From: Bacillus bingmayongensis
GTDB taxonomy: Bacteria; Bacillota; Bacilli; Bacillales; Bacillaceae_G
Assembly (NCBI RefSeq): GCF_000299035.1
Contig: NZ_JH921518.1
Span: forward strand, 780,439 to 844,438
Reading direction: 5' to 3'
Length of the DNA stretch: 64,000 nt
The position numbers and the translations under genes were made by a program. Below the pieces are notes generated by a model. The model was not told the DNA's origin, searched no databases, and saw only the letters and a program-made list of their open reading frames with translations. Shown piece by piece: positions 1-64,000 of the stretch (position 1 is its first letter; every line of letters begins with the position of its first letter).

Positions 1-182
1 TATCACTCCTTTAATTATTCTCTACTGTTTTACCGTATCCAAATTCCATTGAAATAAATCCTTTTCTTATACACAGTATGAATTCTTCTACACTTTTTAA
101 CAACAAAAAGCACTTTTCACTAGTATTGAACTACCCCCACCTTCACTTCGTTTAGAGGAGGGGGTCTTCTCGGTTAAAATGA
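1..182. other. Upstream region of an off-window minus-strand gene
   Basis: No ORF is supported here. On the minus strand a Shine-Dalgarno-like AAAGGAG lies at about 6-12 and points left, so a minus-strand gene probably starts just before base 1. The region also holds a G/C-rich hairpin, listed separately. Confidence 0.4.
129..168. repeat. Hairpin resembling the bcr-type repeats of this window
   Basis: CCCCCACCTT at the left arm pairs with AGGAGGGGG at the right arm around a loop rich in TTCG. The arms and the trailing GTCTT resemble the second hairpin of the repeat at 4668-4768. It may be a truncated copy of the same family; the likeness is short. Confidence 0.3.
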
Positions 183-232
183 TAAAAATAGCAAAAGAAG
201 ATAGATGAGTAGCGTTGTCCATCTATCTTCTT
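183..232 (-). terminator. Terminator after the zinc-ribbon/small-ORF pair
   Basis: A 13-bp perfect inverted repeat (AAGAAGATAGATG and its complement) surrounds a 12-base loop. On the minus strand it is followed by TTTTGCTATTTTT. It lies directly downstream of the 31-codon ORF and the zinc-ribbon gene. Confidence 0.6.
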
Positions 233-270
233 GCTCAAATAAGGAATCTAGCTCTATTCCATTGTATTCG

Positions 271-366
271 TTATTCCTTTGACTTTATAAGCTCATCATT
301 ATACGCCTCAATATCATCCAACTCTCTTGTATAATACGGAGTCACATAATTTTGACTTTGTTTCAT
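271..366 (-). CDS. 31-residue hypothetical protein, co-operonic with the zinc-ribbon protein
   Basis: This ORF encodes 31 residues. It begins MKQSQNYVTPYY and ends in a charged tail (EAYNDELIKSKE). The ATG is 17 bases downstream of the zinc-ribbon gene stop, on the same strand, and is preceded by GAAAAGG at a workable distance. A terminator follows. The acidic, tyrosine-rich composition looks coding rather than random. I do not recognise a family. It is probably translated with its upstream neighbour. Confidence 0.45.
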   Translation of the reverse strand: MKQSQNYVTPYYTRELDDIEAYNDELIKSKE

Positions 367-382
367 AAGTACAACCTTTTCA

Positions 383-1183
383 TTAGAAGATTTTTAACCC
401 GCTAGTTAAGGTATCAACTATTGTTTTTATATAAGACCAAAGCACAATCCAGCTCGCAATTGAAATGCAAATATATGCGATAATAAGTGTATAAACTGGA
501 TCTACTCCACCACGGTCTAACTTTAGTATTGAAACAATTGTACAAATAGTCATTCCCGTCACAGCAAGCCCTAAAAATAGCGGTGCTAGAAAACTTAACA
601 AAAAGCTAAATAAGAGTGCAATAACAAGTACAGCGACAGCTGGTGTTGATACTGTCCCCCACACCCCAAGCGTTTCTAAAAAAGAAAAAGATGATTTCAT
701 GAGTTTTCCACTTACAAAAATGATACCTCCAATAAAAAGAAATAAAATTAATAAAAAGAAAAAGACTTTAACTGATTCCCCGAAAAAAGAAGGGGTTGCT
801 TCAGGTGCAAAACCAGCACCTCCTATAATACCCGTTGCAATCGATACAGTGGCACTCATCATTCGGTAAAACAAACAAGCAAATAAAAAACAAATAAGAA
901 CAAGACTTGCAATCCCATTTCTTATCTCAATATGTCCACTTTTCATAATTGCTGAAGGAGCTTTCAATGCATTCTTAAAAAACTGAAGGTAATCACTCGC
1001 AAATTGCTTCGCCTGCCCTACCGTTTCATTTGAGCGTATTGCCTGCATAGGTGCTGACTGAGACAACTGCTGTTCTCCCTGCTTTGCACGATTCTCTACA
1101 TCTTGTTCAGTCAGTGCATGCCCGCAATTACCGCAAAATTTCGCTTCACTTGTATGCTCAGTTTTACAATTTGGACACGTCAT
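383..1183 (-). CDS. Zinc-ribbon membrane protein (Yip1-like topology)
   Basis: 266 residues. The N-terminus holds a zinc ribbon with Cys3-x2-Cys6 and Cys17-x2-Cys20. A polar linker (about 25-85) follows, then about five hydrophobic segments (roughly 88-108, 135-155, 175-198, 200-220 and 230-252), as in Yip1-type membrane proteins. No enzymatic motif is visible. Bacterial proteins of this design are common and mostly uncharacterised. The start ATG has GGGGGAGATGC just upstream. A 31-codon ORF follows on the same strand before the terminator at 183-232. Function is unknown; it is likely an integral membrane protein with a cytosolic zinc-binding head. Confidence 0.75.
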   Translation of the reverse strand: MTCPNCKTEHTSEAKFCGNCGHALTEQDVENRAKQGEQQLSQSAPMQAIRSNETVGQAKQFASDYLQFFKNALKAPSAIMKSGHIEIRNGIASLVLICFLFACLFYRMMSATVSIATGIIGGAGFAPEATPSFFGESVKVFFFLLILFLFIGGIIFVSGKLMKSSFSFLETLGVWGTVSTPAVAVLVIALLFSFLLSFLAPLFLGLAVTGMTICTIVSILKLDRGGVDPVYTLIIAYICISIASWIVLWSYIKTIVDTLTSGLKIF

Positions 1184-1328
1184 CTTAGCATCTCCCCCTT
1201 AGCATGTATCTTCTAAGCTGCTACAAATTCAATATATGTGTAAGGAAACAAAACATGCCTACAAGAAAAAGCTATATATTCTATACATTTCCATCGTATC
1301 TATTCTGGTAATCTACTAACAAAGTGGT

Positions 1329-2216
1329 ATGATAAACAATATCAAAAAGAATTTCGTAAAATACATAGATTGGATGAAGAATATGGAATTTGCATACTCA
1401 ATTTTTCATATATTCCTGACTAGCTTGATACAATTATTTTCATTACTAGGTGTCATCATTTTAGTTGGTTTTTTATTGGGTTATTTAGAATCTCTTACAC
1501 GGGCGTATTGGACAAGAGCTTTTGGCAAAAAAGGCTTCCTTTTATCAGCTTGGATTGGTGTTCCCGTACATGAACTTGGACATGCTGTTATGTGTATCGT
1601 ATTTAGACATCAAATTGTAGCAATGCAGCTCTTTCCAACCGATACAAGTAACGGTTATTTAGGTTATGTAAGACACCAGTATAATCAAAGAAGTATCTAT
1701 CAAAGGATAGGAAATTTCTTCATCGGAGTTGCTCCTATTTTTTCAGGAATGGCCACCTTGATATTTTTGATGTACTATTTCGTACCACAATCCTACTTAG
1801 TATTTATACATGCCCTTGAAACAAATACTCAAACTGCTTCTATTAATATCGATATGTTGCAAAATATTTTTGTATCATCATTTCTCTTATTAAAAAGTCT
1901 TTTTACGATTAGTAACCTTTCTACCCCTTCCTTTTGGCTGTTTCTTTTCATCGCGATTTGTATCTCTGCACACATTGCCTTGAGTAAACCAGATATAGAA
2001 GGTTCATTAGATGGTGTGATTACTATATTTATCGTCTTGTTCCTATTCAATACAATAGCAGAATTGTTTCATTATGATAGTAATCAGCTGATAGGTAATG
2101 TAGTGAAATACAATACGTACTTACTCGCTTTCTCTAGCATCGCTATACTATTTTCATGTATCGCTGTATGTATCAGCTTTATATTCTACAAAATTAAAAC
2201 AGCTAGTTCGAGATGA
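1329..2216 (+). CDS. Integral membrane protein with an HExxH motif
   Basis: 295 residues with about six hydrophobic segments. A motif HELGH (residues 81-85) lies at the start of a helix, preceded by GVPV. This is the arrangement seen in membrane-embedded zinc metallopeptidases of the site-2 and M50-like type. I see no clear second zinc-ligand motif such as NxxPxPxLDG, so protease activity is only possible. The start at 1329 has a poor Shine-Dalgarno (AAAGTGG lies too close). Internal ATGs at residues 16 and 19 are alternatives. The gene stands alone and ends in a terminator shared with the converging yukJ-like gene. Confidence 0.7.
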   Translation: MINNIKKNFVKYIDWMKNMEFAYSIFHIFLTSLIQLFSLLGVIILVGFLLGYLESLTRAYWTRAFGKKGFLLSAWIGVPVHELGHAVMCIVFRHQIVAMQLFPTDTSNGYLGYVRHQYNQRSIYQRIGNFFIGVAPIFSGMATLIFLMYYFVPQSYLVFIHALETNTQTASINIDMLQNIFVSSFLLLKSLFTISNLSTPSFWLFLFIAICISAHIALSKPDIEGSLDGVITIFIVLFLFNTIAELFHYDSNQLIGNVVKYNTYLLAFSSIAILFSCIAVCISFIFYKIKTASSR

Positions 2217-2238
2217 ACTAGCTGTTTTAATTAATTTT
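2192..2238. terminator. Bidirectional terminator between converging genes
   Basis: An 18-bp perfect inverted repeat AATTAAAACAGCTAGTTC is followed by TTAATTTTTA on the plus strand. It overlaps the stop codons of both flanking genes and probably serves both. Confidence 0.75.
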
Positions 2239-2914
2239 TACTCTTATAATCGCACTGCTCCACTGGAACCCGAGCATGCCCTTCTTCATCCGTACACCAA
2301 GACTGCGACTGAAACGCAAGGAAAATTCCGACCCATTTCTTCTCTTTCTCGAAGTGGATTAATATCCCGCCATCTTGCCATACGCCATCATCCTTTTCCC
2401 ACTTTTCCACATTTCCTTGATTCATGTGAATATCATGTATACCATTACCGGGTTTAAAATGAAAATATCGATCTGGTGTATTATTTTCTGGACCCCATCG
2501 TTCTCCAAATGCATAAATAATTGCCTTTTCCTCTATTGCCTGTTTTATATAGTGTTCTATTTTTTCATTTAAATCATTGTTAGCTCCCGATTTTTCTGGT
2601 GGCAAAGGAATCATCTGTTTCGAATCGAATAAATTTCCCCTCACATAATCTAGTGCAACCTCTGGCTTATTGTTCTTAATTTCAGTAAATCCAAATGGCA
2701 ATGTCGGTAAAATAGTAATAGCTTCCGACTTAATATTTTCACTGGCATAATATAGTACTTCTGATGGATAGCTCTGTGATTTCACATTAATTGCAATACG
2801 ATAGTCTACTCCTGATTCATCTTGCAAATGAACTTGATAATGAGGTGTTTTCCCTTTTCCAATCATAGATTGTAGTGCTGTGCCTTTTAAAACGCCGTAG
2901 TTTTTTAGGGGCAT
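2231..2914 (-). CDS. yukJ: DUF2278 family protein, YukJ-like
   Basis: 227 residues, full length for the family. The N-terminus (MPLKNYGVLKG) and the region around residues 20-60 (HYQVHLQD, then YRIAINVKS) are typical of DUF2278, whose B. subtilis member is YukJ. The C-terminal half contains YAFGERWGPE and GIHDIHMNQGN, which are also family hallmarks. No biochemical role is established. The start has an AGGAGATGATCCC Shine-Dalgarno region. It is monocistronic and converges with the HExxH protein. The assignment rests on family resemblance. Confidence 0.7.
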   Translation of the reverse strand: MPLKNYGVLKGTALQSMIGKGKTPHYQVHLQDESGVDYRIAINVKSQSYPSEVLYYASENIKSEAITILPTLPFGFTEIKNNKPEVALDYVRGNLFDSKQMIPLPPEKSGANNDLNEKIEHYIKQAIEEKAIIYAFGERWGPENNTPDRYFHFKPGNGIHDIHMNQGNVEKWEKDDGVWQDGGILIHFEKEKKWVGIFLAFQSQSWCTDEEGHARVPVEQCDYKSKN

Positions 2915-2978
2915 GGGATCATCTCCTCTTCATATAATAGAAACACTTGTTCTTTTATAAATTATCCACTGACAAACG

Positions 2979-3006
2979 AAAATCCTCCTAAAGAAGAGGA
3001 TTTCAT
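2979..3006 (-). terminator. Terminator of the lactate permease gene
   Basis: AAATCCTC and GAGGATTT form a short stem on the minus strand, followed by TCGTTTGTC, right after the permease stop codon. Confidence 0.5.
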
Positions 3007-3014
3007 CAAATATT

Positions 3015-4511
3015 TCATTGCAATACATACCACCCGGCAACTTCCACCACTACAATCAACACCGCTCCACAAATCATAAGCGTTGTCTTCTTTAGTAGTT
3101 CATTCTCACGAAACGAGATATTACATAAATAGGCCCCAAGTGTAATCCGTGATGGACAAGCAATTGTCGCTACAGATGATGCTGTATTTTGAAGAGTCGT
3201 AACATATTGCCACGGAAGTCCTACGTTCTGTGCTGTCTGCATTTGCAGTTTAATAAACATTGCATTTGATCCTGCGTTACTTCCCGTTAAAAAACCACCA
3301 ATTGCACCAATGAAAGGGGCCACAAAGACAAATAACGTTCCAAATGTATTTCCAGCTGCTTCCGCTAACAATGTGTGCATACCCGCGGCACCCATTAGTT
3401 CTGAAATTGCAATGAACATTGTCGTTGTAATAGCGAAAGGGATCCATTGTTTTATCGTTTGAGATAAAGATTGTTTTATAATAGTAGAAGGAATACGGAA
3501 GAAAACGATGGTAAATAAACATGTAACACCAAGCCAAAAACCTGGTGAATACAATAATTCTAGTTTATAAGAATATGTTGGTAGATCCAGAACAGCATAA
3601 GATTGTAACATATTATGTAACGACGGAATTAAACGAGAGAGTAGTATACAAATTGTTAAAAATAAGTATGGACTTATAATTTTCACAATAGAAACGTCTC
3701 GTTCTACAGTTGCAGCATGTTCTGATAAAACTTCCTTTCCTTGCCTCGCTGTTATTTTAATGATGAGAAATCCAAATGTAATTGTAACGATTGAACTTAA
3801 AATCCCAGCCAATTCCACACTCACATATGCATTAGAAAGATAGATTGATAAAGAGAATAAGAGAAAGAAGCCGACTGCTTCCTTCCATTTCTGCATAACT
3901 GCAGACCAACCACCAACTACATACAAAGAAAGTAAGACAAAGTATGCAAAGAAAGGAATACTTAGTAATGCTGTACTGGAACCCAAGTTTACTAATGGCA
4001 TATTCACAAGCTGCGATCCAATAATCGTTCCTGTTGCCATCGCTCCCCATGAACTTGCTAATAATCCAATAAACGAGAGCAAAACAGCTTGGAACGGTTT
4101 ATAACCGAGCGAAAGAAAAATAGGAGCTGCCACCATAAAGCCAATTCCAAACCCACTTACTGATTCAATAAGAGGACAAATTCCAAAACACATTAAAAGC
4201 ATTTGTAATAAACGATCATGTGTAACCTGTTCCATAAATCTTGCAACCTGATCAATGTACCCCATTTTATTCATGAGGTGAAATAAAAGGATACCAAAGA
4301 ACAAAACATATCCAACAATAAAACAAATTAAACCACCTTTAATTGTTGCATGTACAACCTCTCCCATCTGCAAGCGAAACATCGGTGTTAGCAAAACGAT
4401 TCCACCACATACAGCATAGGAAATCAATGAAGCTTTAAGCGATGTTTGCTTAAATACAAATAAACAAATAAAAATCATCATAATTGGAATAAGAGCCAAC
4501 AATACGGCCAT
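3015..4511 (-). CDS. L-lactate permease family transporter
   Basis: 498 residues, hydrophobic throughout with about 12 membrane segments. It is somewhat shorter than the usual 540-560 of LctP/LldP permeases. Family features include CPLIESVSGFGIGF (about 110-125), SSWGAMATG (about 153-161), a C-terminal GAIGGFLTGSNAGSNAMF (about 412-429), then LQNTASSVATIACPSR. These proteins import lactate, and often glycolate, with protons across the cell membrane. The gene is monocistronic with its own terminator. No lactate-utilisation genes are next to it. The exact substrate cannot be read from sequence. An intergenic repeat lies upstream. Confidence 0.85.
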   Translation of the reverse strand: MAVLLALIPIMMIFICLFVFKQTSLKASLISYAVCGGIVLLTPMFRLQMGEVVHATIKGGLICFIVGYVLFFGILLFHLMNKMGYIDQVARFMEQVTHDRLLQMLLMCFGICPLIESVSGFGIGFMVAAPIFLSLGYKPFQAVLLSFIGLLASSWGAMATGTIIGSQLVNMPLVNLGSSTALLSIPFFAYFVLLSLYVVGGWSAVMQKWKEAVGFFLLFSLSIYLSNAYVSVELAGILSSIVTITFGFLIIKITARQGKEVLSEHAATVERDVSIVKIISPYLFLTICILLSRLIPSLHNMLQSYAVLDLPTYSYKLELLYSPGFWLGVTCLFTIVFFRIPSTIIKQSLSQTIKQWIPFAITTTMFIAISELMGAAGMHTLLAEAAGNTFGTLFVFVAPFIGAIGGFLTGSNAGSNAMFIKLQMQTAQNVGLPWQYVTTLQNTASSVATIACPSRITLGAYLCNISFRENELLKKTTLMICGAVLIVVVEVAGWYVLQ

Positions 4512-4667
4512 ACCATCATCTCATTTCTTATAAGATACAATTGTAAGTATTATATAACAGTTGACAGAATATTCAATTCACTTTGCAGCAGTCTCTCAAA
4601 TTTCTTAATGTCATGCAGTAGTAGCAACATAATACTCATATGTTAACTTGGTGTATATAAAGTGAAA

Positions 4668-4768
4668 CTTTAATCAGTGGGGGTTTCTTCATCCCCCACC
4701 TAATTTCTTTGCTTTCGCTGAATTTTGAGGTGGGAGTCTTACTGCCCACAAATAGCGGGATAAAATCT
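4668..4768. repeat. Intergenic bcr-type repeat, copy A
   Basis: The element starts AAAGTGAAACTTT, then forms a hairpin GTGGGGG/CCCCCAC. A second hairpin (CCCACCT/AGGTGGG) follows, then GCCCACAAATAGCGGGATAA. The leading box recurs at 61153 and 61291 with different but still paired stems. It resembles the short bcr repeats scattered through B. cereus group genomes; I cannot assign the family number. Confidence 0.55.
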
Positions 4769-4855
4769 ACGTCAAGAAATACCCGTCATTGTTATTATCT
4801 AAATGGTATAATTTAGATAACGGTGTTCAATTTTACAAAGATCAGGAGGGGGCAT

Positions 4856-5218
4856 ATGGGAAGAGAAGTACAGTTTGATAACGATAGTATGACGCTAAAA
4901 TTAAATGGAATAACAGGGTTCTTCGCCTTAAAATTAAAATTAAAAATCCCTTATAATACTATTCAAAATGTATATGTTGACTATTTTGATGTTCCACAAT
5001 GGATGCTCCGAATGCCTGGAACTTCAATTTCAGCACTTAACATTTTTGAAGGTAGTTTTAAATATAACGATGAATGGTATTTTCTCTCTTATGAAAACAG
5101 AGTACCTCTTGTAATGATCGAACTAGAGGGTCATGAAAAATACAAATATGTCTTTTTTGAAATTGATGATCCTACTAAAATAGCCGCTGATATTAGGAAA
5201 CACATAAGGGATTTATAA
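4856..5218 (+). CDS. Small hypothetical protein, possible PH-like fold
   Basis: 120 residues from the ATG at 4856. That start is chosen because of a strong AGGAGGGGG five bases upstream; the longer reading from 4823 has none. The protein is soluble, beta-rich and ends in a charged helix (DPTKIAADIRKHIRDL). The pattern of alternating strands with a final helix recalls small PH-like domains, but I see no diagnostic motif. It is monocistronic, between an intergenic repeat and a bidirectional terminator. Function unknown. Confidence 0.65.
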   Translation: MGREVQFDNDSMTLKLNGITGFFALKLKLKIPYNTIQNVYVDYFDVPQWMLRMPGTSISALNIFEGSFKYNDEWYFLSYENRVPLVMIELEGHEKYKYVFFEIDDPTKIAADIRKHIRDL

Positions 5219-5245
5219 GTGTAATAAGTCTAAAACATTTTTTAT

Positions 5246-5284
5246 GAAAAAGAGGCTACCTTAACAGGTAGCCTCTTTTTCTCA
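5246..5284. terminator. Bidirectional terminator: small gene / trp operon end
   Basis: A 14-bp stem, AAAAAGAGGCTACC with its complement and a 4-base loop region, is followed by T-runs on both strands. It ends both the small gene at 4856 and the trp operon. Confidence 0.8.
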
Positions 5285-6046
5285 TTTCACCGCAGCAATT
5301 AGCTCACAAATTTCCTCTTGCTTTTCTTTTTCTAACAATTCAATCACTTTACTTCCTACAACAACTCCATCACATACACCAATCATTTCCTTTATTTGCT
5401 CAGTTGTCGATATTCCGAACCCCGCAACTACCGGAAGCTGAACATGTGCTTTTACATTCTCTAAGTAGCTATGCAATTCTTGCTTAAAGTCACGTCTAAC
5501 TCCAGTGACACCCGCTACCGTTACTGCATAGACAAACCCTTGTGACTCACTCGTAATCTTTTCAATTCGTTCAACTGGACTCGTTACTGTTACAAGTGGA
5601 ATAAGAGCAATATTCGCATCACGAAGAAGCAGTGCAATAATATCTTGTTCTTCATATGGCAAGTCCGGGACAATAATCCCATCCACACCGGCTTCAAGAC
5701 AGCTTCCAATAAAACGTTCTTTTCCAAAAGCTAAAATAGGATTCAAATATGTCATGAGTACAAATGGAATTTGTACTTCTTGTCTTACTTCCGCTAATGC
5801 TTGAAAGATTCCTCCGAGCGTTGTTCCATTATCTAATGCACGTTTTCCTGCCCTTTGAATTGTGGGACCATCTGCAACTGGATCAGAAAAAGGAATGCCA
5901 ATTTCAACAATGCTTGCTCCCGCTTCATCTAAGAAACGAATTTGTTCCTTTAATTTTTCTAAACCACCATCTCCCCCCATTACATACGGGATAAATGCTT
6001 TTTTTCCATTTTGAAATGCCGCTGTAATTCTTTCTACTCCCATCAT
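5282..6046 (-). CDS. trpA: Tryptophan synthase alpha subunit
   Basis: 254 residues, close to the family length. TrpA cleaves indole-3-glycerol phosphate to indole and glyceraldehyde 3-phosphate, and channels indole to TrpB. The catalytic-Glu region [18 protein letters not shown] is at about 46-63. The second catalytic region [14 protein letters not shown] is at about 95-108, followed by [12 protein letters not shown]. It is the last gene of the operon and starts directly after the trpB stop with no gap (two ATGs in tandem). The terminator at 5246-5284 follows. Confidence 0.96.
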
Positions 6047-7240
6047 TTACACCTCTTCCATATAACGTTTTATACTTTCCACATCTTTATCACCACGGCC
6101 TGATAAACAAATGACAAGTCCTTCATCTTGTTTCATTGTAGGCGCGAGTTTTAGTGCATATGCTACAGCATGTGAGCTTTCTAATGCCGGGATAATCCCT
6201 TCTTTTTTCGTCAGTAATTGAAATGCATGTAATGCTTCTTCATCTGTAATTGAGTTGTAAGAGACACGGCCGATATCTTTTAGCAAGCTATGTTCTGGCC
6301 CAACACCTGGATAATCGAGCCCTGCTGAAATAGAATGCGCCTCCTGAATTTGTCCTTCTTCATTTTGAAGAAGATACATCATCGAACCGTGCAGGACGCC
6401 AACGCTTCCCTTTGTTAATGTTGCTGCATGCTTCTCTGTATGAACCCCTTTCCCTGCTGCTTCGACGCCGTAAAGAGCAACTTCTTCATCATGTACAAAT
6501 GGATAAAACATACCCATTGCATTACTTCCGCCGCCAATGCAAGCAACAACTGCTTCTGGTAATTTTCCTTCTAACGCTTCATATTGCTTCTTCGTTTCTT
6601 TCCCAATTACACTTTGAAAATCACGTACAATTTGCGGGAATGGATGCGGCCCAAGAACAGATCCCATTACATAGTGCGTATCGTGCACATGTGCAACCCA
6701 GTAGCGAAGCGCTTCGTTTACTGCATCTTTTAACGTCCTGCTTCCTGTTGTAACGCTTTCCACTTTCGCTCCTAATAGTTCCATTCGGAAGACATTTAAC
6801 TTTTGACGTTTTACATCCTCTTCTCCCATAAAAATGACGCACTCTAAACCGAGTAAGGCGCATACCGTCGCTGTTGCAACTCCGTGCTGTCCAGCTCCTG
6901 TTTCAGCTACAACCTTTTTCTTACCCATTCGTACTGCAAGAAGCGCCTGCCCAATTGTATTGTTAATTTTATGAGCTCCTGTATGATTTAAATCTTCACG
7001 CTTTAAATAAATTTTGGCGCCTCCGCAATACTTTGTCAGATTTTCAGCAAAATAAAGCGGTGTCTCCCTTCCAACATACGTTTGTAAATAATGCTCTAAT
7101 TCTTGCTGAAACGCTTCATCTTGCATCGCTTCTTTATATGCTTCTTCTAATTCTAAAACAGACTGCATTAATGTTTCTGGAACGTAACGTCCTCCGTATA
7201 TACCGTAGTGACCTTTTTCATCTGGATATGCATATTTCAT
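6047..7240 (-). CDS. trpB: Tryptophan synthase beta subunit
   Basis: 397 residues from the ATG at 7240. This start has GAAGGAG eight bases upstream and overlaps the trpF stop as ATGA; the GTG at 7249 is less likely. TrpB is a PLP enzyme joining indole and serine to tryptophan. The PLP lysine lies in [15 protein letters not shown] (about 80-94). The phosphate-binding loop is [10 protein letters not shown] (about 225-234). The ending GDKDVES is typical. Full length and intact. Confidence 0.96.
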
Positions 7241-7851
7241 ATGGAACACTCCTTCGCTTTTATAATAAATTGTTTTATTTTCTCGCTATCTTTCTTGCCA
7301 TCTGTTTCTACGCCACTACTGACATCCACCATATATGGCTTCACTGTTTCAATCGCTTCTGTAATATTTCCATGATGTAATCCACCAGCTAAAATGCTCT
7401 TTTTACGAATTTCATCTGACATCTGCTCTAGTAACGTCCATGAAAATGTTTTGCCATTTCCACCATGAAACTTTTCTTTCGGGCTATCAAATAAGATAAA
7501 ATCAACTTCATAGTCTGTTGCCTGTTTTATATCTTCACTCGAATTTACACCAAGCGCTTTTATAGATGGAATATTCAATCTTTTTATATGATGATTCCCT
7601 TCATCTCCATGCAATTGTACATGTGTTAAGCCACAATCATTTACGATTTTCTGGATGACTTCTACCGATTCATTTACAAAAACGCCCACTTTCATTACGC
7701 CAGCTGGGAGCTCATCAATAATTTCTTTTGCCTTTTCAGGCGCAATTTCCCTTTTGCTTTTCGCGAACACAAATCCAATGGCATCTGCGCCATATTCACA
7801 CGCTTTCTTTGCTGTTTCTATATCGGTAATGCCGCAAATCTTTACTTTCAT
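7237..7851 (-). CDS. trpF: Phosphoribosylanthranilate isomerase
   Basis: 204 residues. It catalyses the Amadori rearrangement of PRA to Cd[13 protein letters not shown] (3-13) carries the catalytic cysteine. The catalytic aspartate lies in FILFDSPK (about 124-131). [10 protein letters not shown] (about 154-163) and VDVSSGVET (about 174-182) form the phosphate-binding end of the barrel. It overlaps trpC upstream (ATGA at 7848-7851) and trpB downstream (ATGA at 7237-7240), which implies translational coupling. Confidence 0.95.
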
Positions 7852-8609
7852 ATCGTCACCTTCAGCGATTGAAAAAAGTCTTGTACGGAAGGTGCAGTCA
7901 TCAGCGCTTCCCCAACAAGAATTCCTTTTGCACCAGCTTGCTTGACACGCATGATATCTTCTTTCGTATGGATTCCACTTTCACTAATCCAAAGCATATT
8001 CTTTTCATTTAATCGCTTCCCAAGCTTTTCTGTTGTACTTAAATCCACTTCAAATGTTTTTAAATTCCTATTGTTTATTCCAATCACATGAGGGTTTAGT
8101 TCTAGTGCTACCTCTAATTCTGCTTCATTGTGAACTTCTACAATTGCCTCTAATCCGATTTCTTGTACGTATTCATATAACTCTTGTAACTTTTGCTTCG
8201 ATAATGCCGCAACGATCAGTAAAATGAGATCAGCTCCCGCTTCATACGCACGGTCAATTTGAATGGTATCGATAATAAAATCTTTACATAATAGCGGAAT
8301 ATTACTATGTCTTCTCGCCGTTTCTAAATCGTGAATAGATCCTTTGAAAAATTGTTCATCCGTTAAAACCGAAACAGCTCCTGCACCACATTCTTCATAC
8401 ATTTTTACTTGTTTCGATACGTCTACATGTAAATTTATATCACCTTTAGATGGAGATGCTCGCTTCACTTCAGCAATGACTGTGAAGTTTTTCAATGCTT
8501 CTACAAGAGAGTATGACTTACGCTTTTGCTTCACCGGCGTATATGTTTCGTGCAGCACTTCTACTTCTTTTTTCTTCTGCTCGACAATCTTGTCTAAAAT
8601 TGTTTCCAT
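7848..8609 (-). CDS. trpC: Indole-3-glycerol phosphate synthase
   Basis: 253 residues. It closes the indole ring of CdRP to give IGP. Family signatures are [15 protein letters not shown] (about 45-59) with the catalytic lysine, LLCKDFIID (about 105-113), and the C-terminal [11 protein letters not shown] and GILVGEALM. It abuts trpD upstream without a gap and overlaps trpF by four bases. It is an ordinary, intact operon gene. Confidence 0.95.
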
Positions 8610-9635
8610 TTAGTTCACCTTCTCCAATCTGTTATGACTTGCGTGAATTAATGCATTCAATTTCGCTAACGCCTTTCCAGAATCAATGCTATGAGCAGCT
8701 AAGCGAATTCCTTCTTCAATCGTCTCTGTTTTTCCGTTTGCAAAAAGAGCAAGACCTGCGTTTAATAGCACCGTATCACGGTATACACTCTTTTCCCCTT
8801 GCAATACTTGCAGTGTAATATTGGCATTTTCTTTTGCATTCCCGCCCCTTATCTCTTCATTTCTTACTCGTGAAAATCCATACTTTTCTGGAACAATAGT
8901 TACTTCTATAATCTCGTTATCCTTTAAAATTACAACATGATTTTCTCCCTGCAGAGATGCTTCATCTAAAAATCCACTTCCATTTACCACAAGCGCTTGT
9001 TTTCTACCAAGCTTTTGCAATACCTCTGCTACTGGCAATAACATATCTCGTTTGTATATGCCAACAAACTGCGTTTCTAAATCAATCGGATTGGTAAGAG
9101 GGCCAATTAGATTAAAGATGGTCGGAACATTTAACTCTTTTCTTATTTTCATAATGCGTCTAAGCGCTGGGTGCATAGCTGGTGCAAATAGAAAAGCAAT
9201 GCCGACTTTTTCTAATAAATAATCAATTTCTCTCGGTGTACATGCAATATTTACACCAAGTTCTTCTAATAGATCTGCACTCCCTGTTTTACTAGAAACA
9301 GCGCGATTCCCATGTTTCGCCACCTTCACGCCTGCCCCGGCAAGTACGAAAGCAGATGTCGTACTAATATTGAATGTTTGCGCTCCGTCTCCGCCCGTTC
9401 CGCAATTATCCATGGCTCCTTTTATATGACTTGCAAATGGTAATGCCTTTTCCCGAAGAGCCCGAACGAGACCAAATATTTCATCCGCTGTTTCCCCCTT
9501 TGCCTTTAACAATGCTAAAAAGGCAGCAATTTCGCTTTCTAATGTATCCTCATTTAAGAGCGCAAGCCCCGCTTCATACATTTCCTGTTCCGTTAAGTTC
9601 TGTCCATCTACTAATTTCCGAAGATAACTGTTCAT
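8610..9635 (-). CDS. trpD: Anthranilate phosphoribosyltransferase
   Basis: 341 residues, the usual length. It transfers phosphoribose from PRPP to anthranilate. The PRPP/metal loop [14 protein letters not shown] is at about 80-93. [18 protein letters not shown] (about 107-124) and the anthranilate-site region [21 protein letters not shown] (split between about 156 and 176) are present. It overlaps the trpG stop by four bases (9632-9635). Confidence 0.95.
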
Positions 9636-10219
9636 ACTCGCTCCCCCTCTTTCACATTGGATAAAAATGCACGTATTAATTTCCCGCCCTCTTCCGTCGC
9701 AATTGACTCTGGATGAAACTGAAGTCCGAAGAGTGGATAATAGTTATGGCGAACTGCCATGATTTCCCCATCATCCATCGCTGTTGCTAATACATCAAAA
9801 CACTTTGGAATCGTGTGCTTTTCCGCTACGAGTGAATGATAGCGCATCGCAGTTAACGGCTGTGTGACATATGAAAATATCGATGTGCCATTATGTTTTA
9901 CACGTGATGTTTTCCCATGTTTTATATGCTCCGCCCTTACAATTTCACCGCCAAATGCAGAAACAATTGCTTGGTGCCCTAGGCAAATACCAAGAATCGG
10001 AATTTGTTTATAAAAATGCCTGATCACCTGGGTGCAGATCCCTGCATCCTCTGGTTTTCCCGGTCCTGGCGAGAGAATAATTGCGTTTGGTTTCATTTCT
10101 TCCAGTTCTTGAATCGTCACTTTATCATTTCGCAGTACAATAATCTCTTCCTCATATTGCCCTAATAATTGATACAAGTTATAAGTGAATGAGTCATAGT
10201 TATCGATGAGTACAATCAT
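9632..10219 (-). CDS. trpG: Anthranilate synthase glutamine amidotransferase subunit
   Basis: 195 residues, class I glutamine amidotransferase. It supplies ammonia from glutamine to TrpE. The oxyanion strand is [12 protein letters not shown]. The nucleophilic cysteine lies in GICLGHQAI (about 77-85), and the His-Glu pair in LQFHPES (about 167-173). A separate trpG inside the trp operon differs from B. subtilis, where the folate-operon PabA serves both pathways. Overlaps trpE by four bases, consistent with equimolar TrpE and TrpG. Confidence 0.94.
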
Positions 10220-11634
10220 TTCATTACCTCCAAAAGAGCTTTCGCTTTATTTAACGTCTCCTCATATTCAGAGGTTGGGTTGGAATCATAGACAATACCT
10301 GCTCCCGCCTGCACATATGCTTTTTGATCCTTTACAACCATTGTGCGAATCGCAAGCGCCATATCAAGGTTTCCGGAAAAAGCTATATATCCTACCGCTC
10401 CGGCATACACATTTCTTTTTTCAGTTTCTAATCCATTTATAATCTCCATCGCCCTAATTTTCGGTGCTCCAGATACAGTACCAGCCGGCAAACAGTAGGC
10501 TAATGCGTCAAAACAATCCATCTGTTTTCGCAATGTTCCGGAAACTTCAGATACAATATGCATGACATGTGAGTACTTCTCTACTTTCATATACTTATCG
10601 AGCCCAACAGAGCCGACTTCGCTCACCCGCCCGATATCATTTCGCCCTAAATCTACTAGCATCATATGTTCTGCACGCTCTTTTTCATTTGCTAAGAGCT
10701 CTTTCGCGATCTCTTCATCCTCCGCTTTTGTTTTTCCGCGTGGTCTTGTTCCTGCAATCGGATTTGTCATCACCTTATCATCTCGTACTGAAAGTAAGCT
10801 TTCCGGTGAAGAACCAAGTACAACATAATCCTGGAAATCAATATAAAACATATACGGTGATGGATTTGCAATGCGAAGTTTGCGATAGAGCGCAAATGAA
10901 TCGCCTATAAATTCACTTTGCAAACGCTGAGATAACACCACTTGAAAAATATCACCAGCTCGAATGTATTCTTTTGCCTTCTCTACCATTTCGCAAAATT
11001 TTTCTTCTGTTATAGAAGAAGTAAAGGCTAGGGAAGGCGGCATTTCTGACACTTGTTCCTTCGCTCCTTTTAAAATACCTCGTTTATATACCTGCAGTCT
11101 CTCATACACTTCTTCAAAAGAGTCTGTATCATCTTCTCTGTATACATATACAAACGATAATTTTTGACGTAAATGATCGTATACAATAAACTCCCGATAC
11201 AATAATATATGAACTTCTGGAATATCTACCGGGTCAAACAGTTCTTCTCCAATATCTTCATATTGCCGAATCACATCATAACCAATATATCCAACTGCCC
11301 CTCCGCAAAATGGAAATGGACTTTCTACCCCTGATGGCGCAAGGGCTTTTTTTAATACTTGTAATACATTTTCTTCTATCTGCTTCGTTCTACCATTTAT
11401 CGTAATCTCTACCTTCGCACCGCTACTTTTGATTTCTCCATATGGATCACATCCTAAATAGGAATAACGACCTTTATCTTGATGAAGCTGCGAGCTTTCG
11501 AGTAAAAATTTTTTCTCACCTTTCATCTGGCGATATAAAGCAATCGGCGTTACGCTATCTCCTTCTTCTTCATCAATTACAAGAAATGTTTTCCCTTGTT
11601 TCTTTTGTATCATAAATTGTTCTGTCGTTATCAT
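10216..11634 (-). CDS. trpE: Anthranilate synthase component I
   Basis: 472 residues from the ATG at 11634. That start has GAGGTGA at the right distance and lies just after the leader terminator; the longer reading runs into the T-box leader. TrpE makes anthranilate from chorismate. The N-terminal LLESS (about 43-47) is the tryptophan feedback-binding motif. The C-terminal catalytic domain shows GRNDIGRVSEVGSV (about 338-351) and CLPAGTVSGAPKIRAME (about 380-396). It is the first gene of the operon. Control is expected both by attenuation in the leader and by feedback inhibition. Confidence 0.95.
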   Translation of the reverse strand: MITTEQFMIQKKQGKTFLVIDEEEGDSVTPIALYRQMKGEKKFLLESSQLHQDKGRYSYLGCDPYGEIKSSGAKVEITINGRTKQIEENVLQVLKKALAPSGVESPFPFCGGAVGYIGYDVIRQYEDIGEELFDPVDIPEVHILLYREFIVYDHLRQKLSFVYVYREDDTDSFEEVYERLQVYKRGILKGAKEQVSEMPPSLAFTSSITEEKFCEMVEKAKEYIRAGDIFQVVLSQRLQSEFIGDSFALYRKLRIANPSPYMFYIDFQDYVVLGSSPESLLSVRDDKVMTNPIAGTRPRGKTKAEDEEIAKELLANEKERAEHMMLVDLGRNDIGRVSEVGSVGLDKYMKVEKYSHVMHIVSEVSGTLRKQMDCFDALAYCLPAGTVSGAPKIRAMEIINGLETEKRNVYAGAVGYIAFSGNLDMALAIRTMVVKDQKAYVQAGAGIVYDSNPTSEYEETLNKAKALLEVMK

Positions 11635-11654
11635 GACTTTCACCTCACTCTGAA

Positions 11655-11930
11655 AAATAAAAAAGTCCCCTACATATCGAAATATGTAGAGGACGATAAA
11701 TTTACCGTGGTACCACCTCATGTTGGATGCAGAAGCATCCCGCTTTATTCAGGTACAAATATATACCTTATCCTTGTAACGGCGGAACCCGGGTTGCCTA
11801 CTTATATCTGTTCAGCATACCTCTCGTAAGCCCATTCCGCATATGGCACCGCACCGGGCTCCCACTTATCCCCGACTCTCTGGAACGTCTCCAATATACG
11901 TACTCTTCTTACTTAAACGATTTTACTTAT
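11655..11930 (-). ncRNA. T-box riboswitch 2 (tRNA-Trp), proximal to trpE
   Basis: The T-box core AGGTGGTACCACGG is at 11705-11718. A terminator with 13-bp arms GTCC(T/C)CTACATAT and six U residues follows at 11655-11694. Upstream are Stem I landmarks: AAGAGTACG, CAGAGAG, and GCGGAATGGGC, where UGG can act as the specifier codon. Uncharged tRNA-Trp should stabilise the antiterminator and let trpE be transcribed. It is the second of two complete T-boxes in series. Confidence 0.9.
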
Positions 11931-12016
11931 TCATTTTTATATGGGATGTTCAAAAATTCCGTTAAAGATAACTATCGCATTTCTTTATCCTCCTCTTTGA
12001 ACAAACATTTATACAC

Positions 12017-12285
12017 AAAAAGGGAGTACTCATCCTATAGAAAGGACGGGTACTCCCGTGGTGCCACCTTAATTCGTTACAAATGTAACGCACTTTGCCG
12101 TATCAAAAGTTAATACGTGTCTCTTGTATCGATGAGATCATGTCGCCAAAGCCTACTTCTTTCGGTTCGGTTTGGAAGCTCCGAAGGCCATTCCATATTA
12201 ATTCCATACTGATTCGCACCAACCATCAGCTCTCTGACATGTTCATAATATGTACTCTTCTTCATCAACGCTTGCATTTTTTTAA
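12017..12285 (-). ncRNA. T-box riboswitch 1 (tRNA-Trp), promoter-proximal
   Basis: The T-box core AGGTGGCACCACGG is at 12056-12069. The terminator GGGAGTAC/GTACTCCC with TTTTTG follows at 12017-12057. Stem I landmarks are AAGAGTACATA, CAGAGAGCTGATGG and ATGGAATGGCC, with UGG as the apparent specifier. It lies just after the promoter at 12295-12324. Tandem tRNA-Trp T-boxes before trp operons are known in the B. cereus group; they sharpen the response to tRNA charging. Confidence 0.9.
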
Positions 12286-12294
12286 GTTGAACTC

Positions 12295-12324
12295 ATTATA
12301 TTCCTTTCCTTTTTCATAAGTCAA
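12295..12324 (-). promoter_or_regulatory. Sigma-A-type promoter of the trp leader
   Basis: TTGACT (12319-12324) and TATAAT (12295-12300) are separated by 18 bases on the minus strand. Transcription would start near 12288, immediately before the first T-box. Confidence 0.75.
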
Positions 12325-12426
12325 TAATTTTTTTAAAATTTTTATTTATTTCTCCATTCAATATTATATTGACAAAACAACCTGTTTCTATGTAAATATA
12401 ATAAATACTCTATTAATATTAAGGTT

Positions 12427-12522
12427 TTTTGTCAGAAAATTATATATTCTAAAAATAAAACGATGTCAAAAAACGCTTACATTTCAGAAAATTCATATTT
12501 GTATATGGATTTTCTGAAATAA
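12427..12522. promoter_or_regulatory. Three CodY-like boxes upstream of putP
   Basis: Compared with the CodY motif AATTTTCWGAAAATT: 12479-12493 (ACATTTCAGAAAATT) has two mismatches, 12427-12441 (TTTTGTCAGAAAATT) has three, and 12508-12522 (GATTTTCTGAAATAA) has four. They cluster just before the putP start. CodY control of proline uptake is known in B. subtilis; control here is inferred. Confidence 0.55.
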
Positions 12523-12584
12523 TCATGATAGATTATAAACATGCAAAGTTCATCAAAAGACATTACAAAAGGAAGGGGTACTAC

Positions 12585-14051
12585 ATGAGTACGCAGATGT
12601 TAATTTTAATTTCTATCTCTATTTACATGCTCGGGATGCTAGTTATTGGCTATTTTGCCTATAAACAAACATCCAACTTAACAGATTATATGCTTGGCGG
12701 GCGTACACTAGGCCCCGCAGTAACAGCATTAAGTGCTGGAGCAGCCGATATGAGCGGCTGGCTGTTAATGGGATTACCCGGTGCAATGTTTAGCGTTGGA
12801 TTAAGTAGTAGCTGGATTGCGATTGGCCTAACACTTGGCGCCTACGCAAACTGGATCTATGTCGCTCCTCGCTTACGTACCTACTCAGAAATAGCAAACA
12901 ACTCTATTACTATTCCAGAATTTTTAGAGCATCGTTTCCATGATGCATCTCATATGCTACGTCTTGTTTCTGGACTTGTTATTATGATCTTTTTCACATT
13001 TTATGTAGCTTCAGGATTCGTCTCAGGTGCTGTATTATTCGAAAATTCATTTGGCTTAAATTATCATGTCGGATTACTTATTGTTGGAGGCGTTGTTGTA
13101 GCTTACACATTATTCGGCGGCTTCTTAGCTGTAAGTTGGACAGACTTCGTTCAAGGTATCATTATGGTGGTTGCTCTTGTACTTGTTCCAGTCGTAACAA
13201 TTATGCATGTAAACGGCCTTGGACCAGCATTTGATACAATTAAATCTATTGACCCAGCGCTATTAGATATTTTTAAAGGAACATCCGTATTAGGTATTAT
13301 TTCATTATTCGCCTGGGGTCTTGGTTATGCTGGACAACCTCATATTATCGTGCGCTTTATGGCTATTTCATCTGTAAAAGAAATTAAAAGTGCACGCCGA
13401 ATTGGTATGGGCTGGATGATTTTCTCTGTAGCAGGAGCTATGTTTACTGGCCTTATCGGTATCGCTTACTATTCAAAAGCGGGATTAAAGCTCTCTGATC
13501 CAGAAACAATTTTCGTTGAACTAGGTAACATTTTATTCCATCCATTAATTACTGGATTTTTATTAGCAGCGATTTTAGCGGCTATTATGAGTACAATCTC
13601 TTCTCAGCTTCTTGTTACATCAAGTGCAGTAACGGAAGACATATATAGAACATTCTTTAAACGTTCTGCATCTGATCGCGAGCTTGTATTTGTTGGTCGT
13701 ATGGCCGTTCTTGTTATTGCACTTATTGGTTGTGGATTAGCATTTAAACAAAACGACACAATCCTATCGCTTGTTGGCTATGCTTGGGCTGGCTTTGGTT
13801 CTTCATTTGGTCCTGTCGTTTTACTAAGCTTGTACTGGAAACGCATGACAAAATGGGGTGCGCTAGCTGGGATGATTGCTGGAGCTGCAACAGTTATTAC
13901 GTGGACACAATTTAAGTTTTTAAAAGATTTCCTATATGAAATGATTCCAGGTTTCACAGCAAGTTTACTAGCAATTGTTATCGTTAGTTTACTAACAAAA
14001 TCTTCAAAAGAAGTTGAAAAGCAGTTCGAGGAATTCGAAAAAACTGCATAA
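12585..14051 (+). CDS. putP: Sodium/proline symporter
   Basis: 488 residues from the ATG at 12585, preceded by GGAAGGGG. The reading from 12525 overlaps the CodY-like boxes and lacks a ribosome site. It is a member of the sodium:solute symporter family with about 13 membrane segments. Landmarks are YMLGGRTLGPAVTALSAGAADMSGW (split, about 35-60), LLMGLPGAMF, FGGFLAVSWTDFVQG (about 184-198) and AAILAAIMSTISSQLLV (about 333-349). These match PutP/OpuE proteins, which import proline with sodium. It may serve nutrition or osmoprotection; the CodY-like boxes favour nutrition. It has its own terminator. Confidence 0.92.
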   Translation: MSTQMLILISISIYMLGMLVIGYFAYKQTSNLTDYMLGGRTLGPAVTALSAGAADMSGWLLMGLPGAMFSVGLSSSWIAIGLTLGAYANWIYVAPRLRTYSEIANNSITIPEFLEHRFHDASHMLRLVSGLVIMIFFTFYVASGFVSGAVLFENSFGLNYHVGLLIVGGVVVAYTLFGGFLAVSWTDFVQGIIMVVALVLVPVVTIMHVNGLGPAFDTIKSIDPALLDIFKGTSVLGIISLFAWGLGYAGQPHIIVRFMAISSVKEIKSARRIGMGWMIFSVAGAMFTGLIGIAYYSKAGLKLSDPETIFVELGNILFHPLITGFLLAAILAAIMSTISSQLLVTSSAVTEDIYRTFFKRSASDRELVFVGRMAVLVIALIGCGLAFKQNDTILSLVGYAWAGFGSSFGPVVLLSLYWKRMTKWGALAGMIAGAATVITWTQFKFLKDFLYEMIPGFTASLLAIVIVSLLTKSSKEVEKQFEEFEKTA

Positions 14052-14066
14052 TATTTTTAGAATAGA

Positions 14067-14109
14067 GAACCTCCGCTTTTATGATAAAAGCGGAGGTTCC
14101 TTTCTTTTA
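14067..14109 (+). terminator. putP terminator
   Basis: A 14-bp stem GAACCTCCGCTTTT with a five-base loop is followed by CTTTCTTTTATT. Confidence 0.85.
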
Positions 14110-14229
14110 TTCATTGTTCGACAATTTCCTCCTTGAAATTAACAATTTCTTTATATTTCGTTAAATTTACCATAACACTACTTCGTTATAGTATTAGTAC
14201 CAACCCTTATACAGAAAGGAGATTTCAGA

Positions 14230-14619
14230 ATGATGGCATCACTACAACACCAAAACTCAAAAAAACTATCACTTATTACAAATGCTTCTTGTCCAAACAT
14301 ACAGTCAAAACCTCAAATTTCACTCGCTCCTTCTGTTGTATCTGTAATTGGTGTGCATATACAAAAAAATAAACTAAAAATAAAAGTAGGACAAAGCGCT
14401 GAATTATCTGCTTCTGTTCTCCCGATTCAAGCAACAAACCAAGAGCTTATATGGAAAAATATGAACCATGACGTCATAACAGTTATCACAGAGAAGGACA
14501 AAGTAATTATAACGGGAAAGAACCCTGGACGGGCCGTCATTATCGTAACAACTGCTGAAGGGAAATTTCGAGATTTATGTGTCGTTCAAGTTCATCCTTT
14601 TATAACAAATCCGAAATAA
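14230..14619 (+). CDS. Small Ig-like (BIG2-type) domain protein
   Basis: 129 residues. AAGGAGAT lies seven bases before the ATG. Residues about 38-122 form one bacterial Ig-like group 2 domain: [13 protein letters not shown] near the start, LIWKN in the middle and [13 protein letters not shown] near the end. No signal peptide, membrane segment or sorting motif is visible, which is unusual for this domain because most copies are in secreted proteins. The first 35 residues are polar and Ser/Gln-rich. It is monocistronic. Function unknown; a spore-surface or cytosolic structural role is possible. Confidence 0.65.
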
Positions 14620-14663
14620 ATTTCTTTCTTTGTTTTAGTTCATGTAATTCTTAGTATGAAGTT

Positions 14664-14699
14664 AAAAAGAAGAGTGGCCCTTAAGACCACTCTTCTCAC
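14664..14699 (-). terminator. Terminator of the PH-domain membrane protein gene
   Basis: AGAAGAGTGG and CCACTCTTCT form a 10-bp stem. On the minus strand it is followed by TTTTTAAC, right after the stop at 14708. Confidence 0.7.
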
Positions 14700-14707
14700 T
14701 CACTTAT

Positions 14708-15112
14708 TCAATGGTTTTCTACTTCAATTTGCGGATGAATATTTTTTAAAACAGAAACAAATTGCCGCTTATCTTTCGGTGAAACAAGTGCTGCTTCAAA
14801 TTGAGAACCATAAAGTATTTCAAGTCTATCAAAAGACAGTACAGGAGCTGCTAGTGGATTTTGGGTTGTTGTAATCTTTCTTATATCTTTGATTGAAATT
14901 CTTTTTTTCATCGGGCCATAGCGCATGATGATTTGTTCCTTTTCTACCTTATACCCTGTTGTAAACCAGCTCCAAATGAGAAGAATCGCAAAAGGAACCG
15001 TGAAGAATAGAAGAAAATAATCTCTCCCTGCAAGAAAAGGAGCAAAACAAGCAGCTACCCCCGCCAAATAAATTGGATATAACCATGCATCTTTTTTAGA
15101 TGGAAAGTACAT
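14708..15112 (-). CDS. PH domain-containing membrane protein (DUF1200/YyaB-like)
   Basis: 134 residues. Two hydrophobic segments at about 11-27 and 32-50 form a hairpin. They are followed by TGYKVEKEQIIMRYGPMKKRISIKDIRKI, split around residue 65, the start of a bacterial PH-like domain (about 52-128). The build matches the small bPH proteins related to B. subtilis YyaB. No function is established. The gene is monocistronic with its own terminator. Confidence 0.65.
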   Translation of the reverse strand: MYFPSKKDAWLYPIYLAGVAACFAPFLAGRDYFLLFFTVPFAILLIWSWFTTGYKVEKEQIIMRYGPMKKRISIKDIRKITTTQNPLAAPVLSFDRLEILYGSQFEAALVSPKDKRQFVSVLKNIHPQIEVENH

Positions 15113-15349
15113 ATAAAACCACCTCTACACCCATTATATACCAAATTCTATTAAAAGACTTACCAACTATATAAAATTATTTAATTTTAAAAACTAAAAC
15201 ACGTATAACCCCGTTCTGATTTTAAGAAGGGGTTTTTAAATTTAAGTGTTATTGCACAATTGTGCCCTATTCTGGAATGGTCCTTTACTAACATTACCTC
15301 GTGAAGCCCTTTTCATTTTTCTTGTGCTTTTTGTCTCCAGAATAGTAGT
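15113..15349. other. Intergenic region with an orphan terminator
   Basis: No gene is supported. A plus-strand terminator-like hairpin (ACCCCGTTCT/AGAAGGGGT plus TTTTTAAATTT) is at 15209-15239 with no intact plus-strand gene before it, suggesting that a gene has been lost here. Confidence 0.35.
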
Positions 15350-15450
15350 TTAATACCGAACAGTTGGGGTAAGCATAACATAAATCGAGACAGCTGCCAC
15401 TGCACAGATAATTGCTACGCCCCACAGTGCAATTCACCAAGCCTCGGTGA
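15350..15450 (-). pseudogene. C-terminal relic of a membrane transporter
   Basis: On the minus strand, one frame reads FTEAW, then a stop, then IALWGVAIICAVAAVSI and YVMLTP before a second stop at 15350. That is a clean transmembrane helix with the look of the last segment of a major facilitator protein. The rest of the gene is absent. It sits directly downstream of the VOC gene in the same GC-richer patch, so both may have arrived together. Confidence 0.35.
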
Positions 15451-15475
15451 ACTGTGAATGCCGTCGGGACGAGGG

Positions 15476-15892
15476 TCACGCTTTTCTGGTCGAACCCAGA
15501 ACCTCTAAATAGTGCTGATTGTACATAATGCCTAAGATGTTCCCAAAGGGATCGACCACGGAAGCAGTAATGAACCCCTCGCCGCGCTCTGTGGGTGCCT
15601 CGTACTCTTTCGCTCCCATAGACAGCAGCTTTTTGAAAGTTACTGTTACATCGTCGACGTGCCAGTACACTACAGCACCGGCCGGGCCGGTCGCTGAACC
15701 ATCGGGCGCGTAGCGGCTATCTATCAGGCCCAGCTCGTGCTGGTAGTCGCCAAGGCGAAACTCGGCATATCCTGGACGTTCGAAGTATGGTTCGATGCCT
15801 AATAACTCAGCGTACCACTTCTTTGCCGCTGCCAGATCATCCGTCCAAAAACTGACTGTGGTTAGTCCACGTAATGTTTGTGTGTCGCTCAT
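15476..15892 (-). CDS. VOC family (glyoxalase/bleomycin-resistance fold) protein
   Basis: 138 residues. AAGGAGGA precedes the ATG. It is a single glyoxalase-like module with LTTVSFWTDDLAAAKKWYAELLG at the start (split around residue 20) and VVDPFGNILGIMYN near the end, the usual GN-containing metal-site strand. Base composition is clearly more GC-rich than its neighbours (codons such as GGC, GCG, CCG), and an MFS-like relic follows. This points to acquisition from a higher-GC organism. The substrate is unknown; members include dioxygenases, glyoxalases and antibiotic-binding proteins. Confidence 0.75.
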   Translation of the reverse strand: MSDTQTLRGLTTVSFWTDDLAAAKKWYAELLGIEPYFERPGYAEFRLGDYQHELGLIDSRYAPDGSATGPAGAVVYWHVDDVTVTFKKLLSMGAKEYEAPTERGEGFITASVVDPFGNILGIMYNQHYLEVLGSTRKA

Positions 15893-16091
15893 AATCGATT
15901 TCCTCCTTAATGTTGAGTAGCATGTACCGATGCTAAACTAAATAACATCTTCTGAATTAAGTTCAATTTACTTACGAATAATCCTTTCTCTTATTCAAGA
16001 AGATGGCCCTTTAATGGAATACTATGACTGACGTTTGTGAACATCTTTATTGTAAATGTAACGATTTTATTGTTACTCAACAAAAAGAAGA

Positions 16092-16228
16092 TCTTCACTC
16101 GTGTTCTCTCTTTGATTCCACTTGGCATGGGGCTAAAAAAGGAACTGACCGCTTCTATACACGGCCGAATCCTCTCTCCCACCCAAAAAGAAAGTTTTTT
16201 ATATCAGTTTTTCAATTTATATAGAAAA
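16092..16228. repeat. Dispersed intergenic repeat R2, copy a
   Basis: About 135 bp closely matches 51470-51598. Shared blocks include TTCTCTCTTTG, GGCATGGG/AGCATGGG, CTGACCGCTTCT, AATCCTCTCTCCCA and CCAAAAAGAA. On the minus strand both copies contain a short reading frame starting MGERI, probably a fortuitous part of the repeat. The ends are not sharply defined. Confidence 0.6.
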
Positions 16229-16256
16229 AAGCTGTTAGGATTGCCCCTAACAGCCT
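16222..16256 (-). terminator. Terminator of the EamA transporter gene
   Basis: GCTGTTAGG and CCTAACAGC flank a short loop, followed on the minus strand by TTTTTTC, 20 bases after the stop. Confidence 0.75.
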
Positions 16257-16276
16257 ACTAATTATCTATAAATACG

Positions 16277-17188
16277 CTACAGCTCTTGCGTAAATGCTGC
16301 ACTTTGTACTGTTTCTTGCTGCACCCGTTTTTGCTGTTGCAGCAAGAAAATAAACACACCACATAATACGAGAACGCTACCCATAATTTGCATACTATTC
16401 AGCTTCTCACCTAATAAGAAAAAGGCAAGTATTGACGCCCCAACAGGTTCTCCTAAAATACTCATTGAAATTGTCGTCGCATTCACATAATTTAATAGCC
16501 AATTATTAATCATATGTGAGGCTGTTGGTACAATCGCAAGCAAAATGAAAATCCACCAGTCCCATGTAGAATATCCTGTAAACGGCACACTCATTACTAC
16601 GTTATAAATAGCGATAAATATCCCCGCAAATGCAAACACAGTAAAACTATAAATCCAGTGTGAAACTTTTTTTACTGTTGTTTGCCCAATGAATAAATAA
16701 CCAACAACTGCAATTACACTTAAAAAGGATAAAATATCTCCAATTATCGCTTGTCTGCTTAATCCTAAATCTCCCCATCCAATGCACATCACACCAAGAA
16801 TCGCAATTCCCATTGTTACAACTGCCGAATATGTCGTCCTTTCTTTAAACAGAAAAAAACCGCCAACTAGCGATACAATGGGCTGGAGCGCTAAAATAAT
16901 CGTTGAGCTTGCTACAGTTGTAAATTTTAAAGATGCAAACCATAACAGAAAATGAATTGCTAAAAAGAATCCTGACCCTATCAAAAACAACCAATCTCGC
17001 CTTTGAATCCCTCGAAACTCTTCACGTTTCTTCCAAACGATAGGAAGCATAAAGAGTACAATGATCCATAATCGATACATGCTTAAAATTGAAGATGGTG
17101 CTGAAGACATCTTTACGAAAACAGCTGCAAATGAAATGGCTATAATGGAAACTGCTAACGGTAATGCAATTGATTTTTCTTGTTTCAA
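16277..17188 (-). CDS. EamA/DMT-family transporter
   Basis: 303 residues with ten hydrophobic segments arranged as two five-helix EamA repeats (about 10-140 and 150-285). Landmarks are the early SMYRLW stretch, FLLWFASLKFTTVASST around 80-96, and ILGEPVGASILAFFLLGE around 246-263, which is the typical end of the second repeat. Such proteins usually export metabolites or amino acids; the substrate is unknown. The gene is single and has its own terminator. Confidence 0.85.
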   Translation of the reverse strand: MKQEKSIALPLAVSIIAISFAAVFVKMSSAPSSILSMYRLWIIVLFMLPIVWKKREEFRGIQRRDWLFLIGSGFFLAIHFLLWFASLKFTTVASSTIILALQPIVSLVGGFFLFKERTTYSAVVTMGIAILGVMCIGWGDLGLSRQAIIGDILSFLSVIAVVGYLFIGQTTVKKVSHWIYSFTVFAFAGIFIAIYNVVMSVPFTGYSTWDWWIFILLAIVPTASHMINNWLLNYVNATTISMSILGEPVGASILAFFLLGEKLNSMQIMGSVLVLCGVFIFLLQQQKRVQQETVQSAAFTQEL

Positions 17189-17395
17189 ATTGATTTCGCC
17201 CCTCTCCCCTGTAAAAATCCCACTTCATTATAGCTTTTTTCTTTTATCATATAAATACTAATTTTTTAGATTCTTCACACCATTATGGTAAAATATAAAA
17301 TGAGAAGCACAGCAGTGAATGTGGCCTTTCATTTTCACTATTCGCGCTGCCCTCACGGAGCAAAACACAGTATATTTTTATTTAGGGGGATTTAC

Positions 17396-18127
17396 ATGAA
17401 TCAAGCAACAGGGAAAATCGAAGAACTTTCATTTTACAGTACATCGCTTCAAGAAGAGATGACACTTCTCGTCTATTTACCAGCTAATTATACGCCGCTG
17501 CACAAGCACACCGTTGTCATTGCACAGGATGGAAGAGATTATTTTCAGCTTGGTAAAGCGCACCGCGTAATTGAACGTCTTCGTGAAAATGAAGAAATTG
17601 ACCGAACAATTATTGTCGGTATTCCATATAAAAATGTACACGATCGGAAAGAAAAATACTTTCCAAACGATGTAAAAAATAGCGCATATATTCGTTTCCT
17701 GGCTCACGAACTCGTGCCATATATTGATGAAAATTATCCAACATACCAAATGGGAAAAGGTCGTGTATTAATCGGTGATTCCCTTGGGGGTACAGTGTCC
17801 TTTATGACAGCACTGATGTATCCGCATACATTCGGTAAAGTCGTTATGCAGTCCCCGTTTGTTGACGAAACAGTACTCAATCTAGCGAAAGATTTCACAG
17901 AAACGCAAGCATTAGACATTTATCATGTCATCGGGACAGAGGAAACCGCTGTAAAGAGAACAGATGGGCAAGTTTCTGATTTTGTAGGGCCAAATCGCGA
18001 ATTACACGCACTACTTACAGAGAAAAATTTCACAACACATTATGAAGAATTTGAAGGAAATCATACGTGGAAATATTGGCAGACAGATTTACCAAAAGCA
18101 TTTTCTCATATTCTATCAATGAAATAA
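17396..18127 (+). CDS. yjcH: Alpha/beta-hydrolase esterase, YjcH-like
   Basis: 243 residues from the ATG at 17396, preceded by TAGGGGGAT; the longer frame from 17285 has no ribosome site. It belongs to the esterase-D/enterochelin-esterase-like fold. The nucleophile elbow GDSLGG is at about 122-127, and a late His is in FEGNHTWKYW (about 219-228). VIAQDGRDYF (about 41-50) matches the oxyanion region of the family. The order yjcH-yjcG-yjcF corresponds to a B. subtilis neighbourhood. The physiological substrate is not known. Confidence 0.8.
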   Translation: MNQATGKIEELSFYSTSLQEEMTLLVYLPANYTPLHKHTVVIAQDGRDYFQLGKAHRVIERLRENEEIDRTIIVGIPYKNVHDRKEKYFPNDVKNSAYIRFLAHELVPYIDENYPTYQMGKGRVLIGDSLGGTVSFMTALMYPHTFGKVVMQSPFVDETVLNLAKDFTETQALDIYHVIGTEETAVKRTDGQVSDFVGPNRELHALLTEKNFTTHYEEFEGNHTWKYWQTDLPKAFSHILSMK

Positions 18128-18219
18128 TAGAGAGCAGTGTTCAGAATTATTTGATATAATAGAAAAAGAGATTTATTTTCTTAAAATCTAACTAGACTTA
18201 CAAAGGGAGGAATATAAAG

Positions 18220-18738
18220 ATGAAACTAGGCATTGTAATTTTTCCATCAAAAATGATTCAAGATAAAGCGAACGGATTACGTAAGCGTTATGACCCGCAT
18301 TATGCATTGGTTCCACCACATATCACATTAAAAACACCCTTTGAGGCACCAGATGAACAATTAGAAGCGATTGTTGGGGAACTGCATACAATCGCAAACA
18401 AAACAAATCCGTTTACCCTTCATGTTGGAAAGGTGAGCTCATTTGCACCTGTTAATAATGTTATTTATTTCAAAGTAGAAAAAACACCTGAACTTACATT
18501 CTTAAACGAAGAAATGCATAAAGGATTCTTCACACAAGAACGCGAATACGCTTTTGTACCACATTTAACAATTGGACAAAATTTATCAGATGCAGAGCAT
18601 GCTGATGTATTAGGTCGCTTACGTATGAAAGACTTTTATTATGAGCAACCAATCGACCGTTTCCACCTTCTATACCAATTAGAAAACGAAACATGGACAG
18701 TACATGAAACATTCCATCTTGGAAAGGAGAACAAATAA
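18220..18738 (+). CDS. yjcG: 2H phosphoesterase / 2'-5' RNA ligase family, YjcG
   Basis: 172 residues with both catalytic H-x-T/S motifs of the 2H phosphoesterase family: PPHITLKTPF (about 33-42) and VPHLTIGQN (about 111-119). The family includes LigT-type RNA ligases and cyclic phosphodiesterases; the YjcG substrate is unsettled. AAGGGAGGA precedes the ATG. The next gene, yjcF, starts one base after this stop region, so the two are probably coupled. Confidence 0.88.
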   Translation: MKLGIVIFPSKMIQDKANGLRKRYDPHYALVPPHITLKTPFEAPDEQLEAIVGELHTIANKTNPFTLHVGKVSSFAPVNNVIYFKVEKTPELTFLNEEMHKGFFTQEREYAFVPHLTIGQNLSDAEHADVLGRLRMKDFYYEQPIDRFHLLYQLENETWTVHETFHLGKENK

Positions 18739-18739
18739 T

Positions 18740-19162
18740 TTGCAAGCACAAATCGTACAAACAGACGAGCAACTAAGAGATGCATTCTCTGTGCGTAAAC
18801 AAGTCTTTGTTGAAGAGCAACATGTGTCTGCGGAAGAAGAATACGATCAATTTGAAGAAATCTCTAAACACGTTGTTATCTATGATGAGGATATACCAGT
18901 CGGAGCAGGTCGTTTTCGCATCGCCCAAGGCATCGGTAAAATGGAGCGTATATGCGTTCTCGCTTCTCATCGCAAAAAAGGAATCGGAAAAATCATTATG
19001 GATGCGCTTGAGGCATATGCCAAGGAAGAGTCTCTATCCAAATTGAAACTTCATGCGCAAACACATGCAGAATCCTTTTATAAAAAACTCGGATATCAAA
19101 CTGTTTCTAATGTATTTATGGAAGCTGATATTCCACATGTTGTGATGATAAAAGAGTTATGA
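18740..19162 (+). CDS. yjcF: GNAT acetyltransferase, YjcF-like
   Basis: 140 residues from a TTG at 18740, just after the yjcG stop, with GGAAAGGAG about ten bases before it. The upstream in-frame ATG at 18704 lies inside yjcG and is unlikely. The start region FSVRKQVFVEEQHV and the acetyl-CoA loop VLASHRKKGIGKIIM (about 80-94) are typical of this GNAT subfamily. YKKLGYQ lies near the end. The acceptor is unknown. A strong terminator follows. Confidence 0.85.
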   Translation: MQAQIVQTDEQLRDAFSVRKQVFVEEQHVSAEEEYDQFEEISKHVVIYDEDIPVGAGRFRIAQGIGKMERICVLASHRKKGIGKIIMDALEAYAKEESLSKLKLHAQTHAESFYKKLGYQTVSNVFMEADIPHVVMIKEL

Positions 19163-19167
19163 TTTTC

Positions 19168-19199
19168 TAAACAGGAGGTAACCCCCTCCTGTTTTTTAC
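19168..19199 (+). terminator. Terminator of yjcHGF
   Basis: ACAGGAGG and CCTCCTGT pair around a short loop and are followed by TTTTTTAC. Confidence 0.8.
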
Positions 19200-19263
19200 A
19201 TTGCTATTTTCTTTTTCTTCCGCTAAAGTTAAAAGTTGATGCTATAGTTTTGAAGGTGAATGT

Positions 19264-21327
19264 ATGACTCAAGAAAAATTTTCGCAAAAAATATTAACGC
19301 ACGCTAGCGTTCCGCAGGCAACCTATCATATTCCGAAAACCTCTGTCAATTTAATTGTAGAGAAGGATAATGATGCAGCTTATTTTCGTGCTCTGGAACA
19401 GCAAGGTGTTTATTTAAATGAAAAACAATTAGAAGCAGTCAGAACAACAGAAGGTCCCGTTCTTACATTGGCCGGGGCAGGAAGCGGGAAAACATCTGTT
19501 TTAACAACTCGCGTTGGCTATTTAATTAATGTGAAAAATGTTCATCCACGCAACATTTTACTGCTTACGTTTACGCAAAAAGCTGCTGAAGAAATTCGAA
19601 GCCGCGTAGCAAGCTTACCTGGTATGAATCATGCTGCAAGTCGCTATGTTGTCGCAGGCACATTTCATTCGGTCTTTTTAAAATTGCTTCGTAGCCAAGG
19701 GTATAACCAGCAAATTTTAGCAAATGAAAAACATAAACAAATTATGATAAAGAAAATCTTGAAAGAATTGCGCTTAAAAGACGATTATGACGCAGAAACA
19801 ATGCTCGCAATGATTTCACTCGAAAAAAACAAATTAAATCGTCCAAAAGATGTACAAGCAAAGACACCAGTGGAACAAGAATTCCGTGAAGTATATGAGC
19901 GCTATGAAGATGTAAAACAAAGATATGGCTATATAGACTTTGATGATATCTTACTAGAAACATTCTACATGCTTGAAAATAACGCACCTTTATTAACGCA
20001 GTTACAAAATAGATTCCATTACATTGAAGTGGATGAGTTTCAAGATACGTCTTATGCACAATATGAGATTGTAAAACTATTGGCCACGCCTCGGAATAAT
20101 TTATTTATCGCGGGTGATGATGATCAAGCAATTTACGGCTGGCGCGGCGCAAGCCATCAAATTATCTTATCATTTCCAAAAGAATTTGAAGATACAACGA
20201 TTATTGCTTTGAATACAAATTATCGTTCGAATCCATTTATCGTTGGACTTGGAAACGAAGTCATTAAACTCAATCAAGAACGTTTTAAAAAAGAATTATA
20301 TTCTGTTCATGAAGAAGGCATACAACCATTTTATGCGCGTCCTGCAACTACTCTTGATGAAGCAAATCAAATCCTGCAACTCATTCAAGATAAAGTAGCA
20401 AGCGGCGAGCGATCGTATAAAGACTTTTGCTTATTGTATCGGACACATTCTGTAAGCCGTTCTTTACTCGATCAACTTACAATTCATAAAGTTCCATTCA
20501 TTAAACACGGCGCAAGTCAATCGTTCTATGAACATTCTTTAATTAAACCAGTATTAGATCATCTGCGCCTCGCATATGAACCATTTCGAATCGAATCGCT
20601 CTCAAGCATATTGCCAATGATGTATATTGGCCGTGATGAATGCATTTCATTTATTGAACGTGAACAGTGGAAATACAGCGAAGGAAGATTCCCTTCTCTC
20701 CTCCATTTCCTATTGCTCAACCCAAGTTTAAAACCATTTCAAGTCAAAAAAATAAACGAACGAATTGACTTCATTAAATTTATTAAAGAATTGGAACCAA
20801 AAAAAGCACTAAAAGAAATTATTAAAGGTAAAGGTAAATACCTAGAGTACTTACAAAGCAATGACCGTTCTTCCTTTACAATGCATAAAGACATTCAAGA
20901 AGAAATGCTCGAAGAACTGATGGAATCAGCAAATCGCTTTACTGATATCCCTGCTTATTTAGAATTTGTCAGTACGGCGATTCAAAGCCAAAAAGAAATG
21001 GAAGCATTGAAAACGATGCAAGAAAAAGATGCCGTATCTCTTATGTCGATTCACAATGCAAAGGGCCTTGAGTTTCCATGTGTCTTTTTACTCGGAGCAA
21101 GCGATGGCATACTGCCTCACTCTTCTTCTTTAAAAGACGCAAATGACCGTGTGACAGACACGTCTGAAGCTTTAGAAGAAGAAAGACGGCTCATGTATGT
21201 CGCGATCACTCGTGCAAAAGAAGAGCTTTATATTTCCTCCCCGCAATTTTTTAGAGGGAAAAAATTAGATATATCTCGTTTTTTATATATTGCAAGAAAA
21301 GATTTACCGAAGAAGTCAGCGCCTTAA
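19264..21327 (+). CDS. yjcD: UvrD/PcrA-like ATP-dependent DNA helicase, YjcD
   Basis: 687 residues, superfamily 1A helicase. Motifs in order: Q motif LNEKQLEAV (about 51-59); Walker A LAGAGSGKTS (about 69-78); Ia LLLTFTQKAA; Walker B VDEFQDTS (about 255-262); III GDDDQAIYGWRGA (about 282-294); IV LNTNYRS; V MSIHNAKGLEFPCVFLLG (about 595-612); VI RRLMYVAITRAKEELY (about 638-653). It is similar to B. subtilis YjcD and somewhat shorter than PcrA. A GAAGGTG site precedes the ATG. Likely role is DNA repair or recombination. Confidence 0.9.
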   Translation: MTQEKFSQKILTHASVPQATYHIPKTSVNLIVEKDNDAAYFRALEQQGVYLNEKQLEAVRTTEGPVLTLAGAGSGKTSVLTTRVGYLINVKNVHPRNILLLTFTQKAAEEIRSRVASLPGMNHAASRYVVAGTFHSVFLKLLRSQGYNQQILANEKHKQIMIKKILKELRLKDDYDAETMLAMISLEKNKLNRPKDVQAKTPVEQEFREVYERYEDVKQRYGYIDFDDILLETFYMLENNAPLLTQLQNRFHYIEVDEFQDTSYAQYEIVKLLATPRNNLFIAGDDDQAIYGWRGASHQIILSFPKEFEDTTIIALNTNYRSNPFIVGLGNEVIKLNQERFKKELYSVHEEGIQPFYARPATTLDEANQILQLIQDKVASGERSYKDFCLLYRTHSVSRSLLDQLTIHKVPFIKHGASQSFYEHSLIKPVLDHLRLAYEPFRIESLSSILPMMYIGRDECISFIEREQWKYSEGRFPSLLHFLLLNPSLKPFQVKKINERIDFIKFIKELEPKKALKEIIKGKGKYLEYLQSNDRSSFTMHKDIQEEMLEELMESANRFTDIPAYLEFVSTAIQSQKEMEALKTMQEKDAVSLMSIHNAKGLEFPCVFLLGASDGILPHSSSLKDANDRVTDTSEALEEERRLMYVAITRAKEELYISSPQFFRGKKLDISRFLYIARKDLPKKSAP

Positions 21328-21347
21328 TATGGTGCTGACTTTTTTGT
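21314..21347 (+). terminator. yjcD terminator
   Basis: TCAGCGCC and GGTGCTGA pair and are followed by CTTTTTTG, overlapping the stop codon. Confidence 0.75.
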
Positions 21348-21416
21348 ATCTTCCTCAAATAATACCCAGCTAAAAGAAATCAGCTTTGTCTCACGTAATA
21401 TCAATTCTTTTCGACT

Positions 21417-21425
21417 CATATTCTA
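21417..21425 (+). promoter_or_regulatory. Putative sigma-K -10 element before the ExsY-like gene
   Basis: CATATTCTA fits the sigma-K -10 pattern CATANNNTA. It is followed by ATAGTATAAAT, which also follows the related element before the second CotY-like gene (23056). A -35 (AC) at the expected distance is not clear. Exosporium genes are normally expressed late from sigma-K. Confidence 0.45.
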
Positions 21426-21458
21426 ATAGTATAAATTTGATGATAAGGAGTGAACAAT

Positions 21459-21926
21459 ATGAGCTACAATTACAACGACGAGCACAATACATACTTTGAT
21501 GAAAGCTGTGTATGTAATGTTGTCAAATTCATATATGAATTACAAGAATGCACATCTACCGCTTATTCATCACAGCATAATGCCCCATTCCTCGGTCCGC
21601 ATTATAGAGTAAAGGCGGCAAACACACGTCCATTTATTTTATTCACAAAATCAGGAAACCCATTCGAAGCATATGTTCCTTCCGCAAATAAAAATTGTCG
21701 CTCTCCTATTTTCCGTGTAGAAAGTGTAGATAAAGATTGCTGTGCCGTACTTCGGGCGTTAATCGTTGTTATAGGCAAAGAGCCTGACACTAGCCCAAAC
21801 CCTGTTTGTACTTACTTAACTATCCCGCACGCTGAATTACGTGCAACCTCTTCTTGTATCACTGTTGATTTACATTGTTTTTGTGGTATTCAATGCTTGC
21901 GGGATACGTCTGTTGCAAACTGCTAA
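21459..21926 (+). CDS. Exosporium/coat assembly protein, CotY/ExsY family
   Basis: 155 residues from the ATG at 21459 with AAGGAG upstream. Family blocks: CVCNVVKFIYELQEC (about 17-31), ANTRPFILFTKSG (about 54-66), SPIFRVESVDKDCCAVLR (about 84-101) and SSCITVDLHCFCGIQCL (about 132-148). CotY and ExsY are Cys-rich proteins that self-assemble into disulfide-linked lattices forming the exosporium basal layer. This copy is divergent: the usual Cys-rich segment before PFLG is replaced by YSSQHNA, removing two or three cysteines. I cannot tell which ortholog it is, so no symbol is given. Confidence 0.85.
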   Translation: MSYNYNDEHNTYFDESCVCNVVKFIYELQECTSTAYSSQHNAPFLGPHYRVKAANTRPFILFTKSGNPFEAYVPSANKNCRSPIFRVESVDKDCCAVLRALIVVIGKEPDTSPNPVCTYLTIPHAELRATSSCITVDLHCFCGIQCLRDTSVANC

Positions 21927-22213
21927 AGTTTGATGGTATTAGTAATCATTTCTTCATCCTCTAAGCAGCCATAACATACACACATCTGTAAATGGAACCA
22001 ACGTATAACAACGTATAACTCACTAAACTATAAAAAGATAATTCTGTCAAAACCAGAAATTCCGTTGTTGTTTGAAACAAGAAAATCGCTTTAATATCTT
22101 TTCATTACTCTATAAATATATTCCCTAACCATGTACAAATTTCTTCCCCTGGAATATCATAATGAAATTACTTCACACATCCCTCTATCGCTTCCTTGTT
22201 TTCCATTTTCATA
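21927..22213. other. Intergenic region after the ExsY-like gene
   Basis: About 290 bases of AT-rich DNA. No coding frame, strong hairpin or recognisable repeat was seen. Confidence 0.4.
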
Positions 22214-22247
22214 CAAAACAAAAACACTCACGATAACATGAGTGTTT
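22214..22247 (-). terminator. Terminator of the Gln-rich small gene
   Basis: AACACTCA/TGAGTGTT form a stem, followed on the minus strand by TTTTGTTTTG. It begins right after the small ORF stop. Confidence 0.65.
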
Positions 22248-22249
22248 AT

Positions 22250-22414
22250 TCAATTTTGGTTTTGTTGATCAGAAACTTTCTTTTTCTTTCCACAGTTACA
22301 ACCCTTTTTCTTTACAAATCCTTGCTGCTGCAATTGTTGTTGCTGTAGTTGTTGTTGCTGCAGTTGATACCATTGTTGCATGCTATATGGATTTGGTTGC
22401 AGGTTATTTCTCAT
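22250..22414 (-). CDS. 54-residue glutamine-rich, probable coat/exosporium small protein
   Basis: A 54-codon ORF. AGAGGAGATG lies six bases before the ATG and a terminator follows directly. The protein starts MRNNLQPNPYSMQQWYQ, continues with a run of about 15 residues that are nearly all Gln with Leu at every fourth or fifth position, then a basic, Cys-containing tail (KKKGCNCGKKKK). Small Gln- or Lys-rich proteins with CxC motifs are common in Bacillus spore coats. Its position between the ExsY-like gene and yjcA supports a spore role. Function is inferred from composition and context only. Confidence 0.6.
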   Translation of the reverse strand: MRNNLQPNPYSMQQWYQLQQQQLQQQQLQQQGFVKKKGCNCGKKKKVSDQQNQN

Positions 22415-22549
22415 GGCAAACATCTCCTCTATTGTGCAATTCTATCTATTCACTATATGAACAACCTTTTACTTCCGTTCACCTATTTTTAGACTATTAA
22501 ATTCAGATTCTTCAATTATCCACGAATAAAAATGTAGAAACCCCTATCC

Positions 22550-22909
22550 TTATTCCTCAACAAAACGTCCAATTATCGTTTCAATAATAGCCGCTGCACC
22601 TGCAATCGCAAATAATACTAACACAGGTTCTGCAACTTTAGGAATCCAGTGGTAAAAGAGCAGTAAAAAAGCACTGATCCACACCCCTGTACACCAATAG
22701 CAACTTAACAATTCCCCAATCCATTTCTGGAGTCCCGTTCCCTTCACCTTCATATATGTAGACATGGTCCCGTCTTGCTCTTGAATTTGTATCTCTTCAA
22801 TAAAAGGAGCGCGTATAAAGCTGGTAATTTTATCGTATACAATGAGACGCGTAAACCGAAACACAGCTAACGAAAAAATAAAAAATAAAAGCCAGCTATT
22901 TAAAAACAT
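22550..22909 (-). CDS. yjcA: DUF1360 sporulation membrane protein, YjcA-like
   Basis: 119 residues with two or three membrane segments. The N-terminal helix reads SWLLFFIFSLAVFRFTRLIVYD (split around residue 20), then a charged central section. The family signature LLSCYWCTGVW is at about 68-78, followed by a helix of Ala/Ile-rich residues. DUF1360 includes B. subtilis YjcA, a sporulation-expressed protein of unknown role. GGAGATGG precedes the start. It lies within the exosporium gene cluster, which fits late sporulation expression. Confidence 0.8.
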   Translation of the reverse strand: MFLNSWLLFFIFSLAVFRFTRLIVYDKITSFIRAPFIEEIQIQEQDGTMSTYMKVKGTGLQKWIGELLSCYWCTGVWISAFLLLFYHWIPKVAEPVLVLFAIAGAAAIIETIIGRFVEE

Positions 22910-23055
22910 TGTTCCATCTCCTTATTCCCATTTATCAAATCCTAAAGTGTAACTCCTAACAACAAGGACATTACTCCCTTTTAAATTAGGACAAATAAAG
23001 GCTTATCCTTCAAAAAAAATCATGCTAAGAACCGTAACCTATTTGCTCCTATTTC

Positions 23056-23064
23056 AATACTCTA
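23056..23064 (+). promoter_or_regulatory. Putative sigma-K -10 element before the CotY-like gene
   Basis: AATACTCTA differs from CATANNNTA by one base and is followed by ATAGTGTAAAT, matching the context at 21417. The shared block TCTAATAGTRTAAAT upstream of both paralogs suggests common control. Confidence 0.35.
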
Positions 23065-23102
23065 ATAGTGTAAATGAAAACTAAATATAAGGAGTGAAAT
23101 TC

Positions 23103-23576
23103 ATGAGTTGTAATGATGAAAGACATGATCGTCACCACTCAAGCTGCGTATGCGATGTTGTAAAATTTATCGATGAATTGCAAGATTGCGCAACAGGTAG
23201 TGGATGTCCTACAGGCTGCGAAATCCCTTTCCTTGGTGCAAACGCTTCTGCGCCAGTCGCAAACACGCGTCCTTTTACACTATTCACTAAATTTGGAGGT
23301 ACATTTACAGCAAACTTCTTTGTTCCAACTGGGGCAACTACATTTGTTGCTGGAACTTCTCCAATTTTTCGTGTAGAAAGTGTAGACGATTGTTGCGCCG
23401 TATTGCGGGTACTTGCTTTAAGAAGTGCTACAGGTACTATAGACCCTACCACTAGTTTTATTGAGGTATTTACTAGCGGTAATACTCTAGTTGCTACAAA
23501 TTCTTGCATTACAGTTGATTTAAAATGTTTCTGTGCTATTGAATGTTTGCCAGACGTGAATATTTCTGGTGTATAA
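23103..23576 (+). CDS. Exosporium/coat assembly protein, CotY/ExsY family (second copy)
   Basis: 157 residues from the ATG at 23103 with AAGGAG upstream. Same family blocks as the gene at 21459: CVCDVVKFIDELQDC (about 16-30), EIPFLGANASAPVANTRPF (about 43-61), FRVESVDDCCAVLRVL and SCITVDLKCFCAIECL near the end. The Cys-rich GSGCPTGCE segment is kept here, unlike in the first copy. The middle contains an unusual Thr/Phe-rich insertion (GGTFTANFFVPTGATTF). It should form part of the exosporium basal layer. It converges with cotO. Confidence 0.87.
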   Translation: MSCNDERHDRHHSSCVCDVVKFIDELQDCATGSGCPTGCEIPFLGANASAPVANTRPFTLFTKFGGTFTANFFVPTGATTFVAGTSPIFRVESVDDCCAVLRVLALRSATGTIDPTTSFIEVFTSGNTLVATNSCITVDLKCFCAIECLPDVNISGV

Positions 23577-23602
23577 CGTAAATGTAAACTAAAAAAACAT
23601 CG

Positions 23603-23627
23603 GGTGGTAGCCTGCTACCACCTTTTA
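23603..23627. terminator. Bidirectional terminator: CotY-like / cotO
   Basis: GGTGGTAG and CTACCACC pair around a 3-4 base loop, with CTTTTAC on the plus side. Confidence 0.7.
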
Positions 23628-23635
23628 CATATGAG

Positions 23636-24610
23636 TTACGTTCCAATCATTTGAATCAATATAATCTCGTTAATATCAATCACTGTTTCAATTAACTTTG
23701 TTGATGATTTAATTTTGACACGTCCATTCTCATAAGCAATAATACGCCCTATATAAGATGCTCGTTTTGTTCTAAAAAAACAATTTGCTTTCGGAATATA
23801 ATGAGGACGATTCAGTAAATAATAGACTTTTTCTTCATTTGTCATTTCACGGAAAGATATGAATTTGTGTTTATTATTCTGTACTTCTGCACCGCTCTTT
23901 TCTCGTTCTTTGTTCTTTGACACTACACCCTCTTGTACTTCTTCTGCCTGCTCAGCTATATTTTTTTCTGGCTGCTCTTCAGACTCCACTACATCTGCTT
24001 CTTTTTCTTTTGCCTGCTCTTCAGACTCCACTACACCTGCTTCTTTTTCTTCTGTTTGCTCTTTATACTTCACTACTTCTTTTTCTTCTGGCTGCTCTTC
24101 AGACTCCACTACACCTTCTTCATTTCCTTCTGCCTGCTCTTTATACTCCACTACATCTGCTTCTTTTGCCTCTGTCTGCTCTTTATACTCCACTACATCT
24201 GCTTCTTTTTGCTGCTCTCTATATTCCACTACATCTGCTTCTTTTTCCCCTGCCTGCTCTTTATACTTCACTACATCTGCTTCTTTTTGCTGCTCTCTAT
24301 ATTCCACTACATCTGCTTCCTTTTCTTCTGCCTGTTCTTTAGACTTCGCTACATCTGCTTCTTTTTGCTGCTCTCTATATTCCACTACATCTGTTTCTTT
24401 TTCTTCTGCCTGTTCTTTAGACTTCGCTACATTTTTTTCATCCGTCCATATCTCTTGACTTGTTTGTTGTGCCATATGATTTTCTTTTGTGAATGTATCC
24501 TTCTTTATAACAAAAGTACGCTGTGTATACTTCTCAAGTGCTTCAGCATCTATTGATCTCATATATAATGACGGTACATTTTTTTTCTGCCCCGACTTTT
24601 TTTTCGCCAT
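23636..24610 (-). CDS. cotO: Spore coat protein CotO with long acidic repeats
   Basis: 324 residues. The Lys-rich start (MAKKKSGQKK) and the C-terminal 70 residues match CotO: FREMTNEEKVYYLLNRPHYI (about 254-273), then CFFRTKRASYIGRIIAYENG and DINEIILIQMIG at the end. CotO is a morphogenetic coat protein needed for outer coat assembly in B. subtilis and for exosporium attachment in B. anthracis. Between the ends, residues about 60-230 are a run of degenerate 12-15-residue repeats of the type KEQAEEKEADVVEY, strongly acidic and probably helical. GGGGGATAGAGA precedes the ATG. Confidence 0.88.
   Translation of the reverse strand: MAKKKSGQKKNVPSLYMRSIDAEALEKYTQRTFVIKKDTFTKENHMAQQTSQEIWTDEKNVAKSKEQAEEKETDVVEYREQQKEADVAKSKEQAEEKEADVVEYREQQKEADVVKYKEQAGEKEADVVEYREQQKEADVVEYKEQTEAKEADVVEYKEQAEGNEEGVVESEEQPEEKEVVKYKEQTEEKEAGVVESEEQAKEKEADVVESEEQPEKNIAEQAEEVQEGVVSKNKEREKSGAEVQNNKHKFISFREMTNEEKVYYLLNRPHYIPKANCFFRTKRASYIGRIIAYENGRVKIKSSTKLIETVIDINEIILIQMIGT
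23975..24435 (-). repeat. In-gene tandem repeats of cotO
   Basis: About a dozen imperfect units of about 36-45 bp encode variants of EEKEADVVEYKEQ and QQKEADV. Several units are near-identical (for example around 24210-24260 and 24290-24370), so the array is likely to vary in length between strains. Confidence 0.8.
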
Positions 24611-24849
24611 TCTCTATCCCCCATTTCCATAAACGTATTACTAAAAGTATATTCAATGGACGGAAGAATTTGCTTAATAATTTTCTTTCATGCTTGGATA
24701 GATGCTAAGTTATAATTACGTAAGCTTTATATTAAAAATTTTTACTATTATTATTTAACGATATGATTTACGAATGATTCAGTTGATAACATTTACATAA
24801 TATAAATATGTACCTTGTAATTCATTTATTTCTTCATGAATAATCCCTA

Positions 24850-25058
24850 ATTATTCATATTCAGCTTCTCTAATTTTGTATATTAGATTACATAAGATAC
24901 TCTCATTATATTTTCTCATATAGTCATGAACATTATGGCGTTCAATGCTTCTAGTAGTACCACTGTAGATATTCCTCTCTTCATTTCTCCATTGTATTTC
25001 TTAGTAAAAAATCATCCCAAAGCTCTTGCCTCGTCAAATTATGTTTCTTCCTAACCAT
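24850..25058 (-). pseudogene. Frameshifted small gene of unknown function
   Basis: A strong ribosome site (GGAGGAG) precedes ATG at 25058. The frame reads MVRKKHNLTRQELWDDFLLR and stops after 25 codons. A shifted frame continues as RSIERHNVHDYMRKYNES to a stop at 24850. The two pieces together look like one charged small protein broken by an indel. No family is recognised. Confidence 0.3.
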
Positions 25059-25199
25059 TAGCTCCTCCACTCCTCACTCTATTACGACACCAAAATCATA
25101 CACATATTAACATTTTTTTAAAAAATAGGAACACGCCCTTCCACTTTAGCTCATTATTTCATTAAATATTAATGAAGAATATATAAAGGAGTGAAAAAC

Positions 25200-25757
25200 A
25201 TGAGTAAGTTTTTTAAAAAGTGCCCTCCTGCCTTTCCACCTGATTTTCCACCACAAAGACCTGCATTCGGATCAGCATTTGCAGTTACTACTGACCAACC
25301 AATTCCCAGCCCAGTTGCCCCTCTTACTAGTACCACTACTACTTTACTTCTTCCTGTTCCAGGTCCACTAAACAACGTAGTATCTACAGGAGCCGGGTTA
25401 ACTTTACAAGAACCCGGAGTATATGCACTTGACTATTCGGTAAGTATTTTACTTGAAGCGGCTGTTCTTGCCGCTATATCAGTTGGTATGGATTTCACTG
25501 GACAATTACGTGCTACTAATGCTTTCGGTAGCTTTATTATTGGAGGTTCACAATCTAGAGTTGCAGACACTCTAGCACTTGCTGCAGCCGGCGCTTTAGA
25601 ATGGGCGGACGTATTAACTTCACCTTCTCTTTTAGAAATAACTGTTCCTACAACGATTAGCATTGAAGTAATTAACAGTACTACATCAACGACTCCATTT
25701 GTTACAGGCGGATTTGAAGCTGACTTCGCTTCATTACGAGCAACTCAGATTGCTTAA
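25200..25757 (+). CDS. BxpB/ExsF-like exosporium protein
   Basis: 185 residues from the ATG at 25200 with AAAGGAG upstream. The Pro-rich head (KKCPPAFPPDFPPQRPAFGSAFAV) leads, split around residue 15, into a beta-rich domain of alternating strands (LTLQEPGVYALDYSVSI at about 69-85). The ending VTGGFEADFASLRATQIA resembles the compact jelly-roll shared by BxpB/ExsF and the C-terminal domain of BclA. BxpB anchors the BclA nap to the basal layer. Sequence divergence from the BxpB proteins I know is high, so paralog status is possible. It has no collagen-like repeats of its own. Confidence 0.65.
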   Translation: MSKFFKKCPPAFPPDFPPQRPAFGSAFAVTTDQPIPSPVAPLTSTTTTLLLPVPGPLNNVVSTGAGLTLQEPGVYALDYSVSILLEAAVLAAISVGMDFTGQLRATNAFGSFIIGGSQSRVADTLALAAAGALEWADVLTSPSLLEITVPTTISIEVINSTTSTTPFVTGGFEADFASLRATQIA

Positions 25758-25767
25758 TCCTGAATCA

Positions 25768-25802
25768 TCAATGTGTAGAGATGTTTTTTCTCTACACATT
25801 GA
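25768..25802 (+). terminator. Terminator of the BxpB-like gene
   Basis: A 14-bp perfect stem TCAATGTGTAGAGA with a seven-base loop lies 11 bases after the stop. It is symmetrical and could act on both strands. Confidence 0.75.
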
Positions 25803-26094
25803 TATATGTTATGAACAAATTCTCAACTTATTGTGTTTTAATTAAATTTAGTTGAATTAGAGAAATATATGATTGACACTTCTACCCATACTTTTCATAC
25901 AGAAGCCTCTTTAGTCAACATAATACACTTTAGAATTTGTTGCAAAGCAAAAAAATTCTCTATACACTTTACATACTATCTCTCATTTATAAATATCTCC
26001 TCTTTCTATCAATAAAGAAACCTCCTGCTTCAGCTGAAGGAACCAAAAAGAAATATAACTAACTCCGCTCATTCAGAAGAATACTTAGAACATT
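25803..26094. other. Intergenic region before the P-domain pseudogene end
   Basis: No gene is seen. A minus-strand hairpin CCTTCAGCTGAAG...AGG followed by TTTCTTTATT near 26020-26050 probably terminated the pseudogene at 26095. Confidence 0.4.
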
Positions 26095-26657
26095 CTAACA
26101 CCAAGGACTAGTAGTAATGGTCTGTTCTCAACCTCTGGCGATATAATCAGTATCAACACCGAACTCATCACGTACGAAAAGCTGCCATCGACCGTGTGGA
26201 TTCGTTCCATTGAAGACGCTCAAGACCGATCAATCCGTATGGTAGTGCTGGTGCAGGGAAAATTATCACCCTCTCCATAGGTAGTCGGCTGGTGCGTACC
26301 AGAAACGATTTGGCCTGTGGCTGGGCAGTGGAAATGGTGCAAAGTCGTCAAATGTTAATGTTCCCCCCTTCATATCAAGACTGCTATCTGCATCTTATAC
26401 GATAATAACGTTCTCCTCTAATGGTCTAACAAATAAGGTATCAATTGGAAAAGTATGACTCATGTTGCTTATTGTTACCGTCACCTGAGTAATGATACCA
26501 GGCAAGTCTGAAACATTGATACTTGACGGATACGATGAGGCCGGCTGGCATCATTAATAGTAATTATCCCCAGATTAATAACCCGCAGCCTACAAAGAGG
26601 TGGGCTAGGTGAGGGAAATGCGACTGGACATCTGTTACAACATTTTTTATTTTTCAT
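26095..26657 (-). pseudogene. Decayed P-domain (proprotein-convertase-like) surface protein gene
   Basis: On the minus strand an N-terminus MKNKKCCNRCPVAFPSPSPP has AAAGGATG before it. Further on, shifted frames give ITQVTVTISNMSHTFPIDTL, then SLDMKGGTLTFDDFAPFPLP, then GTNPHGRWQLFVRDEFGVDT, then G-stop-EQTITTSPWC. These are the successive blocks of the beta-sandwich P-domain (GIITQVTVTISNMSHT, LTFDDxA, FNGTxPNGTWxLFVxD, GGWSLTITT). A stop replaces the conserved Trp. At least two frameshifts and two stops break the gene. The Cys/Pro-rich head resembles that of the neighbouring BxpB-like protein, so it may once have been an exosporium protein. Confidence 0.6.
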
Positions 26658-26666
26658 ATTAATCAT

Positions 26667-27013
26667 CCTTTACATTCAATGATTTTATGACTATTTAATC
26701 ATCCCATAAAAATATAAGATAACTAGCGAAATCTACTGCAAAAACGTGTCTATGCGCTTTATTGTTATATCACAAGATATAGTGGTATATGCATATACCT
26801 TTGTTGTAACAAAAATAAACAGGGTAAAATTCAGCTTATTACACTCCTAAATCAAGGGCATAGTTGAGTAGTCCCATATTTCTTATACATTCTATGCACG
26901 CCTGTACAAATGGCACTAATAAATAAAAAGGATCATACACCATTGATGTACAACTCTACGCTAAAATGTAAGAATTGTTTTTGATTTTTAGTTCTTTCTA
27001 AAAAACTTATTTT
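26667..27013. other. Intergenic region with a minor ORF fragment
   Basis: The only coding-like trace is a 34-codon minus-strand frame at 26839-26943 (MVYDPFYLLVPFVQACIECI...). It has no ribosome site and is probably a gene tail. A 17-base palindrome TGGTATATGCATATACC lies near 26791. Confidence 0.25.
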
Positions 27014-27054
27014 CACAAAAAAACCTTGAATCGTATATTTTTTTACGACCCAAG
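27014..27054 (-). terminator. Terminator after the fabI remnant
   Basis: AAAACCT...TCGTA and TACGA...AGAGGTTTT pair around TTTTTT. It lies just downstream of the remnant stop codon, where fabI would end. Confidence 0.5.
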
Positions 27055-27088
27055 AGGTTTTTTCATTTTATCCATTCATATAGAATTG

Positions 27089-27302
27089 TTATCCTAAAAT
27101 ATAATACCTCGAATTCACATGGATAGTCTCATCAGTAACACAGCTTGCTAGATCACTGAATAAGAATAACGCTGTGTTTCCTACATTTTCTTGTGTTACG
27201 TTCCGACGAAGTGGTGCACGTTCTTCAAGTTGTTTTAAGATACTGTTAAAATTGCCAATCCCTTTTGCAGATAGTGTACGAATTGTTCCCGCTATGAGAG
27301 AC
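27089..27302 (-). pseudogene. fabI: 3'-terminal fragment of fabI
   Basis: The fragment aligns with the end of the intact fabI at 50470-50683 at roughly 80-85% nucleotide identity. The translation reads GTIRTLSAKGIGNFNSILKQ, continues with LEERAPLRRNVTQENVGNTA and ends in YYILG, against YHILG in FabI. The first two thirds of the gene are missing. The upstream edge lies nine bases before the stop of the glycosyltransferase gene. Divergence from the intact copy is too high for a recent local duplication. It marks the left edge of the glycan island. Confidence 0.85.
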
Positions 27303-27310
27303 TGGTATTT

Positions 27311-28591
27311 CTATCCAAGATTGCTCTTAAGATATGGGATAATTGGCTCTCCTTTTTCAAAAGCTTCTATCTCGGTTCTGGAAACCTTTATGCAATCATG
27401 CAGGTTGTTAAGCTTTTGTACTACTTTTTTATCAATAGGATGGAGCTTGCAATTCATTACAATCCAATATTGATTGACATAGGTTAATATTTTACTTTCC
27501 GGTAAACAAGTATCACAACGTAAAATCGAGGAAATCGGTACTCCATAAGGTATCGAGTCCAACAAGCCCGAACCCACTTTAATTACTTCACGGAAAGAAA
27601 ATTTAAATTTCCGAAAAGTCAATGTATTCATTATTGGTCTTTTCTTGTTATTTTCGATATAAAAAAATTCGTTTTTTTCATTCTGCACAACACGTAAATT
27701 TGGAATAGCAGTTGAATTGTCAATTGAAGATCCTTCCACATATCTATATAAAAAAGGATCAGGTATGGTAACTATTTTCTTTAGGTCATATTTAAAATAT
27801 ATAAGCATCTCATTTGTAATGAGTCTTCTTTGCTGCCCCTCAATCAAAAAAACTTGATGACTTGAGCCTCTTACCAACGTTCCATTTGGAATTGTCATAG
27901 GTAAATTGTTATATAAATTTTGAAAAGAGTAGGGCGTTTTATATGTTATATCAAGAATCTTATCAATAGGATGGAACGCTTGAAAACCATTTAATCGTTC
28001 CCAAAAAGCAGCATCTCCATTATACCAATGAACAGGACTCTCATCCCAATATCCCCCATACTCTTCATAAACCGCTTCTAATATTGAACGCGTATGCATG
28101 ACTGAACAATGGTCTACAATGTTGGCAGCTTTAGACAGCACACTCCTTGCCGATCTTACTCTTTCATAAAGCAGCTTCAATTGATAATCAACAAATTTCA
28201 CCTGCTGAGAAGAATAAACGATGTCTATCTTAGGATTCCTTATAAGGAAAGACGTCATTTCTTCTAACCTCTCTGGAACATAGACAGTGTCGTCTGTTAA
28301 ATAAGAAATGTATGTTCCTCTTGTTAACGGAATCGCCTTGTTGATGAGTACAGCATATCTTGTTTTTTGATAACGCTCGTCATCTTTTATAGTACTATTC
28401 ATGTAAACGATTCTTGAATCACCTAAATATTGTTTAATAACATGTATTGTTTCTTCATTAGAATTGTCATCCATAATAAAAAGTTCCCATTCATCTAAAG
28501 ATTGACCCAGTACACTTTCAATTGCTTTGCCTACTAATACAGGCTTATTATAGCTAGTAAGAATGATTGAAACCTTTGGATTCAAAACCAA
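27311..28591 (-). CDS. Two-domain family 2 glycosyltransferase (SpsA-like N-terminus)
   Basis: 426 residues. Residues 1-240 form a GT-A glycosyltransferase close to SpsA: VSIILTSYNKPVLVGKAIES (7-26), LFIMDDNSNEET (about 37-48), the nucleotide-sugar SYLTDDTVY (about 95-103) and VDHCSVMH (about 158-165). The C-terminal part (about 240-426) is not catalytic. It contains at least two copies of a strand-turn motif, GTLVRGSSHQVFLIEGQQRR and FFYIENNKKRPI, as in repeats that bind surfaces or sugars. It probably acts in spore-surface glycan assembly. The stop abuts the fabI remnant. Confidence 0.78.
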   Translation of the reverse strand: MVLNPKVSIILTSYNKPVLVGKAIESVLGQSLDEWELFIMDDNSNEETIHVIKQYLGDSRIVYMNSTIKDDERYQKTRYAVLINKAIPLTRGTYISYLTDDTVYVPERLEEMTSFLIRNPKIDIVYSSQQVKFVDYQLKLLYERVRSARSVLSKAANIVDHCSVMHTRSILEAVYEEYGGYWDESPVHWYNGDAAFWERLNGFQAFHPIDKILDITYKTPYSFQNLYNNLPMTIPNGTLVRGSSHQVFLIEGQQRRLITNEMLIYFKYDLKKIVTIPDPFLYRYVEGSSIDNSTAIPNLRVVQNEKNEFFYIENNKKRPIMNTLTFRKFKFSFREVIKVGSGLLDSIPYGVPISSILRCDTCLPESKILTYVNQYWIVMNCKLHPIDKKVVQKLNNLHDCIKVSRTEIEAFEKGEPIIPYLKSNLG

Positions 28592-28910
28592 CCCCCCATA
28601 TAGTTAATCCTTTCATACAAAATCTGTCGATGTATTGTTTCCCAATAAAACTTTGACTCTCTAGTAGTCTATGAGTCTTTTACGAAAAAAATATGGATAA
28701 TGGCATAAAGTGTTAAAGAAATAATCAAACCTCTTACCAATTACATACGTTGGTTAATATAAACAAACCAAAGGGAAGAAATTTGGAATTGTTATAAAAA
28801 AGGGTGTATTCACTAGGACAGCCTCTGCACTTAAGTATACCTATTAACATATAGTGTAGTATTAGTTTTTAAAAACTAACTTAATTGGTGCAAAGGAGGG
28901 AACATTATTC
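28592..28910. other. Divergent promoter region with possible sigma-K element
   Basis: Regulatory region between divergent genes. CAC at 28828-28830 and CATATAGTG at 28848-28856 resemble a sigma-K promoter (AC, then CATANNNTA) with one mismatch and a spacer of 17. It would drive the small-protein/CgeB pair during sporulation. Confidence 0.3.
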
Positions 28911-29147
28911 ATGGATCCAACATGTGAAGGAAGCATATGTCTCCTGCTCTCCGGTATACAGCATGGAACTACTGTAACAGTTGTCGGTAAATCAGGTTTT
29001 GTTTATGGGCCAGCATTGTTTATATCCTTTGATCCAGCGACTTGCATAGTTACATTGCTAGATCAAGATTTGCTAACTCCAAATGTTACGAATTTTATAT
29101 TCATTGGCTGTGACAATATTGAGAGCATTATAACCACCGCAGGTTAG
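28911..29147 (+). CDS. 78-residue hypothetical protein paired with CgeB-like gene
   Basis: 78 residues. AAAGGAGGG precedes the ATG. The protein has three well-spaced Cys (CEGSIC near the start, one in PATCIVTLL and one in IGCDN) and beta-strand-like hydrophobic stretches with Thr and Gly. It has no signal peptide. It ends three bases before the CgeB-like gene. In B. subtilis cgeB is preceded by cgeA, a small spore-crust glycoprotein. This protein could be the functional counterpart and the acceptor for the next gene's product, but it shows no clear sequence likeness to CgeA that I can assert. Confidence 0.6.
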   Translation: MDPTCEGSICLLLSGIQHGTTVTVVGKSGFVYGPALFISFDPATCIVTLLDQDLLTPNVTNFIFIGCDNIESIITTAG

Positions 29148-29150
29148 AAA

Positions 29151-30149
29151 ATGTCATCTATAATTGGTGAATGTATAGTGAAGCTATTGTATATCTCTTC
29201 CGGTTACCCCGGTATTTACAATTATTTGGAGCAAAGTATTAGGACTGAGCTAAACAACAATGGTTATGAATGGACCCACTTTCATCCATCAGAGCCCCTA
29301 GAAAAGCTACAGTCTATTGTTACCACTTTTCAACCACAGCTGGTTTTGGCAATGTTAGGAGACCATCTTTCCGTACAAGCAATTCAATATTTAAAAGAAA
29401 GTGGTATTAAACTGGCATGTTGGCTGACTGAAGATCCTTTTTATTTTGATAAGACTATTCAAATTATTAATAGATTTGATTATGTCTTTACTATCGATAC
29501 TGGAGCTTTAAAGCACTATCAATCAGTTCATCCACATGCCTTTCATTTACCGTTAGGTACAGATCATACAACTTTTAAACCCCGGCTAGTGGAACATGTA
29601 TACAAAAGTGATTTGCTCCTTGTAGGATATCCGTATCCTACAAGGGTGAATCTCATCCATTTTCTTTTAAAAAATACTAACTATCAAATCACACTCATTG
29701 GAAAAGGCTGGCGTAATAGATTGCAAAAAATATGGAGAAACAACCCAAGAGTTATGATTAAAGATACATGGGTTGAGCCACAAGAGGTTTCATATTATTA
29801 CAACGGGGCTAGCATTGTATTAAATCCTCATCGAAACCACAATTTCTTGCATAATCAAAATACGTCTGGAATTATTTGCGAAAGTATCAATAACCGAACG
29901 TTTGATATTGCGGCATGTGGAGCTTTTCAACTAATAGAGGAAAAACCTAATCTTCGTTCCTTCTTTACTGAAGAAGAAATGATATCTTATTGGGACTATG
30001 AGGATTGCCTACGCAAAGTGGTTGCCTATATGGATGATGAAGAACAGAGACAAATTATTGCTAAAAAAGCTCAAAAAATAGTGATAAAGCAGCATACATT
30101 TCGCCATAGAGTTAAGGAAATGATTAATATTATTCAATCATTTCCTTAA
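29151..30149 (+). CDS. cgeB: CgeB-like glycosyltransferase
   Basis: 332 residues from the ATG at 29151. A GTG at 29178, with GGTGA upstream, would give the more typical start KLLYISSGYPG. CgeB family signs are CWLTEDPFYFD (about 96-106), DYVFTIDTGAL, the HLPLGTDHTTFKP block (about 137-149), and the late acceptor-side sequence RTFDIAACGAFQL (about 257-269). The family uses a GT-B fold and modifies the outermost spore layer in B. subtilis. It is co-transcribed with the 78-residue protein and followed by a terminator. Confidence 0.8.
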   Translation: MSSIIGECIVKLLYISSGYPGIYNYLEQSIRTELNNNGYEWTHFHPSEPLEKLQSIVTTFQPQLVLAMLGDHLSVQAIQYLKESGIKLACWLTEDPFYFDKTIQIINRFDYVFTIDTGALKHYQSVHPHAFHLPLGTDHTTFKPRLVEHVYKSDLLLVGYPYPTRVNLIHFLLKNTNYQITLIGKGWRNRLQKIWRNNPRVMIKDTWVEPQEVSYYYNGASIVLNPHRNHNFLHNQNTSGIICESINNRTFDIAACGAFQLIEEKPNLRSFFTEEEMISYWDYEDCLRKVVAYMDDEEQRQIIAKKAQKIVIKQHTFRHRVKEMINIIQSFP

Positions 30150-30247
30150 TCTATTACAAACATAACTTGTTGGAAAAATAAAATCTCGATATCTATTTTA
30201 TCTATTAATTACGACAAACTACTGATGGTTGAATTCAATCTTATTTA

Positions 30248-30284
30248 GGGCAAACTTTACTTTTGGTAAGTTTGCTCTTTTTTA
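30248..30284 (+). terminator. Terminator of the CgeB-like gene
   Basis: GGGCAAACTT and AAGTTTGCTC pair and are followed by TTTTTTAG. Confidence 0.75.
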
Positions 30285-30439
30285 GCATATGCATACTTAA
30301 AATACAGTGGATACTTGTTTACCTACATTAAGATAATATAAAGTTGCCAGTAACTGCCCCTGCTCCTTAAATCTCTTTTAAGGATTTATTTGACAGTTTC
30401 GTAGATGCGTTTACAAGAAACTACTATTGAAATATTTAT

Positions 30440-31228
30440 TTAGAATACTCCACGAGAAATTCCTCCATCAATTGGAATAAAAGTACCTGTAATAGCACTT
30501 GCAGCATCACTAGCTAAAAAAGCTACAACATTACCAAATTCTATTGGTTCATTATACCTTTTCATCGGCAAACTTTGCGCAATTTCTAATTCAATATCTT
30601 CAACTTTACGGTTTTGTATTTTAGATCTTTCACTTAGCAATTCTAATGCACGAGCAGTTTTAAAAGAACCAGGTCCAACAGTATTAACTGTAATTCCATG
30701 ACTCGCAAACTGATGAGCGAGAGTTTTCGAAAAAGAAGCTAGACCAGCTCTATATACATTTGATAATGTAAGCATTTCTGAAGGTTCTTTAGCAGTAATC
30801 GAAGAATTTATTATAATCCTTCCCCATTTACGAGATACCATGTCAGAAATTAGTTTTTTAGTTAAATAAATTACAGGCAATAGCAGATCATTATGTGCTT
30901 TACTGAAATCTTTAAGAGTTAAATCTTCTATAGTTCCTGATTTAGGGCCAGCTACATTGGTAAATAAAATATCAATATTACCAAGTTGACTTTTGCTCTG
31001 CATAATAAGTTTATTTAAATCATCAATCTTAGTTACGTCGGATTGAACTGCTAGAACTTCGGCTTTACTATCTATAGCACAAATTTCTTGTTTAGCCTTT
31101 TCTAATTTTCCACTTCTACTTGTAATAATCACATTATGTCCATCACGGTATAATCCTTTAGCCACCGCTAAACCAAGTCCATCAGAACTAGCTAACACTA
31201 ATGCAGTACGTCTCTCAGTTTTACTCAT
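30440..31228 (-). CDS. SDR oxidoreductase linked to a nonulosonate synthase
   Basis: 262 residues, Rossmann fold. The cofactor loop is ASSDGLGLAVAKGL (about 13-26), and NVAGPKSG stands for the NNAG motif. The usual Y-x3-K is altered: after INSSITAKEPSEM comes SNVYRAGLA, a Ser-Arg variant seen in a subset of SDRs. The ending IDGGISRG is typical. It is translationally coupled to the upstream NeuB-type gene (the stop and start share a base at 31228). An SDR next to NeuB recalls PtmA in legionaminic-acid loci. Its substrate is probably a nonulosonic acid or its precursor. Confidence 0.72.
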   Translation of the reverse strand: MSKTERRTALVLASSDGLGLAVAKGLYRDGHNVIITSRSGKLEKAKQEICAIDSKAEVLAVQSDVTKIDDLNKLIMQSKSQLGNIDILFTNVAGPKSGTIEDLTLKDFSKAHNDLLLPVIYLTKKLISDMVSRKWGRIIINSSITAKEPSEMLTLSNVYRAGLASFSKTLAHQFASHGITVNTVGPGSFKTARALELLSERSKIQNRKVEDIELEIAQSLPMKRYNEPIEFGNVVAFLASDAASAITGTFIPIDGGISRGVF

Positions 31229-32238
31229 TAATTATCGTCCAACATATCTTCATATAATTGATCATCCTTACTTACATCATATTTTAAATTTCTGCCTATA
31301 AATCTCTTTGCTTCTGAAGGCTGTGTACCTGTTCCAGGGCGCTTATATGCTAAATCACTCCATTGGATTTTTGTACCTGCAACCATATCATTACGAGCTA
31401 CTAAGGACCTACGAGTTAATATAAAATTCTCGTCATCCTTATGCCGACGTTTTATTGGCCTCCCCATTGCCTCTTTAATATTACGTATATCAGCTACAAA
31501 TTGATTTAATTCATGAGGATTAATAGAAACTTGATAGTCTGGTCTTTTTATTGTAGCATCTAAACTAAAATGCTTTTCTATAACATGAGCCCCTAACGCC
31601 ACTGCCGCTAATGAGATAGCTGTTCCTGCAGTATGATCACAGAAGCCCACTGGATATTTAAATTTTTTAAGTACTTCCATCGCCCTAAGATCAACTTCAT
31701 TGGGCGGGGTCGGATATTTAGTATTAGTTTGATATACAACTACATTTTTCCCACCAGATTTATCAATTACTTCTAAAGCATCTTCTATTTCGGGCAACAA
31801 TGCACTTCCAGTAGAAAGAAATATAGGTAAGTTGGTTTTTGCACATTCAACTAAAAAGGGATGGCATGTAATATCTCCACTAACTACTTTAAGAAAGTCA
31901 GCACCCGACTTGACAACAAATTCAAGAGACTTAAAGTCTACTACACAAGCTGTCGTAGATAACCCAAATCTATGTGCATCATCAAACAATTCTATAATCT
32001 GCTCATCTGATAATCTCCATTTATCCCAATCTGATTCAGACTTAGAGCATTTACTACTATTAATTTCATTATAGGCTATATGCTGAAAAGTAACGGCGTC
32101 AGCCATGCTTAAACTGGCAACCTCGACCATTTTTTTTGCTTCTATAAAAGAACCTATATGGTTAACTCCAGCCTCAGCAATTACAAAAACTGATGAATCT
32201 TCACCAACTAGCTTTCCATTAACGTTAAACTTTCGCAC
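31228..32238 (-). CDS. N-acetylneuraminate/legionaminate synthase family (NeuB-like)
   Basis: 336 residues from a GTG with AAAGGCGGA upstream. It condenses PEP with a six-carbon amino sugar to a nine-carbon acid. IAEAGVNHIGS (about 20-30), LSTTACVVD, FLSTGSA, YPTPPNEV and GFCDHTAG (about 197-204) are NeuB barrel motifs. A C-terminal SAF domain begins near 280 (RRSLVARNDMVAGTKIQ). It differs markedly from the PseI-type copy at 45323, so the island has two distinct synthases. No NeuC- or NeuA-type partner is adjacent, only the SDR. Confidence 0.85.
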   Translation of the reverse strand: MRKFNVNGKLVGEDSSVFVIAEAGVNHIGSFIEAKKMVEVASLSMADAVTFQHIAYNEINSSKCSKSESDWDKWRLSDEQIIELFDDAHRFGLSTTACVVDFKSLEFVVKSGADFLKVVSGDITCHPFLVECAKTNLPIFLSTGSALLPEIEDALEVIDKSGGKNVVVYQTNTKYPTPPNEVDLRAMEVLKKFKYPVGFCDHTAGTAISLAAVALGAHVIEKHFSLDATIKRPDYQVSINPHELNQFVADIRNIKEAMGRPIKRRHKDDENFILTRRSLVARNDMVAGTKIQWSDLAYKRPGTGTQPSEAKRFIGRNLKYDVSKDDQLYEDMLDDN

Positions 32239-32759
32239 CAGCTATTCCGCCTTTCGTAAGGTAATTACAAAAGTGCAACAGTTGTATAAAATTTTATTTT
32301 TTTAACAAAGTTGTAAGGTATCGTTAGTGATCACCCTAATTATTTTTCTTTTATGGAATGTTTAAATAGAACTGAAATATAATTACAGTCTATGACAGAT
32401 ATGCTGTCACCATCCTAGGATTAGGTATAGAAATACAAAGAAGCCCACCTCCTATCCCCCTCCAGATATATTGATTGATTAATTCATTTTTCTGTTTGGA
32501 TTTTTTTCTGACATTATAAATCTTCCTCTTTTTGTTTTTTGCAACTTCAATAATATATGAACTAATAAATGAATTCAGAACTGTACTTGATTAAATTTAG
32601 ATACAAATATTCAAAGAAAAACAGGCAGTTACCCCTCTATGCTGCTCACAGCTGTTTTTTTGATATCTTTTAAGGATACCCCATTTTTGGTTACATGATA
32701 GATAAACTCCATCATGCTGACTGTTTATTGCCTTTATATACCAACCAATCTGTCTGAAA
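32239..32759. other. Upstream region and degenerate DNA
   Basis: It contains the leader of the NeuB-like gene, then sequence with no intact gene. Fragmented minus-strand frames near 32600-32760 may be the tail of the transposase relic described next. Confidence 0.3.
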
Positions 32760-33010
32760 ATGTCTGATCCGACACGATTATACAAAAGATATAAGTAAAC
32801 CACACCAATGTCCAGTAACGAAAGATGACTTGTATACTTTGAATCTGATAACGCCCGAGTTGAAGTATATGTTTAGCTTACCGGAAGAAGCTTTCGCATA
32901 GTATGCCAAAATATACTCTGTCGACATCTCCACATCTGTGCACAGAAAATAGCGAAGAGATGTGACAGCCCATAGGTTGATCAGCACTCCAACAGAAGTT
33001 TTCATTAACA
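32760..33010 (-). pseudogene. Relic of a DDE (IS4-like) transposase
   Basis: Two minus-strand frames join into a familiar transposase C-terminus. One reads RYFLCTDVEMSTEYILAYYA; after a shift the other reads ESFFR, a stop, AKHILQLGRYQIQSIQVI and YWTLVWFTYIF. The pattern CTD...ILxYYxxRWxIExFFRxxKxxLxLxxYQ is that of IS4-type DDE transposases around the catalytic Glu. It is broken by at least one frameshift and one stop. No inverted-repeat ends were located. Confidence 0.5.
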
Positions 33011-33330
33011 GACACTTGTTATGATGAGAATAGAAAAATAGAAATAAATAAGCTCTTTAATATTTTTGATAAACAAAAAAAATGCTCAATTTTTAAAATT
33101 CACTTCTGACAAAGCGCGGCGCAGTACATCTCAACTCCTATTAATATCCAAGCCATGCATTCCTTCCGTAATTTCACATTTGAATACGGTACCACTTTTG
33201 TTTTTTACATATAGAATGTGTAAATGGGAAGTTTGAACTAAAAGAATTCAAGATTAGCCAATTCAACCCTGGCACATAAAGAAAATGAACAGACTAAGAT
33301 AAAAATATTCTTGTAATCCTTTATAGTGTA

Positions 33331-33504
33331 ATTACATTTTTAATTGTTCTTGCTATGTTTATCGCTTTAATGTCAGAGAAATTCGAAGTTTATGCAGTAA
33401 TGGTTACCACGACGATTTTGTTTATGTTATTTGAAATCTTAACTTGTACTGAAACATTAAGCCGTTTTTCCAATGAAACAACATCAACTATTGGTGCTCA
33501 ATGA
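33331..33504 (+). pseudogene. N-terminal relic of an SLC13-type permease
   Basis: A 57-codon frame reads ITFLIVLAMFIALMSEKFEV, then VTTTILFMLFEILTCTETLS and RFSNETTSTIGA before a stop. This matches the first membrane segments of SLC13/CitT-like permeases (ILTPxEALSGFSNxxxxTIGAL). No start codon context is present and the remaining gene is missing. Confidence 0.4.
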
Positions 33505-33722
33505 TTACAGCTTCTACTATTAAGAACAATTATTTACTGATAAGAATCAAAATGAACTTTCTTAAAAGGAAAAATCATTATCATTTCATCGTTAATAAAG
33601 GCGGCCTTGAAGAGTCCAAACTTTATAAAGCTAGTTCATAAGTCCATTCATTTATAGTTTAGTTAACATATGTATATAGAGTGCCAGAATAGCTTAATTT
33701 ACTATCTCTTGGAGATGAGAAG
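33505..33722. other. Region between relics
   Basis: AT-rich sequence without a gene. A ribosome site (GGAGATGAG) at its right end belongs to the gmd relic. Confidence 0.3.
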
Positions 33723-34022
33723 ATGAAGAAAGCTTTGATAACTGGTATCTCTAGACAAGATTGTTCCTATTTAGCAAATTTTTCATTAAGTAAAAATTAT
33801 AAAGTGCATGGACTAAAGAGCAGTTCGGCCACAACAAATAATAAAAATATTAAACGATTTAAGGGAGAAATTGAATTTGTATCTAGTGGCTTGTTAGATA
33901 TAAGTTCATTAATTGAAGCAGTAAAAATAGCAGAACCCGATGAGGTTTATCATTTGATTGCTCAATCATTTGAAGAAAACTCATGGCTACAGTATCTATA
34001 CAGGGTAAACAACAGCTCTTGA
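33723..34022 (+). pseudogene. Truncated and mutated gmd-like gene (GDP-mannose 4,6-dehydratase)
   Basis: 99 codons. It begins MKKALITGISRQDCSYLANF, against the family MKKALITGITGQDGSYLAEF. GLLDISSLIEAV and PDEVYHLIAQSF follow, standing for the family PDEIYNLAAQSH. The Gly-rich cofactor loop has lost two glycines (GxxGQDG to SRQDC). The frame ends after about 100 of the usual 330-370 residues. A ribosome site remains, so a short product may be made, but it cannot be an active dehydratase. Confidence 0.65.
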
Positions 34023-35160
<1,138 letters not shown>

Positions 35161-35161
35161 G

Positions 35162-36616
35162 TTGCAAGAGGTGTATTTGAAAAATTATTGGTTGTTAAAT
35201 TTAGAATTTATAGAGACATTTGCAAGTTTAACATATCGTGACATCCCCTTACCTTTACTAAGTAACTTTTATCAATATCTAGATAATTCATTAAAACAAG
35301 AAATGATGAGAGAGGATTTTAATAACCATCTTATAATCAAAACGTTAGATGAAAGCCAAATTCAGCCTCAATTTGAAAAATGGCTAACGCCAATTCAAAA
35401 ACCAATGCAGAAAAAGCCGATTCAAGGAAAGACATTATTGAATTTTGATTATCTTCGGTTTTCCGTCAGTAATTATTCTCAGTTCGATCCAAATGATACA
35501 CTGATTTTAGCTAGATGGCGAAAGCAACAGGCGTATAATATTCCTGTCATTTGTATGGCTGATTATACAAGACAATCTCCTGATATTGCCGATTCATTTA
35601 TCCAACAGGCTCATACTATTTTCGCTTCACACGAAAATCACCCCGCGTTTAATAATTCATATTTTAAAGAAAAGTTTTTGGCTAATATTCCATTAATGAT
35701 AGAGAAAATTGATATGGTCAATCTTATTTTCGAAAAAAATCTTATTTCTAGCGTAGTTGTCGGAACGACAGAGGAGATAACCAGTCGAATCCTTACTCTA
35801 GTAGCATCAAGCAAAGGCATTCCGAGTTTTTGCTTGCAGCATGGAGTCATTATGGGGGAAGAAGCTTTCTTCCCAGTTTTCGCAACAAAACAAGTTGTCC
35901 ATGGTTTTTATGAAAAGGATTTATATCTCCAAAAAGGTGTAGAAGAAAATCGAATATCAGTAGTAGGACATCCAAGATTTGACGATATTTTTACCATTAA
36001 TCATATGAGCAAATCCTCGCTTCTTCTAAAAATGGGACTTAACGCACAAAAAAAAATAGTTTTCATCGCCACTCAACCATTTAATACTTCATTTTATGTA
36101 GAATTAACAAAACTTTTGATAAAGGATCCTGAAATAGCAGTAATCATCAAGCCGCATCCTTGGGAGAAGTCACGGAATCTTGTTAGCGAGTATGTGAATC
36201 TAAGTAAAGTATATTCATCAGTTAAGTATGTAACGAATGAAGTGAATATTTATGATATTATTGCGAATTCAGATATTGTAGTAGTAGCGAATTCGACTGT
36301 AGGATTAGAAGCCATGTTACTTAATAAACCTGTAGTCATTTACAAGTCACAGTCGTTGGATCGAAATTACCCTTATTATGATACATTAGATGGTTTAGTC
36401 TCCCATGACGCTGAAACGGCTTCAATGATTATTCATAACATTTTGTACCACCCTCCAACTCTACAAATGGGAAAGCAAGTAAGAGACCAATTTTTAAACC
36501 ACAACTATCCACAAAAAACTGCTGTGCCAAAACTGCACAAGCTAATAAAAGAAATGACTGGAAAATCAAATGATTTAAGTAGCAAACTCTCAAATGAAGG
36601 TACTGAGACCCCTTAA
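35162..36616 (+). CDS. spsB: Spore coat polysaccharide synthesis protein SpsB
   Basis: 484 residues from a TTG one base after the spsA stop, with GGAAGG upstream. The C-terminal half looks like a CDP-glycerol/poly-glycerophosphotransferase or GT-B fold: CLQHGVIMGEEAFFP (about 223-237), GHPRFDDIF (about 267-275), IIKPHPWEKS (about 322-331) and VVVANSTVGLEAMLLNKPVV (about 370-389). The N-terminal 200 residues show no familiar motif. B. subtilis SpsB has the same position after SpsA. The reaction is not established. Confidence 0.85.
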   Translation: MQEVYLKNYWLLNLEFIETFASLTYRDIPLPLLSNFYQYLDNSLKQEMMREDFNNHLIIKTLDESQIQPQFEKWLTPIQKPMQKKPIQGKTLLNFDYLRFSVSNYSQFDPNDTLILARWRKQQAYNIPVICMADYTRQSPDIADSFIQQAHTIFASHENHPAFNNSYFKEKFLANIPLMIEKIDMVNLIFEKNLISSVVVGTTEEITSRILTLVASSKGIPSFCLQHGVIMGEEAFFPVFATKQVVHGFYEKDLYLQKGVEENRISVVGHPRFDDIFTINHMSKSSLLLKMGLNAQKKIVFIATQPFNTSFYVELTKLLIKDPEIAVIIKPHPWEKSRNLVSEYVNLSKVYSSVKYVTNEVNIYDIIANSDIVVVANSTVGLEAMLLNKPVVIYKSQSLDRNYPYYDTLDGLVSHDAETASMIIHNILYHPPTLQMGKQVRDQFLNHNYPQKTAVPKLHKLIKEMTGKSNDLSSKLSNEGTETP

Positions 36617-36790
36617 AATAAAGCTGTATTTCTTACCAGAGACGACAAGAATTCGAAATTTTGATGTTCTCTATATGAATGAGAAGCCCACACACGACAT
36701 GAGGTTTCTGGATAAAGTTATATAGGAGAAAATTCACATATCCTTACATTATTTATTACGCGAGTTCTTTAACTAGGAGGCAACATGTAG

Positions 36791-37798
36791 ATGTTTTTTA
36801 AAGATAAGAAAGTACTAATTATTGGTGGAACGGGTACCATCGGCCGAAGTTTATTGACCCATATTCTTGACGAAGACCCAAATGTTGTCAGGATTTTTAG
36901 TAGAGACGAGTATAAGCAATTCATGTTACAAAGCGAAATAGGGAGCAATAATCCAAAGCTTCGTTATTTAATTGGCGATATTCGAAATTACGACCGTGTG
37001 TACAGCGCGATGGAGGACATTGATTATGTGTTTCATGTTGCTGCGATGAAGCACGTTACCTTTTGTGAATACAATCCTTATGAGGCAGTATTGACTAATA
37101 TTGTTGGTACCCAAAATGTCATAAAAGCAGCTATTGCCCAAGATGTGAAAAAAGTTGTATTTACCAGCTCAGATAAAGCAATTTCGCCAACTAATAATTA
37201 CGGTGCTACAAAACTCACCGCCGAAAGACTCATTAGTTCTGCTGAATATTCGAAGGGTTCTAGTAATACAATCTTCTCGAGTGTAAGATTCGGCAATGTG
37301 ATGGGATCAAGAGGTTCGGTTATTCCTCTATTTGTGAATCAAATAAAGGAAAATAAAAAAATAACCGTTACAGACCTCAGTATGAGCCGATTTATGATGA
37401 CACTCAAACAGGCAACAACGCTGACAATCGAGGCTATGAAAATATCAACCGGCGGAGAAACATTCGTTTTAAAAATGCCTGTTATCTCTTTGAATGATCT
37501 TGCTTATGTTGTTATGGAAGAAGTTTCAAAAAAATATAATATACCTATCGATAAGCTCAAAATTGAAGAAATCGGCTTACGGCCGGGCGAAAAGAGATAT
37601 GAAGAATTGATGACTTATGATGAATCCATGTATGCATTAGAATTGCCAAATATGTTTATCATTCCGACATTCTTCAAAAAGAATCTAAATTATAAAAATA
37701 CAAAAAAAGCTACACCGGGAACTTATCAATCCGATAATCAAAAGCCCATTACAAAAGAAGAGCTTCGTCAATTAATACAAAGTGAAAAGTTGATATAA
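36791..37798 (+). CDS. UDP-GlcNAc dehydratase/epimerase of the PseB/CapD type
   Basis: 335 residues, extended SDR. The cofactor loop is GGTGTIGRSL (13-22), then FHVAAMKHVTFCEYNPYEAV (about 84-103). The catalytic region TSSDKAISPTNNYGATKLTAE carries YxxxK (about 137-141). RFGNVMGSRGSVIP and GLRPGEKRYEELM (about 258-270) are signatures of PseB/FlaA1/CapD enzymes. These make UDP-4-keto-6-deoxy-HexNAc for pseudaminic acid. In B. thuringiensis this step is done by two SDRs, Pen and Pal. This gene and the next may be that pair. TAGGAGG lies 13 bases before the ATG. Confidence 0.82.
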   Translation: MFFKDKKVLIIGGTGTIGRSLLTHILDEDPNVVRIFSRDEYKQFMLQSEIGSNNPKLRYLIGDIRNYDRVYSAMEDIDYVFHVAAMKHVTFCEYNPYEAVLTNIVGTQNVIKAAIAQDVKKVVFTSSDKAISPTNNYGATKLTAERLISSAEYSKGSSNTIFSSVRFGNVMGSRGSVIPLFVNQIKENKKITVTDLSMSRFMMTLKQATTLTIEAMKISTGGETFVLKMPVISLNDLAYVVMEEVSKKYNIPIDKLKIEEIGLRPGEKRYEELMTYDESMYALELPNMFIIPTFFKKNLNYKNTKKATPGTYQSDNQKPITKEELRQLIQSEKLI

Positions 37799-37815
37799 AA
37801 AGGAGGAGAATACAC

Positions 37816-38766
37816 ATGAACGTTTTAGTAACTGGAGGTACAGGTTTCATTGGGAGATGGGTCGTTAAAAGATTGCTGCAAGATAACCATCAAGTATGGA
37901 TACTCGATAATCTAGCAAATTCAAAAATTGCCAACATTGACGAGTTTTCAGGAATTTCAAACCTAAAAAAATTCATACTCGGAGATATTAAAGACGAACA
38001 ACTTCTGGATCACATATTTCAAACTCATCAATTCGATATTTGTTACCATCTTGCGGCAAGCATTAATGTTCAAGACAGTATTGACGATCCTAAAACAACA
38101 TTTGAAAATGATACAATCGGCACTTTCAACCTTCTAGAACAATGCCGTAAACATCATGTGAAGATGGTCTTTATGAGCACGTGCATGGTCTATGACCGCG
38201 CTTCTAATCCAAGTGGTATATCGGAAACAGATCCGATAAAACCCGCTTCTCCGTATGCAGGTGCAAAAATTGCTGCTGAAAATATGGTTCTTTCTTATTA
38301 CTATGCCTATGACTTGCCCGTTGTAGTTGTTCGGCCGTTTAATACGTACGGACCTTTTCAAAAAACAGGCGGCGAAGGTGGGGTTGTAGCTATTTTTATC
38401 AACAATAAATTAGATGGAAAACCACTCAGTATTTACGGAAATGGAACACAAACAAGGGATTTACTTTATGTAGAAGATTGTGCAGAATTTGTTGTTATGG
38501 CTGGATATTCGAAAAAGGCAAACGGCCACATCATCAATGCGGGAACTGGGAGAGATATTCCGATTAATGAATTAGCACTGCTCATCTCGGGTAATCCTTC
38601 AACTATTCAACATGTCCAACATATTCATCCTCAAAGTGAGATTCAAAAGCTGTTATGCAACTATTTGAAAGCTAAGGACTTACTGAATTGGAAACCTAAA
38701 ATAAGCCTTGAGGAAGGTATCAAAAAAACAGAAGAATGGATCAAATCAACTAAAAACAACATATAA
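37816..38766 (+). CDS. NAD-dependent epimerase/dehydratase (nucleotide sugar)
   Basis: 316 residues, extended SDR. GGTGFIGRWVVKRLL (7-21) binds NAD. YHLAASINVQDS (about 77-88) and STCMVYDRASNPSG (about 117-130) precede the catalytic SPYAGAKIAAEN with YxxxK (about 145-156). YGNGTQTRDLLYVEDCAEF (about 202-220) is typical of GalE/WbpP-type UDP-sugar enzymes. KAGGAGG-type ribosome site (AAAAGGAGGAG) is present. It lies between the PseB-like and PseC-like genes, so it probably acts on the same UDP-GlcNAc route, either as the partner dehydratase (compare Pen/Pal) or as a C-4/C-5 epimerase. Confidence 0.75.
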   Translation: MNVLVTGGTGFIGRWVVKRLLQDNHQVWILDNLANSKIANIDEFSGISNLKKFILGDIKDEQLLDHIFQTHQFDICYHLAASINVQDSIDDPKTTFENDTIGTFNLLEQCRKHHVKMVFMSTCMVYDRASNPSGISETDPIKPASPYAGAKIAAENMVLSYYYAYDLPVVVVRPFNTYGPFQKTGGEGGVVAIFINNKLDGKPLSIYGNGTQTRDLLYVEDCAEFVVMAGYSKKANGHIINAGTGRDIPINELALLISGNPSTIQHVQHIHPQSEIQKLLCNYLKAKDLLNWKPKISLEEGIKKTEEWIKSTKNNI

Positions 38767-38781
38767 GGAGTATTGAGGAGC

Positions 38782-39981
38782 ATGAAGCATTGTTTAGCAA
38801 TTCATGGAGGAATACCTATACGAGAGCACTATTTGCCATATGGGAAACAATTCATTGACGAAGATGATATTCAGGCAGTAATAAACGTTTTAAAAGGTGA
38901 TTTTATTACAACGGGTCCAATGATAAAACATTTTGAAGAACAGGTAGCAACTTATGTGGGTGCGAAATATGCCGTTGCATTCTCAAGTGGAACGGCAGCC
39001 CTGCATGGAGCTTGTTTTGCTGCGGGGATATCCGATGGTGATGAAGTCATTACGACACCAATGACATTCGTGGCCAGTGCCAACTGTATCCTTTATCAAG
39101 GAGGAGTTCCGGTATTTGCGGATATTAAATGCGATACTTACAATATTGATCCTGAGTCAATAAAAGACAAGATTACAACTAAAACAAAGGCGATTATACC
39201 TGTTCATTTTACAGGACAGCCCGCTGAACTTGATAAAATTCTTAAGATTGCTCAAGAATACAACTTAATCATAATAGAAGATGCTGCCCATGCGTTAGGG
39301 GCTACGTATAAAAATAAAAAAATCGGTTCGATTGGCGATATGACCATGTTCAGCTTTCATCCCGTCAAACATATTACAACAGGCGAGGGTGGAATCATTA
39401 CAACAAATGATGAAGAGTATTATCAAAAACTTCTCCAGTTCCGCACACATGGAATTACTCGTGATCTTGACAAATTAATTGATAATCACGGTCCTTGGTA
39501 CTATGAAATGCAATTTCTTGGCTATAATTATCGGATGACAGATATCCAAGCAGCTCTTGGTCTATCCCAACTGCAAAAATTAGATTCTTTTATTTCCAAA
39601 AGGAAAAAGTATGTGGCGTTGTATCATGCGGAACTAAAAGAGTTGCCTGAAATTATTCTTCCAAAGCAATTAAATCATATTGATTCGAGTTGGCATTTAT
39701 ATGTAATTCGATTAAATTTACCGATGCTAAAAGTTAACAGAAAAGAAATCTTTCAAGCATTGCAGAAAGAAAATATCGGTGTCAATGTTCATTATATTCC
39801 GGTGCACACACAACCATTTTACAGACAAATGGGATATACGTTAGGAATTTGCCCTCATACAGAAAGGATATATGAAGAGCTAATCACATTGCCGTTGTAT
39901 TCTGGGATGACCGAAAAGGATGCAAAGGATGTTATCAAAGCTGTAAAAAAAGTAGTGAACTATTACTCAAAACTTAAATAA
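38782..39981 (+). CDS. spsC: PLP aminotransferase, PseC/SpsC type (DegT/DnrJ family)
   Basis: 399 residues from the ATG at 38782; AAGGAG lies 11 bases upstream. It transfers an amino group to C-4 of the UDP-4-keto-6-deoxy sugar. Motifs: FSSGTAALHGA (about 64-74), IEDAAHALGATYKN (about 170-183), the PLP lysine in MFSFHPVKHITTGEGG (about 192-207, K198-199 region), and FLGYNYRMTDIQAALG (about 249-264). These fit UDP-4-amino-4,6-dideoxy-AltNAc transaminases. It is the third gene in the B. subtilis sps order as well. Confidence 0.87.
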   Translation: MKHCLAIHGGIPIREHYLPYGKQFIDEDDIQAVINVLKGDFITTGPMIKHFEEQVATYVGAKYAVAFSSGTAALHGACFAAGISDGDEVITTPMTFVASANCILYQGGVPVFADIKCDTYNIDPESIKDKITTKTKAIIPVHFTGQPAELDKILKIAQEYNLIIIEDAAHALGATYKNKKIGSIGDMTMFSFHPVKHITTGEGGIITTNDEEYYQKLLQFRTHGITRDLDKLIDNHGPWYYEMQFLGYNYRMTDIQAALGLSQLQKLDSFISKRKKYVALYHAELKELPEIILPKQLNHIDSSWHLYVIRLNLPMLKVNRKEIFQALQKENIGVNVHYIPVHTQPFYRQMGYTLGICPHTERIYEELITLPLYSGMTEKDAKDVIKAVKKVVNYYSKLK

Positions 39982-39996
39982 TTAAGGGGGAATAGT

Positions 39997-40980
39997 ATGA
40001 AAGAAACAAAGAAAAATACTTCACTAAGATTTGTCGCCAATAAAGAAATAAAAGAAGGTGAAATCATCACAATTGAAAAAATCAGTTGTAAAAAATGTAA
40101 AAATGCTAAAGCTCTCATACCTCTAAAAGCAAAAGAGCTACTATCCCAGATTGCGAGAACGACGATACAGGCAAATGAACCTATAACATTAGAAGATATC
40201 GAAAAACCTAAAATTACCATAGCTGTCATCTGTCGACTGAAATCGACTCGCTTACCCAAAAAAGCACTGCTACCTATAAATGGGATTCCTTCAATTGAAC
40301 GCTGCCTTTTAAATTGTCTGGCAATCCCTGAAGCCGACCAGGTGGTTTTAGCTACTTCCCATCTTCCTGAGGATGATCCGCTTGAAAAATTTACAATGGA
40401 CGGAAGAGTAAAAATCGTAAGAGGCGATCCGGACAATGTTGCCGAACGGATGCTCCAAGCAGCCGAATTGACGAATGCGAATATTATTATTCGCATAACA
40501 GGAGATGACCCAGCTGTTTCACCTGAAATCACCAGCTATTTAATTCAACAACACTTAAAAAGCGGAGCAGATTTCACCCAAGCAAAAACAAGTCCAATGG
40601 GAGTTGCAAGTAATGTAATAACCGTCGAAGCGCTCCGTCGCCTTACGAACTATCCAAAACCATTAACCCATACTGAATACCTTTCTTTTTATTTTATCAA
40701 TAATCCTTCGCTTTTCTCTATAAATAACGTTGAGTTGCCAACAGAATTTGACTATCCTTCCTGGCGTTTAACATTAGACGAACCCAAAGATTTAGAAATG
40801 TTTGAAGAACTATACAAAAATCTTAATGTGAAAAGGAAACCCTTATTCTTTCAACAATTAAAAGAATATATAGTTAATAATCCAAAAATTACTCAAATCA
40901 ATAAAGATATATCTGTAAAGTGGATTGACCAAAAGTCATTAGTTGAGGAAATAAACCAGGCAACTTTACTTGAATCATAA
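39997..40980 (+). CDS. spsF: SAF domain fused to a CMP-sugar cytidylyltransferase (SpsF/PseF type)
   Basis: 327 residues. Residues about 8-72 look like a SAF domain (LRFVANKEIKEGEIITIEKI, then ARTTIQANEPITLEDIEKP), as at the C-terminus of NeuB/PseI. Residues 75-290 are a cytidylyltransferase: VICRLKSTRLPKKALLPING (about 77-96), QVVLATSHLPEDD, IVRGDPDNVAERML (about 130-143) and IIIRITGDDPAVSP (about 152-165). It should activate the nonulosonic acid as a CMP-sugar. AAGGGGGAAT precedes the ATG. The domain fusion may link synthase and activating enzyme. Confidence 0.82.
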   Translation: MKETKKNTSLRFVANKEIKEGEIITIEKISCKKCKNAKALIPLKAKELLSQIARTTIQANEPITLEDIEKPKITIAVICRLKSTRLPKKALLPINGIPSIERCLLNCLAIPEADQVVLATSHLPEDDPLEKFTMDGRVKIVRGDPDNVAERMLQAAELTNANIIIRITGDDPAVSPEITSYLIQQHLKSGADFTQAKTSPMGVASNVITVEALRRLTNYPKPLTHTEYLSFYFINNPSLFSINNVELPTEFDYPSWRLTLDEPKDLEMFEELYKNLNVKRKPLFFQQLKEYIVNNPKITQINKDISVKWIDQKSLVEEINQATLLES

Positions 40981-41010
40981 ATCTAGTGTGTAATTATAGG
41001 AGTCGTGAAT

Positions 41011-41952
41011 ATGACCAATTTTAAAAAAAATAATTATGTATCTAAATTAACATTAGGAACTGCCCAATTGGGGAATCATTACGGAATCGCAAATAAAACT
41101 GGAATGCCAACAAGGGAAAAAAGTTTGGAGATAATTGATTATGCAATTTGTCATGGAGTCGATTCGTTAGATACTGCATCAGGATATGGTGATTCTGAAG
41201 TATTAATCGGGGAGTATATAGAAAGCCAAAAGTTTGAAAACACTGAAAAAACACCTTCTGTCATTACTAAAATACCTTCTGTACATTCAAACAGTCTCCT
41301 AACTTTTGATGAACGCTATCAATTTATGGAGAAAACTATTTCAGATTCATTAGCTAGACTCAGACTTTCACAACTTGATAGTTGTTTGTTGCATGATCCC
41401 TTAGACATAATTGCTCATCATGGAGAAGTCGTTCAACATCTCATTAAATTCAAGAAAAATCACCTTGTAAAGAAAATCGGTGTGTCTGTTTACGAACCCA
41501 AAGAAATCGAGACTGTAATCGAATTGGATTGTTTTGATGTCATTCAAGTACCTATTAATATATTTGATCAACGTTTGATAAAAACAGGTTTATTAAAGAA
41601 ATTATGTGCATCTAATATCGAAATATACGGAAGAAGTATCTATCTGCAAGGACTATTACTCATGTCCCCAAGTGAACTGCCAGATCATTTAAAAGATGCT
41701 AAAATACCTTTGAATAAATTAGAAATATTAGCCAAAGATTTACGATTAAGTGTAATGGAAATGGCAATGTTGTATATCAGAGATCTTCCAGAGATATTAA
41801 AAATAATTATTGGTTGCGAAACTATGGAGCAATTAAAACACAATCTTCAAATTATAAATTTACCGCCATTAACAGAAAGTATTGTGAATGAAATACAAGA
41901 TGTCTTTCAAGATTTACCCAACAAAATAATTGATCCAAGAAAATGGAGTTAG
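41011..41952 (+). CDS. Aldo/keto reductase family protein
   Basis: 313 residues from the ATG at 41011 (TAGGAG eight bases upstream). Barrel motifs: LTLGTAQLGNHYG near the start, SLDTASGYGDSEVLIGE (about 49-65) with the catalytic Asp and Tyr, SCLLHDP in the middle, and IGVSVYEPKE (about 152-161). The catalytic Lys region reads VITKIPS. AKR genes recur in sps-type loci of Bacillus. In this position it could reduce a keto-sugar intermediate or a CMP-sugar. No exact substrate can be read. Its stop lies eight bases before the next gene. Confidence 0.75.
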   Translation: MTNFKKNNYVSKLTLGTAQLGNHYGIANKTGMPTREKSLEIIDYAICHGVDSLDTASGYGDSEVLIGEYIESQKFENTEKTPSVITKIPSVHSNSLLTFDERYQFMEKTISDSLARLRLSQLDSCLLHDPLDIIAHHGEVVQHLIKFKKNHLVKKIGVSVYEPKEIETVIELDCFDVIQVPINIFDQRLIKTGLLKKLCASNIEIYGRSIYLQGLLLMSPSELPDHLKDAKIPLNKLEILAKDLRLSVMEMAMLYIRDLPEILKIIIGCETMEQLKHNLQIINLPPLTESIVNEIQDVFQDLPNKIIDPRKWS

Positions 41953-41959
41953 ATCATTT

Positions 41960-42751
41960 ATGAATACAAATAATCTTTTTGACTTAACGGGAAAAGTAGT
42001 TGTTGTGACAGGAGGCGCAGGCTATTTAGGTCAAGCAATTTCAGAAGGGATAGCCGAGGCTGGTGCTACCGTTTACATTGTTAGTTCAAATGAGGAGAAA
42101 TGTAAAGTACTCAGTGAAGAATTATCAAAAAAAAATAGAACAAAATGCAAGAGCGGTTATTTAAATATTCAAGATGAGCTGACAATACAGGACTGCTTTT
42201 CTAAAATCATAGAGGAAAATGGAAAAATTGATGTACTCATAAATAATGCTTCTTTCAGCGCTCTTGGGAATGCTGAATCTATGACAGAGTCTAATTGGCT
42301 AAAAGGTTTTGATGGCACAATTAATGGAGTTTTTCGATGTACAAAGGCCGTCTTACCAATCATGATTGACCAAAAAGGTGGGAGCATTATTAACGTATCT
42401 TCCATGTATGGAATTGTTTCCCCAAATCCAGAGATTTATGGAAATAGCGGTTTAAATAATCCGCCAAACTACGGAGCTGGAAAAGCGGCAATTAACCAAT
42501 TCACTCGTTATGTGGCATGTCACTATGGAAAATATGGAATTAGGACAAATTCAGTTTCACCTGGACCGTTTCCTAATGAGGAGATTCAAAAAAACACATC
42601 GTTTATTGAACATTTAAAAAACAAAAATCCACTTGGACGAATCGGGAAACCAGAAGATTTAAAAGGAGTTATGGTTTTTTTGGCTTCCTCCGCTTCTAGC
42701 TATATTACCGGAGAAAACATTTGTATAGATGGTGGATGGACGGCTTGGTAG
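41960..42751 (+). CDS. SDR oxidoreductase, PtmA-like
   Basis: 263 residues from the ATG at 41960; GGAG lies 11 bases upstream. Classical SDR: VVVTGGAGYLGQAISEGIAE (about 13-32), INNASF (about 95-100), NVSSMYGIVSP with the catalytic Ser, then PNYGAGKAAINQF with YxxxK (about 169-181). CIDGGWTAW ends the protein. It resembles PtmA-type SDRs in legionaminic/pseudaminic loci. It may oxidise or reduce the nonulosonic acid or a precursor. A 200-base gap separates it from pseH, so a new transcription unit may start there. Confidence 0.75.
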   Translation: MNTNNLFDLTGKVVVVTGGAGYLGQAISEGIAEAGATVYIVSSNEEKCKVLSEELSKKNRTKCKSGYLNIQDELTIQDCFSKIIEENGKIDVLINNASFSALGNAESMTESNWLKGFDGTINGVFRCTKAVLPIMIDQKGGSIINVSSMYGIVSPNPEIYGNSGLNNPPNYGAGKAAINQFTRYVACHYGKYGIRTNSVSPGPFPNEEIQKNTSFIEHLKNKNPLGRIGKPEDLKGVMVFLASSASSYITGENICIDGGWTAW

Positions 42752-42949
42752 AGACCAATTATAGATAACCTATAAAGTAAGACATTATCGCAATAAGATT
42801 TCCTAATTTTAAAAATACTGTTATGTTTATAATCTTTCTCACTTGACGATGTACTACGTTTATCACAAAAAAAGACAGAAAAGTTTTATATTAACTACCA
42901 TGTTGAACAAAACATTTAATAACAATTTATAAGGAGGGTAGAGTATCTT
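42752..42949. other. Intergenic gap before pseH
   Basis: About 200 AT-rich bases, the longest gap in the spsA-pseI series. It may hold an internal promoter; no terminator is obvious. Confidence 0.3.
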
Positions 42950-43504
42950 ATGAATGTTTGTTTAAGAAAAATAGAAGAAAAAGATTTGGAAATGATTATG
43001 AATTGGCGGACGTTACCTGAAGTAACAAAATACATGTATACAGACCCTATACTTACTTTAGAAGATCAAATAAAATGGTACAAAAAAATCATGGCATCTG
43101 ATGCGGAAAAATACTGGATTATAAGATTAGAAGATGGTACAGATGTAGGGGTACTAAGCCTTAATAATATTGATATAAAAAATAAGCATTGTTCGTGGGG
43201 ATATTATATTGCTGATATAACTGCTAGAGGGAAAGGGCTAGGCAGAATTTTAGAATGTAATATATATGATTATGTATTTTTTAAAATGAATTTAAATAAA
43301 TTATGGGGTGAAGTATTTGAATTCAACGAGAAAGTGATAAAAATACATGAAAGATTTGGTTCAAGAATTGAAGGGAAATTTAGAGAACATATACACAAGA
43401 ATGGAGAATTTTACGATGTTGTACGTGTGGCAATTACTAAAAAGGAATGGAAAAAAATCAAATCTACTTATGAATATGATTTATTAAATATAATGGAATA
43501 TTAG
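42950..43504 (+). CDS. pseH: GNAT N-acetyltransferase, PseH type
   Basis: 184 residues. AAGGAGGG is upstream. It acetylates the 4-amino group of UDP-4-amino-4,6-dideoxy-AltNAc with acetyl-CoA. MIMNWRTLPEVTKYMYTD (about 14-31) is a hallmark of PseH. HCSWGYYIADITARGKGLGR (about 79-98) holds the acetyl-CoA loop, and EVFEFNEKVIKIHERFG lies near 120-136. Base composition is more AT-rich than in the genes at 37-41 kb, which suggests a mosaic operon. Confidence 0.85.
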   Translation: MNVCLRKIEEKDLEMIMNWRTLPEVTKYMYTDPILTLEDQIKWYKKIMASDAEKYWIIRLEDGTDVGVLSLNNIDIKNKHCSWGYYIADITARGKGLGRILECNIYDYVFFKMNLNKLWGEVFEFNEKVIKIHERFGSRIEGKFREHIHKNGEFYDVVRVAITKKEWKKIKSTYEYDLLNIMEY

Positions 43505-43625
43505 AGTACACAATTCTAGATATTTTATTACTCACCTTTAATATAAGTGGAATGACTAATAATACTAACAAATATAAATACAGGTATTTATATAATCTAT
43601 TAATTTTATTTTAGGAATGGATATT
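43505..43625. other. Short gap before pseG
   Basis: AT-rich, no ORF. TTAGGAATGG at its right end serves as ribosome site for the ATG at 43626. Confidence 0.3.
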
Positions 43626-44711
43626 ATGAAAATAGTATTTCGAGTTGATTCTTCAAGGCAAATAGGTACGGGACATATCATACGCTGTTTAACTTTAGCT
43701 GGAGAATTAAAAAATTGTGGACATCAGGTAATTTTTATATCCAGAGAACTAGAGGGCCATATGTGTAACTTTATAAAAGATCAAGGATATACAGTGTATA
43801 CGTTACCCAAGATGGTTCTGGTAAGAAATAATTGCGATACCACGCATGCCCAATGGCTTCAAACTAGTTGGGAAATAGATGCCCAGCAAACAATAGATAT
43901 TATAAAAAGGAACTTAAACCATGTTGATTGGATAATTGTAGACCATTATGCTTTAGACAAAAAGTGGGAAGAAAAATTGAAAGAGTTCACACAATATATA
44001 ATGGTTATAGATGATTTAGCAGATAGATCACATATATGTAATCTGCTATTAGATCAAAATTATTATAAAAATATGGAGCAAAGGTATAAAGGACTAATCC
44101 CAAACCATTGTATAAAACTTTTAGGTACCCGATATGCATTACTAAGACCAGAATTTCTAAAAGAACGGAAAAATTTGAGAAAAAGGGATAGCTTCCTTAA
44201 AACAATATTTATATTTTTTGGCGGGAGTGATTCCACCAATGAGACCTATAAAGCAATCAAGGCTCTAGAAAAAATTGATTGTAAACAACTTCGTATTGAT
44301 GTAGTTGTTGGTCAATCAAATCCTCAAAAAGGGATTATACAGGATTTATGTAGAAAGCATTCGAATATGAACTTCCATTGCCAAATTAATTATATGTCTA
44401 GATTAATGAGCGAAGCAGACTTAGCCATATGTGCTGGGGGTTCAACGACTTGGGAGAGATATTGTTTAGGCTTACCTGCAATATTGGTTTCAGTAGCGCA
44501 TAATCAGGTTGAAATATGTGAAACAGTAGGAAGTTTAGGTGTTGATTTTTATATCGGGAAATCAGAAGAAGTTCATGAGAAGGATATTAGTAATGCCATT
44601 GAGATTGTTAAGAGCGGAAACTTTGATTTAGAGAAATCCTCTAGAAAAGCACTAAAAATTGTGGACGGTTTTGGGAAAACACGTGTAGTATCAGAGGTTT
44701 TACAATATTAA
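43626..44711 (+). CDS. pseG: UDP-sugar hydrolase, PseG type
   Basis: 361 residues from the ATG at 43626, chosen for the AGGA spacing; an ATG at 43617 is alternative. PseG removes UDP from UDP-2,4-diacetamido-2,4,6-trideoxy-AltNAc. The N-terminal RVDSSRQIGTGHIIRCLTLA (4-23) with GxGHxxR is diagnostic. VDHYALDKKWE (about 115-125) and MVIDDLADRSHICNLLLDQN (about 136-155) follow. The C-terminal ICAGGSTTWERYCLGLPAI (about 277-295) is the UDP-binding part. Related to B. subtilis SpsG. Confidence 0.9.
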   Translation: MKIVFRVDSSRQIGTGHIIRCLTLAGELKNCGHQVIFISRELEGHMCNFIKDQGYTVYTLPKMVLVRNNCDTTHAQWLQTSWEIDAQQTIDIIKRNLNHVDWIIVDHYALDKKWEEKLKEFTQYIMVIDDLADRSHICNLLLDQNYYKNMEQRYKGLIPNHCIKLLGTRYALLRPEFLKERKNLRKRDSFLKTIFIFFGGSDSTNETYKAIKALEKIDCKQLRIDVVVGQSNPQKGIIQDLCRKHSNMNFHCQINYMSRLMSEADLAICAGGSTTWERYCLGLPAILVSVAHNQVEICETVGSLGVDFYIGKSEEVHEKDISNAIEIVKSGNFDLEKSSRKALKIVDGFGKTRVVSEVLQY

Positions 44712-44728
44712 ATGTTAAGGGGGATATT

Positions 44729-45307
44729 ATGAATATTCTGTTATTAGGATCTAACTGTAATAATATATACAGTTTTCTTAAATCATCTGGAAATCGTGTT
44801 GTTTTGTATGAGAATAGACTAGACATTCATTCACCTATTCTTATTAATATTGACTTTATTATCAGCTATGGATACAAATATATGATTCCTCCTTCCATTA
44901 TTGAAAAATTTAATAACAAAATTATAAATTTGCATATATCTTATCTTCCTTGGAATAAGGGTGCTGATCCAAATTTATGGAGTTTTCTTGAAGATACACC
45001 TAAAGGGATTACAATTCATTATATAAATAACAGCTTAGATACGGGAGATATTATCGCTCAATTGGAAGTTCCCTACAAAGAAAATGATACATTAAAAACC
45101 TTCTACGATAGACTATGCCAAGAAATAGAACAACTTTTCATTGAAAATTGGAAATTCATTTGTTCTGGAAAAGTTATGAGGAAACCGCAACCTTCTGGCG
45201 GTAGTTATCATAGATTAAAAGATAAAAAAAAATATTTGCATTTACTTACTGATGGATGGAATACCTCAGTAAAAGATATAATCGGTAAAGCAAAAATGAA
45301 TGGTTAA
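44729..45307 (+). CDS. Formyltransferase-family protein in the nonulosonate operon
   Basis: 192 residues. The fold is that of 10-formyl-tetrahydrofolate-dependent transferases. The catalytic Asn-His-Asp triad is visible: N67 and H69 in INLHISYLPWNKGADPN and the Asp in NSLDTGDIIAQ (about 101-111). AAGGGGG precedes the ATG. It sits between PseG and PseI, so an amino group on the Pse precursor or product is the likely acceptor. That would give an N-formylated sugar in place of, or beside, N-acetyl. Length is close to the catalytic domain alone, without a C-terminal extension. Confidence 0.8.
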   Translation: MNILLLGSNCNNIYSFLKSSGNRVVLYENRLDIHSPILINIDFIISYGYKYMIPPSIIEKFNNKIINLHISYLPWNKGADPNLWSFLEDTPKGITIHYINNSLDTGDIIAQLEVPYKENDTLKTFYDRLCQEIEQLFIENWKFICSGKVMRKPQPSGGSYHRLKDKKKYLHLLTDGWNTSVKDIIGKAKMNG

Positions 45308-45322
45308 AAAGGAGAAGATAAA

Positions 45323-46372
45323 ATGAATGAAATTGAAATTAATGGAAGAAAAATAAGTCGCAACCACCAACCATTTATCATTGCTGAAATGTCTGGAAAC
45401 CATAATCAGTCATTAGAACGTGCATTAAAAATAGTTGAAGCTGCCGCAAAAGCTGGAGCACATGCTCTGAAAATTCAAACTTACACAGCTGATACTATGA
45501 CGCTGGATATGGATAACAAAGAGTTTAAAATAGAAGATTCAGATAGCTTATGGAAAGGCAACACGCTTTATAAACTATATCAACAAGCATATACCCCTTG
45601 GGAATGGCATAAACCGATATTTGATCGATGTAATGAACTAGGGATGGTACCGTTTAGCACTCCGTTTGATGAAACAGCTGTTGATTTCTTAGAGTCCCTA
45701 AATGTCTCCTGTTATAAAATTGCTTCTTTTGAAAATACCGATATTCCTCTAATCCGTAAAGCTGCCTCTACTGGAAAACCACTCATTATATCTACAGGTA
45801 TGGCTACAATTGCAGAATTAGATGAGACTGTCAAAGCCGCTAGAGAAGCAGGTTGCAAAGACCTTATTTTGTTGAAATGCACGAGCACGTACCCGGCCTC
45901 CCCAGAAAACACTAATATTTATACAATCCCTCATATGAGGGATTTATTCCAATGTGAAGTAGGTTTATCAGACCATACATTAGGAGTGGGAGTAGCGGTT
46001 TCCAGTGTCGCAATGGGAGCGACTGTAATTGAAAAGCATTTTACTTTATCCAGAGCCGACGGAGGAGTAGATTCCGTATTTTCACTGGAGCCAGAAGAAC
46101 TGAAATCCCTTGTTATCGAAACAGAACGGGCATGGAAATCTCTAGGGAAGATTTATTACGGGCCGACTGATATGGAAAAAAACTCATTAAAGTTTCGACG
46201 GTCTTTATATGTGGCACAAGATATGAAAGCTGGAGATCTTTTCACATCAGAAAATATAAAAGCGGTTCGTCCGGGTTATGGTTTGGCTCCAAAATACCTT
46301 CCTATTTTACTAGGAAGAAAAGTAAAAAATGATATCACTAAGGGAACACCTGTGAGTTGGGATTTGATTTAA
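45323..46372 (+). CDS. pseI: Pseudaminic acid synthase
   Basis: 349 residues. AAGGAG lies upstream of the ATG. It condenses PEP with 2,4-diacetamido-2,4,6-trideoxy-L-altrose. FIIAEMSGNHNQSLERALKI (about 18-37) has the MSGNHN motif that separates PseI from NeuB (EAGxNH). KIQTYTADTMT, FSTPFDETAVDFLE (about 111-124), STGMATIAEL, YPASPENTN and GLSDHTLGVGVAV (about 215-227) follow. A SAF domain occupies about 285-349. It corresponds to B. subtilis spsE. Last gene of the series; a terminator follows 145 bases on. Confidence 0.92.
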   Translation: MNEIEINGRKISRNHQPFIIAEMSGNHNQSLERALKIVEAAAKAGAHALKIQTYTADTMTLDMDNKEFKIEDSDSLWKGNTLYKLYQQAYTPWEWHKPIFDRCNELGMVPFSTPFDETAVDFLESLNVSCYKIASFENTDIPLIRKAASTGKPLIISTGMATIAELDETVKAAREAGCKDLILLKCTSTYPASPENTNIYTIPHMRDLFQCEVGLSDHTLGVGVAVSSVAMGATVIEKHFTLSRADGGVDSVFSLEPEELKSLVIETERAWKSLGKIYYGPTDMEKNSLKFRRSLYVAQDMKAGDLFTSENIKAVRPGYGLAPKYLPILLGRKVKNDITKGTPVSWDLI

Positions 46373-46517
46373 TGAAAAAAGCTCCAAAAGATTGCGGACA
46401 ATGTAATAAGTTAAGTCAAAATAAATAAAAAAAGACAACAATATCAAGATTTTATCGACTTGTCATATTTCTGTTATAAGCGACATCAAGCCGCAGCCAA
46501 CGCCGTAATATAAAGAA
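46373..46517. other. Region after pseI
   Basis: No supported gene. A tiny frame MKKAPKDCGQCNK starts at the pseI stop but ends after 18 codons and is probably fortuitous. Confidence 0.3.
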
Positions 46518-46553
46518 GAGGAGCATACGTCTTTATGCTCCTCTCCTTTTTTC
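46518..46553. terminator. Bidirectional terminator between the pse and rml units
   Basis: GAGGAGCATA and TATGCTCCTC form a 10-bp stem, followed on the plus strand by TCCTTTTTTC and on the minus strand by TTCTTTATATT. Confidence 0.8.
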
Positions 46554-46696
46554 ATTTATGCAAAAAGTTAAGAAACCTATTCTCTGGGTCCTCCATGTGT
46601 TCCCTGCATTGATTTTATTGACATTAATATCTTTTAATTTTCAATGAATCAATTGTATATACAGCTAAATCCCCTTCTTGATAAAAAGAACATACA

Positions 46697-47539
46697 TTAT
46701 GAAGTTTCTAGTAAATATTCTCTGAGCGCTTCCTCCCAATGTCTCATAGGAGAAAAACCATTCAGTTCCAAGCATAGGTGCTGTAGAACCGAATAGCGCG
46801 GCCGGTCTGCTTTCGCTCCGTATTCTTCTGTTTTCACAGGGATAGCCTTAACGTCAGCTCCCATTTCTTGAAAAATACGGCAAGCAAACTCAAACCAAGA
46901 ACATTTCCCCTGATTTGACACATGATAGACCCCATACCGGTTCGTCTGTACAATCTCCTCGATTTTACAGACTAAATCTTTTGTATAAGTAGGACACCCA
47001 ATTTGATCACCCACAATGCGCAGTTCCTTTTTCGTATCAGCCAACGTCTGCATTGTCCTTACAAAGTTTGGACCATGCCTACCATACAACCAAGAAGTCC
47101 TAACAATAAAGTATCGGCTATGAAAATTTCTTATCGCTTCTTCACCAGCAAACTTAGAAGCGCCATATACATTGAGAGGATTTGTTTGATCAAATTCGTG
47201 ATAATCACATGCACGTTCTCCATCAAATACATAGTCCGTGCTAAAATATACGAGTTTCGCCCCTATTGCTTCAGAAGCAACCGCAATGTTCCTTGTCCCC
47301 ACTGCATTCACAGCATATGCTTCTTTCCAATTTTCTTCAGCAGCATCTACCTGTGTGTAAGCAGCACAGTGAAGTACAAGATCTGGCTGTAGTTTTTTCA
47401 TGATAAGAAAAAGTGACACGGCATCTGTAACATCGAGCTTCTTTCTTGTGAAACTATATAGCGTGTATCCCTTTTCTACAAAATACGCAACAAACTCCTT
47501 ACCAAGCTGACCTCCTGCTCCTGTAACGAGTACTTTCAC
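46697..47539 (-). CDS. rmlD: dTDP-4-dehydrorhamnose reductase
   Basis: 280 residues. It reduces dTDP-4-keto-L-rhamnose to dTDP-L-rhamnose, the last step. GAGGQLGKEF (7-16) binds NADPH. HCAAYTQVDAAEEN (about 57-70), STDYVFDGER (about 99-108) and the catalytic YGASKFAGE (about 123-131) are family motifs. DRPRYSVLQ near 245 is the usual C-terminal block. It lies six bases after rmlB. In B. anthracis, rhamnose made by rmlACBD goes into the BclA glycan of the exosporium. Confidence 0.93.
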   Translation of the reverse strand: MKVLVTGAGGQLGKEFVAYFVEKGYTLYSFTRKKLDVTDAVSLFLIMKKLQPDLVLHCAAYTQVDAAEENWKEAYAVNAVGTRNIAVASEAIGAKLVYFSTDYVFDGERACDYHEFDQTNPLNVYGASKFAGEEAIRNFHSRYFIVRTSWLYGRHGPNFVRTMQTLADTKKELRIVGDQIGCPTYTKDLVCKIEEIVQTNRYGVYHVSNQGKCSWFEFACRIFQEMGADVKAIPVKTEEYGAKADRPRYSVLQHLCLELNGFSPMRHWEEALREYLLETS

Positions 47540-47545
47540 TTTATC

Positions 47546-48517
47546 TCACCTACTCTTCAATGGCTTCCACCATTGCTCATTCTTCATATACCAATCTATC
47601 GTATCCTCTAAGCCCTTCGTAAATAAATATACAGGTTTCCATCCTAACTCTCTTTGTAACTTAGACGAATCGATTGCGTACCGCCAATCATGACCAAGGC
47701 GGTCGGGAACAAATGATATCATACTCTTTGATTTTCCTAGCTTTTCTAAAATCATTTCCACAACCTCTATGTTTCTCTTTTCATTATTACCTCCAACATT
47801 GTATATTTCTCCATCTCTTCCATTATGCAGAACTAAATCAATTGCCGTACAATGATCGAATACATGAAGCCAATCCCGCACGTTTTGTCCCGTCCCGTAT
47901 ACAGGAAGTTCCTTATCTTCCATTGCATTTGTAATCATAAGCGGAATGAGTTTCTCTGGATATTGGTATGGACCGTAATTATTAGAGCAGCGTGTAACAA
48001 TTACAGGAAGTTTGTACGTTTCAAAATAAGATAGCGCAATTAAATCCGAACTTGCTTTACTAGAAGAATAAGGGCTATTTGGTGAAACAGGACTCTCCTC
48101 TGTAAACCGCCCCGTCTCTCCAAGCGAGCCATACACTTCATCCGTTGAAATATGAAGGAATCGCTGAATCTCACACATTCTCGCTGCTTCTAATAGTACA
48201 GCTGTTCCTACTATATTTGTCGTATAAAACTCCATAGGACCTTGTATACTTCTGTCTACGTGCGATTCCGCTGCAAAATGTACAATACTATCAATTTTAT
48301 AATCTTTCATTACAGAGTGAATTTTCTTTACATCTCTTATATCCCCTTGTATAAATGTATAGTTGCTGAAAGATTCAATATCCTTAATACTAGATAAATT
48401 TCCAGAGTATGTTAACAAATCATAATTGATAACATAGGAACTCGGATACTTGTTAATATAATAACGGACAAAGTTACTACCAATAAAACCTGCTCCTCCT
48501 GTAACTAGTACATTCAT
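47546..48517 (-). CDS. rmlB: dTDP-glucose 4,6-dehydratase
   Basis: 323 residues. VTGGAGFIGSNFVRYYI (5-21) binds NAD. HFAAESHVDRS (about 79-89), STDEVYGSLG (about 123-132), and SPYSSSKASSDLI with YxxxK (about 148-160) form the active site. RCSNNYGPYQYPEKLIPLMI (about 178-197) is diagnostic for RmlB. The start overlaps the rmlC stop as ATGA (48514-48517). B. subtilis SpsJ is the counterpart in its spore-coat operon. Confidence 0.94.
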   Translation of the reverse strand: MNVLVTGGAGFIGSNFVRYYINKYPSSYVINYDLLTYSGNLSSIKDIESFSNYTFIQGDIRDVKKIHSVMKDYKIDSIVHFAAESHVDRSIQGPMEFYTTNIVGTAVLLEAARMCEIQRFLHISTDEVYGSLGETGRFTEESPVSPNSPYSSSKASSDLIALSYFETYKLPVIVTRCSNNYGPYQYPEKLIPLMITNAMEDKELPVYGTGQNVRDWLHVFDHCTAIDLVLHNGRDGEIYNVGGNNEKRNIEVVEMILEKLGKSKSMISFVPDRLGHDWRYAIDSSKLQRELGWKPVYLFTKGLEDTIDWYMKNEQWWKPLKSR

Positions 48518-49080
48518 GTCAATGTCTCCTTAAATTGAAAGTAATGAGTTGTTTCTGTAAATTTAGGTAACCTGCCATCCTTTTCTGATAAAATCGGGTC
48601 ACTTACGGGCCATGAAATAGCAAATTCTTCATCATCCCATGCTATTCCACTATCACATGATGCTTCGTAAAATTCATCTACTTTATAATGTACAATTGTG
48701 TGAGGAACGAGTGTGCAAAAGCCATGTGCAAATCCTTTTGGTACAAGTAACAGCCGATGATTATCACCTGTCAACAAAAATGATTGCCATTTCTTATAAG
48801 TTGGAGACCCTTTCCTCAAATCCACAATAACATCAAAAATCGCACCTTGTATGACCTGTATGAGCTTTGTTTGGGCTCTTGGCTCCAGTTGAAAATGCAG
48901 TCCTCTTATCACACCCGCTTCCTTTGAATACGATGTATTATCCTGTACAAATTTGTGGTGGATGCCAAAGTGTTGCAACACCTTTTCATTATAGCTTTCT
49001 TTAAAATATCCGCGCGCATCATGAAATACACTTGGCTCAATTAACTTAACATCAGAAAGTGATACAGGAATCGTCTTCAA
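48514..49080 (-). CDS. rmlC: dTDP-4-dehydrorhamnose 3,5-epimerase
   Basis: 188 residues, cupin fold. HDARGYFKESYN (about 20-31), DNTSYSKEAGVIRGLHFQ (about 47-64) with the catalytic His, GAIFDVIVDLRKGSPTY (about 79-95) and LLVPKGFAHGFCTL (about 111-124) are all present. It epimerises C-3 and C-5 of dTDP-4-keto-6-deoxyglucose. It overlaps both neighbours by four bases, a tightly coupled operon. Confidence 0.94.
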   Translation of the reverse strand: MKTIPVSLSDVKLIEPSVFHDARGYFKESYNEKVLQHFGIHHKFVQDNTSYSKEAGVIRGLHFQLEPRAQTKLIQVIQGAIFDVIVDLRKGSPTYKKWQSFLLTGDNHRLLLVPKGFAHGFCTLVPHTIVHYKVDEFYEASCDSGIAWDDEEFAISWPVSDPILSEKDGRLPKFTETTHYFQFKETLT

Positions 49081-49826
49081 ACCTTCCCTCCCCCTCCATT
49101 AAACTCATCACCAAAATCCACATGCTGAGCTAATTTGTTTGCTTTATGTAGTGACAGATGCGTTCCAGCATCCGTCCACCACCCCTGCAACGTATCGTAG
49201 GTGAGAACTCCTCTTACTAAATATTCATTATTAATATCGGTTACTTCCAATTCTCCTCGTTGAGAAGGTTTGAGCTTACTAATCATAGAAAACACACTGC
49301 TATCATACATATAAATTCCAGTTACAGCATAGTTGCTCTTTGGAAAGACTGGTTTTTCGTCAATGCATACAATCTTCCCCTCTTGAATATGAGGAACACC
49401 AAAACGCTGCGGTTCATCTACTTCTTTTAATAAAATTTTTGCTCCTTCCCCTTGCTTTCTGTAATTTTCTATATATGGTTTCAAGTTGTCAGAAAAAACA
49501 TTATCACCTAAAATGACAATCATTTTCCCGTTTCCCACAAACGTCTCACATAATCCAAGTGCTTCAGCAATCCCTCCAGCTTTCTCCTGTACACGATATG
49601 TGAAAGACACCCCAAATTCAGCTCCACTGCCAAGAAAACTGACTACATCACCCATATGTTCTTTCCCGGTAATGATAATAATATCTGTAATACCGCATTC
49701 CCGAAGCTTATATACAGAGTGATAAATCATTGGATAGCGACCGACAGGAAGCAAATGTTTATTTGTGACCTTTGTAATAGGGTACAATCGAGATCCAGTT
49801 CCACCGGCAAGGATAATTCCTTTCAT
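49077..49826 (-). CDS. rmlA: Glucose-1-phosphate thymidylyltransferase (short form)
   Basis: 249 residues. GIILAGGTGSRLYPITKVTN (3-22) is the nucleotide-binding signature. LLPVGRYPMIYHS, ILGDNVFSDNLKP (about 105-117) and the sugar-site EKPVFPKSNYAVTGIYMYD (about 150-168) follow, then RGELEVTDINNEYL. It makes dTDP-glucose. It is about 40 residues shorter than the common 290-residue RmlA, lacking the C-terminal helices, as in other B. cereus group rml operons. GGGGAGGG precedes the ATG. First gene of rmlACBD. Confidence 0.92.
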   Translation of the reverse strand: MKGIILAGGTGSRLYPITKVTNKHLLPVGRYPMIYHSVYKLRECGITDIIIITGKEHMGDVVSFLGSGAEFGVSFTYRVQEKAGGIAEALGLCETFVGNGKMIVILGDNVFSDNLKPYIENYRKQGEGAKILLKEVDEPQRFGVPHIQEGKIVCIDEKPVFPKSNYAVTGIYMYDSSVFSMISKLKPSQRGELEVTDINNEYLVRGVLTYDTLQGWWTDAGTHLSLHKANKLAQHVDFGDEFNGGGGKV

Positions 49827-50223
49827 TTTATCCCTCCCCTTTCAAAGCATTTTTATTTTGATTTATACACTACAACATTCAATTTCCAGGCATTACATCC
49901 TGTAAACTCTCTGCATACCCTATATATGTGCATAATGCTTTTCTATATTCCTCTTTCTCTAATTCCTTGCTTTAAAGTAATTTACTTTCTGTTAAAAAAC
50001 TACTAAACAACAGGAATTTATACACTCTCTTATTTACCATCTGAAATATTAATACTCTTACACTTAAGTTCTTGCTATCTATGGTTTTGTTAAGGAAAGT
50101 ATATACTCTTGTATAAATACCTTTCTTACAAGCGTTATATTTGAAAACAGAAGATATAGAAGGAGTTTTTTCATCATCATGTTATTCAAAAAAATAATTC
50201 CCTACTAAGCTTTGGAATACTTA
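49827..50223. other. rml upstream region
   Basis: About 400 bases of AT-rich DNA that must hold the rml promoter. No pair of -35/-10 hexamers with good spacing stands out on the minus strand, which would fit a sporulation sigma factor. Confidence 0.35.
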
Positions 50224-50257
50224 TTAAAAAAACTGTCTCATCAGCTATGAGACACCC
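50224..50257 (-). terminator. Strong orphan terminator
   Basis: TGTCTCAT and ATGAGACA pair, followed by seven T residues on the minus strand. No intact gene precedes it. A 30-codon minus-strand frame (50275-50370 region, LGVLFPKGNSGIFKTVLENE) looks like a gene tail ending just before it. A second ACTGTCT/AGACAGT pairing spans 50231-50322. Confidence 0.5.
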
Positions 50258-50412
50258 CCAATAATTACATTTATTCTACTTTACATTCCATAAGTGTTTC
50301 TTCATTCTCTAAGACAGTTTTAAAAATCCCGCTGTTTCCTTTTGGAAATAAAACTCCTAATTTTTATTAACTCTATGTTTATAAAATAAGTTTGTATGCA
50401 AATTTAAGGCAT

Positions 50413-50448
50413 ATAAAAAGCACCTCTTATACTGAAGAGATGCTTTTA
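50413..50448 (-). terminator. fabI terminator
   Basis: AAAAGCA(T/C)CTCTT and AAGAGGTGCTTTT pair on the minus strand, followed by TATATG. It lies 22 bases after the fabI stop. Confidence 0.6.
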
Positions 50449-50469
50449 CAGTTATTTTCCATTCAATTA

Positions 50470-51246
50470 TTACCCTAAAATATGATACCCAGAATCCACA
50501 TGAATGTTCTCACCAGTAACTCCGCTCGCTAAATCACTGAATAAGAATAACGCTGTGTTTCCAACTTCTTCTTGTGTTACGTTACGACGAAGTGGTGCAC
50601 GTTCTTCAATTTGTTTTAGGATGCTGTTGAAGTCGCCAACACCTTTTGCTGATAGCGTACGGATTGGTCCTGCTGATACAGAGTTTACGCGAATGTTGTG
50701 CTGTCCTAGGTCGTTTGCTAAGTATCTTACGCTTGCGTCTAGTGATGCTTTTGCAACACCCATTACGTTGTAGTTCGACACAACGCGCTCGCCGCCAAGG
50801 TATGTTAATGTTACGATGCTTCCGCCTTCAGTCATTAACGGTTTTGCTGCTTTTGCTACAGCTGTTAATGAGAATGAGCTAATGTTTTGTGCAAGTAAGA
50901 ATCCGTCGCGAGATGTATCAACGAATTCACCTTTTAAGTCATCACGGTTTGCGAATGCGATGCAGTGTGCTAGTCCGTGAACAACACCTACTTCTTCTTT
51001 AATGGATTGGAAGCAACGAGCGATATCTTCATCGTTTGTTACATCACATGGTAAAACAAGTGATTGTTGCCCTTCTAATGATTCAGCTAAATCACGTACG
51101 TTTTTTTCTAAACGTTCACCTGCATAAGTGAAGATTAAGTTTGCTCCTGCCTCATGTAATGAACGAGCAATTCCCCAAGCGATGCTTCGTTGGTTCGCAA
51201 CGCCCATGACAATAATGTTTTTTCCTTTTAAGTTGAGAAGATTCAT
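50470..51246 (-). CDS. fabI: Enoyl-[acyl-carrier-protein] reductase (NADH/NADPH)
   Basis: 258 residues. FabI reduces enoyl-ACP in the last step of each fatty-acid elongation cycle. VMGVANQRSIAWGIARSL (13-30) is the divergent cofactor loop of FabI. The catalytic pair is Y159-x6-K166 within SNYNVMGVAKASL. Residues Pro191-Ile192-Arg193 region (AGPIRTLSAKG) and the ending VDSGYHILG are typical. AGGGGGAT precedes the ATG. A FapR-like operator overlaps its promoter. The 3' third is duplicated in degenerate form at 27089. Confidence 0.95.
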   Translation of the reverse strand: MNLLNLKGKNIIVMGVANQRSIAWGIARSLHEAGANLIFTYAGERLEKNVRDLAESLEGQQSLVLPCDVTNDEDIARCFQSIKEEVGVVHGLAHCIAFANRDDLKGEFVDTSRDGFLLAQNISSFSLTAVAKAAKPLMTEGGSIVTLTYLGGERVVSNYNVMGVAKASLDASVRYLANDLGQHNIRVNSVSAGPIRTLSAKGVGDFNSILKQIEERAPLRRNVTQEEVGNTALFLFSDLASGVTGENIHVDSGYHILG

Positions 51247-51281
51247 TTATTTATCCCCCTAAATTTATTAAATAACATCAG

Positions 51282-51300
51282 TTATTAGTACCTGGTAATA
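51282..51300. promoter_or_regulatory. FapR operator of fabI
   Basis: TTATTAGTACCTGGTAATA matches the FapR site ATTAGTACCTGRTACTAAT in its core TTAGTACCTGGTA. It is an imperfect palindrome lying at the expected transcription start, so FapR would block initiation until malonyl-CoA rises. Confidence 0.8.
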
Positions 51301-51307
51301 TATTTAT

Positions 51308-51335
51308 ATCATATCACAAATTTCAAAGAAGGCAA
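51308..51335 (-). promoter_or_regulatory. fabI promoter
   Basis: TTGCCT (51330-51335) and TATGAT (51308-51313) are separated by 16 bases on the minus strand. The start site would fall inside or at the edge of the FapR operator. Confidence 0.6.
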
Positions 51336-51469
51336 AATAAAATTATTATTATGGCTGGTTCTTTATTTCTCTCTTGTTCTTCCCTTTTCCTGCTATTTAT
51401 GAAAGCCCAATATTTATTTCCTATATTATTAAAGGTACTTGCTGGATAAATAGGGGCTATGAAGAATAA

Positions 51470-51598
51470 AGGAGAACCGCTCTCGTTTTCTCTCTTTGTT
51501 TTCACATAGCATGGGATCTGACCGCTTCTGCGCATAGCCGTAATCCTCTCTCCCATCCAAAAAGAATGGTTTTTTATCGGTTTTTCAGTTTATATTTA
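51470..51598. repeat. Dispersed intergenic repeat R2, copy b
   Basis: It matches 16092-16228 over about 130 bp. The minus-strand frame MGERITAMRRSGQIPCYV is part of the repeat. Shared blocks and small indels are spread evenly, so the two copies are old relatives rather than a recent duplication. Confidence 0.6.
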
Positions 51599-51720
51599 TA
51601 TAATCTAACATCCCACATCTAAATTCAAAACAACATATTTGCAAACAGCCCAAAATCCGCTAATATGGTAATAGCGTCTTTTTTTCATTTCATAAAGAGT
51701 AATAGAAAGGACTACGTACG

Positions 51721-52881
51721 GTGAAAGATAAGAATTCCCAATATCGAATAGATTACATATTAATCCTGATTGTACTCGCAATTGCAACTGTTAGTTGTTT
51801 TGCCATTGCAAGTGCGCAGCCATCTTTACCACCAGCTCTGCAAAAAGTAAACTTTGTAGCAAAACAAATTCAATGGTATGTCATTGGGACCGTCGCAATT
51901 GTTGCGATTATGGTTATTGATTTTGACCGATATAAGCAAATCGCTTGGTATTTGTACGGATTTGCGATGATTTTACTCATTGGACTTGAATTAAAAATCC
52001 CTGGAGCAGTAACAATTAAAGGGGCTACTGCTTGGTATAGTGTGCCAGGCCTTGGTAACTTCCAGCCTTCCGAGATTATGAAATTATTTTTAATCATTGT
52101 TATTGGCCGCATTATCGTCAATCATAATGAAAAATATCCGTTTCGCTCTCCACGCGAGGATTTAATTTTACTCGGTAAAATATTCGCTGCGAGTTTACCA
52201 CCGCTGCTTTTAATTGCGAAAGAACCTGATTTAGGAAATACAATGGTTATTTCAGCAATGATTGCAGCAATGATTTTAGTTTCAGGTGTACGCTGGCGCT
52301 TTATTTTCGGTTTAGCTACCATTGTTATCGCGGCTGCTTCTACGCTAACGTATATTTATTTTGAACATACAGCATTCTTTAAGGAACATATTTTAAAAGA
52401 ATATCAATTAGATCGTTTCTATGGCTGGCTAGCGCCTTATGAATACGAAACGCAAGGATATCAGTTAAGGCAAGCTGTTTTAGCAACCGGCTCAGGTGAA
52501 CTACACGGAAAAGGCTGGGAGAATGGCCAAGTATACTTCCCAGAACCGCATACCGATTTTATTTTTACAAACATTGCCGAGCAATTCGGATTTTTAGGAG
52601 CAAGTGTTGTTATTTCACTGTTCTTCTTATTAATTTATCGTATGATTCATATCGCTTTAGAAAGTAACGATCCATTCGGTAGTTACTTATGTGCAGGGAC
52701 GATCGGAATGTTTACATTCCAAGTATTCCAAAATATCGGGATGACGATTGGATTACTTCCAATTACCGGAATTACGCTTCCACTCATGAGTTATGGTGGT
52801 AGTTCCTTGCTGACATATATGATCGCAATTGGCTTTATACTGAATGTACGATCGCGAACAAAAACATTTATGTTTGACTAA
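51721..52881 (+). CDS. FtsW/RodA/SpoVE-family lipid II polymerase (RodA-like)
   Basis: 386 residues from a GTG with AAAGGAC upstream. About ten membrane segments. SEDS-family signatures: GATAWYSVPGLGNFQPSEIMKL (split near 100-121), the catalytic-Asp region KEPDLGNTMVI (about 157-167), QGYQLRQAVLATGSGELHGKG (split near 244-264), PEPHTDFIFTNIAEQFGFLG (about 270-289) and GITLPLMSYGGSSLL (about 350-364). These proteins polymerise glycan strands with a class B PBP. RodA, FtsW and SpoVE paralogs coexist in B. cereus; which one this is cannot be fixed from sequence alone. Confidence 0.87.
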   Translation: MKDKNSQYRIDYILILIVLAIATVSCFAIASAQPSLPPALQKVNFVAKQIQWYVIGTVAIVAIMVIDFDRYKQIAWYLYGFAMILLIGLELKIPGAVTIKGATAWYSVPGLGNFQPSEIMKLFLIIVIGRIIVNHNEKYPFRSPREDLILLGKIFAASLPPLLLIAKEPDLGNTMVISAMIAAMILVSGVRWRFIFGLATIVIAAASTLTYIYFEHTAFFKEHILKEYQLDRFYGWLAPYEYETQGYQLRQAVLATGSGELHGKGWENGQVYFPEPHTDFIFTNIAEQFGFLGASVVISLFFLLIYRMIHIALESNDPFGSYLCAGTIGMFTFQVFQNIGMTIGLLPITGITLPLMSYGGSSLLTYMIAIGFILNVRSRTKTFMFD

Positions 52882-52909
52882 ACCATATCCACTTGGGTAT
52901 GGTTTTTTC
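52882..52909 (+). terminator. Terminator of the RodA-like gene
   Basis: ACCATA and TATGGT pair around TCCACTTGGG and are followed by TTTTTCTA. Confidence 0.6.
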
Positions 52910-52959
52910 TATATCCACTTTAGGTATACTAAGAAAAAACTCGAGATGGGGGTCATAGA

Positions 52960-53700
52960 ATGAAATACGACATTATCGGGGATATTCACGGCTGTTTAGA
53001 AGAGTTTCAAACGTTAACAGAGCAGCTCGGCTATCATTGGAAAAGTGGACTTCCAGTTCATCCAGAGGGACGACAGCTCGCTTTCGTCGGTGACATTACA
53101 GATCGCGGTCCAGCCTCCCTTCGAATGATTGAAATTGTGTGGGAGCTTGTTATGAATAAAAAAGTAGCTTATTATGCTCCTGGCAATCATTGTAATAAGT
53201 TGTACCGATTTTTCATTGGGCGTAATGTAACAATCGCACATGGACTAGAAACGACCGTCGCTGAATATGAAGCATTGCAGACTCGTGAACAGAAAATAAT
53301 ACAGAAAAAATTTATTGATCTTTACGAACAGTCACCACTCTATCACGTGCTTGATAATAAAAAGCTCATCGTTTGTCACGCTGGTATTCGTCAAGATTAT
53401 ATCGGCAGAAGTGATAAGAAAGTCCAGACTTTCGTATTATATGGTGATATTACAGGTGAAAAGCATCCCGACGGCTCTCCCGTTCGCCGTGATTGGGCTA
53501 AGCATTATGAAGGGAAGGCGTGGATTGTATACGGACATACCCCTGTCGCAGAACCTCGTTTTGTCAATCATACGGTAAATATTGATACAGGGGCTGTATT
53601 TGGCGGGAAACTAACAGGACTGCGCTATCCAGAAATGGAGACAATTTCAGTCCCTTCTTCGATGCCGTTTGTACCTGAGAAATTTCGTCCAATTACATAA
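52960..53700 (+). CDS. prpE: Bis(5'-nucleosyl)-tetraphosphatase PrpE
   Basis: 246 residues, metallophosphoesterase of the PPP family. Metal-site motifs: GDIHGC (7-12), [10 protein letters not shown] (about 42-51), GNH (about 75-77, in APGNHCNK), and VCHAGIRQD with VYGHTP further on (about 143 and 197). PrpE hydrolyses Ap4A and has been linked to spore germination in B. subtilis. GATGGGGGTC precedes the ATG. Its terminator has been split by the IS cassette that begins 20 bases after the stop. Confidence 0.9.
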
Positions 53701-53717
53701 TAAATAAAGCTGCCCTC

Positions 53718-53720
53718 ATA
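53718..53720. repeat. Target-site duplication, left copy (ATA)
   Basis: ATA directly precedes the left IS end; the same triplet directly follows the right end at 57660-57662. Three-base duplications are usual for IS3-family elements. Confidence 0.6.
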
Positions 53721-53722
53721 TG

Positions 53723-53771
53723 AACTGCACCCCAATTGTTAGACACAGTCTAACAATTGGAGGTACAGTTT
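53723..53771 (+). terminator. Hairpin at the left IS end
   Basis: AACTG(C)ACCCCAATTGTTAGAC is nearly self-complementary to GTCTAACAATTGGAGGTACAGTT, around ACA, followed by TTTTTAT. It would stop transcription entering the element from prpE and hide the orfA ribosome site in readthrough RNA. Confidence 0.6.
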
Positions 53772-53775
53772 TTAT

Positions 53776-53985
53776 ATGGCTAAATTTTCTTCAAAAGGAA
53801 AAATACGAGCGGTGAGACGATATTTAGAGGGTACTGAAGGTGGAAAAGCAATTGCTAAATCTATAGGTGTGGATCCCAGTATACTCTATCAGTGGATTAG
53901 ACGACATGAATCTTTAGGTGAGAAGGCTTTTAAAAAATGCTATACATCCTACCCAACAGATTATAAACTAGATGTACTTCATTAA
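53776..53985 (+). pseudogene. orfA remnant of the IS3-type transposase
   Basis: 69 codons. A helix-turn-helix head of IS3 OrfA: FSSKGKIRAVRRYLEGTEGG, then IAKSIGVDPSILYQWIRRHE and PTDYKLDVL. The frame stops right after LDVLH, where family members continue for another 50-100 residues. The downstream 80 bases do not resemble the rest of orfA, so this is the left junction of the foreign segment. Confidence 0.75.
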
Positions 53986-54061
53986 AGAAGAAATTGATAA
54001 AGTCTTGCCGTGGTCAACGGATTTACCGTCTAGTTACAGAGTGCCGAAAAAAAGTGAAGCA

Positions 54062-54108
54062 AACAAAAAATAACTCCAAAATCAACTTTTATTGTAGATT
54101 TTGGAGTT
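54062..54108 (-). terminator. Terminator of the GTPase gene
   Basis: A 12-bp perfect stem AACTCCAAAATC with a 13-base loop is followed by ATTTTTTG on the minus strand, just after the stop at 54118. Confidence 0.8.
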
Positions 54109-54117
54109 ACTTTACGT

Positions 54118-56943
54118 TTACTCTATGTTTGTTTCTAAAGTTAAATCTGTATAGGAATTATCCTCACCTATATTTAAGATTACTTCACATTGACGTAATC
54201 TCAATTCAAAGAGCGTTATAGCATCATGATAAACTTCAGGATTTGATTTCATTTTATGCAGTGTATCTTGTTTTTCTTGTATTTCTAAATGAGTGTTTTC
54301 TACAGCTTGTTTCAACGCGCCAAATGGATTTCTAAAGAATATATTAATATCCCGCTCTAGTGCGTTTTCAAATAGCTCAAATTGCAAGAAAAATTTGTTC
54401 ATAATAGAAGCCGTTACATCGGTATAATCTTCATTTTCTAAATACTGTTTGTATTTGTTATATAGCATAGCTTTATTTTTAGGAAGAACTCCAAATAATT
54501 TACCGGCACTTTTCAGTAAAAATTGTGCTGGTGTAAATCGGCGTAAGATATTTACTTCTTCCATTTGTATTCTAGTTGTCATTCTATCAGTATCTCTGCG
54601 CCAGTCATCAAGCACTTTAAAGTCACATTCTAACTGTATTCGATTTTCTCCACATAAAGAATTAAGTCCTTCACTGATTTCTTCTAAGTACGATTGACTT
54701 TGAAGGAACTCGTTATTAGAAGTTGCAATCCAATTTTGCATAGAGCGAGCAAGATCAGGTAACACAGTTTGTTCTAGATATTTTTGAACTCTTTCGTTCA
54801 TCGCTGTATTTAGTTCAATATCAATGTGCCCAAAATCGCTTTCTTCACTAATTAAATCAGAACAACTCTGCAATAGTTTCGGAATATGTTCTGTAAGATC
54901 ATTAGTAATTTCGTTTTTCATTGTACGATATGATTCTGTAATGAAATGAATTTTTTCCTTCTCAAAAGCAGTAAGGTTATTAATACAACCATTTAGTTTA
55001 ACTAACATATCTTCATTCCAATTAATAGAATCCACTAGGTTGTTTTCCATCTTAACGCGTTTATCCAAAAGATATGTAATTGTTTTTCGAATGAAAAACA
55101 ATAGCTTTTCAGTACGTTCTGCATCGATATTTTTATGGTTAAAGTTAAAATGAATAAACTCAGTTAAATCGTTTAGTTGTTGACTATTTGTATATAACGA
55201 AGAGTAAGGGAAAATTCTCGCATGCGGGAAATATGCATTTATTCTCGCTTGCGTATCATGTATAACTCTTTTTGCTTCTGCTTCACTGTAAATGTTATCG
55301 ACTTTATTTAATAAGAAATGAATTTGTAGATTTGGTGTATGTTCTTGAATACTTAATAGAATGTCACGTTCTTTGTCAGTAAAAGGTGAATCCGCATTCA
55401 ATACGAATAATAATTCGTCTACAGAATTTAAATATTCGAATGTCTCATCTCTAGTGTCGTTGTTCCTATTAAAGCTAGGTGTAACAACAAATGTAAGTTT
55501 ATTTTTACTTAAAAATCTGCATGGTAATTTAAATTCAACACATGCTCTATCTCTATATGTTTGGCGGTGCAAGGACATCATGTTATGAAAATCAGAGAAA
55601 TTCTCAGTTGTTGTAATTGCTGAATCTGTTATAGCGTTAATTTCTGTATGAGCGTCATTTTTAAAGACAACTACATTTGAGATTGAGTTTTCTAATATAT
55701 TTTCTCCTAGTATAGAGTTAATAAATGAAGCTTTTCCGTTTCCTGAAGTTCCAGTTACTAAAAGGCGATTTGTTCTTACATCTGCAAGCTCGCCAACTAA
55801 CCATTTAAATCGATGACCAATTTCTAAATCATGTTTTTGTGCCCACTGTGTAATGGATTCAAAAAGATGTAAACTATACTCTAAGCCATTCACATGATTA
55901 ACAGAATATGACAGTAGGTTTTCCGCATGTTTTATATTTGCTGAATCTATTTTGGAAGGGAAAATCTCATCCCATGCCAATACTGCTGCAGATGGAATTA
56001 CAGAATGCGACGGATTGGCTACCTTTAACCAATTTGTTAAAAAATTTGGAATGATATCGTGTAATTGTCTTAGCATATATTGACCTTGAATTAATTCAAA
56101 GTACGTTTCTTCGTAAAGAGAAGAAATTTTGTCCCATATATCGGACGAATGTATTTCGATATGTAAGAAAAATTCATTTATTGTTTTAAGCCATAATAAG
56201 TAATTTTGTTCATTTTTATAGCTATGCCAAAGTGATGAAACAATTTGCGTAAATTGTACTTGATCTACATTATTTAATGTAACTAATACTTCATAAAAAT
56301 AATCTGGTGAAATATTTTTAGTAAATCCTTTATCGATATATTCTTTTAAAACCTCAAACCATAGAAAAGATTCTGTTCGAATTAACTCATTCACAGCAAG
56401 CTCTACTGCACTGTCAAAATCTTGCTGTTCTTCATAAAAGGAACGTGCAATTGGTGTGACGTTTGGATAATCGGGATTTAAAGAAACCGCTTCTTTAATA
56501 ACAGCGAAAGCTGAATCTAGATTATTTTGCTCGATGTAAAGAGACAGTAATTGCAGTGCAATTTCGGTCATAAGTATTTTGTTATCAGTAGTAATCGAGG
56601 TATAAACATTTTCAGCAACTGATAATTGGTTAAGTTCGAAGTAAGCATCCGCAATATTTTTTTGTGCCCATGGTGCTAATTCATTACTGACTTTCTCCCA
56701 TTTAAAAATAGCTGTTTCAAAATCTTGATGGTGATAATAAAATTCACCTTGTGCAAAACGAATGTAAGATCCATCGGAAATCTCATTTTTTTGTTCGTTT
56801 AAATATGCTTCTCCAAGTACTTGAAGAGGTGGATGTGCTTCATTCTCCATTAGGAATGTTTCATAATATATCTTTTTTATTAATTGTTTTTCTAATCTCA
56901 TTTTTTCCCCCACTACATCTTGAAAAAGTATATTTTTCTCCAT
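54118..56943 (-). CDS. TPR-containing dynamin-like GTPase, IS passenger
   Basis: 941 residues. Residues about 40-200 contain TPR-like helical repeats (AQGEFYYHHQDFETAIFKWE, then NIADAYFELNQLSVAENVY). A GTPase domain starts near 390: RLLVTGTSGNGKASFINSIL (393-412) is the P-loop, and LLNKVDN (544-550) is the G4 motif. The P-loop has Ala405 where Ser/Thr normally binds magnesium. The G3 region reads VVTPSFNRNND in place of DxxG. The C-terminal 330 residues are long helices rich in Glu, Lys and Asn with a hydrophobic patch around 795-815, as in bacterial dynamin-like proteins. The family is unnamed to me. A membrane-remodelling or defence role is possible but unproven. Confidence 0.75.
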   Translation of the reverse strand: MEKNILFQDVVGEKMRLEKQLIKKIYYETFLMENEAHPPLQVLGEAYLNEQKNEISDGSYIRFAQGEFYYHHQDFETAIFKWEKVSNELAPWAQKNIADAYFELNQLSVAENVYTSITTDNKILMTEIALQLLSLYIEQNNLDSAFAVIKEAVSLNPDYPNVTPIARSFYEEQQDFDSAVELAVNELIRTESFLWFEVLKEYIDKGFTKNISPDYFYEVLVTLNNVDQVQFTQIVSSLWHSYKNEQNYLLWLKTINEFFLHIEIHSSDIWDKISSLYEETYFELIQGQYMLRQLHDIIPNFLTNWLKVANPSHSVIPSAAVLAWDEIFPSKIDSANIKHAENLLSYSVNHVNGLEYSLHLFESITQWAQKHDLEIGHRFKWLVGELADVRTNRLLVTGTSGNGKASFINSILGENILENSISNVVVFKNDAHTEINAITDSAITTTENFSDFHNMMSLHRQTYRDRACVEFKLPCRFLSKNKLTFVVTPSFNRNNDTRDETFEYLNSVDELLFVLNADSPFTDKERDILLSIQEHTPNLQIHFLLNKVDNIYSEAEAKRVIHDTQARINAYFPHARIFPYSSLYTNSQQLNDLTEFIHFNFNHKNIDAERTEKLLFFIRKTITYLLDKRVKMENNLVDSINWNEDMLVKLNGCINNLTAFEKEKIHFITESYRTMKNEITNDLTEHIPKLLQSCSDLISEESDFGHIDIELNTAMNERVQKYLEQTVLPDLARSMQNWIATSNNEFLQSQSYLEEISEGLNSLCGENRIQLECDFKVLDDWRRDTDRMTTRIQMEEVNILRRFTPAQFLLKSAGKLFGVLPKNKAMLYNKYKQYLENEDYTDVTASIMNKFFLQFELFENALERDINIFFRNPFGALKQAVENTHLEIQEKQDTLHKMKSNPEVYHDAITLFELRLRQCEVILNIGEDNSYTDLTLETNIE

Positions 56944-57382
56944 GTGTCAACACTTTTTTGTATTTATGCTTTTTTATTTTAACAAAGAATTTCTTTTGGA
57001 AAATTTCACTTTTCTTTCATTTTTTAAGTAAGATTGAATTTTAATGAGAAAAGTTTCAGTTTTTTTTCAATTTCCTTTCAGTTGTGAAACAACATTAGAT
57101 GTTCCTAATAACTTAATTCGAATATAATATTCCACATTAAGTTGCAACATTCCATGTAGAGTTCGTTATCAAAACTATGTATAGTGAATCTGTATGCCAT
57201 GTTTGCTTCGTTGATGGATAGGGTACAATGTGGAATAACGATAACTTTTATTTTTGCATGGATAAACGAAATACGACATTATTACACAAAAAAGTGCAAA
57301 TGTATCATCATAACATTTGCACTTTTTGCAATTACCCCTATCTTTATTATCATTGTAAAATGTCTAATCCCCTTGATTCCTC
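56944..57382. other. Upstream region of the GTPase gene inside the cassette
   Basis: It should hold the GTPase promoter on the minus strand. A near-perfect 15-bp palindrome AAAAAGTGCAAATGT with its complement, with A/T runs on both sides (57287-57328), works as a bidirectional terminator. No other gene is supported. Confidence 0.45.
57287..57328. terminator. Bidirectional terminator upstream of the GTPase gene
   Basis: AAAAAGTGCAAATGT (left arm) and ACATTTGCACTTTTT (right arm) enclose ATCATCATA. It isolates the passenger gene from transcription entering from the right. Confidence 0.7.
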
Positions 57383-57625
57383 ACAAAACGTGGCATTACA
57401 CAGAGTATGTCCCATAAAGGGAACTGTTACGATAACGCAGTAATTGAAAATTTCTTTGGTATCATGAAATCAGAATTTCTATATCGGAAAGAGTTTGAAA
57501 GTATACAACACTTTAAGCGAGAACTAGCAAAGTACATTGAATATATAATCATAAAAGAATTAAGACAAAACTAAAGGGCATGGACCCGGTACAATACCGG
57601 GCCCATGCCCAAGAAACTGTCTAAT
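57383..57625 (+). pseudogene. orfB 3' remnant of the IS3-type transposase
   Basis: The frame reads [20 protein letters not shown], then [20 protein letters not shown] and [10 protein letters not shown]. This is the end of the DDE domain of IS3 OrfB, where the last catalytic Glu lies in a block like NAVIENFF. After YIEY one base is inserted. The shifted frame continues [20 protein letters not shown] to a stop at 57625. The first two thirds of orfB, with the two catalytic Asp, are absent. Confidence 0.8.
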
Positions 57626-57634
57626 GAAATAACC

Positions 57635-57662
57635 TGTCTAACTTTATGGGGTCACTTCAATA
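57635..57662. repeat. Right IS end and right copy of the target duplication
   Basis: TGTCTAACTTTATGGGGTCA then CTTCA (57635-57659) is the inverted counterpart of the left end. ATA follows at 57660-57662. Confidence 0.7.
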
Positions 57663-57673
57663 CTGAAGGCAGC

Positions 57674-58567
57674 TTATTTCAATATTTCTTTCATATCTTC
57701 TGGCACATCCGCATGAAAGGTCATCTGTTTTTCTAAAATGGGATGATAAAACGTTAAACTCGTACTATGAAGCGCTTGCCGCTTCATCTGCGACGTACTA
57801 CCTCCATACAAGTCATCTCCTAACAGCGGATGTCCTAAATATGCCATATGTACACGAATTTGATGCGTTCTTCCTGTTTCTAATTGCAGTGAAACTCGCG
57901 TCTTATCAGGAAATCTCTCGATCACTTGAAAATGCGTCACTGCTTTTTGACCGTCTTCACATACAATTCGTTCAATAATGCTATCTTCTTTTCTTCCAAT
58001 CGGCGCATCAATCGTTCCGGACTCTTCTATCAATTCTCCATGAACAATTGCTTCATATGTTCGTTTCACTTGCTTTTCTTGATGCTGTTTTGATAAAAGG
58101 TGGTGAATGAAACGGTTTTTCGCAATAAGCATAAGCCCCGACGTATCACGATCCAGTCTCGTTACAATATGCACTGTACTCGCAAGATTCTGTCTATCAT
58201 AATGATAAAGAAGCGCATTCGCAACACTTCCGGCCGGATGTTCCCTTGATGGAATAGTTGACATGTGTGGTTCTTTATTGATTACCAGTACAGATTCATC
58301 CTCATACAGGACAGTTAGCGGAATATTTTCAGCCAGCATCCCTTCACTTCTCTCCTCAACCGGAAAGAATACTTGCAATTCTTCCCGATCCTGTAATACG
58401 TGCCGTACCGTCGCATGCTTACCATCAACTTCAATTGCTCCGCCATGAAACTTTATATCTGTCAAAGCAGCTTTAGAAATTCCCTTCGTTTTTAAAAACT
58501 CCCGAATGAGCATTCCCTTCTCTGCTTCTGTCATACACCATTTTAATGTAAATCTTCTCACATGCAT
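57674..58567 (-). CDS. yjbO: RluD-family pseudouridine synthase, YjbO
   Basis: 297 residues. An N-terminal S4-like domain (about 15-75) with FLKTKGISKAALTDIKFHGG is followed by the catalytic module. The active-site Asp lies in IVTRLDRDTSGLMLIAKN (about 134-151). The C-terminal RTHQIRVHMAYLGHPLLGDDLYGG (split near 230-253) is the RNA-binding signature. It converts uridine to pseudouridine in rRNA or tRNA; the site is unknown. It lies ten bases after nadK in the order nadK-yjbO, as in B. subtilis. Confidence 0.9.
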   Translation of the reverse strand: MHVRRFTLKWCMTEAEKGMLIREFLKTKGISKAALTDIKFHGGAIEVDGKHATVRHVLQDREELQVFFPVEERSEGMLAENIPLTVLYEDESVLVINKEPHMSTIPSREHPAGSVANALLYHYDRQNLASTVHIVTRLDRDTSGLMLIAKNRFIHHLLSKQHQEKQVKRTYEAIVHGELIEESGTIDAPIGRKEDSIIERIVCEDGQKAVTHFQVIERFPDKTRVSLQLETGRTHQIRVHMAYLGHPLLGDDLYGGSTSQMKRQALHSTSLTFYHPILEKQMTFHADVPEDMKEILK

Positions 58568-58576
58568 AAACCCTCT

Positions 58577-59374
58577 CTATTCATCCGCAACAAACGAATC
58601 ACGAACACGTTTCCAAAACGGGAACGGACGAAAACGAACGAATCTCACCTTCTCGTTTGCGACGCGGTATTGAATTGACTTTACATCTTGATGAACCATC
58701 GTTAAATGATCGATCGTAATTTGTAAATTCATTCGTTTCGCCGGCTTTAAAACACATGTATGATGCTTTGGTAAAACGAGCGGTGAACCGACTGTACGAA
58801 ACACGCGGTTATTAATCGAAGCCATTTCCGCAATTTGAATCGCTTCAATAGAAGGGTGAATAATCGCTCCGCCTAGTGCCTTATTATAAGCTGTACTTCC
58901 AGAAGGAGTAGAAATACATAGACCATCTCCGCGAAATGTTTCAAAATATTCTCCGCGAATTTCTACCTCCGTTACTAATGTACCTTCTGCACTTTTTACT
59001 GTTGCTTCATTCATCGCTAAATACTGTGATTCTTTGCTACCATTCACATAACGAATAATAACTTCTAAAAGTGGATATTCCACTACTTGAAACGGCGTTT
59101 TAGCAATCGCAATAACCAGTTTTTCTACCTCATTTGGTAACCAATCTGCATAAAAACCTAAATGCCCCGTATGTACACCAACAAAAGCTGTCTCATCTAA
59201 TCGATTATAGTAACGATGAAACGCGTATAAGAGCGTCCCATCTCCCCCAACAGAAATTACAATATCAGGTTCCGTTTCATCCATTATAAATCCAAAGTCC
59301 TGCAAGTAATCTGTCATTGTACTTGCAAGTGCGTCTGATGATTGATCTCCCTTTGACATAATTGCAAATTTCAT
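58577..59374 (-). CDS. nadK: NAD kinase
   Basis: 265 residues. It phosphorylates NAD to NADP. The diacylglycerol-kinase-like site is [17 protein letters not shown] (39-55) with the GGDGT motif. AMNEATVKS (about 119-127) is the NE/D motif, and [20 protein letters not shown] (split near 154-174) completes the active site. Corresponds to B. subtilis YjbN (PpnKA). It lies 18 bases after yjbM. Confidence 0.94.
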
Positions 59375-59392
59375 CGCTCAACACCCTTTAGT

Positions 59393-60031
59393 TTATGATT
59401 CGGATTCTTTCGCTTCTTGTTTGCGCGAAAAAACCTTTTGTGCTTCTTGAATTTCAAGACGAATCGAAGACATTTCTTCATCTAATAAAAATGCTGCTTC
59501 TGCCGCACGCTGAAGGCGCACTTTAATATCTTCTGGAAAACGCCCACTATATTTGTAATTTAAAGAATGCTCAATTGTTGCCCAAAAATTCATTGCTAAC
59601 GTTCGAATTTGAATTTCAACTAATACTTTTTTCTCTCCACAAATCGTTTGAACAGGATAACTAATTACAACGTGGTACGAACGATAACCACTTTCTTTCT
59701 TTTGCGTCACATAATCTCGTTCTTCCACAATTTCAAAGTCATTCCGTTTTCGAAGATATTCGACAACAGGCTTAATCTCATCCACAAATTGACACATCAT
59801 CCGAAGACCAGCAATGTCCTGCATTTCTTCTCCGAGCCGATCAAGCGGTACATTTCGCTTTTCCGCCTTATCAATAATACTTGCAACCGACTTTACTCGT
59901 CCTGTTACAAATTCAATCGGAGAGTGTTCAGTTAACATTGTAAACTGAGCACGCATTCCTTTTAATTTCACTTTTAGCTCTGCCACCGCTTGGTGGTACG
60001 GCGCTAAAAATTCTTCCCAATTACGATTCAC
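59393..60031 (-). CDS. yjbM: Small (p)ppGpp synthetase YjbM (RelQ/SasB)
   Basis: 212 residues from the GTG at 60031, the length of B. subtilis YjbM (211); the ATG at 60052 would add seven odd residues. RelA/SpoT synthetase domain: HSPIEFVTGRVKSVASIIDK (about 38-57), DIAGLRMMCQFVDEI (about 75-89), YRSYHVVISYPV (about 116-127) and VEIQIRTLAMNFWATIEHSL (about 139-158). There is no hydrolase domain. It makes alarmones under cell-wall and other stress and forms a tetramer in relatives. Same order yjbM-nadK-yjbO as in B. subtilis. Confidence 0.93.
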   Translation of the reverse strand: MNRNWEEFLAPYHQAVAELKVKLKGMRAQFTMLTEHSPIEFVTGRVKSVASIIDKAEKRNVPLDRLGEEMQDIAGLRMMCQFVDEIKPVVEYLRKRNDFEIVEERDYVTQKKESGYRSYHVVISYPVQTICGEKKVLVEIQIRTLAMNFWATIEHSLNYKYSGRFPEDIKVRLQRAAEAAFLLDEEMSSIRLEIQEAQKVFSRKQEAKESES

Positions 60032-60061
60032 TTCAACCACCACCAAAATCAATCCATTTGC

Positions 60062-60433
60062 TTATAGAAATACCTTTTCTACAGCCGTTACAAGTTCTTC
60101 TCCGTAATTTGCATTACCTTCAATATTTTCAATTAAATATTCCACTTCTTCTTTCAATTGTTCTAACTCAATTTCAGTATTATTTACGCGAACGAACATT
60201 ACTTTATCATTCTTCATTGCACTGTGCATTGCTTCCCAGCATGTATGCGGAATGCTTACATAAATAAAAGCTGATTCGTTTTCTAAAATATATAAAAATG
60301 ATAAATGATCTGAGTCTACAAGTACGTGATTGCGTGCTTTTAACTCCTCCACTTGTATTTCAGTATTTTCCGCACAAAAAATAAGAGCATTTTCTCTTTC
60401 TTCTACGCTCTTAACTTGGATTTTATTTTGCAT
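60062..60433 (-). CDS. yjbL: UPF0738 family protein YjbL
   Basis: 123 residues. GGAGGAG precedes the ATG. A soluble protein with mixed strands and helices and a C-terminal acidic helix (IELEQLKEEVEYLIENIEG). VSIPHTCWEAMHSAM near the middle is conserved in YjbL proteins. Position next to yjbM matches B. subtilis. No function is known. Confidence 0.8.
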   Translation of the reverse strand: MQNKIQVKSVEERENALIFCAENTEIQVEELKARNHVLVDSDHLSFLYILENESAFIYVSIPHTCWEAMHSAMKNDKVMFVRVNNTEIELEQLKEEVEYLIENIEGNANYGEELVTAVEKVFL

Positions 60434-60577
60434 GCTCTAACTCCTCCATATCGACTTCCTGTCTTACTTAACACTATTATTGTATCATAACATAGACGCA
60501 AACAAATAAAACATTGAACCAAATTTGTGAAAAAGCGATAATGTCTACAGAATTACTTTTAAGAAGGAGCCTATACA

Positions 60578-61156
60578 ATGACACAAGAAATTGAAATTGA
60601 ATTTAAAAATATGGTTACACAAGAAGAGTTCCAAGCATTATGTAATGCGTTTTCCATTCAATCATTTACAAAACAGGTGAATCATTATTTTGAAACGCCT
60701 CATTTTTCTTTAAAAGCAACAGGCTCTGCTCTTCGTATTCGTCATAAAGACGGAGCTTATACATTAACTTTAAAACAACCTGCTGAAATCGGGTTACTAG
60801 AAACGCATCAACCTTTAACAGAAGAAGAAGCACAGCTAATGATGGAAACAAATCAGCTCATTACAGGTCCCGTAGCAGATCAACTACATACACTGCAAAT
60901 CCCTGTTTCTACTTTAGCTTATATGGGAAGCTTAACAACAGAGCGAGCAGAAACTACATTTGAAGGCGGCACACTTGTATTTGATCATAGTTTCTATTAC
61001 AATCACGATGATTATGAACTTGAATATGAAGTGCAAGATGAGATAGCAGGCAAAGCTGCTTTCCTCAATTTATTGAACAAATATCATATACCTGTTCGCC
61101 ATACAAAAAATAAAGTACAACGTTTTTTTCTTGCAAAACAAAACAAAGCACGCTAA
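60578..61156 (+). CDS. yjbK: CYTH-domain protein YjbK
   Basis: 192 residues. AAGGAG lies upstream. The N-terminal EIEIEFK (4-10) is the ExExK metal-phosphate motif of CYTH tunnel enzymes. NHYFETPHFSLK, ALRIRHKDGAYTLTLKQPA (about 49-67) and ELEYEVQD (about 147-154) complete the tunnel. Family members hydrolyse inorganic triphosphate or related compounds. It is divergent from yjbL. Confidence 0.88.
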   Translation: MTQEIEIEFKNMVTQEEFQALCNAFSIQSFTKQVNHYFETPHFSLKATGSALRIRHKDGAYTLTLKQPAEIGLLETHQPLTEEEAQLMMETNQLITGPVADQLHTLQIPVSTLAYMGSLTTERAETTFEGGTLVFDHSFYYNHDDYELEYEVQDEIAGKAAFLNLLNKYHIPVRHTKNKVQRFFLAKQNKAR

Positions 61157-61290
61157 AGTGAAACTTTCATTAGTAGGTGCTTTTCCTACTGATGGTTAGC
61201 CCTCACCAATCGAGATCTTACGGTCAGTCCTTCCTTACTTCTTTGTTTTTTCTTCTTTGAAGAGGAAGGTTACTAACCGTTAGTAGCGAG
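61153..61290. repeat. Intergenic bcr-type repeat, copy B
   Basis: It starts TAAAGTGAAACTTTCATTAG, overlapping the yjbK stop. Hairpin one pairs AGTAGG with CCTACT. TTAGCCCTCACCAATCGAG follows. Hairpin two pairs CCTTCCTT with GAGGAAGG around TTCTTTG...TTTGA. Compared with copy A (4668), stem bases change on both arms together. Confidence 0.55.
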
Positions 61291-61385
61291 GTAAAGTGAA
61301 ACTTCCATTAGTAGAAGTTTTTTCTCACTGGTAGTTAGCCCTCATCAATTGGGCACTTATACTTAGTTTTATCTTAAGGTAAAAA
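61291..61385. repeat. Intergenic bcr-type repeat, copy C (partial)
   Basis: It starts TAAAGTGAAACTTCCATTAG. Hairpin one pairs AGTAGAA with TTCTCACT. TTAGCCCTCATCAATTGGG follows. The second hairpin is missing or degenerate. It lies head-to-tail directly after copy B. Confidence 0.5.
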
Positions 61386-61482
61386 ATGAGCAAAAGATTG
61401 CACGAGAGCTGTTTAGTTGCTCTTCGTGACAATCCATTGCTACAATAGATATACATTTGATGGAAAAAGGAGTTTATACAGG

Positions 61483-61881
61483 ATGAACAAGCAACCGATG
61501 ACACCATTTGAAGCAATTGGCGGTGAACAAGTCATTGCAACATTAGTCGATACGTTTTATTCCTATGTCAGTAAACACCCTGACTTATCTCCCATCTTCC
61601 CAGACGATTTGACAGAAACAGCCAGGAAACAGAAGCAATTTCTAACACAGTATTTAGGTGGACCAAACTTGTATACAGAGGAACATGGTCACCCTATGCT
61701 AAGAGCACGCCATCTCCCTTTTGAGATTACACCAAAGCGAGCAAAAGCCTGGTTAGCATGTATGGAGCAAGCAATGGAAGATACGGGAGTACACGGGCAG
61801 ATTAGAGAATTTGTTTTTGAACGTTTAAGATTAACTGCGCAGCATATGGTCAACACTCCAAACGAAACAGGTGAAGCGTAA
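61483..61881 (+). CDS. yjbI: Group II truncated haemoglobin YjbI
   Basis: 132 residues from the ATG at 61483 with AAGGAG upstream; the frame from 61417 lacks a site. [20 protein letters not shown] (4-23), the B/C-helix Tyr in [29 protein letters not shown] (about 48-67) and MLRARHLPF with the proximal His (about 68-76) identify a trHbO-type globin. Trp in [12 protein letters not shown] (about 85-96) is the group II G8 Trp. It binds oxygen or nitric oxide and peroxide. It overlaps spxH by one base. Confidence 0.92.
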
Positions 61882-62774
61882 TGGATAAACAGGAAGCAAA
61901 GCATATGCGCATTCCTTCTCTTTCCAAGTGCGAACATAAATCTGTAGAAGCCTATTTGTTTATTGATCCGCTTTGCACGGATTGCTGGGAAATCGAACCA
62001 GTTATGATTAAATTATGGCTCGAATATGGAAAATATTTTTCGATTCGACACATATTAACCGGCAAAGTGGATGGGGCAATCGCCTCCCCACACAAATGGA
62101 ATAAACCTGCTAATATTCGATTTGTGTGGGAAAAAACAACAAGTTTACACGGCTTTTCATGCGATGGAAAAGTGCATATGCAAGATGCCTCATCTACACC
62201 GTATTTAGTTTCTATTGCAATTAAAGCAGCTGAGTTACAAGGCCGAAAAGCAGGTTCGAAATTTTTGCGGAAACTCCAAGAATACATTTTTCTTGAAAAT
62301 GTATCAAAACCAGATTTGGAATTACTATTTGCATGCGCAAAGCAAAGTGGCATTGATGTAGAAGAGTTTAAAAAAGATTTGCATTCGATTAGTGCAAAAA
62401 AAGCATTCCAATGCGATTTAAAATTCACAAATGAAATGCACATTACCGAAATTCCTTCCCTTGTATTCTTTCATGCAAATTCAGATGAGGAAGGTATTAA
62501 GATTGCAGGAATTTATTCGTATGAAGTGTACGTACAACTCTTAAAAGAAATTGTAAAATGTGACATTGAGCCAGCACCTTTACCACCGCTCGAGCTCCTA
62601 CTAGAAACAGTCCAGTTTATATCATCAAGAGAAATTGCATTTATCTATGACTGCTCGGGGCAAGAAATAGAACGAGAGCTTAAAAAATTGTTATTAAAAA
62701 GAAAAGTACGAATGGTTGAAGTGAAATGTGAGCGCTATTGGAAATGGATTGCAAAGGAAAAAGACCTGGTGTAA
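61881..62774 (+). CDS. spxH: ClpXP adaptor for Spx (YjbH/SpxH)
   Basis: 297 residues. The N-terminal thioredoxin/DsbA-like part has [16 protein letters not shown] (about 26-41) with a CxxC pair. A helical insert (about 100-190) and a cis-Pro region [10 protein letters not shown] (about 189-198) follow. YjbH binds Spx and speeds its degradation by ClpXP; disulfide stress blocks this. The His/Cys-rich N-terminal tail that senses zinc in B. subtilis is only partly kept here. The start shares a base with the yjbI stop (TAATG), so translation is coupled. Confidence 0.92.
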
Positions 62775-62797
62775 ACACCAGGTCTTTTTCTTTACGG
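62768..62797 (+). terminator. Terminator of yjbI-spxH
   Basis: AAAGACCTGGTG and CACCAGGTCTTT pair around TAAA and are followed by TTCTTT. Confidence 0.85.
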
Positions 62798-63003
62798 CTT
62801 ATAAAAATATTAAAGGGGATGGGAGAAATTTTCACGTTCAAACAAAGGGGTATATGTTTGTATGTGAATTCGTTCACGTCTATTATATTACAAGATTCGA
62901 CGTCAGATGACAACCCTTTTTGTCGAATTTCACATTTTCGTCACATTCTAAACGTTTTCATAAGTGAATAAGCTATAAAAAGAAGCTTTTCAGGAGGGAT
63001 TTT

Positions 63004-63177
63004 ATGAAAAAGACACATATTTTCTTTCTATTTTTTTGTATTTGTATTTCTTTTTTTCTGTACATTCTTTCCCTGTTACAAGCATTTCCAAAGATTATTG
63101 CCTTGCCGCTTTTATTCGCAATCATTGTAATTAGCCTCTCGTATTTCAATCATAGAAAGCGGTTTAAAGGTTTTTAA
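63004..63177 (+). CDS. 57-residue two-segment membrane protein
   Basis: AGGAGGG lies five bases before the ATG. The 57-residue product has two hydrophobic segments (about 5-25 and 31-48) joined by LQAFPK, a basic start (MKKTH) and a basic tail (NHRKRFKGF). That is the design of a small inner-membrane hairpin with both ends in the cytosol. A bidirectional terminator follows. I do not recognise a family; it converges with pepF. Confidence 0.6.
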   Translation: MKKTHIFFLFFCICISFFLYILSLLQAFPKIIALPLLFAIIVISLSYFNHRKRFKGF

Positions 63178-63179
63178 AA

Positions 63180-63216
63180 CAAAAAAGGCGAGAGTTTTCA
63201 CTCTCGCCTTTCCTCT
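63180..63216. terminator. Bidirectional terminator: small membrane protein / pepF
   Basis: AAAGGCGAGAG and CTCTCGCCTTT pair around TTTTCA, with A/T runs on both sides. Confidence 0.85.
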
Positions 63217-63223
63217 TTCACTA

Positions 63224-64000
63224 TTATTTACCTTCAAATAATAGTTCCTCTAATTCGTTTAACTTTTCTTCAAATACTTGTAGTGCCTCTTTAACAGGCT
63301 CTGGTGATACCATATCTACTCCTGCTTTTTTCAGTACTTCAATTGGATAATCAGAGCTTCCAGCTTTTAAGAATTCGTTAATATAACGCTCTACAGCTGG
63401 TTTTCCTTCTTCTAAAATTTGTTTTGATAAAGCTGTTGCTGCACTGAATCCTGTTGCGTATTGATATACGTAATAGTTGTAATAGAAATGCGGAATACGA
63501 GACCATTCTAAACCAATTTCTTTATCGATGACTAAAGCATCGCCAAAGTATTTTTTATTTAAATCATAGTAAATTTCCGTTAACATATCTGGTGTTACTG
63601 CATGACCTTCTTGAACCTTTTTATGAATGATATGTTCAAATTCCGCAAACATCGTTTGACGGAATACTGTTCCGCGGAATCCTTCTAAATAATGATTTAA
63701 TAAATATAAACGTTCTTTCTTATCTTCTGTCGTTTTTAATAAGTAATCATTTAAAATTGCTTCGTTACAAGTTGAGGCAACTTCCGCAACGAATATGGAA
63801 TAGTCACCATATACATGTGGTTGTGTTTTTCTTGTATAGTAGCTATGCACAGAATGACCGAATTCATGTGCAAGTGTAAATAAATTGTTTACATTATCAT
63901 GCCAGTTCATTAAAACATACGGATTTGTTCCATACGCACCAGATGAATATGCACCGCTCCGTTTTCCTTTGTTTTCATACACGTCTACCCAGCGGTTTTC
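63224..64000 (-). CDS. pepF: Oligoendopeptidase F, C-terminal part (runs off the window)
   Basis: 259 codons are inside the window; the 5' end lies beyond base 64000, and the frame is open to the edge (ENRWVDV before YENKGKRSGAYS). M3 metallopeptidase: the zinc motif HEFGHSVHSYYT is about 40 residues into the visible part, and the third zinc ligand lies in the FVAEVASTCNEAIL helix. RQTMFAEFEHIIH and PHFYYNYYVYQYATGFSAA are PepF hallmarks. The homolog next to yjbH in B. subtilis is yjbG. It degrades short peptides in the cytosol. Confidence 0.93.
   Translation of the reverse strand, partial: ENRWVDVYENKGKRSGAYSSGAYGTNPYVLMNWHDNVNNLFTLAHEFGHSVHSYYTRKTQPHVYGDYSIFVAEVASTCNEAILNDYLLKTTEDKKERLYLLNHYLEGFRGTVFRQTMFAEFEHIIHKKVQEGHAVTPDMLTEIYYDLNKKYFGDALVIDKEIGLEWSRIPHFYYNYYVYQYATGFSAATALSKQILEEGKPAVERYINEFLKAGSSDYPIEVLKKAGVDMVSPEPVKEALQVFEEKLNELEELLFEGK

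Follow-up and report, generated by a model that had tools for sequence, protein, structure and literature searches.

The segment between positions 53721 and 57659 of the window, i.e. of the 64-kb stretch of Bacillus bingmayongensis DNA analysed here, looks like a small, gene-carrying candidate cassette, in which the facing ends of an IS3-family insertion sequence (IS) enclose a gene for a dynamin-like protein. We read it as a non-autonomous cassette similar to MIC231, which would have landed as a unit by means of a transposase acting in trans, and we assign a probability of about one half to this reading.

The shell of this unit is recognizable from its left end at 53721 (TGAACTGCACCCC...) to its right end at 57659 (...GGGGTCACTTCA). 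The two ends face each other as in an intact IS, their terminal arms (inverted repeat I3) are 72% complementary over 25 nt, and a 3-bp target-site duplication, ATA, is found on either side (53718..53720 and 57660..57662). Ends of the type TG...CA, a duplication of 3-4 bp and an orfA with a helix-turn-helix are traits of the IS3 family that are present here, and the relatives of the shell are annotated as IS3 family transposase; the subgroup we take to be IS150-like. Allowing up to three mismatches, the left end was matched once in the whole window and never in 100 shuffled sequences, and a single left/right end pair is present within 53001-58500. Both parts of the shell match one full-length IS3 copy, L082 in G403 (1455 bp). 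The left part (53721..53984, plus strand), in which the terminal repeat is followed by the beginning of orfA, does so with 82% identity over 271 bp; the right part (57379..57659, plus strand), made up of a frame-broken orfB tail, an internal hairpin (57576-57610) and the right terminal repeat, does so with 84% identity over 282 bp. The 69 N-terminal codons of orfA (53776..53985, plus strand), which stop at the junction, match Pfam HTH_Tnp_1 (E 4.4e-9) and, under the model cut-off, NCBIfam transpos_IS3 (E 9.5e-5). The orfB tail starts at about 57379 according to BLAST, with weaker likeness back to about 57350 in an alignment judged by eye, and has an open frame of 64 codons as compared to 81 in the corresponding stretch of L082. 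Between 53721 and 57659 there is no functional transposase, but only the orfA start and this broken tail. The earlier note had therefore described the anatomy correctly with respect to both IS150-like ends, the ATA repeat, the first 69 codons of orfA and a single gene on the opposite strand between the ends; a remainder of orfB is indeed present at the right, yet with some 60-80 codons it is somewhat shorter than the ‘last third’ that had been proposed.

The right part of the shell is 80-84% identical to IS3 copies in the family of G381, whereas the best copies in the family of G001, to which Viridibacillus belongs, reach 77-79%; shell and passenger may thus have met in the lineage of the host itself. 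The sequence of the left part (82% over 271 bp to G403, 86% over 147 bp to G400 and 84% over 177 bp to G432, family of G001) does not decide between these two families as its nearest kin.

The passenger gene occupies 54118..56943 on the minus strand, with a frame that is open throughout and encodes a 941-aa TPR and dynamin-like protein (Pfam Dynamin_N, 33.7 bits versus a cut-off of 27). Profile matches to the bacterial dynamin-like protein 2j68 (E 5e-10) and to mitofusins (about 1e-7 to 1e-5) predict a dynamin-like fold. Its likeness to BDLP (2j68) and the mitofusins thus lies in G-domain homology at the profile level, whereas a TPR-like N-terminal half and, within its clade, degenerate G1 and G3 motifs set it apart. 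For G1, i.e. GxxxxGK(S/T), the window and three Viridibacillus proteins have GTSGNGKA, and the R. suwonensis protein has GKT; in place of the G3 motif DxxG, present in nine of 12 other aligned proteins, all five of these proteins have VTPS; the G4 motif NKxD is there as LNKVD. The protein is 85-94% identical in amino acids to Viridibacillus and Rummeliibacillus proteins, and dN/dS against five relatives is 0.24-0.35, with the frame kept open. A known anti-phage defence protein was rejected, as no PADLOC family was matched up to an E of 1. Phage or plasmid cargo was likewise rejected, since the protein has no match in phages or plasmids; in viral contigs, no match was found to its six peptide patterns, to the left-junction pattern or to the 5'-edge pattern.

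On the left, IS3 homology ends at 53984, and the interior is non-IS3 DNA. From 53981 to about 57195 it matches chromosomal DNA of four species, with identities of 96% (V. soli), 94% (V. arenosi), 93% (V. arvi) and 89% (R. suwonensis). The passenger gene has a dS of only 0.07 to V. soli, whereas that of NadK and FabI between the window and three Viridibacillus genomes is at least 1.64 or saturated; the synonymous divergence of the passenger is therefore far below that of these two genes between the genera. Judged by these divergences, this stretch is foreign and derives from another bacterial family. In five genomes, the gene is located at four different places, and the available flanks in V. 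soli, V. arenosi, V. arvi, R. suwonensis and G549 contain no IS3 ends around it; the gene therefore does not usually travel in an IS3 shell.

This interior is itself a composite. It begins with an IS66-family remnant (53981..54121, plus strand), i.e. the last TnpC codons and a terminal GTAAAC end, which is 92% identical over 143 bp to L079, whose TnpC matches DDE_Tnp_IS66, and which recurs at 90-91% in G404, G071, G462 and G463. The end of this remnant supplies both the stop codon of the passenger gene and its terminator, a hairpin at 54072..54108 (minus strand, within inverted repeat I1) that is kept in L001-L004 and L089. As a vehicle of the passenger IS66 was rejected, because its end points away from the gene, which therefore lies outside of the IS66 element. 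The upstream region (56944..57195, minus strand) is of the same foreign origin as the gene and 84-94% identical to L001-L004. It is followed by a stretch without matched source (57196..57378), which contains a perfect 15-bp hairpin (I18, 57289-57327) and becomes weakly IS3-like, by eye, from about 57350; for this stretch (to about 57350-57378), there was no match in plasmids or in any of 397 genomes of the order with two candidates scored per genome, and the family of G001 gave short weak matches only, in five of 261 genomes. Rfam produced no match at gathering score in 53600-57800. Also rejected as a vehicle was a MITE of about 230 bp, a repeat that in G549 separates the upstream region from the ORF (20 matches there, 66 in G003, two weak ones in G001 and none in G002 and G004), since none of its listed matches adjoins the gene in any of the other four.

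An important aspect is the site at which the unit resides. The sequences just outside of the duplication, 53697..53718 and 57664..57685, are the left and right halves of a hairpin (inverted repeat I5, 77% over 22 nt), i.e. of a terminator common to the convergent genes prpE and that for a pseudouridine synthase, and when joined at a single ATA the flanks fold to -15.2 kcal/mol. To judge from these arms, the cassette is inserted in the loop of this terminator. The same habit is seen beyond this locus: among 29 non-redundant two-ended copies of related IS3 elements, the window included, 16 show a stem score of at least 8, a level that only 11% of the 812 mispaired controls attain; this was equalled in 0 of 2000 permutations, and a folding test gave 0 of 5000. 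Related IS3 elements prefer intrinsic-terminator hairpins, a preference newly found here.

The prpE-rlu gap was read in 14 of the 19 genomes of the family of G381, in all of which it measures 70-965 bp and contains no dynamin-like gene. For ftsW-prpE, the closest nucleotide match in 397 genomes of the order has 73% identity, and megablast with 40000-64000 matched no plasmid. Thus, neither of two observations that, according to the earlier note, would speak against a cassette was made: the gene was not seen at this locus without IS ends in these 14 relatives, and homology of the donor type stops inside the IS ends rather than continuing into the flanks. What stands of the IS3-built, MIC-like cassette proposed there is its anatomy, i.e. 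ends, duplication, lack of a transposase and a foreign gene, whereas its movement in trans is not supported. A second IS-bounded copy of the gene did not turn up when two candidates per genome were scored across the family of G001 (261 genomes), nor at 20 further left ends, six of which lie on stretches shorter than 4 kb that reach a contig end; no empty allele from the same species came up in these searches either. The 2.7-kb plasmid IS3 copy H13 was rejected as another passenger-bearing shell, as it holds two IS3 transposases.

With a cassette, the course of events would be as follows. A chromosomal piece from a Viridibacillus-like bacterium, consisting of the gene, its IS66-derived stop codon and terminator and its upstream region, would have taken the place of the core in an IS3 element, most likely elsewhere and before landing; with a transposase acting in trans, the assembled unit would then have moved as a whole into the prpE/pseudouridine synthase terminator, entering its loop and generating the ATA duplication. 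A single transposition of a ready cassette would account for duplication and foreign content with the fewest events. The broken orfB tail and the shared terminator arms that no longer fully match suggest that the insertion is probably not fresh.

The main rival, which we consider rather unlikely, reverses this order: a full IS3 element would have landed first in the prpE-rlu terminator and its core would later have been replaced by the foreign piece via illegitimate recombination at short homologies, such that the ends would record the IS only and the gene would never have moved as an IS3 cassette. G071 and G134 indeed have opposite-facing IS3 remnants, already shortened inside, in the very same gap, and the greater resemblance of the right part of the shell to copies in the family of G381 as well as the entry of the gene into other loci without IS3 fit this order of events. 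So does the left junction, which by eye joins two short look-alike stretches, one in IS3 orfA and one in the gene flank of L004, but this likeness is short and may be due to chance, and two illegitimate joins within a single 1.45-kb target would be required after an independent transposition. A composite transposon, i.e. two IS3 copies of the same direction that bracketed the gene in a donor or on a plasmid, moved jointly and later lost their inner arms, appears improbable. The two IS parts are oriented as it would predict and an IS that seeks terminators would be expected to flank a single gene frequently; however, there is one left end and one left/right pair instead of two IS copies, no trace of inner arms, no IS3 end in the available flanks of the gene in five genomes and no plasmid match for the passenger protein. 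IS copies are frequent points of misassembly, and a passenger from another family might raise suspicion of an artefact joining unrelated contigs within a repeat. Such an artefact is highly improbable, as both junctions fall within the shell instead of at its termini, and the two ATA copies as well as the two terminator halves on either side of the insertion correspond to each other.

The cassette reading invites comparison with known systems. MIC231 carries a passenger gene, and IS231 is an element of the IS4 family. The MIC231/IS231-derived cassettes of Bacillus cereus share with the present unit the IS ends without transposase, and MIC231 is described as being trans-activated by the IS231 transposase (PMC1196294; MICs are also treated in PMC6542083 and PMC3129680). 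Facing ends of one IS type, no functional transposase of its own, a passenger with no role in transposition and a target duplication (here ATA) on either side of the unit are among the traits of a MIC, and these four are found here; in contrast to MIC231, the shell is of the IS3 family, the passenger originated in a different bacterial family and movement by a transposase in trans would be hypothetical. A transporter IS retains its own transposase. The passenger is likewise unrelated to transposition, as in the definition of the transporter IS (tIS; PMC3129680), but a full orfA/orfB is gone in the unit described here, which sets it apart from this class. IS1397 and ISKpn1, two IS3-family elements that insert into REP palindromes (PMC1525189), are similar in targeting a palindrome, whereas the elements considered here show no more than a preference, and what they prefer in Bacillales genomes are intrinsic terminators whose sequences are unrelated.

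Overall, the passenger clearly exemplifies the spread of a dynamin-like protein from genus to genus, with a vehicle that elsewhere is not the IS3 shell, and any Bacillales genome can be used to measure how far this IS group prefers terminators. Bringing the two together, we tentatively suggest that a terminator-homing IS3-type insertion cassette takes a wandering dynamin-like gene from one bacterial family to another, landing harmlessly with a passenger that works anywhere. If so, the shell would settle between transcription units and do no harm there, and the gene inside it would be self-sufficient owing to its own upstream region and its IS66-derived stop codon and terminator. IS3 elements are among the commonest bacterial ISs. 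If the unit moves, such elements can carry chromosomal genes between families, and their terminator-homing habit would explain how such cargo is tolerated.

Both IS150-like IS3 ends proposed in the earlier note are present at 53721-57659 and oriented as in an intact copy, with ATA duplicated outside them and 69 codons of the orfA start remaining at the left, as that note had also claimed; the orfB tail at the right is frame-broken. Judged against a single full-length IS3 copy (L082, 1455 bp, from genome G403), to which the parts of this shell are 82% and 84% identical, the middle portion of the element is absent. The interior consists, in this order, of an IS66-family remnant (53981-54121), a 941-aa TPR/dynamin-like passenger gene on the minus strand (54118-56943) and the gene's upstream region, with identities of 94% to Viridibacillus arenosi, 96% to V. 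soli, 93% to V. arvi and 89% to Rummeliibacillus suwonensis. This match begins at 53957 for V. arenosi, 53980 for V. soli, 54052 for R. suwonensis and 54065 for V. arvi, and ends at 57167-57195 in all four. The adjoining stretch 57196-57378 has no match on plasmids or in 397 genomes of the order (two candidates scored each), and its matches in five of 261 genomes are all short and weak; by eye, the alignment shows a weak IS3 likeness from about 57350. A hairpin with a perfect 15-bp stem, bordered by A and T runs, also lies in this stretch (57289-57327) and is possibly the terminator of another gene brought along.

The IS66 remnant comprises a transposase-gene tail and an IS66 end. It is found apart from the passenger in G403, G404, G071, G462 and G463 at 90-92% identity, as part of a protein matching DDE_Tnp_IS66 in G403, and three of these copies stop at window 54120-54122. 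The passenger's stop codon (54118-54120) falls within the IS66 end, and an IS66 remnant's end holds the gene's stop codon and terminator both here (54118-54121) and at the Viridibacillus, Rummeliibacillus and G549 loci (L001-L004, L089); the 3' end of the gene was therefore probably set by an IS66 insertion in a common ancestor.

The shell sits in a hairpin shared by two convergent genes, prpE and a pseudouridine synthase gene (rlu), and the site with flanks rejoined folds at -15.2 kcal/mol. Related copies were compared in a sample of 29 non-redundant IS copies, window included, mostly gathered by similarity to its IS ends (both ends 0.9-4.2 kb apart, flanks of at least 35 nt; L015, a chance-like match, left out). 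A flank-flank stem score of at least 8 was reached by 16 copies versus 11.3% of 812 mispaired flank pairs, and none of 2000 permutations attained the observed score sum. Folding energies of joined flanks agree (0/5000), although no more than 11 of the 29 copies clear the 5% line set by the controls, and the window's copy is not one of these. Since 13 copies stay under 8 (in two of them, matches of 13-14 nt lie beyond the permitted offset), targeting of terminator hairpins is a preference and no rule. Duplications of at least 3 bp flank 20 of the 29.

In the literature, the IS3-family elements IS1397 and ISKpn1 target REP palindromes (PMC1525189), and ISSau2, an IS150-subgroup element of Staphylococcus (PMC5771124), is reported to have target sites without sequence specificity (cited in PMC4433286). 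Mobile insertion cassettes and MIC231 are likewise already published (PMC1196294, PMC6542083, PMC3129680). Excerpts of PMC9208149, PMC6211511 and PMC7371123 mention neither IS3 targeting of terminators nor IS3 passengers, and the best-ranked titles and abstract openings of the open-licence literature contain no report of either, which weakly suggests that both are novel.

How the passenger came to lie between IS3 ends can be read in several ways. We give a probability of about 0.5 to the landing of a ready cassette as a unit, because a single step then explains both the duplication and the foreign content. Against it, limited searches found no second IS3-bounded copy of the passenger, the gene moves without IS3 in other genomes, and the right part of the shell is closer to IS3 copies of the 19-genome family of relatives (that of G381) than to those of the family that includes Viridibacillus (that of G001); for the left part the two kinships are not separable. 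A resident IS3 copy later filled with the foreign gene is a possible but less likely history, a collapsed composite transposon is unlikely, and an assembly artefact very improbable.

The earlier note read the stretch as a cassette comparable to MIC231, and in agreement the gene lies in none of the 14 prpE-rlu gaps read among the 19 relatives. Two of these gaps, in G071 (C19, L088) and G134 (C1, L187), contain IS3 remnants which are internally shortened and inserted opposite to the window shell; given this orientation, they represent a separate event, which may be common to both genomes.

The predicted product matches Dynamin_N above its cut-off, and an alignment-profile search returned a bacterial dynamin-like protein, mitofusins and IniA; TPR models match its N-terminal half under their cut-offs, and no PADLOC model matches. 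With G1 ending in GKA (window and Viridibacillus proteins) and G3 reading VTPS (also in R. suwonensis), GTP hydrolysis appears doubtful. The product is dynamin-like and possibly membrane-acting, and any function further than this would be inference. Elsewhere, the window encodes a protein of 324 aa in which near-identical EKEADVVEYREQ-type repeats are numerous (23636-24610) and a putative cluster, named by eye from translations, resembling nonulosonic acid (pseudaminic/legionaminic type) synthesis with glycosyltransferases (30440-46372).

A peptide-pattern scan of genomes found relatives of the passenger at 16 loci (44-94% identity). Seven of 17 loci, none of them in Viridibacillus or Rummeliibacillus, have a class I tRNA synthetase gene of the E/Q type nearby, which fits inheritance in place at those seven. 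The passenger's dN/dS of 0.21-0.35 over 15 pairs (highest for window-V. soli) suggests constraint. Viridibacillus, Rummeliibacillus and G549, five genomes together, carry the gene at four distinct places: one is common to V. arvi and V. arenosi, and flanks differ in V. soli, R. suwonensis and G549. V. soli has the flanks of the arvi/arenosi site about 330 bp apart without the gene, and no IS3 end occurs in the available flanks of the gene in any of the five. At L089 of G549, a repeat resembling a MITE (about 230 bp; 1273-1502), which recurs as numerous partial copies in two genomes, separates the upstream region of the passenger gene from its ORF. Gene dS is 0.07 for window-V. soli, 0.12 for V. 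soli-V. arenosi, 0.30 for V. soli-R. suwonensis and 0.42 for R. suwonensis-G549, spanning 0.07-0.42 over all 15 pairs, whereas dS of NadK/FabI ranges from 0.53 to 0.98 for V. soli against V. arvi/arenosi. For Viridibacillus, the NadK/FabI values are at least 1.25 or saturated against R. suwonensis/G549 and at least 1.64 or saturated against the window; R. suwonensis-G549 gives 2.78 and 0.94. The exception is V. arvi-V. arenosi, where the shared site and a gene dS (0.22) near that of NadK/FabI (0.24 and 0.14) match plain inheritance. Differing locations without IS3 ends, together with these dS contrasts, thus show that the passenger gene crosses genera, and that IS3 is not its sole means of doing so.
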